This document shows, piece after piece, positions 1 to 45,198 of a stretch of DNA of 45,198 nucleotides. The stretch comes from a virus. Positions within the stretch are counted from its first letter, which is position 1; every line of letters begins with the position of its first letter. The translations under genes were made by a program, and so were the position numbers. The DNA is taken from positions 1-45,198 of IMG/VR virus record IMGVR_UViG_3300035698_003692; one strand, 5' to 3'. The notes beneath the pieces are model-generated. The model was not told where the DNA came from. It saw only the letters and a program-made list of their open reading frames with translations, and did not search any database.

Positions 1-107
1 ACTAGAAATTCTTCAGCTTCAGATTGTATGTCAAAGTCTTTTTGTAAGTCATTCATACCTCCATTTGGATAATATAATGACCAATAAAATACTAAGTATC
101 TTTTCAT
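1..107 (-). CDS. small phage protein, 3' end outside window
   Basis: The reverse strand reads from ATG at 107 to the window edge without a stop, giving 35 full codons. The protein begins MKRYLVFYWSLYYPNGG and continues with an acidic stretch. Short proteins with an aromatic N-terminus followed by a YYPxGG-type motif are common in phages of Bacteroidota; I recall the pattern but cannot name a function. The start lies only 13 bases beyond the T-run of the hairpin at 122-158, so expression needs readthrough or a promoter inside that hairpin region. It is the most distal leftward gene visible. Confidence 0.6.
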   Translation of the reverse strand, partial: MKRYLVFYWSLYYPNGGMNDLQKDFDIQSEAEEFL

Positions 108-119
108 GCTATTAGCATT

Positions 120-158
120 AAAAAACCCATTAAACTAAAAGACAGTTTAATGGGTTTT
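120..158 (-). terminator. rho-independent terminator (leftward)
   Basis: Perfect 15-bp inverted repeat: arm AAAACCCATTAAACT at 122-136 and its complement at 144-158, with a 7-base loop. Read leftward, the stem is followed by six T residues (125 down to 120). It sits between the leftward gene ending at 184 and the leftward gene starting at 107. Read rightward there are only four T residues, so leftward termination is the better reading. Confidence 0.85.
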
Positions 159-183
159 ATTAATTAATTAAGAACAATAATAT

Positions 184-339
184 CTATACGTTAGGCTTGA
201 AGTCTACTGAACAGTATAATGATTCTTTATTTAGTTTTTCTTTAAAGTATATAGTGTTAGTGGATTCCTGATAGGATGTTCGGGTAACATTGATTTCTTG
301 AATCTGTGGTACTTCTGGTTTTTGTTCTGAATTGCTCAT
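184..339 (-). CDS. hypothetical protein, 51 aa
   Basis: Reverse-strand frame from ATG at 339 to TAG at 184. The product starts MSNSEQKPEVPQ, is hydrophilic, and has no membrane segment, signal peptide or known motif. Codon choice (AGA, TTA, ATA, AAA) matches its neighbours. It fills the space between the two-helix membrane gene (368-521) and the terminator at 120-158, in the same direction as the other genes of this arm. I do not recognise the family. Existence of the gene is likely from spacing and codon use only. Confidence 0.5.
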   Translation of the reverse strand: MSNSEQKPEVPQIQEINVTRTSYQESTNTIYFKEKLNKESLYCSVDFKPNV

Positions 340-367
340 GATATGTATATTTAATGAATGTTTATGT

Positions 368-521
368 TTAGTTCTTTGTACTGCAAAATGGTAGTAGTAT
401 TAAAAATACCATAGCCATAATGTAAAGTAGAAACCAGTTAAGATGTATTGCTAATGCTAGTAGTATTAATATTAGTATTAGGCTGTAAACAAATGCTGAT
501 TTAAATGTAATTTTTTTTCAT
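368..521 (-). CDS. two-helix membrane protein, frameshifted at an A8 tract
   Basis: From ATG at 521 the frame as written gives only MKKNYI and stops. Shifting one base in the run of eight A residues just after the start codon (T run on the + strand at 511-518) opens a 50-codon frame: MKKITFKSAF, two hydrophobic segments, then LLPFCSTKN and TAA at 368. The reconstructed product resembles the protein at 935-1081: MK[KR] start, two helices, [IL]LP[FI]CS before a short charged tail. That similarity shows the shifted frame is the real one. The A8 run suggests phase variation, transcriptional or ribosomal slippage, or an indel. Function unknown; a small holin-like or host-membrane protein is possible. 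Confidence 0.6.
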
Positions 522-529
522 AGTTCGTA

Positions 530-823
530 TTATAAGTCAAATATTAACTCATCTTCATTAATATCCTCTAAGTCTATTTTATATTTCCCTAAAGGTAAAT
601 CTCCGATGAATGTTATTTTATTAGATTTACTGATTTTATGTTGCTCCTGATTAACAGCTCCATTGAAGTGTTTAGAAATTAATACATGAGTTTCATGTTG
701 ATTAATACTATAAGTGGAATCATCAGTAAACCATTTATTAGTAGTGTATAGTTGTCTGTATCTATCATTTCTACCTTTAGTGATGGATATTACTGAGTCT
801 TTGATTGTTTTAATTCTTCCCAT
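530..823 (-). CDS. hypothetical protein, 97 aa
   Basis: Leftward frame from ATG at 823, preceded by AACT as are the starts at 521 and 1081 (shared AACTATG context). The N-terminal half is basic (MGRIKTIKDSV, KGRNDRYRQ) and the C-terminus is acidic (EDINEDELIFDL). No membrane segment, cysteine cluster or recognisable domain. It lies between the two related membrane proteins at 368-521 and 935-1081, so the three probably share a transcript. I do not recognise the family; the coding call rests on length, codon use and position. Confidence 0.65.
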   Translation of the reverse strand: MGRIKTIKDSVISITKGRNDRYRQLYTTNKWFTDDSTYSINQHETHVLISKHFNGAVNQEQHKISKSNKITFIGDLPLGKYKIDLEDINEDELIFDL

Positions 824-934
824 AGTTTAATGTTTATGTAATACTATTTCACTTATTGTGTGTATTGTTAATATTGCTGATATTGCGAAATGTGTGGGTT
901 GGGTGCTGTCCCGCATCCTTAGTCACGCAAACAA

Positions 935-1081
935 TTACTGTCTACTACGACTACATATTGGTAAAATTAGTGCAAATACGATAGCTATAACAAGGAATAT
1001 TACCTCGTGCACTATAAAATAGCTTATTAATAAGAATACTATTAGTATTAAATTGATTTGGAATAATGATAATCTCTTCAT
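935..1081 (-). CDS. two-helix membrane protein, 48 aa
   Basis: The frame is open from 1117, but the ATG at 1081 is the better start. It gives MKRLSLF followed by two hydrophobic helices (about residues 9-22 and 25-42) separated by VHE, ending ILPICSRSRQ. This start also matches the reconstructed paralogue at 368-521 and its AACTATG context; the longer version would add a hydrophilic leader the paralogue lacks. Likely an inner-membrane protein with a short loop. Small phage membrane proteins of this shape can be holins, anti-holins or superinfection factors, but nothing here decides between them. Confidence 0.6.
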   Translation of the reverse strand: MKRLSLFQINLILIVFLLISYFIVHEVIFLVIAIVFALILPICSRSRQ

Positions 1082-1153
1082 AGTTAATGATTTAGTGTGA
1101 AAGGTATATGAACTCAAGGTATATTTATGCTAAGGTATATGGTTTCAGCAAAC

Positions 1154-1184
1154 AAAAAGAAATCTCCCCGAAGGGAGATATTTC
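1154..1184 (-). terminator. rho-independent terminator (leftward)
   Basis: Stem ATCTCCC (1162-1168) with GGGAGAT (1173-1179), extended by an A-rich/T-rich lower stem with one bulge. Leftward, the stem is followed by TCTTTTTG (1160 down to 1153). It begins directly after the TAA of the gene at 1185-1595 and would end that transcript, so the gene at 935-1081 may need its own promoter or readthrough. Confidence 0.75.
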
Positions 1185-1595
1185 TTAGTGCATCTCTTCT
1201 AAATACAAGTGAGCAAAGTTTCCTTTTAACTCTGCCTTATAATTAGCGATAGCGTTAGGATTACTAGCATAATTGCTATTCAAAGCTTCTTCACTGATAC
1301 CTGGAATTGGCTTCTTCCAGAAGACTGAGGCAAGAACTTCTTCGCCTTCTTCAAATTCACCTTTATCTAACATCTCATAGATGTCATTTGGTGTACGCAC
1401 TAAATGCTTCTTTGCAGTTGTATCTCTAAGATACAATTTGCCACTAGGACCTTTGTCTACTACTAACGATAAGATAACGGCATCTTTAGATGTCATTCTT
1501 TCGTATAACGGAAGACCAGTTAATACTCTAGTTTCTACTCCGTCATAAAATGCTAATGTCTTTGCAGATGTTGCTGCTTTAATCTTTGTACTCAT
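1185..1595 (-). CDS. hypothetical protein, 136 aa
   Basis: Leftward gene, first of the left arm. The frame is open from 1628, but ATG at 1595 gives MSTKIKAATSAKTLAFYDG, a natural soluble start; the longer form adds MVVPIIINSIV encoded by what looks like structured leader. The protein is mixed alpha/beta in composition with acidic patches (DKGEFEEGEEV) and no membrane segment or catalytic motif I recognise. It has its own terminator (1154-1184) and a candidate Bacteroidota promoter about 90 bases upstream (1688-1718). A single-gene transcript with a long leader suggests an abundantly or separately regulated product. Function unknown. Confidence 0.75.
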   Translation of the reverse strand: MSTKIKAATSAKTLAFYDGVETRVLTGLPLYERMTSKDAVILSLVVDKGPSGKLYLRDTTAKKHLVRTPNDIYEMLDKGEFEEGEEVLASVFWKKPIPGISEEALNSNYASNPNAIANYKAELKGNFAHLYLEEMH

Positions 1596-1687
1596 TACAA
1601 TTGAATTTATAATTATAGGTACCACCATGGTATCCCGATGCTAAGAAAGGGGGTGGTGTTACATATAGGACCGCCCAAAAATTCTCA

Positions 1688-1718
1688 CAAATATTTTTTA
1701 AAAGTTTTTATAGTACAA
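1688..1718 (-). promoter_or_regulatory. candidate leftward Bacteroidota-type promoter
   Basis: On the reverse strand, TTG (1718-1716) is followed after 20 bases by AATATTTG (1695-1688), a 7/8 match to the TAnnTTTG -7 element of Bacteroidota housekeeping promoters. A start near 1681 would leave a leader of roughly 85 bases before ATG at 1595. That leader includes short inverted repeats around the GGTACCACC at 1619-1627. Confidence 0.45.
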
Positions 1719-1728
1719 TATTAGAAAT

Positions 1729-1743
1729 AAAAGTTGTACTTTT
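1729..1743 (+). promoter_or_regulatory. 15-bp dyad AAAAGT-TGT-ACTTTT
   Basis: Perfect inverted repeat of 6-bp arms around TGT, ending five bases before the ATG at 1749. The right arm overlaps TACTTTTG (1737-1744), a full match to the Bacteroidota -7 box TAnnTTTG, although no TTG lies at the expected upstream distance. A 5/6-arm copy lies at 2681-2695 before the gene at 2708. It could be an operator or a hairpin-type promoter. Confidence 0.5.
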
Positions 1744-1748
1744 GTCTT

Positions 1749-1970
1749 ATGAAACACTTAGAAGCTTATCTTATAGTATTTGTATCCTTTGCTATAATAG
1801 CATCTGTAATACAACTTGCAGTATTTTTAATATGGTCAAACCATATAGATGAATGGGTAACTAACTTTATAACTTGGAGAGCCGTTAGACTAGAGATTAT
1901 TATCATAGGAGCTTTTTCTTTTTGGGGACTTAGAGATGTAAGAGATAAAACAGATATACTCGATGAATAA
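1749..1970 (+). CDS. small membrane protein, 73 aa
   Basis: First rightward gene. The frame is open from a TTG at 1734, but the ATG at 1749 is preferred: it gives MKHLEAYLIVFVSFAII and leaves the dyad 1729-1743 outside the coding region. Two hydrophobic segments (about residues 6-29 and 48-60) are separated by a short polar loop (NHIDEWVTN, WRAVR), and the tail is charged (DVRDKTDILDE). This is a two-helix inner-membrane protein. Its size would suit a holin, but no lysis partner lies next to it. Its stop overlaps the start at 1963 by eight bases, indicating translational coupling. If transcription starts from the overlapping -7 box, the message would be almost leaderless. Confidence 0.7.
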   Translation: MKHLEAYLIVFVSFAIIASVIQLAVFLIWSNHIDEWVTNFITWRAVRLEIIIIGAFSFWGLRDVRDKTDILDE

Positions 1971-2217
1971 ATCTAAATTTGAAGTAATTAAATTTTCCAC
2001 TAGTAGACCTAATATTCAAAGATATATAGGTGGTATAGATCCATATAAAGCTAGAGGTAAAAGTCCTTTATCTTTATTCAAAATAAAGGATGAATGTGAA
2101 GGATTAACTCCTGAAATGTTTAAATATATCAAAGAACCTTTTGGTAAGAAACTTAAACTAAAATACCAATCATATATGGTACTGGAAGTTCTGGAAGTTC
2201 TGAATACAAGGATCTAA
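1963..2217 (+). CDS. hypothetical protein, 5' part of a split gene
   Basis: ATG at 1963 overlaps the upstream stop. The first ~66 residues (MNKSKFEVIKF through PFGKKLKLK) read naturally. The last 18 codons of this frame are repetitive (VLEVLEVL) and look like a wrong-frame read. A second frame, shifted by -1 and open from 2157, continues as PIIYGTGSSGSSEYKD and runs to TGA at 2361, overlapping the next ATG at 2360. Full length would be about 133 residues. A likely slip point is the four-A run in CTAAAATAC (2158-2166). No known domain. It could be a real decay, a programmed -1 shift or a one-base assembly loss. Confidence 0.65.
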   Translation: MNKSKFEVIKFSTSRPNIQRYIGGIDPYKARGKSPLSLFKIKDECEGLTPEMFKYIKEPFGKKLKLKYQSYMVLEVLEVLNTRI

Positions 2218-2363
2218 GTGAGAAAGATCTTGAAGCATTTCTCAAAGATTTAAAACCACCTAAAGAAAAAGAGAAACAATTCATTGCTTATACTTGGAGT
2301 ATAAAAGGAGTGCAAGTATTTGATAAAGCAGTAAAGGAACAATTTAATAAAGGTAAATTATGA
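2157..2363 (+). other. 3' part of the split gene starting at 1963 (-1 frame)
   Basis: Open frame with no ATG, GTG or TTG near its beginning. It encodes IPIIYGTGSSGSSEYKD, then a charged helix (SEKDLEAFLKDLKPPKEKEK), then FIAYTWSIKGVQVF, and ends NKGKL. Codon use is typical of the phage. The stop TGA overlaps the next start as ATGA (2360-2363), the usual coupled junction. With no start of its own and a proper coupled end, it is best read as the C-terminal half of the gene begun at 1963. Confidence 0.6.
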
Positions 2364-2632
2364 AAACACAAGTAATTCCAACATCAGCAACATTTAATTC
2401 CGAAGATTTTAAACAACTAATAGATACTATTTCTGATCTAGAAACTAAGTTAGAAGATGCTAACCAAGGTCTAGAACTAAACACTAACAAGTTTATGCAC
2501 CTTATTGAAGGATTAGCAGAACAATTCACCATTAAACAGCAATCAGATTTTAATCAAAAAGTAGAAATTTACATAGGATCTAGAGGAATGTCTGATAAAC
2601 CTGAGATGGTAATTAGACCAAAAACCAGATAG
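2360..2632 (+). CDS. hypothetical protein, 90 aa, coiled-coil
   Basis: ATG at 2360 overlaps the TGA of the preceding frame (ATGA), so the start is firm. The product has a helical, heptad-like stretch (about residues 14-45: DFKQLIDTISDLETKLEDANQ onward) and a short C-terminal strand-rich tail (VEIYIGSRG) ending IRPKTR. No membrane segment or catalytic motif. It ends before a 75-base gap that holds an imperfect hairpin and the second dyad (2681-2695). Small coiled-coil proteins in this position of crAss-like genomes are usually uncharacterised; I do not assign a function. Confidence 0.7.
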   Translation: MKTQVIPTSATFNSEDFKQLIDTISDLETKLEDANQGLELNTNKFMHLIEGLAEQFTIKQQSDFNQKVEIYIGSRGMSDKPEMVIRPKTR

Positions 2633-2680
2633 TACAGAAATTCGGCAGATGTTACCTTATATAAAGGCAACTGCTGTCCA

Positions 2681-2695
2681 AAAAGTTGTACTATT
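2681..2695 (+). promoter_or_regulatory. second copy of the AAAAGT-TGT-ACT dyad
   Basis: AAAAGTTGTACT (2681-2692) is identical to the first 12 bases of the dyad at 1729; the right arm here is ACTATT, matching five of six bases. It ends 12 bases before the ATG at 2708. The sequence between genes here is non-coding. Confidence 0.45.
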
Positions 2696-2707
2696 TAAAA
2701 TTAATTT

Positions 2708-3037
2708 ATGAAAAAAATTATTAAAAGAATTATAGACTGGCTGTACTCTGAAGATATGAAAGCCATGGAAGAGGAGTTAGAAAATTTTAGAAAGCAATCT
2801 AAACGACTAGATACAATACTAAATGAAGTAGATGTTTCAGTTAGTGTTGAGCAAAGATCTAGAAGTTGGGCAGTAATATCAATACAAGGAGAAAGATCAG
2901 ATTTCATTAAATTTATTAACCTTAATAACCAAGATATATATGATGTACATAGGTTCTTGAGTCAATATGATAGAAAGAATAATATTACGATTGATGCAGC
3001 TCCTTCAGATACTGCCTTCTTAAAAATGAAACGATGA
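2708..3037 (+). CDS. crAss-type conserved hypothetical protein, 109 aa
   Basis: Begins MKKIIKRIIDWLYSEDMK, then a helical coiled stretch (about residues 16-42), then a compact alpha/beta part with WAVISIQGERSDFIKF and a C-terminal IDAAP segment. I recall similar short proteins (coil plus an SWAVISIQG-like strand) encoded ahead of the structural genes in crAss-like phages, but no biochemical role is known to me. The start follows the dyad at 2681-2695, and the stop overlaps the ATG at 3034 by four bases, so it is probably the first gene of a unit with 3034-3954. Confidence 0.7.
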   Translation: MKKIIKRIIDWLYSEDMKAMEEELENFRKQSKRLDTILNEVDVSVSVEQRSRSWAVISIQGERSDFIKFINLNNQDIYDVHRFLSQYDRKNNITIDAAPSDTAFLKMKR

Positions 3038-3954
3038 AAAAATTATTTGCTATAAGACCTTTCAATGGTAAGATTAGAACTAACTTATGCATGGATGATA
3101 TTGACCTTATTCACCCTGAAGTTCTTCATGAATTTGGTTTGATAGAAATACATACTACAAGTGAGCAAGACGTATCTACTGTAGATTCTACCTATCTGGT
3201 ATTTAAGTTTGGTTATAGAGTACCATATTTTAACCTGTTCTATGCTAGGAAAATAACTAGCCATAAGGACAAGTATTTAACTTTAGCAATAACTAGATTA
3301 CTTTATTTAAACCCAGGTAAAGAGGGATCTGATAGTAATTTAAAAGCTGTCACGCAGTTCATACTTTCTACCTTTAGTGTGACAAAAAAGGTGGAAAGTA
3401 GTGTTAAAGATGGGAAGTTTATTGATGTACCAGTGCTTGAATACGATAAAGTCTTTGCTCTTGTTTGTTCTATTAACTGGATGAAAATTGCTGATACTTA
3501 TGAGCCAGATACAGAAAAATTAGTTATGTACAGCAGAGATTCTAAGATTCCAAAGAATCAGAAAATATCAATTAATGCTAAACACAGAGCTGAGACTACA
3601 GTTAGTTACTATGAATCTGCCATACATAATGCTGCAGAGTTCCTGCACGAATCTCAAGAATTAGTGAAGATTACGGATTCCCGTATTAAAAATACTAATT
3701 TAGTAAAGGTTAAGAATTATGGGGCATCTGTTAGAACAATAACAAGGTACATGGCACCTAGAACTCGTGCTATGATTGATGAACTTAACTTAATAAAACC
3801 ATTTAAGAACAACAAAAGGTATGAAAAGTACCAAGAGTTTAAGAACTTAGAAAGGGATGCTGCAGATGTTCAAGCAGAAAAACTTAGTGTCAGTAAAAGT
3901 ACTATATTTGAATTCAGAAAAATTAATAACTTAAATAATAATAACCATGATTAA
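3034..3954 (+). CDS. putative DNA-binding protein, 306 aa
   Basis: Overlaps the upstream stop (ATGA at 3034). The N-terminal two thirds are alpha/beta with no motif I can name. The C-terminal third is helical and basic: KVKNYGASVRTITRYMAPRTR, then an AEKLSVSKSTIFEF segment that has the spacing of a helix-turn-helix. DNA binding is therefore plausible. A replication or regulatory protein, or a small-terminase-like factor given that TerL lies 3 kb downstream, are options; the C-terminal position of the helix-turn-helix is unusual for a small terminase. The stop overlaps the ATG at 3947 by eight bases. Function is inferred weakly. Confidence 0.65.
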   Translation: MKKLFAIRPFNGKIRTNLCMDDIDLIHPEVLHEFGLIEIHTTSEQDVSTVDSTYLVFKFGYRVPYFNLFYARKITSHKDKYLTLAITRLLYLNPGKEGSDSNLKAVTQFILSTFSVTKKVESSVKDGKFIDVPVLEYDKVFALVCSINWMKIADTYEPDTEKLVMYSRDSKIPKNQKISINAKHRAETTVSYYESAIHNAAEFLHESQELVKITDSRIKNTNLVKVKNYGASVRTITRYMAPRTRAMIDELNLIKPFKNNKRYEKYQEFKNLERDAADVQAEKLSVSKSTIFEFRKINNLNNNNHD

Positions 3955-4123
3955 CAAAGAAACACCAAAAGAAGCAGAGAAGAAAGTAGAAACTGCTGAA
4001 ACTACTAAAACTACGACTACTGCAGAAACTCCTAAAAAAGAGGATAGCTCTCAGGAAGAGCTGGAACCTGCTAAAAGCACAACACCAGCAGGGATGAGTC
4101 TAAAACTGAAACAGCTAAAGTGA
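3947..4123 (+). CDS. low-complexity protein, N-terminal part of a split gene
   Basis: ATG at 3947 overlaps the upstream stop, as is usual in this block. It encodes 58 residues of Lys/Glu/Thr-rich sequence (MINKETPKEAEKKVETAETTK, then a threonine run and KKEDSSQEELEP). The end (MSLKLKQLK) no longer looks like this composition. In the -1 frame, open from 4073, the acidic Thr/Lys/Glu pattern continues (DESKTETAKVTEDEEN) and leads into the protein at 4120-4362. A one-base loss between 4073 and 4121, for example in the GGG at 4091-4093 or the A run at 4072-4075, would explain this. Confidence 0.55.
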   Translation: MINKETPKEAEKKVETAETTKTTTTAETPKKEDSSQEELEPAKSTTPAGMSLKLKQLK

Positions 4124-4362
4124 CTGAAGATGAAGAAAATCCAAAAATGCAAACGGACGTTAAGGAACCACAAGAAAAAGAATTAACTATTGGTGAGTAT
4201 GAATTACCTTTACAATCGTATGAAGGAGATTCTGATGAGCACTTTAGTACTGTAGTCAATGAAGTTCTAGGTAAATTAGTGAGAACTGGAAAACTTAAAA
4301 TTGATACTGTCAAAGATGAAGAAAAAGGTACAGCCGTTACAAGATTAATTGTAACAGTATAA
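4120..4362 (+). CDS. hypothetical protein, C-terminal part of the split gene
   Basis: The only start in this frame is GTG at 4120; the frame itself is open from 4073 and has no ATG upstream. The first 25 residues are acidic and disordered, then a small folded-looking domain follows (ELTIGEYELPLQSYEG, VVNEVLGKLVRTGKLKID, TAVTRLIVTV). Because the acidic linker continues the composition of the frame at 3947-4123, the native protein is probably one polypeptide of about 138 residues. A clear terminator (4368-4397) follows directly, so this is the end of a transcription unit. No known family recognised. Confidence 0.6.
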   Translation: MTEDEENPKMQTDVKEPQEKELTIGEYELPLQSYEGDSDEHFSTVVNEVLGKLVRTGKLKIDTVKDEEKGTAVTRLIVTV

Positions 4363-4367
4363 TTTAA

Positions 4368-4397
4368 AAGCCCTCCTAACCGAGGGCTTAATTTTTT
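4368..4397 (+). terminator. rho-independent terminator
   Basis: Perfect 8-bp stem AAGCCCTC (4368-4375) / GAGGGCTT (4382-4389), six-base loop, then a run of six T residues (4392-4397). It lies just after the stop at 4362 and only five bases before the ATG at 4403, so the next gene has almost no room for its own promoter. Confidence 0.85.
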
Positions 4398-4402
4398 AAA
4401 CC

Positions 4403-4669
4403 ATGGAAGCAAAAATTAAAGAATTAGCAATTGCAATAACTATAGCAGACTTGCATAATACTAATATAGTTAATTTCTTACCCGTAGGAACTACTTACTT
4501 GAGCACATTAGCTGTTATGAAAAGAAAAAAGCTGATAATTGTAGGTGAAAGAATGAACTGGACACTAACTGATAAAGGTAGAATGAAATATTTATCTGAT
4601 GTAGTTCCCGTAAACCCAGCTATGGCTAAGAGATTTGAGCAAGTAGAAGAGTTTGTAAATAATTTATAA
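4403..4669 (+). CDS. putative winged-helix protein, 88 aa
   Basis: Starts MEAKIKELAIAITIADLHN. Helices in the first half are followed by a WTLTDKGRMKYL segment, which resembles the wing-strand pattern (LTdKGr) of small winged-helix DNA-binding proteins; this is a motif-level impression. No catalytic residues or membrane segments. The start codon sits immediately after the terminator T-run, so its transcript must come from readthrough or from a promoter embedded in the terminator. A host-type promoter follows at 4679-4711 for the next gene. A small regulator is plausible. Confidence 0.65.
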   Translation: MEAKIKELAIAITIADLHNTNIVNFLPVGTTYLSTLAVMKRKKLIIVGERMNWTLTDKGRMKYLSDVVPVNPAMAKRFEQVEEFVNNL

Positions 4670-4678
4670 TTTAATTAG

Positions 4679-4711
4679 TTTGATATTGTAACAAAAATTA
4701 TTATATATTTG
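4679..4711 (+). promoter_or_regulatory. Bacteroidota-type promoter
   Basis: TTTG (4679-4682), 21-base spacer, then TATATTTG (4704-4711), a full match to the -7 consensus TAnnTTTG. The expected start is near 4717, leaving a short A-rich leader before the ATG at 4731. The same element spacing recurs at 11953-11985. Confidence 0.7.
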
Positions 4712-4730
4712 TGGAAACAAAAGTAAAATC

Positions 4731-5114
4731 ATGAGTATATTAACAAAAGACCCTATTACTGTAAACGTATCGGGCAGTGATTTAGATGTCACTAAGATAT
4801 TTCTTCAAATATTCTTGGCTCGTCAGAAATTAACTGGAAGAGAATTAGACGTAGCAGCATCATTGGTTTCAAGATACTCTAAACTTGTAAAAGATGGAGT
4901 AAATGAACCTTATGCATCCATTATTCTGTTCTCTACAGACTCTCGTAAAGAGATTACTGAAGAGCTAGATATAAGTTCTGCACACCTTCAGAACACATTA
5001 ACACCATTACAATCTAAAAACGTCATAGCTAAAGATAAATTAATCTTAAATCCCGCACTAATTCCACCAGAAAGTATAACTTTTAAGTTTACTATAAATG
5101 GAGAACAGGGATAG
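4731..5114 (+). CDS. crAss-type conserved protein with helix-turn-helix character, 127 aa
   Basis: First gene behind the promoter at 4679-4711. The central part, TGRELDVAASLVSRYSK and later RKEITEELDISSAHLQNTL followed by LQSKNVI, has the helix order of a winged helix-turn-helix (recognition helix around ISSAHLQNTL, wing at NVIAKDKLILNP). I recall a similar protein just upstream of the packaging genes in crAss-like phages. It may act as a regulator of the late operon or as a DNA-binding packaging factor such as a small terminase. The stop overlaps the next ATG at 5098 by 17 bases. Confidence 0.7.
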   Translation: MSILTKDPITVNVSGSDLDVTKIFLQIFLARQKLTGRELDVAASLVSRYSKLVKDGVNEPYASIILFSTDSRKEITEELDISSAHLQNTLTPLQSKNVIAKDKLILNPALIPPESITFKFTINGEQG

Positions 5115-5364
5115 GTTAATCAATATAGTAGCTAAGAAACTTAACAAAGATGCCTCCATAGTACGTGAGGCAGTAAAAATTCAACATCAAATGCTAAAAG
5201 TCACGATGCAATTTGATAAAAACAGAACATTCTATTTAAGAAAAGTAGGGTATTTCCAACATACAGAAACAAGGAAAAGGCTTATAGAAGAAAAATTAGA
5301 GCGTGTAGAGAATAACAACAAAAGTAATAACGAGGACATAGAAGATCCTTATGAATTTAATTAG
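5098..5364 (+). CDS. possible HU/IHF-like DNA-binding protein, 88 aa
   Basis: Starts inside the preceding gene. Residues 1-45 (RLINIVAKKLNKDASIVREAV, then a helix and FYLRKVGYFQ) follow the helix-helix-strand order of the HU/IHF fold, ending in a G-x-F-like GYF; the rest is a charged tail (EEKLERVENNNKSNNEDIED). HU/IHF-like proteins are a known component of crAss-like genomes, but the beta-arm expected of a true HU is not evident here. An alternative is a small family unique to these phages, related to virion assembly, since the gene leads directly into the packaging block. Confidence 0.55.
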   Translation: MENRDRLINIVAKKLNKDASIVREAVKIQHQMLKVTMQFDKNRTFYLRKVGYFQHTETRKRLIEEKLERVENNNKSNNEDIEDPYEFN

Positions 5365-5367
5365 ATT

Positions 5368-6114
5368 ATGAAATTAGTTTACGATGTAAAGTCAATACCA
5401 AAAGGATTAGGTTTAGTTGATATGGTTAAAATTCTTGAGAACCACAGAGTGGTATTTTGGGATAGTGATAATGGTACAAAACCTAAATTCTACTCAGGAG
5501 TTAGCAAAGCTGATGAGGAATCTCCAGTTCATATTGTTGATACTGCAGGTAATGAAATAGATTTTGAGTTCTACGAAAGAGAACACAAAGAAAAAGAATT
5601 CTGGGATAAGGAATTATACAACTGTAAAAAGTCTCCTATTTATTTCTTCAATCACTACGGAACTCCAGTGTATCCAGCTACTTCAGAAGGTATTCAAAAT
5701 TACTTGAAGAGTATTGGACTAGAAAATATTGAAGCTAATGATGCTGAAGAAGCTAAAGTAAATTGGGATAAACAAAAGGAGAAAGTTAAGGAAGCAAGTG
5801 AGTACATAACAATCTCATTCTTGAAAGAACGTAGAGAAGTTATGGCAGTATTACAGGCTTCGTATGAGAAAGTAGTTCTTAAATATGAAGAGGAATTAAA
5901 AGATCACGTTAGATTAGCGGATTCAAATAATGCTCCAATTCCTGAGAAGAAAAGAATCATTAACTTGGTTGAGAAGATTAAAAAACACTTACCAGTTAAT
6001 CCTAAGTACTCAGATGCTTACAGAACTAAGAAAGGGAAGTGGGATATTCCAATGCTTGCAAACACATCTTATGCTAAACTTTTAGAGATATTCAGTGATA
6101 TACGCAAAGCTTAG
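5368..6114 (+). CDS. crAss-type conserved protein upstream of TerL, 248 aa
   Basis: Soluble 248-residue protein. An FWDKELYNCKKSPIYFFNHYG segment (about residues 82-102) resembles the recognition-like N-terminal motif (cxxspxYFxxnY) found in phage terminases and their neighbours. The second half is helical (KVNWDKQKEKVKEASEY onward) and ends with a compact C-terminus (AKLLEIFSDIRKA). This suggests an accessory packaging protein, an inference from the motif and the position less than 1 kb before TerL. The last 20 bases overlap a frame starting at GTG 6095. Confidence 0.65.
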   Translation: MKLVYDVKSIPKGLGLVDMVKILENHRVVFWDSDNGTKPKFYSGVSKADEESPVHIVDTAGNEIDFEFYEREHKEKEFWDKELYNCKKSPIYFFNHYGTPVYPATSEGIQNYLKSIGLENIEANDAEEAKVNWDKQKEKVKEASEYITISFLKERREVMAVLQASYEKVVLKYEEELKDHVRLADSNNAPIPEKKRIINLVEKIKKHLPVNPKYSDAYRTKKGKWDIPMLANTSYAKLLEIFSDIRKA

Positions 6115-6256
6115 TCTAGGAGATAAAAACTTTTTCACAGCTCAGCCTAACACCTGGGCTGAGTTAAGTGAAACATTGTTAGAGGAAAAACCTTTCCTGT
6201 CCTATGACCCTAACAAAGTAGACCACAATCCAGAATTACTAAATATGTTTTTATGA
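6095..6256 (+). CDS. small hypothetical protein, 53 aa, GTG start
   Basis: A frame open from 6086, with GTG at 6095 as the first start, overlapping the preceding gene. It encodes VIYAKLSLGDKNFFTAQPNTW, then AELSETLLEEKPFLSYDPNKVDHNPELLNMFL. Codon use fits the phage, and it fills a gap otherwise empty between 6114 and 6253. Its TGA overlaps the ATG at 6253 as ATGA. It could also be a C-terminal extension of the gene at 5368 reached by a +1 shift; the natural end of that protein argues for a separate gene. No known family. Confidence 0.5.
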   Translation: MIYAKLSLGDKNFFTAQPNTWAELSETLLEEKPFLSYDPNKVDHNPELLNMFL

Positions 6257-6340
6257 TAAAATCCGTAAGTTATGATGTAGGAATAAATACTTTTCTTCAC
6301 GAAAGACTAACTATAACACACTTTATAACAGAATCACATT

Positions 6341-6970
6341 ATGCTACAAAACCACCCATCGGACAGCTACGACCGAAAACTAAATTTTTGGGAGGAGTTC
6401 CCAACATACAAGGCCCACCCAATATTAGGAGAAATCTGGAAGCTAAACAGAAAAGAGACACTCCAGAGTAGTTCAAACTTTATGTGGTTATTAGTTCTTT
6501 GCTATGATAGGAAAAGTGCTATGTTCTCACAACCTGAGCCTGATAAATGGGAAGCAAGTTCTGAAGATCTTTTTGATGACGCAGAGTTTATGAAAAAATT
6601 GGCTGAAGATATTCATGACCAAAAATTGATTATATTTGCGACAGCTCATAATATTAGAACTATAATAAATGCTTTTGAGATGAGCATTGATACTCCTTTG
6701 GGAATATCTCTAAGACTTCTAGAAGGTAAATTAGTGGAAAGAACTCAGTTCATACAATCTACTACATACAGTTTAGATTATTATGAAGATAAAAATGGTC
6801 GTTCAGTACTATGTAAAGGAACTGCTGACCAATTAGATAAGATGTTCTCCAATACTGCGAAGATTAACGAACTAGTTCAAACAGCTATGAATGCTTTGCA
6901 AACAGCTACCAGCTCTACAAATAAAGGTGGTGGACATGTTTCAATGGGAGACAAAGATGATGATTTTTAA
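6341..6970 (+). CDS. crAss-type conserved protein preceding TerL, 209 aa
   Basis: ATG at 6341 gives MLQNHPSDSYDRKLNFWEEFP, then a segment (KAHPILGEIWKLNRK, SSNFMWLLVLCYDRKS) I recall from a conserved family that sits next to terminase genes in crAss-like and related phages. The rest is helical with a Gly/Ser-rich acidic tail ending DKDDDF. An alternative start at 6253 (another frame, ATGA-coupled to the frame ending at 6256) gives MIKSVSYDVGINTFLHERL. It would need a +1 shift between 6329 and about 6350 to enter this frame, so the true N-terminus is uncertain. TerL begins four bases after the stop. Likely accessory to packaging. Confidence 0.7.
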   Translation: MLQNHPSDSYDRKLNFWEEFPTYKAHPILGEIWKLNRKETLQSSSNFMWLLVLCYDRKSAMFSQPEPDKWEASSEDLFDDAEFMKKLAEDIHDQKLIIFATAHNIRTIINAFEMSIDTPLGISLRLLEGKLVERTQFIQSTTYSLDYYEDKNGRSVLCKGTADQLDKMFSNTAKINELVQTAMNALQTATSSTNKGGGHVSMGDKDDDF

Positions 6971-6973
6971 AAT

Positions 6974-9265
6974 ATGCTACCACTAACAGAAGACATGTGG
7001 ATCTTATATAAAAATAAGATTCCAATTAATAAAGTTAAGATTGCCACGGAAGTTCCTAGGATGAATCCTTTAGGAATTAAGTATAAACGTTGGTGGAAGC
7101 GTCAGAAAAGACGATGCATAGAAGGTTATTGGGCAGAGCATAATGGATTATGGAAATTCGTATCTGGTCCAACCTACATGTATGTAAATTTCTGGAGAAT
7201 AAAACTTACTGAAAGGAATGCCAAGTCTAAGATAAAGACTTTAGGTATTCCTTTTTTAAGGGATTTAGAATGGCTGAGAGGTTTTGTCTACGAGGAAGCT
7301 CGTGGATTTTCAGGGTTTGAGGATGATGATGAGTACACTTGTTTCGCCTTAATGAAAGAGGTTGACCCAGTTACAGATCCAGAAGACTTTGAGATAAGGT
7401 TGATGGAATATAACAACCCTGATCTAATTAAATCTTCAATAATAAACTCTAAAGGAGAATACAAAAAATTTATAAGTGCAAGAGATTATCTATACAAGCA
7501 TTTTGATAGAAATCTTGGTAAACCTTTATACTACAACATGGCTTTCAATGTTGTGGATATGGAGTCTAGGGGAGGTGGAAAATCCTACTGGAAATCCCTA
7601 ATCATTGGACACAACTTCTTATTTGATGGTGCAACCAACTACGATGATTACCTAGAAGCCAAAGCACTAAAGAACCCTCTTACTTCAGAATCACTGGTAG
7701 GAGCAATTGAAAGTAAATACTCAGATGACCTTATTGGTAAAATTAAACTTGGTATAAATAACTTACCTGGGTCTGAAACTATTGGAGAAGCAGTTCACCC
7801 TTCACCATTTAATAAAAAATATTTTGGTTCTTGGGAATCTGGTAAACATATTACTGCAGGTTATGATAAGAAAATTGGGGGTGTATGGACAAAAGTAGGT
7901 AGTGAATCTAAGATTCAACATAGGTCTTTTAGTTCTAACCACAAAGCAGCCAATGGTACTAGACCAAACGTATCTGTAATTGATGAGGTAGGTTTTATGA
8001 ACAACCTAATCGATACACTAGGACAGATGAAAGAAGCTGCAGCCGATGGTACTGTAAAACAGGGTATCATTTGGATGACAGGAACAGGTGGAGATATGGA
8101 AGGAGGTTCTACTGAACAAGTTAAAGCAGTATTCTACTCTCCAGAAACCTTTGACTGTCTTGCGTTTGACGATGAATTTGAAGGATACCAAAGTAAAATT
8201 GGTTTGTTTATTCCTGCATTCATGACCCTTAACCAGTTCAAAGATGAATTTGGAAACACTAACTACAAAGCTGCAATTGCATATCTTGAGAGAGTTAGAG
8301 CCAAACTTAAAAAGAACGTAAAAAACAAAACATCATACGAGAGTGAAACTGTTCAGAGACCTATGGTACACTCTGAGGTTTTCTTACTAGCGAACAATTC
8401 AATATTACCTACAGTTGATTTAAAGGAACACATGGATTCTTTACTGACTATGCAAGATAACCCAGGAGTTAAAGGACTTGCAGGTTGGATGAAATTAGAA
8501 GATGGAGTGCCTAAGTTCAGGGTAGATAAGAATTATTGGCCAACAGATTACCCAGTAAATGCCAAAGATAATAATACTGGTGCTGTTGTGGTTTGGGATT
8601 ACCCAGATCCTAAAGCTGAGTATGGATGGTACGTAGCAGGAAATGACCCTTATGATTTTGATGTCGCCCCAAACTCAGCCTCCCTAGGTTCAGTTGTGGT
8701 GATGCAAAGAGGTACTGCATTCAATGGTGGCTATGATAGAATAGTCGCAGAATATACAGGAAGACCGAACTTAGCAGAAGATTTTTATGAACAAGTAAGG
8801 AGATTATTAGTATGGTACGGAGGTGCTATGTGTTTGTATGAAAATGAAAAGCAGCATATTAAAGTTCACTTCAAGAAGAATTTTTCATTACATTTGTTAG
8901 CATATACGCCAGGAGTTATGAAGGCTAATGAGTCTTCAAAAACTGCTCAAGTTAGAGTCTATGGTCAACACATGAGTTTGCCAGTTAAAAAAGAGTGTGA
9001 AATTTATTTGAGGGAATGGTTACTTACTCCTATTGGAGACGGTAAATTACAAATGCATACCATCAAATCTATTCCATTACTTAAAGAATTAATTGGATAT
9101 AACGATAAAGGAAATTTTGATAGGGTGATAGCTATTATGTTAGCTATTATTCAGCTGATACAAATGAGAAGTTTTGTATTGGAAGACACTACCAAGAAAG
9201 ATGAAAATGCTGTAGACCCGTATTCTTTTTTTAAACGACCTATGTACAAATCAAATATAAACTAA
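6974..9265 (+). CDS. terL: terminase large subunit
   Basis: Packaging motor: an N-terminal ATPase drives DNA through the portal and a C-terminal RNase H-like nuclease cuts the concatemer. Visible motifs: Walker A at about 197-205 (ESRGGGKSY), Walker B at 333-338 (VSVIDE) with the catalytic Glu, and coupling motif MTGTGG at 368-373. Nuclease aspartates appear in AGNDPYDFD (555-563), with an acidic CLYENEKQ at 620-627 and a late Asp in FDRVIA (715-720). The AGNDPYDFD form is typical of crAss-like and related phages. Length (763 residues) is normal for the group. The start follows the previous stop by four bases, and the portal gene begins at the next base after its stop, so the two are almost certainly co-translated. 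Confidence 0.95.
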   Translation: MLPLTEDMWILYKNKIPINKVKIATEVPRMNPLGIKYKRWWKRQKRRCIEGYWAEHNGLWKFVSGPTYMYVNFWRIKLTERNAKSKIKTLGIPFLRDLEWLRGFVYEEARGFSGFEDDDEYTCFALMKEVDPVTDPEDFEIRLMEYNNPDLIKSSIINSKGEYKKFISARDYLYKHFDRNLGKPLYYNMAFNVVDMESRGGGKSYWKSLIIGHNFLFDGATNYDDYLEAKALKNPLTSESLVGAIESKYSDDLIGKIKLGINNLPGSETIGEAVHPSPFNKKYFGSWESGKHITAGYDKKIGGVWTKVGSESKIQHRSFSSNHKAANGTRPNVSVIDEVGFMNNLIDTLGQMKEAAADGTVKQGIIWMTGTGGDMEGGSTEQVKAVFYSPETFDCLAFDDEFEGYQSKIGLFIPAFMTLNQFKDEFGNTNYKAAIAYLERVRAKLKKNVKNKTSYESETVQRPMVHSEVFLLANNSILPTVDLKEHMDSLLTMQDNPGVKGLAGWMKLEDGVPKFRVDKNYWPTDYPVNAKDNNTGAVVVWDYPDPKAEYGWYVAGNDPYDFDVAPNSASLGSVVVMQRGTAFNGGYDRIVAEYTGRPNLAEDFYEQVRRLLVWYGGAMCLYENEKQHIKVHFKKNFSLHLLAYTPGVMKANESSKTAQVRVYGQHMSLPVKKECEIYLREWLLTPIGDGKLQMHTIKSIPLLKELIGYNDKGNFDRVIAIMLAIIQLIQMRSFVLEDTTKKDENAVDPYSFFKRPMYKSNIN

Positions 9266-11641
9266 ATGTATCAAGAAACTACTCATAGAGGTATGCCCCC
9301 ACAAAATATACCTTCTACAGAAAAGACACCTAAATGGGGTCGTGAATGTGTATTAGCAATTAAGTCTATGGGATCTAGCCAGAATGATATGGGTAGATCA
9401 ACCAAAGAGAACAAAGCTGAAAATTATGATTTAGTTAATTCCATTTTTGATAAAAGTAACATGGAGCATGTGCTTTCTCCATACGGAATAGATTATTCTA
9501 AGTATGGTGGAACTGCTACAAAGATGCAATCCTATAACATAATTCGTAGTAGGCTAGAAACCCTGAGAGGAGAAGAAATGAATTCTCCGTTAACGTTTTT
9601 TGTTTACGCTATAGCAGGAGAGGCAGTATCAGCTAAAAAAGCTAAGAGGAAGCAAGTTCTTATTGATATGATGAAAACTAGCATACGTAGGGAATATGAG
9701 CTAGAAGAAAAAGTAACAGAGCTAGAGTCAACCATGTCTGAGCTTCAGGAGAAAATGGCTTCTGTAAAAGATCAACAAGTAATGCAACAGCTTCAACAGC
9801 AAATGAAAGCTGTTCAAGACGAGAGAAATAATATGCCAGACATTAAGGCAGAGATGAAGAAATTCAATTCTTCTTATGTTGATCCTACTGAACAAACAAA
9901 CAACAAAATACTTAAATTTTTAAAACGTCACGATAAATTAGCCTTGAAATTTAATCAAGGTTGGTTTCACGGTTTAGTATCCTCAGAAGAAGTTTATTTT
10001 ACAAGCATTGTAAATGGGCATCCTTCAGTAAGAACTGTTAACCCACTGCAATTTGAGTATGACAAAGGTGCTAACACAACTTTCATCCATGAAGGAAACT
10101 GGGGAAGAGAGGAATTTTGGTTACCAGCCAGTGAAGTTATTGATATGGTTGGTGATGTACTGACAGACAAGCAAGTAGAGAAGATAATGAGTGGTCAAGC
10201 GGGTCAGTCATTTATGACTCAAGGAATGCAACAAGGATTTGTTTACGATTATGATGGTGGACAAAAGAGAGACTTCAGCCAAGGACAATCTGGTTCTCAT
10301 GTTTATTGTATGCAGTGCTCTTGGAGATCTGCTATGAAAACAGGTATGTTAAGTTACCCTGATCCTAGAACTGGAAAAATTGTAGAAACTGAGGTTGATG
10401 ATACTTTCAAATTAACTCCTGAGCTTAAAGAGATTGGAGCTACTATAGAGTGGGAGTGGGACACAGAGATATGGGAAGGATTGTTGATTGGTGATGACAT
10501 TTTTGTAAATGTTAGACCTAAAAACAACCAAACTAAAAATCTTCCATACATAGGATTTGTATATAACAACGTGAATTCTATAGCTACCTCTATGGTAGAT
10601 TTAGTTAAAGCTCACCAGTACACATACATAATTATATGGTGGAGACTTGAACAGGAAATAGCCAAAGCTAAAGGTAAGAAGTTCATAATGGATTTTGCAC
10701 AACTACCCAAGTCTATGGGGTGGGATGTTGACCAATGGATGTACTACTTTGAGAACATGGGAGTTATATGGATTAACTCAAAGGAAGAAGGTAGAAAAGG
10801 AGACCCTACCTCTACTGCAAACTTTAACCAGTTCCAGAGTATAGACATGAGTTTATCTCAAGTGGTTGGTCAATACATGTCAATTCTTGAAAAACTAGAA
10901 GCCTTAGTTGAAGATGTAATGGGAGTATCTCCACAAAGAATGGGGAATATCCAAGCATCAGAAACTGCTACGGGAGCACAAACAGCTGTATCAAGATCAA
11001 CCAATGTTACAAAGCCATGGTTTTATTTCCATGATTTGGTAAAGGAGGAAGTTCTTAACGAGATGTTAGAACTTGCAAAAATAGCATATATGGATGGTGC
11101 TGAGATGGAACTTATCTTAGACGAGTCTGAAATAGAATCTCTTAAAGTAGATGGAGATAAGTTAAATTCTTCTGATATGGGAGTGTTCTTAACCAACTCA
11201 TTTGAAGATAGAGTTAAAAAGGAAAAAGTTGAACAGTTGATAACAGCTGCAGTACATCAAGGTAAAGCTAGTTTATTGGATGTAGCTAACGCTATTGATT
11301 CTGAATCTATGAGTTACATGAAGGCTACTTTAGAAGAAGGGGAAAGAAGAGCTGCTGAAGCTGCACAAGCTGACTCTAAAGCTAGATCAGAAGCAGAACA
11401 AAATCAATTAGAAGCTACTAGAAAAGAATCTGAGCTTGAAAGAGCTAAAGACCTTAACATAGCTGCTGATAAAAATAAAACAGATATTCTTATTAAGAAA
11501 ATGGATATTCTAAAAGAAACTTCTAAGGATACTTCTTTAGAGGAATTGAAACTAGCGTCTGATGCAGCTATAGCTGAAGCTAAACTTGAATTAGACAATA
11601 GAAAAGAGACTAATAGATCTGCAGAAAAAAGCAGGAGTTAA
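9266..11641 (+). CDS. portal protein
   Basis: Forms the dodecameric ring at the packaging vertex and is the docking site for TerL and later the neck. It is recognised by position directly after TerL, its size (791 residues, usual for crAss-like portals), and the wing/stem-type segment around residues 230-300 (LALKFNQGWFHGLVSSEEVYF, RTVNPLQFEYD). A coiled coil lies at about 140-190 (EYELEEKVTELESTMSEL onward). The C-terminal ~100 residues are a long charged helix (EEGERRAAEAAQADSKARSE onward) suited to a barrel or crown inside the capsid. ATG at 9266 abuts the TerL stop. No promoter is seen inside the TerL-portal pair. Confidence 0.88.
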   Translation: MYQETTHRGMPPQNIPSTEKTPKWGRECVLAIKSMGSSQNDMGRSTKENKAENYDLVNSIFDKSNMEHVLSPYGIDYSKYGGTATKMQSYNIIRSRLETLRGEEMNSPLTFFVYAIAGEAVSAKKAKRKQVLIDMMKTSIRREYELEEKVTELESTMSELQEKMASVKDQQVMQQLQQQMKAVQDERNNMPDIKAEMKKFNSSYVDPTEQTNNKILKFLKRHDKLALKFNQGWFHGLVSSEEVYFTSIVNGHPSVRTVNPLQFEYDKGANTTFIHEGNWGREEFWLPASEVIDMVGDVLTDKQVEKIMSGQAGQSFMTQGMQQGFVYDYDGGQKRDFSQGQSGSHVYCMQCSWRSAMKTGMLSYPDPRTGKIVETEVDDTFKLTPELKEIGATIEWEWDTEIWEGLLIGDDIFVNVRPKNNQTKNLPYIGFVYNNVNSIATSMVDLVKAHQYTYIIIWWRLEQEIAKAKGKKFIMDFAQLPKSMGWDVDQWMYYFENMGVIWINSKEEGRKGDPTSTANFNQFQSIDMSLSQVVGQYMSILEKLEALVEDVMGVSPQRMGNIQASETATGAQTAVSRSTNVTKPWFYFHDLVKEEVLNEMLELAKIAYMDGAEMELILDESEIESLKVDGDKLNSSDMGVFLTNSFEDRVKKEKVEQLITAAVHQGKASLLDVANAIDSESMSYMKATLEEGERRAAEAAQADSKARSEAEQNQLEATRKESELERAKDLNIAADKNKTDILIKKMDILKETSKDTSLEELKLASDAAIAEAKLELDNRKETNRSAEKSRS

Positions 11642-11659
11642 AACAAAAACCAACTCAAA

Positions 11660-11911
11660 ATGGAAAGTAAAATTAAAGTAGTAAAAGAGGCTAAGTCATT
11701 TGGACACATGAATTTAAACAGTACAGATTTTCCTGAGGTTAAAAATTTTAACCTAGGAGAACCTATACAAGTTCTAGTTACTTTAGATATTAAATCTCTA
11801 CGTGCACCAGACAGATGGGAAATAGCAAGTAAAGAAGCTAATCCTAAAGATGTTCATGCAGGAGGAGATATTATTAAAGTAGAATTTCCTAAAAAATTAG
11901 TTAAAAAATAA
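11660..11911 (+). CDS. conserved hypothetical protein in the head module, 83 aa
   Basis: A small basic-ended protein (MESKIKVVKEAKSFGHMNL through FPKKLVKK) with strand-rich composition (PIQVLVTLDIKSL, IIKVEFPKK). It lies 18 bases after the portal and before the promoter at 11953. Genes between portal and scaffold in this type of phage are usually minor head proteins or assembly factors, but I recognise no family. There is no membrane segment, Cys cluster or catalytic motif. It would be the last gene of the transcript coming through TerL and portal if the AT hairpin at 11942-11973 terminates. Confidence 0.65.
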   Translation: MESKIKVVKEAKSFGHMNLNSTDFPEVKNFNLGEPIQVLVTLDIKSLRAPDRWEIASKEANPKDVHAGGDIIKVEFPKKLVKK

Positions 11912-11941
11912 TTAGCTGATTAGTAGCAGTTTATGAAAATA

Positions 11942-11973
11942 TTAAAACAAATTTTGTTTTAAATTATTTTTTT
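11942..11973 (+). terminator. AT-rich hairpin, weak terminator overlapping a promoter
   Basis: Near-perfect palindrome with 10-bp arms (11942-11951 and 11953-11962; folded as TTAAAAC/GTTTTAA with a seven-base loop), followed by ATTATTTTTTT. The stem is almost all A-T, so it is weak. Its right arm supplies the TTTG of the promoter at 11953-11985, so termination and re-initiation overlap. Confidence 0.45.
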
Positions 11974-11985
11974 ATAGTACATTTA
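11953..11985 (+). promoter_or_regulatory. Bacteroidota-type promoter for scaffold/capsid genes
   Basis: TTTG (11953-11956), 21-base spacer, TACATTTA (11978-11985), 7/8 to TAnnTTTG. The spacing is identical to the promoter at 4679-4711. A 13-base block ending TATAGTACA (11969-11981) is also present at 1705-1717 in the divergent region. The leader to ATG at 12009 would be short and TA-repeat rich. A separate promoter here would let scaffold and capsid be made in excess over portal. Confidence 0.65.
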
Positions 11986-12008
11986 CACAACAACAATAGT
12001 ATATATAT

Positions 12009-13109
12009 ATGAATTTCGACACAATTTGGGGTGATATTGAACTTCCAGGTGCTGTAACAAAACCAGCAGCAGAAGGAGATAAGAGCAAAGTTGAACCTGA
12101 TAAACCTAAAGAAAAACCTGAAGAGCAGGAAGAAGAGGAGCAAGAAGAAGAACAAGAGGAGCAAGATCAAGGGGAAAAAGAAGAGGAAAAATCTCCAGAA
12201 GGTTCTGCCGATACAGAGAAATCTAAAATTCCACCTAAAGCAACTTATTCAGATGAAGATTTAGATAAGACTTTTGAAATCTTAGATTCTCAGGGAGTAT
12301 TAGATTTAGATGATGATGAAGAAGTAGAAGCTACCCCAGAAGGAATAGCAGGAGCAATAGCTTCAACTATTAGAAAAGGAGTTGCTAAAGAACTTTCATC
12401 AGCACCAGAATCTGTGAAAAGATTGTATGAACATTTAAGTAAAGGTGGTTCAGAAGAAGATTTTGAATTCATTAGTGCTCCAGAAGAGTGGGCAGAAATG
12501 AATGAAGACGATGAGGATAACCAGAAATTAGCTTTTACTCAAATGCTTATCAACCAAGGAATGTCTGTTGAAGAGGCAGAAGAAGAAGTTGAAGAGGCAG
12601 TTCTTAACAAGAAACTGGAGAAAAAATCAGCTCTTGCGTTCAAAGCTTTAATAAAAGCTGAAGAAGAAACTAAAGATCAGAGAGCTGAAGCTTTAAAAAA
12701 TGCTGATAAGTTAGCTGCTAAGAAAGCTGAAGAAGATATTGAAAAGTTAAAGACTAAGATTAAAACAATAGATAATATTGCAGGTTTTAAAATGACCCCA
12801 GATAGACAATCTAAGTTTGAAGATTATCTTTTTAAAGTTGACAAAAAGACTGGTAAGACCCAGTTACAACTAAACATGTCTGACGAAGACAGGAAGTTGA
12901 AAATTGCTTTTATGGATTTTGTAGAGTTCAATCAAGACGACATTACAAAAGAAGTAGAAACTGATTTAACTAAAACTAGAAGAAGAAAGTTAACTAGATT
13001 CAAAAATAAAACTGCATCTAACACTAATTCTAGTAAAACTGTTAAGACAGCAGCGAAGAGTACAGGGAAAATTGTTTTTCCAAGTATTTTTTCAGGAGGT
13101 AAAAAATAG
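12009..13109 (+). CDS. putative scaffolding protein
   Basis: Directly precedes the major capsid gene, the normal place of a scaffold. The N-terminus (about residues 20-75) is a disordered Pro/Lys/Glu-rich stretch with a glutamate-dominated run. It is followed by long charged helices (about 150-260; alternating Glu/Lys/Ala such as EEAEEEVEEAVLNKKLEKK) and a basic C-terminus (KTRRRKLTRFKNK, then KTVKTAAKSTGK). Acidic helical body with a basic tail is the usual design of phage scaffolds, whose C-terminus touches the capsid protein. No protease domain is seen. The call comes from position and composition, not sequence homology. Confidence 0.65.
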   Translation: MNFDTIWGDIELPGAVTKPAAEGDKSKVEPDKPKEKPEEQEEEEQEEEQEEQDQGEKEEEKSPEGSADTEKSKIPPKATYSDEDLDKTFEILDSQGVLDLDDDEEVEATPEGIAGAIASTIRKGVAKELSSAPESVKRLYEHLSKGGSEEDFEFISAPEEWAEMNEDDEDNQKLAFTQMLINQGMSVEEAEEEVEEAVLNKKLEKKSALAFKALIKAEEETKDQRAEALKNADKLAAKKAEEDIEKLKTKIKTIDNIAGFKMTPDRQSKFEDYLFKVDKKTGKTQLQLNMSDEDRKLKIAFMDFVEFNQDDITKEVETDLTKTRRRKLTRFKNKTASNTNSSKTVKTAAKSTGKIVFPSIFSGGKK

Positions 13110-13127
13110 ATTAAATAAACATAAATT

Positions 13128-14579
13128 ATGAATCAAACAGACGTATCGCCGTTGCAGCTACATAAGCTGCGTGCATTGCCAGCTGGGATGACTGAATCAG
13201 ATCACTTATCCATGGCTTACTTGACCGAACCAGAAAAAATGGATGCTGTATTAGCATTTGCATTCGGTACACAAAACGAAACAGTACTTTCAATGTTAAC
13301 AGGAGGTATTGGTAACACAAGATTTGTTAACAACCGTGAATATAGCTGGGAGCTACATGGACAAACTGAGAGAGCTATTGTGGTTACAGGTCCTCTTAAC
13401 AATGGTGCTAAGCCAGGTGTTGGAAATCTTCCTTTCAGATTTAAGATGGAAGAAGGAATTTTCCAAGTTTCAGATAACTTAGTTTCTGATAATGGTACAA
13501 TGTGTAGAGTATCTAACGTTCAATCTAATGGATTGGATTTTATTTATACTGCAGTTCTTACTGATCCAGATCCTAAGAAATGGATGAAGGCTGACCAGAT
13601 TGAAGAAGGCGCTCGTTTCTCTAAAGATTTCTCTACTGTTGAGGAATTCTCAGACAAAGGTGGTGGAACAGATTTCGTTGCTCCAATGACGTTAATGAAT
13701 CAATTAACAACTTTACGTAAGCACTATGCAGTATCAAGATCTGCAGCTACTGACGTAATGGTTATTGAATTATTTGCCGAAGATGGAAGTTCTACGAAAT
13801 TATGGACAAAATTAGCTGAGTGGACAGCGTTAGCTCAGTGGTACAAAGAAATTGATAGATCTTTTATCTATACAATCTATAACAAAGACCCACAAGGTCA
13901 AGTTAGATTACAAGGTAAAAACCAACGTCCTGTTTATCACGGAGCTGGTATTAGACAACAAATTTCTCCTGCAAACAAGTTATTTTACACCAAATTAACT
14001 TATGATATTATGGATGAGTTCTTATTAGACTTATCGTATAATGCAGATCGTTGGGGTGGAAATTATAACTTCGTTGCCTTAACTGGTAAGATGGGAGTTA
14101 GAGAATTTAACAAGGCAGTTCTTGAGCGTAAGAATGATCTTGGTATTACTGTTACTGATAATGGAACTTTCATTACTGGTAAAGGAGATAACTTAACATT
14201 AACTGGACACTTTAAAACTGTTGAGTTCTTGAATGGTGTATCTTTAACTGTTAAGGAATTCTCTCCTTACGATGATGATGTTCGTAACAGAACATTACAC
14301 CCAGTAACAAAGAAGCCATTGGAATCTTACAGATTTACAATCTTAAACTTTGGAGCTGTTAATGGAGATGCAAACATCAGAAAAGTTGCTAAAAATGATT
14401 CTGAGAATGCAATGTGGTATGTATGTGGTTCTACTACACCTTATGGTGATGTAGCAAACAGTATCAATACAATGAGATCTAACGGTTTAGACGGTTATGA
14501 AGTTCACATGTTAGCAGAAGTTGGTATCCAAATTCAGGATCCTACAAGTTGTGGTGAAATTATAATGAGAGCAAACTAG
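13128..14579 (+). CDS. major capsid protein
   Basis: 483-residue capsid protein of the HK97 fold expected for Crassvirales; it builds the icosahedral shell. The N-terminus (MNQTDVSPLQLHKLRALPAGM) and the following EPEKMDAVLAFAFG / VLSMLTGG helices look like the crAss-like major capsid family as I remember it. The middle part (YAVSRSAATDVMVIELFAEDG, WTKLAEWTALAQWYKEID) and the C-terminal P-domain-like region (LHPVTKKPLESYRFTILNFGAVNGDANI) are consistent. No long cleaved delta domain is apparent, fitting use of a separate scaffold. Codon use is the most biased in the window, consistent with high expression. The gene is followed by a GC-rich hairpin (14590-14626). Confidence 0.9.
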   Translation: MNQTDVSPLQLHKLRALPAGMTESDHLSMAYLTEPEKMDAVLAFAFGTQNETVLSMLTGGIGNTRFVNNREYSWELHGQTERAIVVTGPLNNGAKPGVGNLPFRFKMEEGIFQVSDNLVSDNGTMCRVSNVQSNGLDFIYTAVLTDPDPKKWMKADQIEEGARFSKDFSTVEEFSDKGGGTDFVAPMTLMNQLTTLRKHYAVSRSAATDVMVIELFAEDGSSTKLWTKLAEWTALAQWYKEIDRSFIYTIYNKDPQGQVRLQGKNQRPVYHGAGIRQQISPANKLFYTKLTYDIMDEFLLDLSYNADRWGGNYNFVALTGKMGVREFNKAVLERKNDLGITVTDNGTFITGKGDNLTLTGHFKTVEFLNGVSLTVKEFSPYDDDVRNRTLHPVTKKPLESYRFTILNFGAVNGDANIRKVAKNDSENAMWYVCGSTTPYGDVANSINTMRSNGLDGYEVHMLAEVGIQIQDPTSCGEIIMRAN

Positions 14580-14589
14580 TATCTTTTAC

Positions 14590-14626
14590 TTTTGTTGTGT
14601 GGGAGGTGTAAAAGCCTCCTGCAAAA
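14590..14626 (+). other. stem-loop after the capsid gene
   Basis: GGAGG (14602-14606) pairs with CCTCC (14615-14619), and TTTTG (14590-14594) pairs with CAAAA (14622-14626), giving a bulged hairpin 10 bases after the capsid stop. No T-run follows, so it is not a standard terminator. It may be a message-stabilising or partial-termination element that lowers expression of the downstream genes. Confidence 0.45.
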
Positions 14627-14684
14627 CAATTGTATTATAAATATTCCTTTAATATTCAACAACAAAGTAAACACAAATCATAGT

Positions 14685-15575
14685 ATGGAAAAAAGTAAAA
14701 AGTCTAGATACGTTGTAAGAACCCTGAAAAGTTTAGACAGAAATAAAGTAGTTCAATTCAAACAGATACACGTTGATAGATTAATCAAACTTAAAAAGTT
14801 TGCAGGTTCATTCACAGGTATTGGACCAGGTTTAGATAAAAATGGTACCCCTTCTACAGGACTTAGCGAAGATTTCAGAGAAGATGGAGTTAAGAATACA
14901 GCATTATCAACTGGAACAAGAATAGGAATGGAGCAGTTAATGGAGTTGCCTGAAGGTTCTTTAAAACCTACATCACCATACTGGACTCAATTTTATGTAA
15001 GAATGGATTCTGAGACTATTGACTTAGATCTTTCAGATGATACAGACCTTTTAAAATATTTATTTTTACTTGGTCAGTCTATTGTAGCTAACGGATTAGA
15101 AGAAGCTGAGAATAATGCGGATGCAGAATTTGTTATTTATTCTAAAGAACAAGAAGCTAAAAATAGAGTAGATAGTAGAAGTGCGTTGAAAGAAGCATAT
15201 AGATTATCTGATAAGTTAGATAATGAAACTAAATTACAGATTTTATCTGTATATGGAATTAATGCTGATGCATCTCAAACTAATATTATCACAGATAAGA
15301 TTGATGAGAAGCTAGAAGAAGACCCAGAGAAGTTCTTAAAATTAGCTGCAGATAGTAACTTAGTTGTTAAATCTTTATTCTCAAGATGTTTAGATAAAGG
15401 TATTATTACAGCTAAAGATGGTTCTTTCTTTCACAATGAAGTTCCTTTAGGTTTTGATAAAGAATCTGCCGTAGTAGCTATTGCAAATAACATTCAGTTA
15501 ACAGCTGTGTTAAAAGCAAAATTATCTGGAGATATGGATCTAATACAAGAAGCATTAAACCCTTCTAAAGAATAA
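14685..15575 (+). CDS. crAss-type conserved virion protein, 296 aa
   Basis: The frame is open from 14592, but that region is the capsid-downstream hairpin. ATG at 14685 gives MEKSKKSRYVVRTLKSLDRNK, a proper basic start. The N-terminal part has a Gly-rich stretch (AGSFTGIGPGLDKNGTPSTGL); the rest is mostly helical and acidic. A gene of this size following the capsid protein is a constant feature of crAss-like structural modules, and head-associated roles (auxiliary capsid or completion protein) fit. I cannot name the exact counterpart. It is followed after five bases by the next gene. Confidence 0.65.
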   Translation: MEKSKKSRYVVRTLKSLDRNKVVQFKQIHVDRLIKLKKFAGSFTGIGPGLDKNGTPSTGLSEDFREDGVKNTALSTGTRIGMEQLMELPEGSLKPTSPYWTQFYVRMDSETIDLDLSDDTDLLKYLFLLGQSIVANGLEEAENNADAEFVIYSKEQEAKNRVDSRSALKEAYRLSDKLDNETKLQILSVYGINADASQTNIITDKIDEKLEEDPEKFLKLAADSNLVVKSLFSRCLDKGIITAKDGSFFHNEVPLGFDKESAVVAIANNIQLTAVLKAKLSGDMDLIQEALNPSKE

Positions 15576-15580
15576 ATAAA

Positions 15581-16189
15581 ATGACTGGAGCAGATTTTTC
15601 ATTATATGTAAAAGCAAAGCTGAATAGAATTGATACAAGCGCTTGGGAGGATGTGCGTACTGAAGAGATTCTATTCTTCGCATTAGATGCGTTGAAAAAG
15701 CTTTCACTTAGATTTGATGCAGGAGATGTTCCAGTTACTTTAGATAAAAGTGTAATTAATAACTATTTATCTTCTATTACAAAAAGGCAAACTATTGATT
15801 TGGTAGACAATAAAATTATTCTACCTTTACTATTGAAAATTAAAGATGCTGAAGTTCTAGTTAAAGTTGGCAACCAGACAGGAGTACAACCTACAAGAGA
15901 ACTTCCTACAGAAAGAATTAGCAATATTAAAAATAGTCCATTGTCGAGATCTTTTCCTGACAAACCAATTTACTTCTTAGCAGAAGAAAAAATTGTATTT
16001 TTGACGGATAGCACATTTACATGCGAAAAGGTATATCTAACATTTTTAGAGTACCCCGAAGAAATTGTAGAGTCAACTGGTTTAGATATGCCTTTCATGT
16101 CAGAACTGCAAGATGAGACAACAACTTTGATTATAGAGAATTTAGAAAATAGAAGGATTCAAACTCAGCCTACTATTACAAAACAATAA
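15581..16189 (+). CDS. putative neck ring / head-tail adaptor protein, 202 aa
   Basis: The last third (KVYLTFLEYPEEIV, then a DMPFMSEL segment and ETTTLIIENLENRRIQ) follows the pattern of crAss-like ring proteins: a strand with a Tyr/Pro-Glu turn, then 'MP/LPxxxHxE/DET' and a helix ending ENLExxRxQ. The N-terminus is helical (DFSLYVKAKLNRIDTSAWEDVRTEE). Ring proteins stack below the portal to form the neck and hold DNA. Assignment is by motif pattern and by position between capsid and muzzle; which ring level it forms cannot be read from sequence. Confidence 0.65.
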   Translation: MTGADFSLYVKAKLNRIDTSAWEDVRTEEILFFALDALKKLSLRFDAGDVPVTLDKSVINNYLSSITKRQTIDLVDNKIILPLLLKIKDAEVLVKVGNQTGVQPTRELPTERISNIKNSPLSRSFPDKPIYFLAEEKIVFLTDSTFTCEKVYLTFLEYPEEIVESTGLDMPFMSELQDETTTLIIENLENRRIQTQPTITKQ

Positions 16190-16217
16190 ATGAGTTATTA
16201 ATTAAATATTAAATATT

Positions 16218-17132
16218 ATGCGTAATTATGTATCAAAAGTGCTTGTCGGTAATGGTATTGGTTTTAAAGCAATCGATACACTGACGGAAGGTGAAATCGT
16301 ATCTATGGATTTAGATACAAGGGCAGCAGTAACAGCCGACACTAAAAACATTGTATTTGCTAGAGGTACCTCAGTGTTAGGTGAGCCTTTAATAGCAGGT
16401 CCAATTACGGTGAAGGGAATTGAGTCTTCAGTGACCAATCCTTATGAAGCTGCAGTCAATCAAAAATCTACATTAACCGTAACAACAGTTCCTGCTGTAG
16501 GAAAAACTGCTTTGTTTAAAGTTGTGTACATTGATAATTTAAGTATTGTTCCTAATCAAATTAAGCAGACAGCTATTTCAGTTACTGCCGGATTTGGAGA
16601 AACTGTTTCTAGTTTTGCTGAAAAAATTGCAGCAGAGTTTAACTTACAAGAATACTTGTTCGTTACAGTAACTCAAGCAGCTGGTGTAGTAACATTTGAA
16701 GCTAAAGTTTTGCTTACTAGAAGTAACTACAATGGAATTGATAAACCAGAAACATTAACTTTTGAAGTTGGTGCTCCTGATGAGTTCTCTGGAGTCGGTA
16801 AATATAGTGTTGCTAGAACTGTAGCTCCTAAATTAGGACAAGGTGATGCAGCTACTATTGCATGGTTAGAAGATCGTCATCAAGGAAGACAGGGTTTTTC
16901 TGACAGACGTTCTTGGAATAACCCTAGAAAGTTTAGTCCTACTGCAGAAAGAGGTGTATCTTATGATACAATTGTTATTAATGCAAACTCAATCGTTGAA
17001 GGAGATATGCAAGATAACAGAGCCAATCCAGTTGGAGTTATTTTAGCTATTGACAACACTGATAATATTCCTGCTGGAATGTTTTATGAAGAGTTAGAAA
17101 AAGTTATGAACTTGACGGAAATTCCTTCATAG
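16218..17132 (+). CDS. crAss-type structural protein, beta-rich, 304 aa
   Basis: Begins MRNYVSKVLVGNGIGFKAID and is rich in beta strands and small residues (VKGIESSVTNPYEAAVNQK, LTVTTVPAVGKTALFKVVYID). A C-terminal segment has WLEDRHQGRQGFSDRRSWN and ends with a helix (FYEELEKVMNL). Beta-barrel or Ig-like folding of the middle part is likely. In this location it could be an auxiliary capsid or collar protein; it has no enzyme motif. A strong terminator (17155-17187) follows, so it closes the transcription unit that starts at the capsid promoter. Confidence 0.6.
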   Translation: MRNYVSKVLVGNGIGFKAIDTLTEGEIVSMDLDTRAAVTADTKNIVFARGTSVLGEPLIAGPITVKGIESSVTNPYEAAVNQKSTLTVTTVPAVGKTALFKVVYIDNLSIVPNQIKQTAISVTAGFGETVSSFAEKIAAEFNLQEYLFVTVTQAAGVVTFEAKVLLTRSNYNGIDKPETLTFEVGAPDEFSGVGKYSVARTVAPKLGQGDAATIAWLEDRHQGRQGFSDRRSWNNPRKFSPTAERGVSYDTIVINANSIVEGDMQDNRANPVGVILAIDNTDNIPAGMFYEELEKVMNLTEIPS

Positions 17133-17154
17133 TATTATTCATTCATTTAGATTT

Positions 17155-17187
17155 AAAAAGCTTGACATATTTTGTCAGGCTTTTTTT
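17155..17187 (+). terminator. rho-independent terminator
   Basis: Stem GCTTGACA (17160-17167) with TGTCAGGC (17173-17180; one G-T pair), extended by AAAAA/TTTTT, then a run of seven T residues (17181-17187). It ends 13 bases before the ATG at 17201. TATATTTA (17189-17196) between them is a 7/8 match to the Bacteroidota -7 box but has no well-spaced TTTG. Confidence 0.85.
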
Positions 17188-17200
17188 ATATATTTACATT

Positions 17201-17869
17201 ATGAAAGCTAAAGAACATATTTTCAATTTAAGAGATAATTTAAGAGTTGCTAATAGTTCTCTTTTAGACAAGACAGATCAACATCTAATGTTCATGTTAG
17301 ATGAAGCTAGATCTATACTTATCAGTAGAAAAATTGCCAATAGGCATAACATTGATAACATGATTCAGTACTGTGATATTCTACCTTCAAAAGCCAATTC
17401 TAACGACCTTGCCATAGTAGGTGAAGAAGAGTTATTAAAGGTAATTATTCCTAAACCAATATCACTAAATGACAACATTGGAATATTTTCAGTCGGTAAT
17501 AATGATGCAAGAACTTCATACGCAAAAATTGACTACGGGAGAATAAGAACTTATATCCATAGAAAGTACACTTCAAAAACACCAGTATGGATTTACTCAA
17601 ATGACACAATACTTATATTAAACTCTGTTAGTGGATTACTAACTAAAGTTAGAGTTAGAGGAGTGTTTGATGAGCCATGGAGAATAGAAAAAATTAAGGG
17701 TAATATTAACCCATTAAATCCTTTTGATTTTGAGTATCCTTTGTCTTTGAAAGATTCTAATGCTGTGTATGACCTAGCTATGTCTGGGGATTTATCGTGG
17801 GGAGATTTCGCACTACAGAGTATAGCAAGAAAGAAAGCTGAAGCTAACAAACGTGCCGAAACTAGATAG
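17201..17869 (+). CDS. putative neck ring protein, 222 aa
   Basis: The frame is open from 17162, inside the terminator; ATG at 17201 (MKAKEHIFNLRDNLRV) is the sensible start. The N-terminal helix (LMFMLDEARSILISRKI) and the later VRVRGVFDEPWRIEKIKGN followed by FDFEYPLSLKDSNAVYDLAMSGDL match my memory of a crAss-like ring protein: a beta domain with an 'RGIFEDP'-like turn, then a 'FPLxxxxxxxV' helix. It would sit in the neck between portal and muzzle. Its last 17 bases overlap the next start at 17853, suggesting coupled translation of the neck proteins. Confidence 0.65.
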   Translation: MKAKEHIFNLRDNLRVANSSLLDKTDQHLMFMLDEARSILISRKIANRHNIDNMIQYCDILPSKANSNDLAIVGEEELLKVIIPKPISLNDNIGIFSVGNNDARTSYAKIDYGRIRTYIHRKYTSKTPVWIYSNDTILILNSVSGLLTKVRVRGVFDEPWRIEKIKGNINPLNPFDFEYPLSLKDSNAVYDLAMSGDLSWGDFALQSIARKKAEANKRAETR

Positions 17870-18341
17870 AAATTTAATACTACTCAAAGAGGTTTATAGA
17901 TACTACAAGAATCACGCTAAAGGCGAAATTGTAGACTTAAAAACATTCAAAGAGATACTGGATACCCACGGAACTGAGTTTAACAAGTTCTTATTAGCAG
18001 GAAAAGATGTGAAACTCTTCAGTGGATTATCTTTAATGGGAGTTAGAAAGCACGTTCAATTAACATATATTGATAAACTAGCATCAAAGAAAGCAGGTAA
18101 AAAAGTATTAAAAACTAATACACATTCAGGAAATTATGTTGCTAAAGTGTACTGGAGAAGGAGTAGGACTAGAATCAATTCACGAGGATGGAGTTTCAGA
18201 TCAAGTAGAGAACTATCGTCAGGAATAAGTACTATAATGAAAAGGCATTTAGGACATACTACTTTTGTAGGAAATATGGGAGTTTATGACAAGAATGCAA
18301 AATCTGAATATAATAAAAAAGTATTAAAAATCATCTTATGA
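17853..18341 (+). CDS. crAss-type conserved basic protein of the neck module, 162 aa
   Basis: Starts inside the previous gene and ends four bases into the next. Strongly basic (many Lys/Arg, e.g. YWRRSRTRINSRG, SRELSSGISTIMKRHLG), with helices at the N-terminus (LILLKEVYRYYKNHAKG). Small basic proteins between ring-protein genes occur in other crAss-like genomes; a tail-hub or DNA-contacting neck part are possible. No catalytic motif or metal site is visible. The tight overlaps on both sides argue that it is made in step with the ring proteins. Confidence 0.6.
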   Translation: MPKLDRNLILLKEVYRYYKNHAKGEIVDLKTFKEILDTHGTEFNKFLLAGKDVKLFSGLSLMGVRKHVQLTYIDKLASKKAGKKVLKTNTHSGNYVAKVYWRRSRTRINSRGWSFRSSRELSSGISTIMKRHLGHTTFVGNMGVYDKNAKSEYNKKVLKIIL

Positions 18342-18940
18342 ATTTTGAAGTTCCAGAAGTAGTAATAGAAAAGACAATCCGAGGATTTGGGTTAAAGGAT
18401 TATGAGTATGTAGTAGATGATTTTGTCGAAGATATTGCTGAAGCAATGAAGTTGATAGGAGCTGAAAAAGTTTTTGCTGTAAGAACTTGTGAACTTAAAG
18501 TTATAAATTCTACTGCTAAATTGCCTAGAGATTTAGAAGCAATAAAATCTATATATCCTGATGTTCCTTATAGTCATGTAGGTCAATTTATAGAAATTGA
18601 TTTATCTAATACCTCATCTGTTGTATTAACTTATCAAGCAATGCCAGTAGATGAAAGAGGGTATGTTTTAGTTCCTGACAATGCTGCAGTTCGTGAAGCT
18701 GTAATGTGGTATCTGGCAAAGTTCTTAATACTTAGAGGTGTTATAAAAACTGTTTCATACTCAACGGCAGAAGCTGAGTGGCAGTGGAGATGTGGTTCTG
18801 CGAGAGCTGAGATGAATGTAATGAACATTGGAGCTTGGGCAAAGGTGCAGAGAGATTTTGTATCCCTCAATAACTCTTCATCTTCAATAGATCCTAACAT
18901 AAAGTATATTTTAAATAGAGAAAAGAACAGACTTAGATAA
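18338..18940 (+). CDS. neck ring / head-tail connector protein, 200 aa
   Basis: The clearest ring protein here. The central TAKLPRDLEAIKSIYPDVPYS, IEIDLSNTSSVVLTYQAMPVDERGYVLVPDNAAVREAVMWYLAKFL shows the family's strand-turn-'MPVDExGYxxVPDN'-helix signature. It is expected to bind the portal or an earlier ring. The N-terminus (VPEVVIEKTIRGFGLKDYEYVVDDF) is helical. The final base of its stop is the first base of the muzzle start (18940), so the two are translated together. Its exact place in the stack of rings cannot be decided from sequence alone. Confidence 0.7.
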   Translation: MNFEVPEVVIEKTIRGFGLKDYEYVVDDFVEDIAEAMKLIGAEKVFAVRTCELKVINSTAKLPRDLEAIKSIYPDVPYSHVGQFIEIDLSNTSSVVLTYQAMPVDERGYVLVPDNAAVREAVMWYLAKFLILRGVIKTVSYSTAEAEWQWRCGSARAEMNVMNIGAWAKVQRDFVSLNNSSSSIDPNIKYILNREKNRLR

Positions 18941-21900
18941 TGGAAAACATAAAATTTGATAAAGGTATTTTCACAGCTAATGCTGAAAGCAAGACTCCAG
19001 AAGGCTTTTATTCAGATGCTATGAACATTAGAGAGAATGGACCAGTAAGACAAACCGATGAGGGAATGCTTAAAACTAGCGTACCTGATGGAGTTACTAT
19101 ATGGGGAAATACGGCTATAGCAGATGAAACTATTATCGTTGGACAATTATACTCAAGAACTATAATAGGAGTTCTAGGAACAGATAATTCATGGACAGTA
19201 ATGAGTCATAGGGATGTTGATACTATAAGAGCTATCAAACCTTTACAAGTTACGGGTAGAAAGAATTGGGCAGGAGAAAGATTGATATATTTTTCTACTG
19301 CAAATGGAGCTAGGAGAATAAACTTAGATAAAGAACTTCCTACAAATGATGAGGAATTTGATAAAATAACCTCTTTATTCCTTGAGTATGATTTACCAAA
19401 AACAAACTATTTAGGTGAAAACAGTACAGGAAATCTATCTAGTGGTGTTTATCAGTTTGGTGTTAGACTAGTAACTGACTCAAAAGCTGCAACTCCATTT
19501 GGTATAGTTACAGGTGTGATACCTGTTACCCCAGGAAATGTAGGAACACTTAGGAATGATGTACACGGTGCACCCCCTCAAACTCCTACAAATAAAGCTA
19601 TAGAACTAGAGATAAACAATGTAGATTCAGCCTTCAAATACATACAAATTGGTATTCTTACATACGTAGGATTAGCCAATGTTCCCGTAGTAAGTGTGAG
19701 TAATCTTATACCCATCAATGATAGGGTTAACATGAAGTACACTTACACAGGAGAATCTGATAATCTATCTCAAATTAGTCTTAATGAATTTATAACATCT
19801 GGTGCGAACTACGATACTGGTGAGTTCTTTACACAGACTGGTGGGACTTTACTAATCGGATCTCCTACAGAATCAGATACACCAAATATTGATTGGCATA
19901 GAGTAGCTCAGAATATTGTATCTAAATATGTGGTTAAGAAAATAGCCTATAAAGAAGATTTAAACTTTGAAATAACTACAGAGACTATAACCAAGCAAGG
20001 AAAACAAAAAGTTATTGAAACATCTTCCCCCGCGATGGATGATTCTTACAAAAATCCAGTAACTGTAGAGAAATTTAAAAGTCACAGACGAGGAGAAGTT
20101 TATGGATTTACGCTAACTCCTGTGTTTACCTCTGGAGTTCTTGGGCCAACTGTACACATACCTGCAGATAACTCATCAAATACTGAGCCTTCTGTAGGTT
20201 CTTCTATTGATGATGGCGGTCTGTTGGGAACCTTTATATCCCAAGAAGAGTACCCTGATAATAGATACCCAAATATTCCCATATCAAGTGGTTTAAGATT
20301 CCACAAATTTCCTACTGCAGTACAACAACCATTGGTGTCAGGAAGTGTAGATTCAAATAACCTTCATATTAGAGTTCTCGGTGTTAAGTTTGAGAATATT
20401 AAACTACATTCTTCAGAACTTCAATACCAAAATACCATAAAAGGTTATATAATTGGTAGAGTAAATAGAAAGGGAAGTGAGTCACAACTAGCTCAAGGGA
20501 TAGTTAGACCTACTCAAAGTATAAGATACAATAACGAGGATGAATTTACTAGAAGTACGGCCATTGCTGATGGGCATACTAACTGGTTGATTGATACAGC
20601 TGCTGGTGGAACTGCCAGTGGATGTTACCCAGTATCTAAAGATTACTCAAATTTTACCTTTGTATCTCCTGATATTATACACAACTTACACAGCGAGGAT
20701 GAAGCATCTCATATTTATCAGCATTCAGCTTATAGATGTAATCCTTATTCTGCTTTAACAAACTTTAGTGCAGAAACATCTAAAACTAACACGGGTAAAG
20801 CCAATGTAGCTTTTAAAAACATAACAGGTGAAAAAGATCCTAACTTTAGTATAGACCAAACCAAGTCACAGTTATCAGGAGATAGAGTAAATATAGGTCC
20901 ATTTGGATTACCTCTACAGCCAGGTATAAGAGGAGGTAAGGAGAATACTACTGTTGTTAAAGGAACTGACATTATTAGAATGGCATCATCTGATGGGTTC
21001 TCTTGGTTAAGCACTTCTAATGGAAATCCTATTAAATTTGATAGGACTGATGATACTCTATACAATGTGTATCAGTTAGCATCAAATAGTAGTCATAGAC
21101 ATGGATTAGTATTTGCTGGAGATTCATCTCCTATATATACGGGTGTGCCTAATTTATCTAGCAGTAGACCTTCATTTGTAGTCCACTCATTGTATCGTGA
21201 AGTACTAAAGCCTTTCGGAACATTAGATCAAATGGTCTCTATGCAAGTACATTTTGCTGAAGCTAACTCTACTGAGACTACATTCTTTAATGGTGATACC
21301 TTCATAAATAAGTATGGGTTATCTCTAAATGATGAAGGATTTTATCCTTATAACAATAAGGATGACGACGGAGCCGATTCTTACAATAAACCTGCCAATA
21401 TGTCTATGATTGTTTATATGTGGATTGAATCTAGTAATAACTATGATTTTAAACACTATGAAGAACCTGAAACATTTAGCGCTGAATCTGTTACAGGTTC
21501 AGGATCTGTACCTTACTATCCTGCATACAAAGTCCTTAGTAACTATGAAGTTCCTTTAGGAATTTTGTCTATGAGTGGTGATGCCTTTAAAAGGTTAGGT
21601 TATGCAAGTCAATACAACAATCAATACTCTGCACAACCTAATGCTAAGCCATTTGCAGTAACTCCTAAAGAAGATTTAGAGAGAAAAGCAGAGCTTAGAA
21701 ACAGAATACTGTACTCTTCTGAGTCAGTGCAAGGTGAGAAAGCAGACGGTTATCAGATATTTTTACCTAATAACTACTATGATTTACCATCTGAGCATGG
21801 ATACATGACAGATATATACGTGAATAATGAACTCTATGCATCAACACCTGAGACACAGTGGTTGTTATTCTACAATACTTTAGCAACTCAGGCAACTTCT

Positions 21901-22836
21901 GTAGGTGAGGTGGTACTAGGAACTGGAGGAGCATTCAATAGACCAGCCAAAGCATTGAGTACCTTAGATGGAGGATATGGTGGTACTAGTCATTGGACAC
22001 ATGCTGTAGATACTCCTAGGGGAAGGTTCTTTGTGGATAAGAAACAAGGTATTATGTTCCAATCTATAGAAGGATTAAAGCCTATTTCCGCAATGTTCTT
22101 AGATGATTCTTACAAGGATAGTATCCCATTGCTTGATGATATGTCTATTAGACTTGGAGTAGAGGCAATGAGAGATAGAGTATTCATAAGAATTGGTAAT
22201 GAGATGTATTCGTATGGATATTCTTCTGAGATGTTTATCAGTAGACATAACTATTTGCCTAGATGGATGCTATCTCATGGGCCTAATATGTTCTCTCAAA
22301 AAGATTCCAATTCAATTGGTAGATTAGGAGTTTATAAACATAGTAAAGGAATCAATGGTTATTACTATGGACTTAGAACTCCTAGCTATATAACACTGGT
22401 AGCAAATATGGGATCTAATACTTCAAAGGATTTTAAATCGCTATCTTTAGTAACACAAGTAAATAGTTTAAGTGGAGATAATTTGCCATTTAAAACGTTT
22501 GATGAAATTGAAGTATGGAACAAGGAACAATACACAGGTCTTGTGGATATTGTTATTAAGGAAAATGCCTTTCAGAAAGAGGGAATTCTAGAGACTTTAA
22601 CTTCAAGAATTAAAAATAGTTTTAGATTAAGCATACATAGAAACATAGTAGCTAATCCGAATTTAAGTATATTTGAACCTAGTAATCACTTACAGCTTAA
22701 AAAAGATCTAGTTCCTACCAAATGGCTAGATAAAATTAAAGGGAATTACATTAACATAAAACTCATTAACCTTAATAATGAAGGCACTTTAAAGTTGGAA
22801 GATGCTTCAATATTAATAGCAGAAAATAACAGATAA
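18940..22836 (+). CDS. muzzle / tail-nozzle protein
   Basis: 1298-residue protein immediately after the ring genes, in the place and size range of the crAss-like muzzle (nozzle) protein, which forms the short tail tube. The start MENIKFDKGIFTANAESKTPEG, followed by a Gly/Asn-rich NIRENGPVRQTDEGMLKTSV segment, is typical. The body is beta-rich with many short strands and loops (propeller-like in related podoviral nozzles), e.g. LIYFSTANGARRINLDKEL, and a late WMLSHGPNM / NGYYYGLRTPSY region. No transmembrane segment. It ends one base before the next gene, the lysozyme-bearing cargo protein, which probably sits inside or under the muzzle. Confidence 0.8.
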   Translation: MENIKFDKGIFTANAESKTPEGFYSDAMNIRENGPVRQTDEGMLKTSVPDGVTIWGNTAIADETIIVGQLYSRTIIGVLGTDNSWTVMSHRDVDTIRAIKPLQVTGRKNWAGERLIYFSTANGARRINLDKELPTNDEEFDKITSLFLEYDLPKTNYLGENSTGNLSSGVYQFGVRLVTDSKAATPFGIVTGVIPVTPGNVGTLRNDVHGAPPQTPTNKAIELEINNVDSAFKYIQIGILTYVGLANVPVVSVSNLIPINDRVNMKYTYTGESDNLSQISLNEFITSGANYDTGEFFTQTGGTLLIGSPTESDTPNIDWHRVAQNIVSKYVVKKIAYKEDLNFEITTETITKQGKQKVIETSSPAMDDSYKNPVTVEKFKSHRRGEVYGFTLTPVFTSGVLGPTVHIPADNSSNTEPSVGSSIDDGGLLGTFISQEEYPDNRYPNIPISSGLRFHKFPTAVQQPLVSGSVDSNNLHIRVLGVKFENIKLHSSELQYQNTIKGYIIGRVNRKGSESQLAQGIVRPTQSIRYNNEDEFTRSTAIADGHTNWLIDTAAGGTASGCYPVSKDYSNFTFVSPDIIHNLHSEDEASHIYQHSAYRCNPYSALTNFSAETSKTNTGKANVAFKNITGEKDPNFSIDQTKSQLSGDRVNIGPFGLPLQPGIRGGKENTTVVKGTDIIRMASSDGFSWLSTSNGNPIKFDRTDDTLYNVYQLASNSSHRHGLVFAGDSSPIYTGVPNLSSSRPSFVVHSLYREVLKPFGTLDQMVSMQVHFAEANSTETTFFNGDTFINKYGLSLNDEGFYPYNNKDDDGADSYNKPANMSMIVYMWIESSNNYDFKHYEEPETFSAESVTGSGSVPYYPAYKVLSNYEVPLGILSMSGDAFKRLGYASQYNNQYSAQPNAKPFAVTPKEDLERKAELRNRILYSSESVQGEKADGYQIFLPNNYYDLPSEHGYMTDIYVNNELYASTPETQWLLFYNTLATQATSVGEVVLGTGGAFNRPAKALSTLDGGYGGTSHWTHAVDTPRGRFFVDKKQGIMFQSIEGLKPISAMFLDDSYKDSIPLLDDMSIRLGVEAMRDRVFIRIGNEMYSYGYSSEMFISRHNYLPRWMLSHGPNMFSQKDSNSIGRLGVYKHSKGINGYYYGLRTPSYITLVANMGSNTSKDFKSLSLVTQVNSLSGDNLPFKTFDEIEVWNKEQYTGLVDIVIKENAFQKEGILETLTSRIKNSFRLSIHRNIVANPNLSIFEPSNHLQLKKDLVPTKWLDKIKGNYINIKLINLNNEGTLKLEDASILIAENNR

Positions 22837-22837
22837 C

Positions 22838-25800
22838 ATGGAAGAAAAATTAATTAAATCAGCAGCCGAGAAAGGGTTAAAGTTCGAGGGTGGAGCAAGT
22901 GATATAATAGGAGGTATCTCTGGGGCAATGGGAGCTGTGGGACAAATTTCTAGCAATCTAAAATCTGCTAAAGAACTAGATGAGCGTGGTAATAGAATGG
23001 GTAAAGTTGATGCTGTAGGTAATACTTTAGCAGCAGCTGGAGCTGGTGCACAACTTGGTAGCATGTTTGGGCCGATTGGTGCAGGTATTGGTGCAGGTGC
23101 TGGAGCATTATTTGGAGGTATTACATCATTAACTGCTAGTACTCCATCTGCAGATGATATGATATTTAAAGAGGGAGAGTTCCAACTAGGTCAAAGTGTG
23201 TCATCATACTTACCAGAGGACGCTTTTGCTAAACAACAACTTATGGCTAAGAATGGTATGAACGTAGATGAGGGAGGTAAGACCATTGAAGTGGAACGTG
23301 ATGAAGTAGTTCTTAGAAAGAGAGGAAAATCTTTTGTTAAGGTAGCTGATTTTAAAACAGGAAAGACCCACGAGCAAGGAGGAGAGGATTATAAAGCTGA
23401 AAAAGGTGATATTATAATGCCAGGTAAACTTAGAAATAAAGTTAATACTTTGTTACGTGGTAGAAAATGGAGTTCAATTGAATCTATGAGATTAAAACTA
23501 CCTAGAGATAGTGGGCAACCATCATTTGCAGAAGGAACTTCCTCTATTGAAGATCCTTCAACTCCAGATAAATCTAAGACTCCAAATATTCCAGAATACT
23601 TATTTAATTCATTAGTAAATAATGGATTGAGTAAAACAGCTGCTAGAGGATTGATTGTGAATTTAGCGTATGAAACCAATGACTTTAAGAACTTAGAAGA
23701 AATTGGAACCAACGTACATGGAACTAAAGGTTATGGACTAGCACAGTGGACAGATTCTCCTACAACTAAAAGACGTACAGCGTTTGAAAATTATTTAGAG
23801 GAGAATAATACAGATGTAACTGATTTAGAGGCTAACGTAGGGTTCTTAATATCTGAACTTAAAGGTGAGCAGGACTACAATGTAGGACTTTCAATGAAAA
23901 CTCTTAATAGTGCTAAGTCTGTTAAAGAAGCCGCAAATATAGTTCTAACTAAATTTGAGAGACCTCATGACCAAAGTGAGGAACATCTTAACAAAAGAAT
24001 TAAAAGATCATCTAAGTTCTTAGAAGAAACTAAAAAATATACTCCGCCTAAATCAGAGGAGGTTAAACAAGTAAAGGAAGAAATCAAATCTATAGATGAG
24101 GAACAGGAATTCTGGAAGAATCAATCAGCATTAAGACACAGAGGTTCTACTAAAGGTAAAGCAGCCTCTCTAAAGAATAAAAAAGCCAAGGAGAATTTTG
24201 GAGGTGGAAGAAATGGATCTGTGAGCCCTGAAGACCTAGAAGCAGCGGGAGAAGAGGTTAGATTTATAGACAAGTTTAATTTTTGGGTAGATGATACTGT
24301 ATCTAGTGCAGCTATGGGATTAGGATATGCTGGGAATCAATTAGTAGATTTCTTTACTGGTTCAGATTCTCAGGATTCATTTGATGAGTTAAAATTTGAA
24401 GACACTCCTGAAGGAAAAGTTTTAGAGAAAGAATATCAAGATGTTATATTTAATGCTATAGATGACGAAGAGACTTTATCTCTAGCAGGACTAACTGATT
24501 CAGCTAACTTTATATCTAAGTGGTCTACTAATTTACTTACAGCTCAATCTACGTCAGGAACAGATTTATATAGAGGTGCAAACCTTTTATCAATGTATGA
24601 TGAAGATGGAGTAAATTCCATTAGAGCAAAGCTTAAAGAAAAAGGAATCTCTAAAGAAGGTATGTTCCTATTTGAAGACATGACAAGAAGCCCTCAAAAT
24701 TATTACAGTAGTAACATTAAAGGAGCTGATGCTATAGATGCATTGACTTTATTAATGAATCCTATGGGAGCTGTGAATGGAACTAAAAGTTTAATAAAAG
24801 CAGTTCCTGCAGGAGCGAAGATGACTGGTAGACTAGTGAAATCAGGAATTGATACTGGAGCTAAGGCTACCGTGTGGACAGCTAAAAAAGCTAAGACTGC
24901 TCTAAAAGCTTTGAAAGAGGTTGATTGGAAAACAGCACCTAAAAAATTATGGGATGGAGTAGATAAAATGTTACAAGATGCTCCAATGTATGCTAAAGGT
25001 GAAGACATGTTTAGCATATTAAATGAAGCAGAGAAGCTATCCAAGACTACAAAGAACTCTACAGAAGCAACTGAGCTTGGTAAGAAGGTAAGAACATATA
25101 AATCTACTTATGAGGATGTAATATCACTTGCAAAAAAAGGTAGAAATAATCTAAGTAAGATTGTTTATGGAAGTTCTTTTGACGATCTAAAAACATTCAG
25201 ACAGAAAGTAAAATCTACAACTGGATTAGAGTGGAAGGAAGCTAGTAAGCTTACTAAAACTGAACTAGCAAATGCTACAAAGAGACAGATGAAAGGATTT
25301 GAATCTGAAGTAGATGCATGGAATACAAAAATGAAATCAAGCCATGCTAAGTATAAAGCTAAGAAAGAGGAACTTTTACAGAAAGTGGATGCAGATGGTA
25401 AAGCTTTTGCAGAGAATCATCCAGAAGTTGTTAAGCTTAATAAGGAATTGGATGATATAGCAACTAAAATGGATAAGTTAGATGTGATGGGGGAGACACT
25501 AAAAAAGAGAACTCCAATGGCATTTGATAAAGACTATAACATTTTAGATGTTGAGATACAAGTTCCTGGAAGTCCACAAGTAACTGAAGATAGTAAGTTG
25601 TATGCTGAGTCTTACAAGAGCATTGTAAGGAACATGGATAACATGAATGATTCATTTCAAAGAACTCAAAACTTAAAAACTGCTAAGACTGCTGAACAGT
25701 TAGCAGATTTTGAGAAAACTACAGCTGGTGTTGTAGATAAATCTTTAACAAACATTACTAAGGAATCTAATAAAGCATTGAGACCTTTAATGAAGGGAAA

Positions 25801-26692
25801 GCAAGAAGCATTAGGAAAAATTGAAAACCTAGAGCAACTGCAGAAAGAATTTCCTGAAATCTATAACTCATTAGCGAAAGCAAAAAGACTTAATGATATT
25901 CCAAAAAATGCTGCTGGATTTAAAAGCTTTATGGATGTTCTATCAAATGAACCACCTGAAGATGGGTTAATAACTGGAGATGAAGAAGAGGAAGTTAAAC
26001 CAAAGATGAGACCAGAAGCTAAGGCTGGAGAGTGGTCACCTGCAGGTGTTAAAGTGGATGATGATAGTTCTTTGCCGACTGATATAATTGACAATGGATT
26101 AGAAATGGATAGGACCAAAACCCCAAAGAAAGAGGGTAAAGGTTTAGATGCTATCAGTGCAGTTGGAGATGTAATTTCTGGTATAGCTGACTATGCTCCA
26201 GCAATATATAACATATCAAAAGGTATGGGAGGAGCAGCTAAAGCAGAGAGAAATTATGTTAATCCTGCTATGGAGCAATACGAGAATAACTCTCAAGCAC
26301 AATTAAACTCTATTGATGACGCATTTAGTATGGCTATTGGAAATTCTAGAAATTTATCTGGAGGATTAGCTAGTAATTTTAGGGCCAATGTGGAGAAAGC
26401 TCATGCAGATAAGTTAGGTAGAACTAGCCAAGTTAATGCTCAAGAGACTCAAGTAGCTACAGGTGTTGCTAACAGGAATGTACAATCATTGAATCAGGCT
26501 AAACAATTCAATGCTAACGTAGATAATAACGCAGACCAAATGGATGCAAGAGCTGTGGCATCTAGAAACAGTTTCCTAGGTCAGGGTATAAATGACGTTG
26601 CTAATATAACAGCAGTTAAAAATAAGGATAAAGCGGCAGAAAAGAATCAAGGTATGCTTTATGATTTAATGATGAACAGTAATAAAAGATAG
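22838..26692 (+). CDS. virion cargo protein with tail-lysozyme domain
   Basis: 1284 residues. The N-terminus (about 20-100) is Gly/Ala-rich and hydrophobic (GGISGAMGAVGQISSN, later FGPIGAGIGAGAGALFGG), suited to membrane insertion. Residues about 145-215 hold a strand domain with KTHEQGGEDYKAEKGDIIMPG. Residues about 252-396 match the phage tail lysozyme type: GLIVNLAYETNDFKN with a candidate catalytic Glu279, then GTKGYGLAQWTDSPTTKRR and a C-terminal helix pair. A helical, charged region follows, then an Asn/Gln/Ala-rich C-terminus (from about 1190) typical of crAss-like cargo. It would be ejected and cut peptidoglycan. It follows the muzzle by one base. Confidence 0.75.
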   Translation: MEEKLIKSAAEKGLKFEGGASDIIGGISGAMGAVGQISSNLKSAKELDERGNRMGKVDAVGNTLAAAGAGAQLGSMFGPIGAGIGAGAGALFGGITSLTASTPSADDMIFKEGEFQLGQSVSSYLPEDAFAKQQLMAKNGMNVDEGGKTIEVERDEVVLRKRGKSFVKVADFKTGKTHEQGGEDYKAEKGDIIMPGKLRNKVNTLLRGRKWSSIESMRLKLPRDSGQPSFAEGTSSIEDPSTPDKSKTPNIPEYLFNSLVNNGLSKTAARGLIVNLAYETNDFKNLEEIGTNVHGTKGYGLAQWTDSPTTKRRTAFENYLEENNTDVTDLEANVGFLISELKGEQDYNVGLSMKTLNSAKSVKEAANIVLTKFERPHDQSEEHLNKRIKRSSKFLEETKKYTPPKSEEVKQVKEEIKSIDEEQEFWKNQSALRHRGSTKGKAASLKNKKAKENFGGGRNGSVSPEDLEAAGEEVRFIDKFNFWVDDTVSSAAMGLGYAGNQLVDFFTGSDSQDSFDELKFEDTPEGKVLEKEYQDVIFNAIDDEETLSLAGLTDSANFISKWSTNLLTAQSTSGTDLYRGANLLSMYDEDGVNSIRAKLKEKGISKEGMFLFEDMTRSPQNYYSSNIKGADAIDALTLLMNPMGAVNGTKSLIKAVPAGAKMTGRLVKSGIDTGAKATVWTAKKAKTALKALKEVDWKTAPKKLWDGVDKMLQDAPMYAKGEDMFSILNEAEKLSKTTKNSTEATELGKKVRTYKSTYEDVISLAKKGRNNLSKIVYGSSFDDLKTFRQKVKSTTGLEWKEASKLTKTELANATKRQMKGFESEVDAWNTKMKSSHAKYKAKKEELLQKVDADGKAFAENHPEVVKLNKELDDIATKMDKLDVMGETLKKRTPMAFDKDYNILDVEIQVPGSPQVTEDSKLYAESYKSIVRNMDNMNDSFQRTQNLKTAKTAEQLADFEKTTAGVVDKSLTNITKESNKALRPLMKGKQEALGKIENLEQLQKEFPEIYNSLAKAKRLNDIPKNAAGFKSFMDVLSNEPPEDGLITGDEEEEVKPKMRPEAKAGEWSPAGVKVDDDSSLPTDIIDNGLEMDRTKTPKKEGKGLDAISAVGDVISGIADYAPAIYNISKGMGGAAKAERNYVNPAMEQYENNSQAQLNSIDDAFSMAIGNSRNLSGGLASNFRANVEKAHADKLGRTSQVNAQETQVATGVANRNVQSLNQAKQFNANVDNNADQMDARAVASRNSFLGQGINDVANITAVKNKDKAAEKNQGMLYDLMMNSNKR

Positions 26693-26694
26693 TT

Positions 26695-28326
26695 ATGAAT
26701 ACAAATATGTTTGAAAAACCTATAGCAGCAAACCCTATTAGTCAGTTCTCTACACTTCCTCTTCAGTTTATAAACCAACTTCAGCAACAAAAAGCTCAAA
26801 AGGAGGTAAGCATGATAGCTATGGAGGATGAAATCAGTAATTCATTAATAGGAACCTCAGCTTTACCTGGGGATGCAAAAAGACATCAAGAAATTATTGG
26901 AGGTCTAGAATCTGAGCTAGATGTTATAGCTTCTAATGCTGGGGACTATAGTGAGATCCAAGGAAAGTTACAATCTATTAAAAGAAAAGTTTATCGTGAA
27001 ATGAGGAATGGTGAGCTAGGTTCCATAAACAATAACTTCAAAGCTGCAGCTTCTAATAGGGAGGAGCAAATGAAAAACTTCAGAGCAGGTAAAGCTAGTA
27101 AAGCTGGTATCACTTTATCTATGCAAGGTGCAAATACTCATGTAACAACTAGGGATGAGTTTGGACAATGGAGTTCTTTTAGACCTTATCAGCCTTCCAC
27201 AGTGACGGATTTCTATGGAGAACTTACTAAATCTGCTAAAGATATACAAGAGCAATATGACGAGATGGGTCAGGGTATGAAATCTAATGAAGCTATTTTA
27301 AGTAACCTTACTGCCAAGCTTGTTGCTAAGCCAGAGATAGAAAGTGCAATGAAGGAAAATTTTAATTTGCAATACACTCCTAAAGAAGATATTAATAAAC
27401 AGCAATCTTATCTGCTGTATAAAAATGAAATGCTATCAAGAATTGTAAAAGATCAGGCATTCCAAAAGATTAGCGAATCAGAAGCTGGTAGTGGTAATAC
27501 GGGTGGATTAATTCTTGATAACTTTAAAGTTGATGGAGGTGGATCTAGTTCTATGAAAGGTGGAACTGTTCCATGGCTGAGAGAAGTTGGGAAAGATTGG
27601 TTAGGCTTAGACTCAACTGGAGAATTTGATAAGTGGAAGAATTCTGAAAAAGGTAAGTTTGAGATAAAACATTTACAACAATTAACTGGTACTACAATGC
27701 CAAAGGATCACACTGATGCTGTGTCTTGGTATGAGGATAATATGCAGAGTAATTTAACCACTAGTATATCTACATCTAAAGTTCCTGCCAATTTAAAATA
27801 TTCTATTATTAATAAAAAAGGATTTATCAATGTAAATTCTATAATTAAAAATAGAAATGGAGAGGCATTAAGTGAAGACTTCATTCAAAACAATATTGCA
27901 GGTTCAGATAAAGAGGGTAGAACAGCTCAGGTATTTGCAATAGCAAATGAGGGAACTGGAGTATCTGGAGAATATGTGATTATAGGAAAAGATGGTGAGC
28001 AGTATTTAATGGAACCTAGAGATGCTAAAACTCTTACTTCAGCTAAATATATGAACTCTAAGATATTTGATGTGCAAAGTTCATCAGTTAGAAGTGGTAT
28101 AAAAAATGTAACTTTGTCATCCGACTTAAACGCTACTGATAACAATGGTAACGATATAGTTCTAGATGCTGGACAGTATGAAGTAAGAAATGAAACAGAT
28201 AAAGAAGGGAATAGTCAAGGAGTGACATTATACCAAGATGGAAAGCCTATGTATGCTGGAGTAAAAAGACAAAATACTGATGGTACTGCAAATATAATTC
28301 ATGTAAAACTAAGCAATGGAAAGTAA
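26695..28326 (+). CDS. putative virion cargo protein, 543 aa
   Basis: Begins MNTNMFEKPIAANPISQFSTL, then a Gln-rich helix (FINQLQQQKAQKEVSMIAM) and long helices to about residue 130. The second half is beta-rich (IAGSDKEGRTAQVFAIANEG, YVIIGKDGEQYLMEP). No enzymatic motif. It lies between the lysozyme cargo and the giant zincin protein, separated by two bases upstream and overlapping the next start by 11 bases, so it is part of the cargo operon. A role in packing or ordering the ejected proteins is inferred from context; the family is not recognised. Confidence 0.6.
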   Translation: MNTNMFEKPIAANPISQFSTLPLQFINQLQQQKAQKEVSMIAMEDEISNSLIGTSALPGDAKRHQEIIGGLESELDVIASNAGDYSEIQGKLQSIKRKVYREMRNGELGSINNNFKAAASNREEQMKNFRAGKASKAGITLSMQGANTHVTTRDEFGQWSSFRPYQPSTVTDFYGELTKSAKDIQEQYDEMGQGMKSNEAILSNLTAKLVAKPEIESAMKENFNLQYTPKEDINKQQSYLLYKNEMLSRIVKDQAFQKISESEAGSGNTGGLILDNFKVDGGGSSSMKGGTVPWLREVGKDWLGLDSTGEFDKWKNSEKGKFEIKHLQQLTGTTMPKDHTDAVSWYEDNMQSNLTTSISTSKVPANLKYSIINKKGFINVNSIIKNRNGEALSEDFIQNNIAGSDKEGRTAQVFAIANEGTGVSGEYVIIGKDGEQYLMEPRDAKTLTSAKYMNSKIFDVQSSSVRSGIKNVTLSSDLNATDNNGNDIVLDAGQYEVRNETDKEGNSQGVTLYQDGKPMYAGVKRQNTDGTANIIHVKLSNGK

Positions 28327-31300
28327 AGAAATAGATTCAGATTTAACAATGTTGGATAAAAATAAGGAGCCCGATTTCTTAGACCTTTTTAAACCATCTA
28401 AAACTCCTCCTACTCCTACACAAGCACATGTTCCTCAAAAAGCATTGGAAAGTCAATTAGTTGGTAGTACTGTTAAACAGGGTACTGTTGATGAGTTAGA
28501 TAATTTCGGAAGTTTGTTTGAAAGTAAAAATCAAACAAGAGCTAGAAATCAATCGGAAGCTATCAAAGGTGTTAAAGCTGTTGGTGGAGGTATTTATCAG
28601 GGAGCTTTAATTGCATTAGAACAATTAGGTTATGTAGCAGATCTTGATACATACACCAATATGTTTAAAGAAACTGAAGACTTATCTGGAAATTTCTGGA
28701 CTAGAGCATTTAAAGATGCTCAGGAAGCTGGTAGGGAATCTGATATGTTTAAAATATATGAAGATAACCCTGATGAAAACAGTATCCTATCTCAAATTTT
28801 TAAATGGAGTTCTGTAGAAGGAGCTGTTTCTTCTTCAATTGGATTTGGTTTAACGGGATTAGGAGCTGCCTCTTTAGTTTCAAAACTTGGAAAGTTAAAG
28901 CAATTTACCCAGCTTGGTGCTATGAGTGACAAGTTATTTGGATTAGCAGGAGGAACCAGTAAAGCCATAACAGGCCCATTGGCATCTTCTATGACTTCTA
29001 ATTACTTCATGGGACAAATGATGGCTACAGATACTTTTAATCAATCCATGGAAGTTCTTAGGTCTGAGGGAAAGATAGGAGATGGTGAAGGTCAAATGTC
29101 AGAACTAGAAGCTCAGAAGATAGCAGCCAATAATGCACAGGAAGTTGTAGGCTTAAACATGTCTTTGGTGGCTACGTCCTATTTAAAGTTTGGTAACATA
29201 TTCAAAAGAACTTCTAAGTTTGGTGTAAAAATCAGTAATCCGAGTACTATGGCTCAGATGAAAGATATGATTATTAAAGGTTCTCCTACTGCAATGACTG
29301 AAAACATATTTCAGGAGATGATTCAAATGGAGCAAATTTATGATACTTCTTTTGAAACTGGAATTGCTACAGATTATTCAAGTGACTACTGGGATAGAAT
29401 GTCAGAGTTAGCATTATCTGATAGAGCAATGCATGCAGGAGCATTAGGTGTAGCAGGTGGACCAATACAGTTTGCTATCATTCAAAAGCCTTTAATGAGA
29501 GAACAATTAAAGCAACAAAAAATAGCATACGATAAACAAGAAGGCTCAAACAAATGGGGTAAAGAACTAGTTGAGAATAGAATCAATACTTTTAAAAAGT
29601 TTGAAGAAGCTTCTAACAGAGCAATAGTTTCTATTGACCCTGAAGCATCTAGATTGGCTGATGATATGAGTATGATTGAAGAGATAGCTCACCATACTAA
29701 ATGGGGTCAATTAGACTTCTTTAGAAAAGATGTAGAGAATGCTTTAGAGATGACTCCAGAGCAATCTAAGGAATTAGGTTATGATGATAACTACAAAGAG
29801 ATAGCTCAAGAATTACTAGGTACAATAGACTCAGCGAATGAATACAGTAAAAAATATTATTCATTAGAAAACTATGATACTATAGTTTATAATAGATTAA
29901 TCGCTGACAGAGTATCTAAAGATCATGCAATACTGCAGGAGAAAATCATGGGTATAGAATCTAAAGCTTATGCTGTGATAAGTACTTTATATCCTCAACA
30001 TTTATCTTCTTTAGACGAGAACCTAAACATAAAGAGAGACCCTTCAAGATTTGAAGGTATGACTGATTTAGAAGTAACTAAACTTAGAGCAAAAGAACTT
30101 AAAGCTGATGTAGAGATTAAAGAAATACTTGCTACTATTCCAGAATTTTCTGAGTTGCAAGATATTAAAAAGAAACAAACACAAAGGAAAGAATTATACA
30201 AAAAACTTAATACAAAATTTTCTGAATTAACAAGTGAGAAATACCAAAGAGATTACATCAATAAAGAAAAACAAAATGCAGATAACATTGTACAGGCTGC
30301 TAAAGATAAAACTAAAGAAGACAAACTAGATGCTATTAAAAAAGAAACATCATTTAGGAAACTAGATGATGTTATTTCTGATAAAGGAACAGAAAAACAG
30401 CAACTACAAAGAGAGAAGAATTTAGTTGAATTCAATAATACCAAGTTACAAAGACAAGGAATTAAACAAGGAGAAACTTTTACCTCAATTGACAAGAATA
30501 AAAACAAAAGAGAGTTCTCACCTGATGATTTACTTAGGTCTGTAGATGGGAGATACTTTAGAGTTAAGGGTCAGAATTATGCCACTAAACTAAAAGGAGG
30601 TCTTAAATTTGCTGCCAACCCATTAATATATGAAACTGATGCTTTTGGTAAAGGAAATAAGAATTCTTTAATTGAACTTACAGATCACTCGTTCCTACGT
30701 CCAGAGATTAAGCATCCTAATAGTAACGGAAAGTATGTATCATCAGGTCCTGAAAGTTCTTGGGGCCCTTACGCAAGAGTAGATTCTATATTGAAACCTA
30801 ATAACTTTTTATATGAAGAGGCTAAAAGAGAAAGAGCTATATTAGGTGAAGCTATTACAGTTAGGAATATGGAGTACAAGAGCAATAGGTCTAAAACTTT
30901 AGAGCCTACTCCAAATTCAGAACAATTTAATTTTACATTAGCCAATGAGGTTCTATTTGATGGGGATACTATTGACATTGAAATAAAGCCTAGGCTTGAA
31001 GGAGATGGTAATAATTTCTTAGATGTGTTTATTGGAGATCAAAAAGTTTCTAGACTAGATAGACAATCAAATATAAACTATGATGCTATTATTCAAGCAC
31101 TGAAGAATGGTCCAGTGACTGGTAAAATTGTACAAAAGTACACTAGCAAATCTAACTTGGTTCAAATATTAGATAATGATGGAAATCCTATTAGGAGTTC
31201 TTTATCCGAAATGAAGAATATGAAATCTGAGTATTTGCCTAATGGTAAAGTGTATATTGCACAAACTCCTGGGGAAACTACTTCTATTGATTTAGCACCT

Positions 31301-34300
31301 ACTACTATATCTGAAACAGGAGAAGTAATATCTGATAATTTCCTTACTATAACAAAAAAGGATGGTACCACTACCACGGTAGAGATTCCTTATTCAGCAA
31401 TGACACCTGGAGATACTTATGCACTTATCCTTTCACCTGCAGGTAGATTAATGCCTGTGTCTACGTCTACTAAACAAATCATAGAACTTAAAGGTAAAGA
31501 TGGTCAAGAGGGTTCTTACATAAATGATATTGTTGAAGATATAAATGATTCAGTAGATAAATTATTTGGAGAAATAACAGAAGATGAAACTGCCTTTGAT
31601 GAAGCTTTAAAAGAAGAAATTGCTACTTCAGGAAATAAAACCAATTCAGAAATTCAAAAAGAGTTTCAACAAAAGAAGAGGGAACAAGTGTCTTCTCAAT
31701 TTGAACAACAAGTTGCTGAATTTAATGATAATGTATTTAAACACTTTAGAAGTAATTCTTTTAAATACACTATGATTGGAAATGTTGATGGTACTTATGA
31801 ATTTGCAACAGATACTAACTCATCAAATCGTAGAGCTAAAATTTTAAATGCAGGTTACTTTACTGTGGGAGTAGGATTAGATTCCAACAATAAAATATCT
31901 CCTTACGTTACAATTAAAAACCCAGATAGAATTTTAGAAAGATTGGATGAGAGAGGGAAATCTAGATCCGATAACTTTATATATGTTCACTTAACAGAGA
32001 ACCCTCAAGATTTTAAAACTTTAATTAGTCAGAGAATGAGGAAAGTTTCTCTTAGAGAGATGCAATCTGCAACTCCAGCTATTGCTAAAGATTTAATATT
32101 CAATCAAGGTATAACAACAGATTTAAACTTAGCCCAGCCTTTTGCAGGAACAAGTTTAACAATAAGACTTGATGGTAAAGATATTCAAGATGCTGGTGCT
32201 AGAGCAGCTGAGAAAATTCAATCAAAATTTAAAAAGTATAAGAGTAACCCAGTATCCAAAGAAATTACAGAAGATGTTGTAACAAGACTTCAAGATACAT
32301 TAACTTTTGATGAAGACTCTGATTCTATTAACTTAAACATATTATCTGAATCTGGGAACCTTGAACAATTAATCGAAGAGGGAGAGGAGATACTAAGACA
32401 AGCTAACTTATCTGGTTCTAACAAGATTATTAAAGATTTCCAAGACTACATGAATGCTGAAGTGACAGAAGCTAATGAGTCAGAAATTTCAGATATGGCT
32501 GAAAGAATAAGAGAATCAGGAATTAAAGATGAAAATAATGAACTTGCTAAACTAGGTACTTTCATACAGACAGCTGTAGATAAAATAAACTCTGGAGATT
32601 ATAAAGTAATCAGGAGAGCATCTATACTTAGAGCAAATCCAGACGGTGATGTATTTAAAAAAGGAGTTGTAGTCTATAATACAATTTATGGTAAAGTAAC
32701 AATTCATTCTTATAGTAAAGATAAGTACACCTTTAAAACAGCTGATGGTAAAGTTAAAGTAATATTTCCACATCAAACATTTACACCTACAAGTAAGCAT
32801 ACAGAACTCCATAAAATAGTTAAGTCTATGGAAAAGGTGGATCCAAAGTCTGCACAGTATGAGACACTTGAGGCTAAGAAAACTAGGTTAGAAAATGAAT
32901 TATTTAAAAAGGATTCTAAAAATGATAAGACAGATGATGGAGAAAATAAGTCAGATTTCATACAAGCTGATGAAGATGCATTAAATTCTACATTAAAAAT
33001 ATTTGGAGCATTTTCAGAGGATAACAGTTTTCCTCTAGATGGATCACTGGTTAAAAATGTATTTAAAGCTTTTAATACTGATAGAGGAAATCAATTTTTG
33101 AATAACATATCTAAAATAGCTAATCTAAAAGAAAGATTGCTAGATAAATATAAAGGTGAAAAGATAACAAACTTCACAGTACTTAAAAATGAGGATATTG
33201 AAGCAGTTTATTTAACACTTCAAGACTCATTAATGTACTCTAAGGAATTGGTAGATGGATTAAAATTACTAAATAATTCTTCTAAAAATTCTCTAGATAT
33301 AGATTCTTCTTTAATTACAGCATTAGAAGAGTACACTGAGTATTTATCAAATGATATGCCTTTAGAGGAATTAACTTTAAATTCAAAATCAACTACTTCG
33401 ACGGGTAAAAAGATTAATAAGAAGATTGAGTTAATTACTGCGAAGTCTACAAATTTTGAACGTGCTTTAATATCTTTATCAAAACAAGCAAACTTTCTTA
33501 GGGAGGTATTTGAAACCGAAGTTAGATTAAAGGAGTTGAGTTCTTTTGTAGATAAACCTAAAATTCCTAGTAAGCCTAAAACCCCTACTAGCAATAAGAA
33601 ATCTACACAAACTAAACAAAATGATACTCCAGATGCACCTCCAGCTGCATCTAAAGCAGCAACTGATGATGGTATTAATCCTATGAATACATCTAAGGAT
33701 AAAGCTGATGACAGTTCTAATATCAAAGATGGACCTTTTCAAGGGTTCTCTATATCCGAAGAAATGAATTCCGTTTTAGTTGAATGGTTTAACGCAAATC
33801 CTATTGAAGGACAAATACTATTATCGATAGCTCAAAGTGGAGGAGAACACATACTGATAGCTAAAGCTGAGCAATTAGGAGCTAAGTTTAAAAAAGGAGA
33901 TAACATATCTTCTACTGAAGAAGAATTTAAAAATGAAGTTTCCAGAGTAAGTAAGATGCTACCTCAACTAAAATTAGAAGTGGTTGAAGATGTAGCTAGC
34001 ATGGTTCAAAAATTTGGAGTTAAAGCTATTGGAGCATACAACAAAGGAGTATTGTACCTAGTTAATAACGCTAAGAAAGGAACAGGTTACCATGAAGTAT
34101 TCCACGGAGTAGCAGATTTGTATTTAAAACCATCAGAGAAATCAGCCATAGCAAAAGAATACGGACAAGAGACTTGGAACAAGGAACTTGAAGAAAAAGT
34201 TGCAGATGATTTTGCAGATTACGTTAATGACAGAACAATATTATCTAGACTTAAAGGAGCTGTTAAAAAGTTCTTTAGCTCAATGATGAATTGGAAAGAA

Positions 34301-34510
34301 AACTCAAGAAGTTCTGATGTTACAATGAAAGTATTTGCTAATATTGCTAACAATAAATATGCACAAAATACTTCAATAGAAAAATTAAATAATTTAATAG
34401 TAAATTCAGGTACAATGACTCTAGATAAATTTAGTGTTAGGTTATCAGCTGGAGATAAAGTAACTTTACAAAAGTTAATCAAAAGTGGAAATATTAAAAT
34501 AGTTTGTTAA
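28316..34510 (+). CDS. giant virion cargo protein with C-terminal zincin-like metallopeptidase
   Basis: 2064 residues. The N-terminus has a hydrophobic Gly/Ala region (about 168-190: VEGAVSSSIGFGLTGLGAAS), possibly membrane-active. A long helical body (about 350-1750) is followed by a disordered Lys/Thr/Pro linker (about 1745-1800, KPKIPSKPKTPTSNKK). Near the C-terminus is GYHEVFHGVADLY, with the HExxH zinc motif at residues 1926-1930 (Glu1927 catalytic) and an EEKVADDFADYV helix about 30 residues later whose Glu1959/1960 could be the third zinc ligand. Zincin-like domains are known in giant crAss-like proteins. It may cut cargo proteins during assembly or ejection. The polymerase gene starts at the next base. 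Confidence 0.75.
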   Translation: MESKEIDSDLTMLDKNKEPDFLDLFKPSKTPPTPTQAHVPQKALESQLVGSTVKQGTVDELDNFGSLFESKNQTRARNQSEAIKGVKAVGGGIYQGALIALEQLGYVADLDTYTNMFKETEDLSGNFWTRAFKDAQEAGRESDMFKIYEDNPDENSILSQIFKWSSVEGAVSSSIGFGLTGLGAASLVSKLGKLKQFTQLGAMSDKLFGLAGGTSKAITGPLASSMTSNYFMGQMMATDTFNQSMEVLRSEGKIGDGEGQMSELEAQKIAANNAQEVVGLNMSLVATSYLKFGNIFKRTSKFGVKISNPSTMAQMKDMIIKGSPTAMTENIFQEMIQMEQIYDTSFETGIATDYSSDYWDRMSELALSDRAMHAGALGVAGGPIQFAIIQKPLMREQLKQQKIAYDKQEGSNKWGKELVENRINTFKKFEEASNRAIVSIDPEASRLADDMSMIEEIAHHTKWGQLDFFRKDVENALEMTPEQSKELGYDDNYKEIAQELLGTIDSANEYSKKYYSLENYDTIVYNRLIADRVSKDHAILQEKIMGIESKAYAVISTLYPQHLSSLDENLNIKRDPSRFEGMTDLEVTKLRAKELKADVEIKEILATIPEFSELQDIKKKQTQRKELYKKLNTKFSELTSEKYQRDYINKEKQNADNIVQAAKDKTKEDKLDAIKKETSFRKLDDVISDKGTEKQQLQREKNLVEFNNTKLQRQGIKQGETFTSIDKNKNKREFSPDDLLRSVDGRYFRVKGQNYATKLKGGLKFAANPLIYETDAFGKGNKNSLIELTDHSFLRPEIKHPNSNGKYVSSGPESSWGPYARVDSILKPNNFLYEEAKRERAILGEAITVRNMEYKSNRSKTLEPTPNSEQFNFTLANEVLFDGDTIDIEIKPRLEGDGNNFLDVFIGDQKVSRLDRQSNINYDAIIQALKNGPVTGKIVQKYTSKSNLVQILDNDGNPIRSSLSEMKNMKSEYLPNGKVYIAQTPGETTSIDLAPTTISETGEVISDNFLTITKKDGTTTTVEIPYSAMTPGDTYALILSPAGRLMPVSTSTKQIIELKGKDGQEGSYINDIVEDINDSVDKLFGEITEDETAFDEALKEEIATSGNKTNSEIQKEFQQKKREQVSSQFEQQVAEFNDNVFKHFRSNSFKYTMIGNVDGTYEFATDTNSSNRRAKILNAGYFTVGVGLDSNNKISPYVTIKNPDRILERLDERGKSRSDNFIYVHLTENPQDFKTLISQRMRKVSLREMQSATPAIAKDLIFNQGITTDLNLAQPFAGTSLTIRLDGKDIQDAGARAAEKIQSKFKKYKSNPVSKEITEDVVTRLQDTLTFDEDSDSINLNILSESGNLEQLIEEGEEILRQANLSGSNKIIKDFQDYMNAEVTEANESEISDMAERIRESGIKDENNELAKLGTFIQTAVDKINSGDYKVIRRASILRANPDGDVFKKGVVVYNTIYGKVTIHSYSKDKYTFKTADGKVKVIFPHQTFTPTSKHTELHKIVKSMEKVDPKSAQYETLEAKKTRLENELFKKDSKNDKTDDGENKSDFIQADEDALNSTLKIFGAFSEDNSFPLDGSLVKNVFKAFNTDRGNQFLNNISKIANLKERLLDKYKGEKITNFTVLKNEDIEAVYLTLQDSLMYSKELVDGLKLLNNSSKNSLDIDSSLITALEEYTEYLSNDMPLEELTLNSKSTTSTGKKINKKIELITAKSTNFERALISLSKQANFLREVFETEVRLKELSSFVDKPKIPSKPKTPTSNKKSTQTKQNDTPDAPPAASKAATDDGINPMNTSKDKADDSSNIKDGPFQGFSISEEMNSVLVEWFNANPIEGQILLSIAQSGGEHILIAKAEQLGAKFKKGDNISSTEEEFKNEVSRVSKMLPQLKLEVVEDVASMVQKFGVKAIGAYNKGVLYLVNNAKKGTGYHEVFHGVADLYLKPSEKSAIAKEYGQETWNKELEEKVADDFADYVNDRTILSRLKGAVKKFFSSMMNWKENSRSSDVTMKVFANIANNKYAQNTSIEKLNNLIVNSGTMTLDKFSVRLSAGDKVTLQKLIKSGNIKIVC

Positions 34511-37500
34511 ATGGGATGTAAAATAGAATCGGTAACTACCATAGATGGTAATCAATCTGAGTTATTTAAAAAATTATCTGAAGTATATAGCGAAGAAATA
34601 GCATTAAGTAAATATGTAAGTATTTTATCAAATGCAGACAGCTTTAAGAAATTATATGGAACTAATGAACAAGGAGAGCCTAAGTTCAATCCAGAGATAG
34701 GAGCAAAGTTTAAGAAAGATGAATTCGACAGCACTGATGAACAATTAGCTATGGTAGACATACTAGCTACATTTGCTATTGATGTCATTAAAACTATCCC
34801 TAAAGTAAAGGATGATAGCGTAATTTCGGGAATTAATGCTCAGGAATTAGGAAACGTAAAAGGTTTAACTGGACAACTTGTTACAGGTGTTAGAAAAAGG
34901 ATCTCTTCAATTATAGCTGAGAACCCAGGAATGAGTGAGGCTAAAATAGCAGTTCTGGAAAGTGCTGCTAATAATTTGCCTTCTTATTTAATATCTGATA
35001 GTAGAGCTGGAATTGTAGGTAGAGTTCTTAGAGAGTATGGAATTAATTTTTCTGTAAAAAGCTCTAGAGATTCTATGCAAGATATAACAGAGGAGATGGA
35101 AAACTCTGATACAGACTTTGATTTAGAACTTGTTGAGGTTCAGAATGAGAGAATCTATGATATGGAAACAACTGACCAATCAATGATTAATTCTATAAGT
35201 CCTGCAACTAAAGCTTATCTAAGAGCAAAGCGTCAAGTATCTGAAGATTATAAATTGTCTTCGGGTGAAAGAATTAGGTATGATAAGACAGTTCTTAGTA
35301 CAGATAAAGCTGTAGATTCTCAACAATTAATATCAAGTTTATCATCAATCCTTGTAGGTATTCAAACTGTACCTGAAATGATTCAAAGGCTTCAAGAGAA
35401 GGCTGACTCTAATCCAATTATAGTACCAGTTCTCCAAGATTTATTAGTTGAGAATGCTTTAGGTGGGATAAAAATTCAAACTAAAAATTCTACAATACAA
35501 TATAAACCTATCAGTACTTCAATATTTTCTACATTTTCTAAGGCAGATTATAACATGTACACAATAACTAAAACTAGAGATGGTAATGTATTATTATTAC
35601 CAGCAAATAGAAGTAGTGTGTCAGGAGTAATGAAGTCTAGGATGGCGAGAGAAATTACTAAAATTCAAGATAAAAAAGACGATCAATCCAAATCTATAAA
35701 AAAGCTACAAGATTTTGCAGTTACTTTAAAGAAGATAAATAAATTTACTCCTTCTAAATTAAAAGTAATATCAAATCATTTCAGGTCTGCAGGTTTATAT
35801 TTTATGACCCCTGAAGTACTTGCTAAGATAGATGAAACTATTAGAACAAATCCACCATCAAATTTAAAGAAAAATGGAAATCCTAGAACTAGTTCAATAT
35901 TAAATACTCTTTATAAAGGAGTATTAATACCAGCATTAGAAGGGAAAGATGTACTATCTACAAATGATAATAACTTCGGAGAAACTAAATTAATAAACTT
36001 TATTATTAGTGAAGCTTCTAAATTTGAAGTAGATGATAGTGGAGGAGCTTTTAGAAGTAATTCAGGAAAAACAGTACACCCTTATAATAAGAGTTCTGAG
36101 TCTCAAGATTTATTAAAAAGGTTAAAAAATGATAAGGAATATTTAAATACTTTCTTAAAAGATCCTATGTATGAGAACTCATTAATCATTAATGAACTTA
36201 CTACAAATGATGACCCAGATTCTTTAAGACAATTCACTTTAGATACAGTGGCTGATAGCTCGATAGCTAATTCAGGTATTAAGTATGGAAAACAATCTTC
36301 GTTTGATGCAATTGTAGCAAAAATTACAGGATTTGTTTCTACACCTAGCGTACCAACAATGTTCTATGCTTCTAGTCCTACATTCGCAGATAGAGGAAGT
36401 TCTATGGCTATATCAGTACCTAAGATAAATGTATTGGCAGATGGAACAGATTTGGCTGTACTTGAAACTATAAAAGGTAAGACTACTATTAAATCTAAAG
36501 AAGTTAAAAACTGGATAAGGAATCAGATAACATCTGAATTTACCAGAATAATCAACTCACAAAACAGTTCTATAGCATATAAAAACTACAACACAATTAA
36601 TGTAGGTAAGGTTATGTTGTTTGAACAGTTAAATGAATTAATGACTTTATCAGAACTTAAAGAATCAAATAAAGATGCTTATGTTGATGAAGCTATGGAT
36701 TTGATGGATACTATACTTCCTCAAGTTATAGAGCAGGATATTAAAACTTTAGAAGATAACTATATTTTATCGGGAGAAAAAGAGGTAGCTTTAGGAGTTC
36801 CTATTAAGTACAAAACTACTAGAAGTGGAAATAAGTTTCTTCCTGATAGTTTTAAAAATCCTACAAGAGCTAAGGTAGAAAATTTTATAACTAACAATCT
36901 AATATACAATTACGAACAACTATTATTTTATGCAGGAGATTTAGCTTTTTATAAGAGTAAGGTTGACGTAAATAAAAGATTAGGTCTTAGTACTACACCT
37001 GGGGATAAGTTAGCAACTGGTGACGGCTCTGGGGTTTCACCTACATATAAAGTTAAAGTAATTAACGAACCAATTCACAGTTCTACTAATAAATATTTGT
37101 ATGATAAATTGTTTGATGATTCTATTTATAAGGATGCATCAAAGGATAAGAAAGATTTATTTAATAAAATAGAATTAGCTGATGGGTCAGGATTTGGTAG
37201 TCCGTCGAGGTATAAAGAATTATTAATTGGACAAGGGTTACATACTCAAGAAACTATTGAATACTTAGATGCATTAAGTGCTTGGGATCCTTCTCAAAAA
37301 CCTGTAGTTGCAGGACCTAATGTGGTTACTCCAGTGTTGAAAGGATTTGATTGGCAATTAAGGGCTAATAAACATGGAGTAATAGTTCCTACCTCTTTAA
37401 AGTATTCATTGACTTTAGTTACTCCCCATTATTTTGAGGCTACAATTGATGGTAGGGAGGGAAGTCCTTATAAGCATTCTGGAATGGCAGAAGTATCTAA

Positions 37501-40500
37501 AGAACTTAGATCTCGTAGAGCTGATGAGATTGTAGTTCAATCTGCGATGAAAGTTGGTATTAACAATTCAGCTAATATAGATTCTTTGGAAAATGCGCAA
37601 GCTACTGTAATGAGCAATAATAGTTATAGATTTCCACAAGCTGCTACTAGTAAGCAAGATATAACAACTCGTTGGGGAGGTCAGATTAGAAAAATAATAG
37701 CAGCTAATTTAAGTGAAAACAAAGAGATTAGGTTTAGAGGAGAATCTTTAAATGAAGAAGATGCTAGGAAGATATATGAATCCACTATCAAGAAACTTAT
37801 TGAACAGTCTTCAACAGAACTAACCAATGATTATTTAAAAGATGGAGAGTTGAATGAATCTACTATTATTAGTTCTCTTTTAAGTTCTCTAGATCAGGGA
37901 GGTCTTTACAAAAATGTGGAGTATATTGAAGAAGCTTTAGCTGTTGTAGATAAAGATACTTTCTTACCATTAAATTATCCTACACTTGCATTTGCTGTGG
38001 ACTCTATGGTGAACTCTGCATATAAAAGTAGAGTACATAAAATGAAGACACCTGGCTATCAAGCCGTGCAGATTACTAGTATGGGTATGGAAGCTGCTTC
38101 TAGTAAAGGAGAGATTTCTACAAGTTCAGATCTAAAATTTGTAGGGATTGAAAAAATTGATGGAAAGTTCACAGGTTCAGAACAGGACATTAGAACCCAA
38201 AAATTAAAATACATCAAGGACATCAAAAATGGAATAGATGTTTCTTCAGAGGTTACAGTTACTCCAGCTGAGGTTAGAGTTACTCCAAAGTATTTTAAAA
38301 ATGCTATAGCAAAATTAGCATCTGATAGAATACCGAAAAATAGTTTTGATGACTCTTTAAAGGAAACTAAAAAACTTATTGAAAAGTATAATCCAGAGCT
38401 TACTACTTATGAAGTTAAAAGAAGAATCTACGAAGCTAGAAATTCTGCCATAGCTACTGCAGTAGAAATTGAGACCAAGAAACTTCTTAAAAATATCAAA
38501 GATGATAATGGAAACTATTCTATTGATAAAATATTAAAGAATGCTCCAGAATTACTAGATTTAGTTTTGTACAGAATTCCTACACAAGCAAAGAGTTCTA
38601 TGCTACCTGCAAAGATTATTGGATTTTTGCCAGAATCTTTATCAAGTACTATTCAAGTTCCTGCTGAAATTGTTGAACAAGCTGGTTCAGATTTTGATAT
38701 TGATAAGGTATTCATTAGCACAAGAGGTTTATCAATTGATGATAAAGGAAATTTAGCATCTGTTGGAAAAGAGGATTTAAAAGAGACTTTATTTGATTTT
38801 CAACACGCTGTATTAACTTCTCCAAACCACATGAAAGATTTATTACTGCCTACTAGTACTGTGCAACTAGAGAAAGTAATGGAAGAATTTGGTATTACTG
38901 ATGCATTATACACTGGTAATATTGGATCTATATCTACTCAGGAAGCATTCAGGGACAATAACAAAAAAGGTAAAGAACTTATATCAATATTTTCAATTGC
39001 TTCAACTGCACACTCTGTGGCAAGTTATATAGGAGTGAAGCCTACAATACCATCAACAATAGATAACAAACAATTAGACTTATCATTAAGAACAGTTCAT
39101 GAATCTAGTACTAATATTTCAGATTTACTTAAAGAATTACAGAATGCTGCATTGGATAATGCAAATGATCCACTACTGGGTAAGTTAAACGTTGATTCTT
39201 ATACAGCTTCAGTAGTTTCTTTGTTAGTATCAGCAGGGCATCCTTTAAAATATGCATTAAGTATTTTAAATGCACCTATTGTTAGGGACTTAGCATCTAT
39301 GCTACCAATTTTTGAAAAGTTTAAGGGAAAAAAGAGAGCATTAGCATCAGTTAAAAATGAATTAAAAAAGAAGTATAGAATACCTAAGAAGAAAGGTAAA
39401 GGGGTGGTAAACTTAGCTTCTTATACTTTAGATAAAGCTGAAGCAAATAGAACCTTCAATCCAGAGAATTCTATAGCATTTTCTGAATCCCAGAATGAAG
39501 CATTGAATGTATTCTTAGCTTTAGAAAAGATTGGTTCTGCTTTGAGTTCTTTTCAAGTAGCTATGAACTTTGACTCTAGTGGTCCTCAGACATCAGCAAC
39601 GGGATTAATTGGACAGATTAATAACCTAAGAAATATTAGAGGTACTGTTTCAAATAGAACAATGGGACAAATAGCTCAAGAGGTTAATGGATTTGAAGTT
39701 GTACCTGCTAAGTATGATGAGCACTCTTTGAGTTCTTATGAGAAGTTTGGTCTCCATGGACCAGCTGCAGTTAATAAGCTATCTTCTTTATCGGCATCTA
39801 ATGTAGGACAGAAGATTTTAAAGCTAGCAACTGATAACCTAGGGAACTTAACTGATTCTCAACAGATGCACTTTTTGTCAGAGTTTAATACATACGCATA
39901 TCAAACAGAGGGAGTATTCTCAGATTCTGAATCTGGTATTGCTAAAATGATTAAAAACAATGAGCATACAAAACTAATAACTAAAGGGGATGGAGCGTCT
40001 CTAGCTAGTCAAATTGACGGATATACTAAGAGACAAAACCAATTACAGAAGCCAATAAATTTATTTATTAAGCAATTACAAATAATTGATAAAGAGAATA
40101 ATTCATTTGTATTTTTTAATAACACTAAATTTAAAGCTCTAGTAGGTTCTACTAAAGCAGGAATAATGAGAGGTTTTGAGGAATTAATGGAATCTAGAGA
40201 ACCTTTAGATAATTTATTAGCAAAATCAATAGCTGATTATGCTGCTATATTTTATGGGTTCTCGACATCTGTGAACTCATTTATGGACTTACTTCCTCCA
40301 TCTGCTCACGTTGAGTACATGGGTAATCAAGAAGGTAAATCTGTACCTGAATTCTTTAGAGATATGAAGTCAGGTTTAAACAACACAGATAAGTTTAATA
40401 AAATAAATGAGAACTATGTAGACCATTATGTAGCCAAAAATGGTAACAAATTAAATCTGATGAGATTATCTCCAGCCGAAAAAGGAGAGATGATGATGAC

Positions 40501-41029
40501 TGATGAATTACCTACTTACTACTTTGTCTACAATGCAACTAGTAAACAATATATAGCTGAGAAAAACGGAGCTCAAATTTTACAATCTACCAAGTATCCA
40601 GAATTTGTTAAAACCTATGAAGTTACCAAAACTGAAGTAGAAATTCTTAAAGAGCAAAGTTCTCTAGAGAATAAAGGTTCTTTGAGAAATATGCAAGATT
40701 CATTTGGTAATTTTAAAGACCACTTTTTAGATTTAATATCAGATCCTATAAAAGACGGGGAAGCAGCTAAGGAGAATTCTAGACAAATTGTTGATAAAGT
40801 TAAAAGCTTATTAGATGGTTTAAAATTCAGCGCCACGCAAAAAATGGAGATGGCTGAAATAGATTCTTTTAGAGGTGTTGGAAGTAGAGTTGTATTTCGT
40901 CATAAAAAGAATAGTTTAGATACTTCAATATCTGTAGAGTATAAAAAACTTATGAATGAATTTATAAATAAATTCGCCAGCTTTGAAGTGACTAAAATAT
41001 TAGCTGAAAAAATAGAAAATTGTAATTAA
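34511..41029 (+). CDS. virion RNA polymerase (crAss-like, two-barrel family)
   Basis: 2172 residues, close to the size of the single-chain virion RNA polymerase of the crAss-like Cellulophaga phage phi14:2, as I recall it. The key motif is SDFDIDKVF, with aspartates at 1394, 1396 and 1398, the DxDxD triad that binds the catalytic Mg in this family. Nearby PAEIVEQAGSD and PESLSSTIQVP segments form the expected double-psi-barrel neighbourhood. In the known system the protein is packaged, ejected, and transcribes the early genes. The N-terminus (MGCKIESV, SELFKKL, FKKLYG) is shared with the next protein. It starts directly after the zincin protein's stop. Confidence 0.85.
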   Translation: MGCKIESVTTIDGNQSELFKKLSEVYSEEIALSKYVSILSNADSFKKLYGTNEQGEPKFNPEIGAKFKKDEFDSTDEQLAMVDILATFAIDVIKTIPKVKDDSVISGINAQELGNVKGLTGQLVTGVRKRISSIIAENPGMSEAKIAVLESAANNLPSYLISDSRAGIVGRVLREYGINFSVKSSRDSMQDITEEMENSDTDFDLELVEVQNERIYDMETTDQSMINSISPATKAYLRAKRQVSEDYKLSSGERIRYDKTVLSTDKAVDSQQLISSLSSILVGIQTVPEMIQRLQEKADSNPIIVPVLQDLLVENALGGIKIQTKNSTIQYKPISTSIFSTFSKADYNMYTITKTRDGNVLLLPANRSSVSGVMKSRMAREITKIQDKKDDQSKSIKKLQDFAVTLKKINKFTPSKLKVISNHFRSAGLYFMTPEVLAKIDETIRTNPPSNLKKNGNPRTSSILNTLYKGVLIPALEGKDVLSTNDNNFGETKLINFIISEASKFEVDDSGGAFRSNSGKTVHPYNKSSESQDLLKRLKNDKEYLNTFLKDPMYENSLIINELTTNDDPDSLRQFTLDTVADSSIANSGIKYGKQSSFDAIVAKITGFVSTPSVPTMFYASSPTFADRGSSMAISVPKINVLADGTDLAVLETIKGKTTIKSKEVKNWIRNQITSEFTRIINSQNSSIAYKNYNTINVGKVMLFEQLNELMTLSELKESNKDAYVDEAMDLMDTILPQVIEQDIKTLEDNYILSGEKEVALGVPIKYKTTRSGNKFLPDSFKNPTRAKVENFITNNLIYNYEQLLFYAGDLAFYKSKVDVNKRLGLSTTPGDKLATGDGSGVSPTYKVKVINEPIHSSTNKYLYDKLFDDSIYKDASKDKKDLFNKIELADGSGFGSPSRYKELLIGQGLHTQETIEYLDALSAWDPSQKPVVAGPNVVTPVLKGFDWQLRANKHGVIVPTSLKYSLTLVTPHYFEATIDGREGSPYKHSGMAEVSKELRSRRADEIVVQSAMKVGINNSANIDSLENAQATVMSNNSYRFPQAATSKQDITTRWGGQIRKIIAANLSENKEIRFRGESLNEEDARKIYESTIKKLIEQSSTELTNDYLKDGELNESTIISSLLSSLDQGGLYKNVEYIEEALAVVDKDTFLPLNYPTLAFAVDSMVNSAYKSRVHKMKTPGYQAVQITSMGMEAASSKGEISTSSDLKFVGIEKIDGKFTGSEQDIRTQKLKYIKDIKNGIDVSSEVTVTPAEVRVTPKYFKNAIAKLASDRIPKNSFDDSLKETKKLIEKYNPELTTYEVKRRIYEARNSAIATAVEIETKKLLKNIKDDNGNYSIDKILKNAPELLDLVLYRIPTQAKSSMLPAKIIGFLPESLSSTIQVPAEIVEQAGSDFDIDKVFISTRGLSIDDKGNLASVGKEDLKETLFDFQHAVLTSPNHMKDLLLPTSTVQLEKVMEEFGITDALYTGNIGSISTQEAFRDNNKKGKELISIFSIASTAHSVASYIGVKPTIPSTIDNKQLDLSLRTVHESSTNISDLLKELQNAALDNANDPLLGKLNVDSYTASVVSLLVSAGHPLKYALSILNAPIVRDLASMLPIFEKFKGKKRALASVKNELKKKYRIPKKKGKGVVNLASYTLDKAEANRTFNPENSIAFSESQNEALNVFLALEKIGSALSSFQVAMNFDSSGPQTSATGLIGQINNLRNIRGTVSNRTMGQIAQEVNGFEVVPAKYDEHSLSSYEKFGLHGPAAVNKLSSLSASNVGQKILKLATDNLGNLTDSQQMHFLSEFNTYAYQTEGVFSDSESGIAKMIKNNEHTKLITKGDGASLASQIDGYTKRQNQLQKPINLFIKQLQIIDKENNSFVFFNNTKFKALVGSTKAGIMRGFEELMESREPLDNLLAKSIADYAAIFYGFSTSVNSFMDLLPPSAHVEYMGNQEGKSVPEFFRDMKSGLNNTDKFNKINENYVDHYVAKNGNKLNLMRLSPAEKGEMMMTDELPTYYFVYNATSKQYIAEKNGAQILQSTKYPEFVKTYEVTKTEVEILKEQSSLENKGSLRNMQDSFGNFKDHFLDLISDPIKDGEAAKENSRQIVDKVKSLLDGLKFSATQKMEMAEIDSFRGVGSRVVFRHKKNSLDTSISVEYKKLMNEFINKFASFEVTKILAEKIENCN

Positions 41030-41031
41030 TT

Positions 41032-44000
41032 ATGGCATGTAATTTATCATTAAACGCAAGTAACGGAGAGAAGTCAATACTATTCAAAAAAATAGCTAAA
41101 GTATCTAATAATATTGATGTAGCAATTGATGCTTACTACTTTACAAAGACGGAAGAATTTAAAAGGGAATATGGAGATTGGGAAAATGGAGAAGTTCCTA
41201 AAGAGTTCTTAGACCTTAATGGAGAGCCTTTGTACGAAACATTCTCGGATAAAGATTACATGCAAGATATTGATTACTCAGAGATAGAACTTGAAGCTAA
41301 AACAGATATGTATAAGAAACTGATGGAAGAAATTCCGTCAGTTTTAAGTAAAATTGAAAAGAATATTGATTCTTTAAAGAGGACTGGAAAAAATGGGGAA
41401 TTAATTAAGAAATTGGAATACATTAAACCGTTACTTATGACAGGGGACGTTAATACAGGTATTCCAAAATTTATTGAGTCTGCTAGAACCCATATCATAT
41501 CTTTAAGAAACAGAGCCGAAGCTAGAACTGACATTAAGGATATTAGAAGAACCTATAAAGATGCAAAGAGTTATGAGATGGTTCTTGATATTTTAGATGC
41601 ATTACAAATCGATTCAGAGAGTAGAGAAATATTTAGTGAAGACTTATTTAAAGGAGGAGCACAAATTAGATCTGACCTAGCTGAATTGGAGAGCATGTAT
41701 TTCAATGCTGCTTCTAAACATCTGGTGGATGGTCTACATGAGCAAGACAAGAGCTGGAGTAAAGATGACATTAGAAAATGGTTATCATCATCTCCAAGAG
41801 ATGTAAAGTACACTGAAAAGTTACTTGAAGCTATGGTTGATTCCCAAGATAAATTACTTGCTTCTGTGGGAAATTTAGTAGGAAATCAAGAGCATGCAAT
41901 CCGAAGAGAGAAAATTGACTTCAATAATGAGTTATCTAATCTTGTTGATTCTGTCATAGATGAGGCAGGAAGTTCTAATTCAGATAAAGTGTTTTCTCCT
42001 ATTATACATACGAAAGCTAATGGAGAGTTACACATATTAGATATTTCTGCAGAAGATACTAAAGGAAAGAATTTAGAATCTGATGAACAGTTTAGGAAAG
42101 TTCAGGAAATTAAAAGGACTAACCCAAAGCTGATGGAGTTCTTAGTTTTTTACACCGACACAATGACAAAGCTAAACTCAGGAATTCCTGATAGAGCTGT
42201 GTTAGGAACTCGTTTACCATCAGTACTAAAAGATTCTTTAGAGAGAATGCAAGGTAAAAGTATAAAAGAGAACTCTAAACAAATTTGGGATGAGACAGGT
42301 AAGGCTATTCTAAGATCAAACCTAGATATGGAGAAAGGAATGATTAATGATGCTTCTGGAAAACCTATAGATCAAATACCTACCTTCTACACACAAAAAT
42401 ATGATTCAGTAGACTTTGAAGATACTTACAATGAGAAGTACAAAGAACTTATAGAAGGAGGAATGGAAGATAATGAAGCGGGAGTTTCAGCTTCAACGTA
42501 TGCAGAAAAAGTGGCTACAGATAAAATGGCTAAATTAATAACTAAGGATTTATCTCATAGTTTACAAGCATTTCATGCCATGGCTATTAACTTTTCTAAG
42601 AAGAATGAAATTCTAGATTTGTTAGAGTCAGCTAAAGATGTAGTGGAATCTAAGAGAAGACGTTATGTTAAGATTGATAAAGCAGGTAGAACTGTAACAA
42701 CAAAAGATCATTTAGGTAATGTTATACCTGAGACGATTTTGGGTCCTGAATCCAGAGCTGCAGAAACTTTAAATACTTTCTTGCAAATGCATGTGTATGG
42801 ACAGAAGGAAACTGATTTAGGATATTTTGATCTCCTGGGTAAGAAATTTGATACTAACAAAGTTCTTAGGCAGATTAACAAGAAGACTAGTTTGGTTCAA
42901 ATGGCTCTTAACTTTCTTGCAAGTTCAGCAAACATAGCTGTAGGAGAATATAATAATTCTTTGGAAGCTTTAGCAGGTGAATATACATCTGGAAAAAGTT
43001 ATAAGAAAGCAGGAAAAATATACAGACAAGGAATAGGGGATGTAATGGCAGATATTGGCTCACGTAAAAGCAACAGCTTGGTGAATCAAATAAATGACCA
43101 CTACCAAATACTAGGAGATTATAACCCCAGTAATGTTAAAGTGAATGAGAACTCTAAGTTCAAGAGACTATTCAAAACTAACATGCTATTCTTCATGCAG
43201 GAATCTGGAGAACACTTCTTACAAATGAGAATGGGAATGTCAGTTCTTGACCATATCAAAACGTTTGACAAAAATGGAAAAGAAACTGGAACTCTACTTG
43301 ATGCACATAAAAAAGGAGATGGTAAAATAAGCATAGAGAATACGTTCATTGAAGGAAAAGATGGTAAGATTGTTCCTTATGATGTATCTCAACAGAATAG
43401 AGTAACTAATAAGATTTCTGCAGTTCTAAGAAAAGTACACGGTAACTACAGTGCACAGACAGCAACTGCAGCTAAGCAAGATGCAAGAACTGCAATGATT
43501 CTAAAGTATAGAGACTGGGCTTACGAAGGGCTAGTACGTAGATTTGGAGGTAAGCAGACTTATGTGAACTTGGAACAGGATGCAACAGGTTTCTACAAAG
43601 ATGGATTTAATACTATGTGGAAATTAAAAGATGATTTAAAAACTCTGAACTTCCAATTGATAAAAGAAGATTGGCAGAATTTAACTCCTAATGAAAGAGC
43701 CAATGTTAAAAGGTTAGTAGCTGAAGCTGCAACTATTGTTTCATTGATAGCTTCTGCTGCTTTGTTAAGTCACGCAGGGAAGGGTATGGAAGATGATTAT
43801 GATTCTGATAAGCTTACAGATAGACTTGCTTTAGGAGGATTTAATTATTTAGTTTACATGACCAATAGGATTAAAACAGAGATATTTGCTTATGTAAATC
43901 CAGTAGAAGCATTGAGGTTATTCCAATCTCCAGCAGCATCTACAACTTTAATAGAGAACACAATAAAACTACTTGGTCAGTTCATGGATCCGACAGAAAT

Positions 44001-44133
44001 TAGAGAGACGGGAAGACAGAGAGGAGATTATGAAATATTTATTAAAGCTTCAAAGTTAGTACCAGCCTACAAAAACCTATCTAGACTTAACCCAGAGGGA
44101 ATTAAAGACTCAGGAGTGTTTTATATTTTTTAG
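41032..44133 (+). CDS. giant cargo protein with polymerase-like N-terminus and C-terminal hydrophobic segment
   Basis: 1033 residues, two bases after the polymerase stop. Residues 1-68 resemble the polymerase N-terminus: MxC start, SxLFKK[LI] (15-21), then FK-E-YG and a [LQ]NGEP-like turn. The middle is helical and charged. Near the C-terminus is a hydrophobic helix (about 899-916, AATIVSLIASAALLSHAG), then an ALGGFNYLVYMTNRIKTEIF / NPVEALRLFQSPAAS segment I associate with the C-terminal domain of crAss-like ejection proteins and of 'large polyvalent' phage proteins. A membrane channel or an ejection partner of the polymerase is possible. No enzyme motif seen. Confidence 0.65.
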   Translation: MACNLSLNASNGEKSILFKKIAKVSNNIDVAIDAYYFTKTEEFKREYGDWENGEVPKEFLDLNGEPLYETFSDKDYMQDIDYSEIELEAKTDMYKKLMEEIPSVLSKIEKNIDSLKRTGKNGELIKKLEYIKPLLMTGDVNTGIPKFIESARTHIISLRNRAEARTDIKDIRRTYKDAKSYEMVLDILDALQIDSESREIFSEDLFKGGAQIRSDLAELESMYFNAASKHLVDGLHEQDKSWSKDDIRKWLSSSPRDVKYTEKLLEAMVDSQDKLLASVGNLVGNQEHAIRREKIDFNNELSNLVDSVIDEAGSSNSDKVFSPIIHTKANGELHILDISAEDTKGKNLESDEQFRKVQEIKRTNPKLMEFLVFYTDTMTKLNSGIPDRAVLGTRLPSVLKDSLERMQGKSIKENSKQIWDETGKAILRSNLDMEKGMINDASGKPIDQIPTFYTQKYDSVDFEDTYNEKYKELIEGGMEDNEAGVSASTYAEKVATDKMAKLITKDLSHSLQAFHAMAINFSKKNEILDLLESAKDVVESKRRRYVKIDKAGRTVTTKDHLGNVIPETILGPESRAAETLNTFLQMHVYGQKETDLGYFDLLGKKFDTNKVLRQINKKTSLVQMALNFLASSANIAVGEYNNSLEALAGEYTSGKSYKKAGKIYRQGIGDVMADIGSRKSNSLVNQINDHYQILGDYNPSNVKVNENSKFKRLFKTNMLFFMQESGEHFLQMRMGMSVLDHIKTFDKNGKETGTLLDAHKKGDGKISIENTFIEGKDGKIVPYDVSQQNRVTNKISAVLRKVHGNYSAQTATAAKQDARTAMILKYRDWAYEGLVRRFGGKQTYVNLEQDATGFYKDGFNTMWKLKDDLKTLNFQLIKEDWQNLTPNERANVKRLVAEAATIVSLIASAALLSHAGKGMEDDYDSDKLTDRLALGGFNYLVYMTNRIKTEIFAYVNPVEALRLFQSPAASTTLIENTIKLLGQFMDPTEIRETGRQRGDYEIFIKASKLVPAYKNLSRLNPEGIKDSGVFYIF

Positions 44134-44141
44134 TATATTTG
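44134..44141 (+). promoter_or_regulatory. candidate -7 promoter element before the fibre gene
   Basis: TATATTTG is a full match to TAnnTTTG, placed at the 3' end of the 1033-residue gene and 16 bases before ATG at 44158. No TTTG lies at the 21-base spacing of the two better promoters, so this is only a candidate. Confidence 0.35.
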
Positions 44142-44157
44142 TTTAAACTTACGTATC

Positions 44158-45198
44158 ATGGCAATAATTTATTCATTACAGAAATCATTAAGTAATGTAA
44201 TGTTGAGTGTTTCACAAATAACTACCCTCAGATTAATATTTGAGGGTGAAGTTGTTCAGGACAATACTTTACAAACTGGCTCTACTGTACCCTTGGAATC
44301 TTCTCAAGATGGTGAGTATGAGCTGACACTATCAGCAGACGGAGAATCTAGTGTAGTAGAAAAATTTAAAATTGTTAGAAATTTACAATACTCTTTATGT
44401 AAAGATGTTGTGAGAGTTGTATGTTCAGATGATAATTGCGAATGCAACCACACAACTGAAACAGCTCAAAATTTATTCAATAAATTATTATACTACAACG
44501 TCTTAAAACAATCTGATGCTTCAATTTTCAGATTAAACAATTATCTGGTCAATGCTATAAAAATACTAGACTCTTGTACTCAAGATGCAATTAGTGATAT
44601 TATACGTGAAGACAGAGTTAGTTTGTACAATGAGGAAAACCTAGAATTATTAAAGAAATTAGTCTTTCTTTATTGGTCAGGGTTCTACTTCCTTCAAAAA
44701 TTAACTACTGGATCAGAAGATGTAATGGAACTAAAAGAATTGTTTCAGTATAATAAAATTGTAGACTGTGCTTGTGGTACGTGTTTTAATATTAAAACTT
44801 TAGAATCTATCTTCAATGGAGAATTAGATCCAGTTACGTCAAGGCCAGTTATTTCTTTGTTAGGAGATAACCCATTAGTTTTAAATCTTGGAGAGACTTA
44901 TGAGGAATTAGGAGCAATAGTTCAGGATTCTATTGAAGGAGATTTAAGCTCAGAACTTATTATTGACAGTTCTGATGTGGATATAAAACATGGTTCTTAC
45001 CAAGTTTTATATAATGCTCAGAATGCTCAAGGATATGATGCAACTGAAGTAGTTAGAACTGTTCAAGTGGGATATCAATCAGCTGGAGATACTATTAATG
45101 AAGTATTTAATGTTGTTCAAAGAACTATTGAAGTTGAAGTAGGTTCAACAATTCAAGCTAGTATAGATATTGATTTCCAAAAAGGATACATAGAATCA
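44158..45198 (+). CDS. tail-fibre-like protein with DUF5011-type Ig domain, 3' end outside window
   Basis: Reads 347 codons from ATG at 44158 to the window edge with no stop. Residues 1-75 are strand-rich. A Cys-rich helical region follows: Cys at 81, 89, 94, 96, 140, 204, 206, 209, including CECNH (94-98) and CACGTC (204-209). Residues about 230-304 form a domain starting PVISLLGDNPLVLNLGETY, with 'GAIVQDSIEGDL' and a C-terminal VRTVQV strand, as in DUF5011/Cry22Aa Ig-like domains that decorate surface and adhesion proteins. Position after the cargo genes and domain type suggest a receptor-binding tail fibre or appendage; more Ig-like sequence (VEVGSTIQASIDIDF) begins at the edge. Confidence 0.7.
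   Translation, partial: MAIIYSLQKSLSNVMLSVSQITTLRLIFEGEVVQDNTLQTGSTVPLESSQDGEYELTLSADGESSVVEKFKIVRNLQYSLCKDVVRVVCSDDNCECNHTTETAQNLFNKLLYYNVLKQSDASIFRLNNYLVNAIKILDSCTQDAISDIIREDRVSLYNEENLELLKKLVFLYWSGFYFLQKLTTGSEDVMELKELFQYNKIVDCACGTCFNIKTLESIFNGELDPVTSRPVISLLGDNPLVLNLGETYEELGAIVQDSIEGDLSSELIIDSSDVDIKHGSYQVLYNAQNAQGYDATEVVRTVQVGYQSAGDTINEVFNVVQRTIEVEVGSTIQASIDIDFQKGYIES

Follow-up and report, generated by a model that had tools for sequence, protein, structure and literature searches.

Cysteines at the facing ends of giant cargo proteins in crAss-like phages: a possible disulfide-coupled chain for injection

The window, i.e., the whole stretch of DNA analysed here (45,198 nucleotides, IMG/VR record IMGVR_UViG_3300035698_003692), harbors the following genes and features:

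22838..28326, + strand: two proteins (1284 and 543 aa) at the cargo C1/C2 position, assigned by gene order only
28316..34510, + strand: gp47-type cargo protein, 2064 aa, with a sole Cys at the C-terminal residue (codon 34505-34507)
34511..41029, + strand: virion RNA polymerase (RNAP), 2172 aa; tblastn match to crAss RNAPs
34517..34519, + strand: RNAP Cys3, opposite Cys2064 of the gp47-type protein (Cys counts, relatives)
34544..34690, + strand: RNAP N-terminal module, residues 12-60 (SELFKKL...FKKLYG...GEP), by BLASTP, shuffles, alignment and iterated profile; degenerate pre-ART leader
41021..41023, + strand: RNAP Cys2171, the penultimate residue, opposite gp49-type Cys3
41032..44133, + strand: gp49-type RNAP-associated protein, 1033 aa; tblastn matches to crAss001 gp49 and phi14:2 gp65
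41038..41040, + strand: gp49-type Cys3, the sole Cys of this protein
41062..41238, + strand: gp49-type N-terminal module, residues 11-69, by profile (2e-10), model and Foldseek to 6vr4

The last three genes are predicted to encode a Crassvirales virion RNAP and its associated proteins, given a DxDxD catalytic motif (DFDID, RNAP residues 1394-1398), homology to crAss001 and phi14:2 proteins, and crAss ring proteins encoded in the same genome (CrAss_Ring_1, 1e-26; CrAss_Ring_2, 1e-8). None of these three cargo proteins could be assigned with confidence to a Pfam or PHROGs family, and single-protein searches of IMG/VR gave no close relatives of either module-bearing protein. HEVFH occurs at residue 1926 of the gp47-type protein, and the DNA at its junction with the RNAP reads TGT-TAA-ATG. 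The RNAP contains only two cysteines, at residues 3 and 2171 of 2172, and the proteins at the C1/C2 position contain neither cysteine nor module.

This distribution of cysteines follows a general rule: the facing ends of split junctions carry Cys, outer ends and fused junctions do not, and Cys is nearly excluded elsewhere. The window and 12 reference phages obey it, the facing-end Cys lying within about 10 residues of the end at each gp47-type/RNAP/gp49-type junction. Across 62 RNAP lineages, a C-terminal Cys is found in 49/51 RNAPs and an N-terminal Cys in 43/45 gp49-type proteins, with both partners carrying one at 43/43 RNAP/gp49-type junctions; a C-terminal Cys is found in 0/44 gp49-type proteins and 0/10 RNAP-gp49 fusions. 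The C-terminus of the upstream neighbour and the N-terminus of the RNAP agree in nearly every case (19 with Cys on both, 14 on neither, 1 discordant; Fisher p 1e-8). When junctions are sorted by state, called by a gp47 profile blind to Cys (by annotation in the reference phages), Cys is present at 17/17 split gp47/RNAP junctions and missing from 15/15 fused ones, and the same holds for RNAP/gp49 (50/50 split with, 13/13 fused without). RNAP length and motif position were discarded as a test of gp47 fusion because RNAP length varies. The split or fused state changed 6 times on the tree for gp47/RNAP and 7 times for RNAP/gp49, and Cys tracked it in 5/5 supported independent pairs for each (10/10). 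Cys is entirely absent from complete whole fusions, which measure 5,472 and 5,542 aa. The rule was fixed before 30 further lineages were scored, which gave a C-terminal Cys in 26/26 RNAPs, an N-terminal Cys in 23/23 and a C-terminal Cys in 0/19 gp49-type proteins, and a C-terminal Cys in 5/5 gp47 proteins, two of them encoded on the opposite strand. Cysteine makes up 0.063% of cargo interiors and is missing from the interior of 59/94 proteins, and other giant polyvalent proteins carry Cys at either end in only 3/38 cases.

Several exceptions were also recorded. In lineage L125 the RNAP lacks terminal Cys, and the whole fusion of L152 contains two cysteines in its interior. L159 has an N-terminal Cys without a matching neighbour in the locus, and cr116 an extra protein carrying a C-terminal Cys alone. 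Interior cysteines are present in some lineages.

Directly behind Cys3 in both the RNAP and the gp49-type protein sits a module of about 60 residues. The sequence-only reading had described such a module in two otherwise different proteins that both start M-x-C, and its description was accurate: the RNAP reads MGCKIESVTTIDGNQSELFKKL (S16-L22), FKKLYG (45-50) and GEP (55-57), and the gp49-type protein MACNLSLNASNGEKSILFKKI (S15-I21), FKREYG (43-48) and GEP (64-66). The N-terminal 100-mers match by BLASTP (E 5e-7, 35% over 60 aa), and no meaningful match extends beyond the module. The Smith-Waterman score of the two N-termini is 75, against a shuffled mean of 28.9 (sd 5.2, maximum 61); 0/20,000 shuffles reach it, and the best among 4,158 internal window pairs is 51. 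An artefact of composition was ruled out by the shuffles. A gp49-type profile built from relatives, leaving out RNAPs and the window row, matches the gp49-type N-terminus of the window at 2e-10 and the phi14:2 RNAP N-terminus at 1.7e-10. The window RNAP reaches only 0.24 with this profile. An iterated profile scores the window RNAP at 3.5e-10, a value that is not independent evidence because the profile had absorbed this protein; 4/2,280 internal decoys also match. The same pair of modules is present in L111, a relative of the window. In the gp49-type protein the module is modelled as helices at residues 16-25, 28-37 and 41-47 plus the GEP turn (pLDDT ~85). The end coordinate given earlier for the feature, 41250, reaches no further than the N-terminal part of the second protein, which spans 41032-44133.

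Judged by its sequence, the module is homologous to the leader in front of ART-PolyVal, the ADP-ribosyltransferase domain known from polyvalent proteins of phages (Pfam PF18760; Tox-ART-HYD2-like, Iyer et al., 2017, PMC5512222), and the transferase itself is gone in the window. The similarity covers the leader and first strand of that family (FKxWFGDW ... DENGEP), immediately before the ART or at its start. Neither window protein has the strand-1 catalytic His (H-Y-D configuration) or the remaining ART. The leader segment (S-x-L[FY]..., FKxWFGDW, DENGEP) is recognised in the gp49-type protein by the independent profile and in the RNAP by shuffles plus alignment. Against PF18760, residues 25-91 of the gp49-type protein stay below the cut-off (E 0.023, 15.9 bits vs. 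31.2) and the RNAP gives no match. In place of the GEPLLVYHGT of ART-bearing relatives, the window has GEPLYETF and GEPKFNPE; GEP is kept and the YH of strand 1 is lost. An AlphaFold model of tag plus ART from L028 is of low confidence (pLDDT 55). Fusions between ARTs and virion RNAPs have already been described (PMC5512222).

The placement of Cys at facing ends and its loss upon gene fusion suggest end-to-end disulfide joining for injection into the host. We think it reasonably probable that disulfides between facing cysteines connect gp47, RNAP and gp49 as a single chain that can be threaded and is unlinked by host reduction. In the oxidising virion, facing cysteines would form disulfides, and the separate polypeptides would then act like the one giant protein encoded in other lineages, where the genes are fused. 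Within the chain, gp47 would go through portal and tail first, then RNAP and last gp49; host thiols would then reduce the bonds, the chain would come apart and the RNA polymerase would be freed. In the weakest step of this scheme, the module, an ART leader retained after ART loss and present on only about half of the Cys-bearing N-termini, would most likely serve next to the coupling Cys as a folded end-cap or a site for docking. Inter-subunit disulfides are reported for the portal-vertex, tail-hub and ring proteins of crAss001 virions, whose cargo was largely unresolved by cryo-EM (PMC10172136). The literature searched on crAss-like or other ejected proteins, to which the phi14:2 RNAP paper did not belong, describes no cargo disulfide.

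The module, as opposed to the Cys, could be what is left, in decay, of an ADP-ribosyltransferase that was once injected, with no present role; this is compatible with coupling, and we regard it as unlikely. Such decay agrees with its alignment to the leaders directly before ART-PolyVal in cr4_1, cr56, cr115 and L028-L032, and with the lost YH. However, in ART-bearing clades the module is the most conserved stretch even where the following ART is lost; its identity, 57% vs. 31% and 66% vs. 26% for the rest of the protein with ART-less pairs included, is about twice that of the rest where one pair member lost its ART. Modular exchange could also produce this raised identity.

The sequence-only reading took the module for a tag for packaging or tail passage. 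A search of relatives bore out part of this, the module being present in 23/25 crAss-like records, only in large RNAP, gp49-type or gp47-type polypeptides; it starts the phi14:2 RNAP (PDB 6vr4) and many gp49-type proteins. A signal of which the Cys is part would suit this confinement to large cargo, the N-terminal position and the high conservation after ART loss, and also the presence of the module on 65/118 Cys-bearing N-termini vs. 0/37 without Cys. Against it, the module is missing from the N-termini of gp45-, gp46- and gp47-type proteins and from about half of those of RNAP and gp49-type proteins, is not retained within gp47-RNAP fusions, and occurs internally before ART domains of polyvalent proteins (residue ~2301 of the cr85 gp47-type protein; a DarB-like protein). 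A packaging tag common to cargo fails as stated because of these absences and internal copies, and the signal is an unlikely reading. The Cys is the constant element, and tail passage via coupling of the cargo fits better than an independent packaging signal.

It is likewise improbable that terminal cysteines link homotypically (RNAP-RNAP, gp49-gp49) or cyclise the RNAP, giving a cargo mesh instead of an ordered chain. Each cargo protein is estimated to be present in several copies in a virion (PMC10172136), and unpaired thiols in an oxidising particle could join any neighbour. Yet homotypic linkage predicts neither the joint loss of Cys by both partners at fused junctions nor the Cys-less outer ends (0/44, 0/19), and gp47-type and gp49-type proteins, with one terminal Cys each, could not cyclise. 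This correlation suggests that each Cys pairs with the facing end rather than with the identical end of another copy.

Facing-end placement would equally fit any pairwise Cys chemistry, such as a shared metal site, thioester formation or ligation, or redox sensing on entry, and we hold these to be quite improbable. With only two cysteines per junction a metal site is poorly supplied, native ligation needs a Cys at residue 1-2 and the N-terminal one lies at residue 3-9, and disulfides are already known in the crAss001 virion (PMC10172136). Nucleotide signals at tight junctions, many of them spaced by -1 to 14 nt, might have produced the Cys codons incidentally, but the probability of this is practically negligible: spacing spans -4 to over 500 nt, the distance of the Cys from the end varies between 0 and 8 residues, its codon can be TGT or TGC, and opposite-strand gp47-type proteins keep their Cys in crAss001, cr128, cr116, DAC15 and cr85 and in 2/2 new cases. 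A start-codon or ribosome-binding artefact was rejected from the opposite-strand gp47, the variable spacing and the codons.

These phages, from one of the most abundant groups of the human gut, have to pass megadaltons of protein, RNA polymerase included, in the right order through a narrow tail. A terminal-cysteine code tracking gene fission and fusion would supply a concrete mechanism, with proteins strung together and unhooked in the reducing cytoplasm of the host. On balance, crAss-like phages may well build an injectable super-chain from two or three separate giant proteins, as a redox equivalent of gene fusion. If so, coupling would explain the avoidance of Cys in giant cargo proteins and offer a portable idea for the delivery of protein strings; should it fail, the end-cysteine code still requires another explanation. 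The module alone would then amount to a new form of the known ART-PolyVal leader.

Among characterised systems, the phi14:2 virion RNAP gp66 (PDB 6vr4) shares the same N-terminal module (Foldseek probability 1.00, rmsd 1.8 over 67 columns), the DFDID motif and, like the window RNAP, cysteines at residue 3 and at 2179 of 2180. Its partner gp65 also has Cys3 but, unlike the gp49-type protein of the window, no recognisable module. In PhiCrAss001, homologues of the window cargo (gp47, gp49 and gp50) are packaged in the virion (Bayfield et al., 2023, PMC10172136, available part), with cysteines at 2339/2341 in gp47, at 5 and 2404/2412 in gp50 and at 5 in gp49. The same part of that paper places disulfides in portal-vertex, tail-hub and ring proteins and does not describe the cargo cysteines. 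Disulfide-stabilised phage tails, such as that of phage Milano, share the theme of disulfides in the virion; as far as the available part of PMC10811340 goes, these stabilise structural proteins, whereas the coupling proposed here would link the ends of ejected proteins. The N4 virion RNAP (gp50) is, like the crAss RNAPs, a giant injected protein, in which the polymerase lies between a region for injection at the N-terminus and one for encapsidation at the C-terminus (PMC5512222). In contrast to the crAss chain, it is one polypeptide with an unrelated T7-type polymerase, therefore having no junctions that need coupling, and it contains no Cys in the 3,008 residues examined.

Two proteins of the window, a 45,198-base IMG/VR fragment, match Pfam crAss ring families and assign it to a crAss-like phage. 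Its C1 and C2 proteins are named from gene order. The name of its gp47-type protein (this and the other gp types are called after crAss001 cargo proteins) also follows gene order, together with a HExxH motif near the C-terminus that crAss001 gp47 has too. Two further genes are central here:

34511-41029, virion RNA polymerase (RNAP), with a DFDID motif
41032-44133, gp49-type protein, homologue of crAss001 gp49 and phi14:2 gp65

The N-terminal likeness of these two proteins described in the sequence-only reading holds as stated: BLASTP between their N-terminal 100-residue stretches yields E 5e-7, and none of 20,000 shuffles or 4,158 internal window pairs matched the score. The shared module is predicted to form a three-helix unit (pLDDT about 85, residues 11-70), whose only notable PDB match is the phi14:2 RNAP, 6vr4 (probability 1.00, E 0.026, rmsd 1.8 over 67 columns). 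PDB sequence searches also return 6vr4, at E 6e-20 with phi14:2 RNAP as a row of the alignment and at E 2.6e-5 without it.

The module had further been taken for a tag on cargo proteins. It recurs in other crAss-like phages at RNAP and gp49-type N-termini, but gp45-, gp46- and gp47-type N-termini lack it; 23 of 25 crAss-like records contain it, only in RNAP, gp49-type or gp47-type polypeptides. By profiles and alignments, gp49-type proteins begin with it in Steigviridae, Suoliviridae, one epsilon crAss phage and numerous environmental relatives, as do some RNAPs (phi14:2, csAssE-Sib and loci L147, L149, L171 and L126). In cr4_1, cr56, cr115 and L028-L032, an ART-PolyVal (ADP-ribosyltransferase) domain with a SKVVDENGEPLVVYHGT start directly continues the module, with PF18760 matches down to E 2e-10 in the three reference phages. 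A shortened leader occurs internally, ahead of ARTs, in the cr85 gp47-type protein, one DarB-like protein and dozens of polyvalent proteins of 2-5 kaa, and leader-like segments lie in the N-terminal part of RNAPs from cr116, L078, L085 and L090. Because the module precedes ARTs both at N-termini and internally, the tag is an ART leader; the window has lost the ART, retaining the GEP but not the YH of strand 1. In ortholog pairs from ART-bearing clades the module is conserved far above the rest of the protein (L028/L031, 81% vs 27-31%), also where one member is ART-less (L028/L057, 57% vs about 31%; L026/cr4_1, 66% vs 26-29%); in Steigviridae its conservation is about equal to the rest, or lower. 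Intact-looking leaders with ART starts within the gp47-type or RNAP polypeptides of L022 (cr85_1 gp47-type, residue ~2301), L078, L085 and L090 make these candidate injected ADP-ribosyltransferases linked to the polymerase complex.

All RNAPs and gp49-type proteins first collected have a cysteine within their first six residues, at an overall Cys content of 0.17-0.20%. In the window, the gp47-type protein has Cys only as its last residue (2064), the RNAP only at 3 and 2171 of 2172, the gp49-type protein only at 3, and the two proteins ahead of gp47-type have none. The gene after gp49-type (44158-45198) encodes 8 Cys, most of them grouped within residues 81-96 and 204-209, in contrast to its Cys-poor neighbours. 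Cys positions are 2339/2341 in crAss001 gp47, 5, 1334 and 2404/2412 in gp50 (its RNAP) and 5 in gp49, and in phi14:2 the last residue of gp67, 3 and 2179/2180 of gp66 and 3 of gp65. Where gp47 and RNAP are fused (Suoliviridae), the sole remaining junction has a Cys at the C-terminus of the fusion facing one at the N-terminus of gp49; where RNAP and gp49 are fused (Intestiviridae), the gp47 C-terminal Cys faces the N-terminal Cys of the fusion. The middle protein of csAssE-Sib has Cys at both ends, and the two proteins of Leptolyngbya phage JY46 carry one each, at facing ends. Interior Cys also occur in some proteins of these phages. The RNAP of csAssE-Sib (L015, 28385-34787) is annotated as two genes in different frames and so seems to be split; the module and Cys5 are on its N-terminal part.

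Among 62 lineages (70% identity) from 80 IMG/VR RNAP loci, a C-terminal Cys ends 49 of 51 RNAPs and an N-terminal one begins 43 of 45 gp49-type proteins, one of the two exceptions being a frameshifted gene with true start MGNC; C-terminal Cys is absent from gp49-type proteins (0/44) and RNAP-gp49 fusions (0/10). At the RNAP/gp49 junction the two facing ends are concordant in 43/43; at gp47/RNAP both have Cys in 19, neither in 14, and one case is discordant. With fusion state called by a gp47 profile, Cys marks the gp47/RNAP junction in 17/17 split cases and none of 15 fused ones, and the RNAP/gp49 junction in 50/50 split and none of 13 fused. Complete gp47-RNAP-gp49 fusions in L138 and L140 (IMG/VR 3300023210_000055 and 3300010883_000118; 5,472 and 5,542 residues) contain zero Cys. 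On the RNAP tree the state changed at least six times (gp47/RNAP) and at least seven (RNAP/gp49); Cys followed it in 5/5 and 5/5 supported independent pairs, each set alone being too small for p < 0.05. A second scan of 30 new lineages, with the rule fixed beforehand, gave Cys at 26/26 RNAP C-termini, 23/23 gp49-type N-termini, 0/19 gp49-type and 0/4 fusion C-termini, RNAP N-termini in 3/3 with separate gp47 and 0/5 when fused, and 5/5 gp47 C-termini, two of these on the opposite strand. Of 38 other giant polyvalent proteins taken as controls, 3 have a Cys at one end and 3 at the other, and 3,008 residues of the N4 vRNAP contain none. The module occurs on 65/118 N-termini with Cys and 0/37 without, a contrast that is not independent evidence because the 37 are largely gp47-fusion starts.

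Imperfect fits are L125, L152, L159 and an extra 833-aa protein of cr116_1 (L006, 9234-11735), between RNAP and gp49-type, which ends in Cys, lacks an N-terminal one and may belong to an RNAP gene that has been split. Outside the chain rule, L160, L162, L178, L179 and L185 have a Cys-rich start (MNxxCEAxPCP) on the protein downstream of gp49-type.

Since fused and split versions both occur, the three parts can function as one polypeptide. A Cys pair exactly at the cuts, with Cys elsewhere nearly purged, is how a disulfide splice would be expected to look, and we infer from these patterns a putative gp47-S-S-RNAP-S-S-gp49 chain in the virion. Terminal Cys may alternatively pair homotypically. 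The crAss001 virion is oxidised enough for its portal-vertex, hub and ring proteins to contain disulfides, and its cargo is thought to be partly unfolded when it exits through the tail (PMC10172136). Host thiols would then cleave the proposed chain, and the module that follows the Cys could serve as a docking site for the tail of the preceding protein, or just as an end cap. Several crAss-like phages have annotated thioredoxin-like genes close to their transcription block (cr128 gp_25418, cr8 gp_19914, Rudgehvirus WEU69872), which could be relevant to disulfide handling. In N4 vRNAP, the N-terminal part serves injection and the C-terminal part encapsidation (PMC5512222); by analogy, and speculatively, the leading part may be gp47 and the anchor gp49, in which case the RNAP would need links to both.
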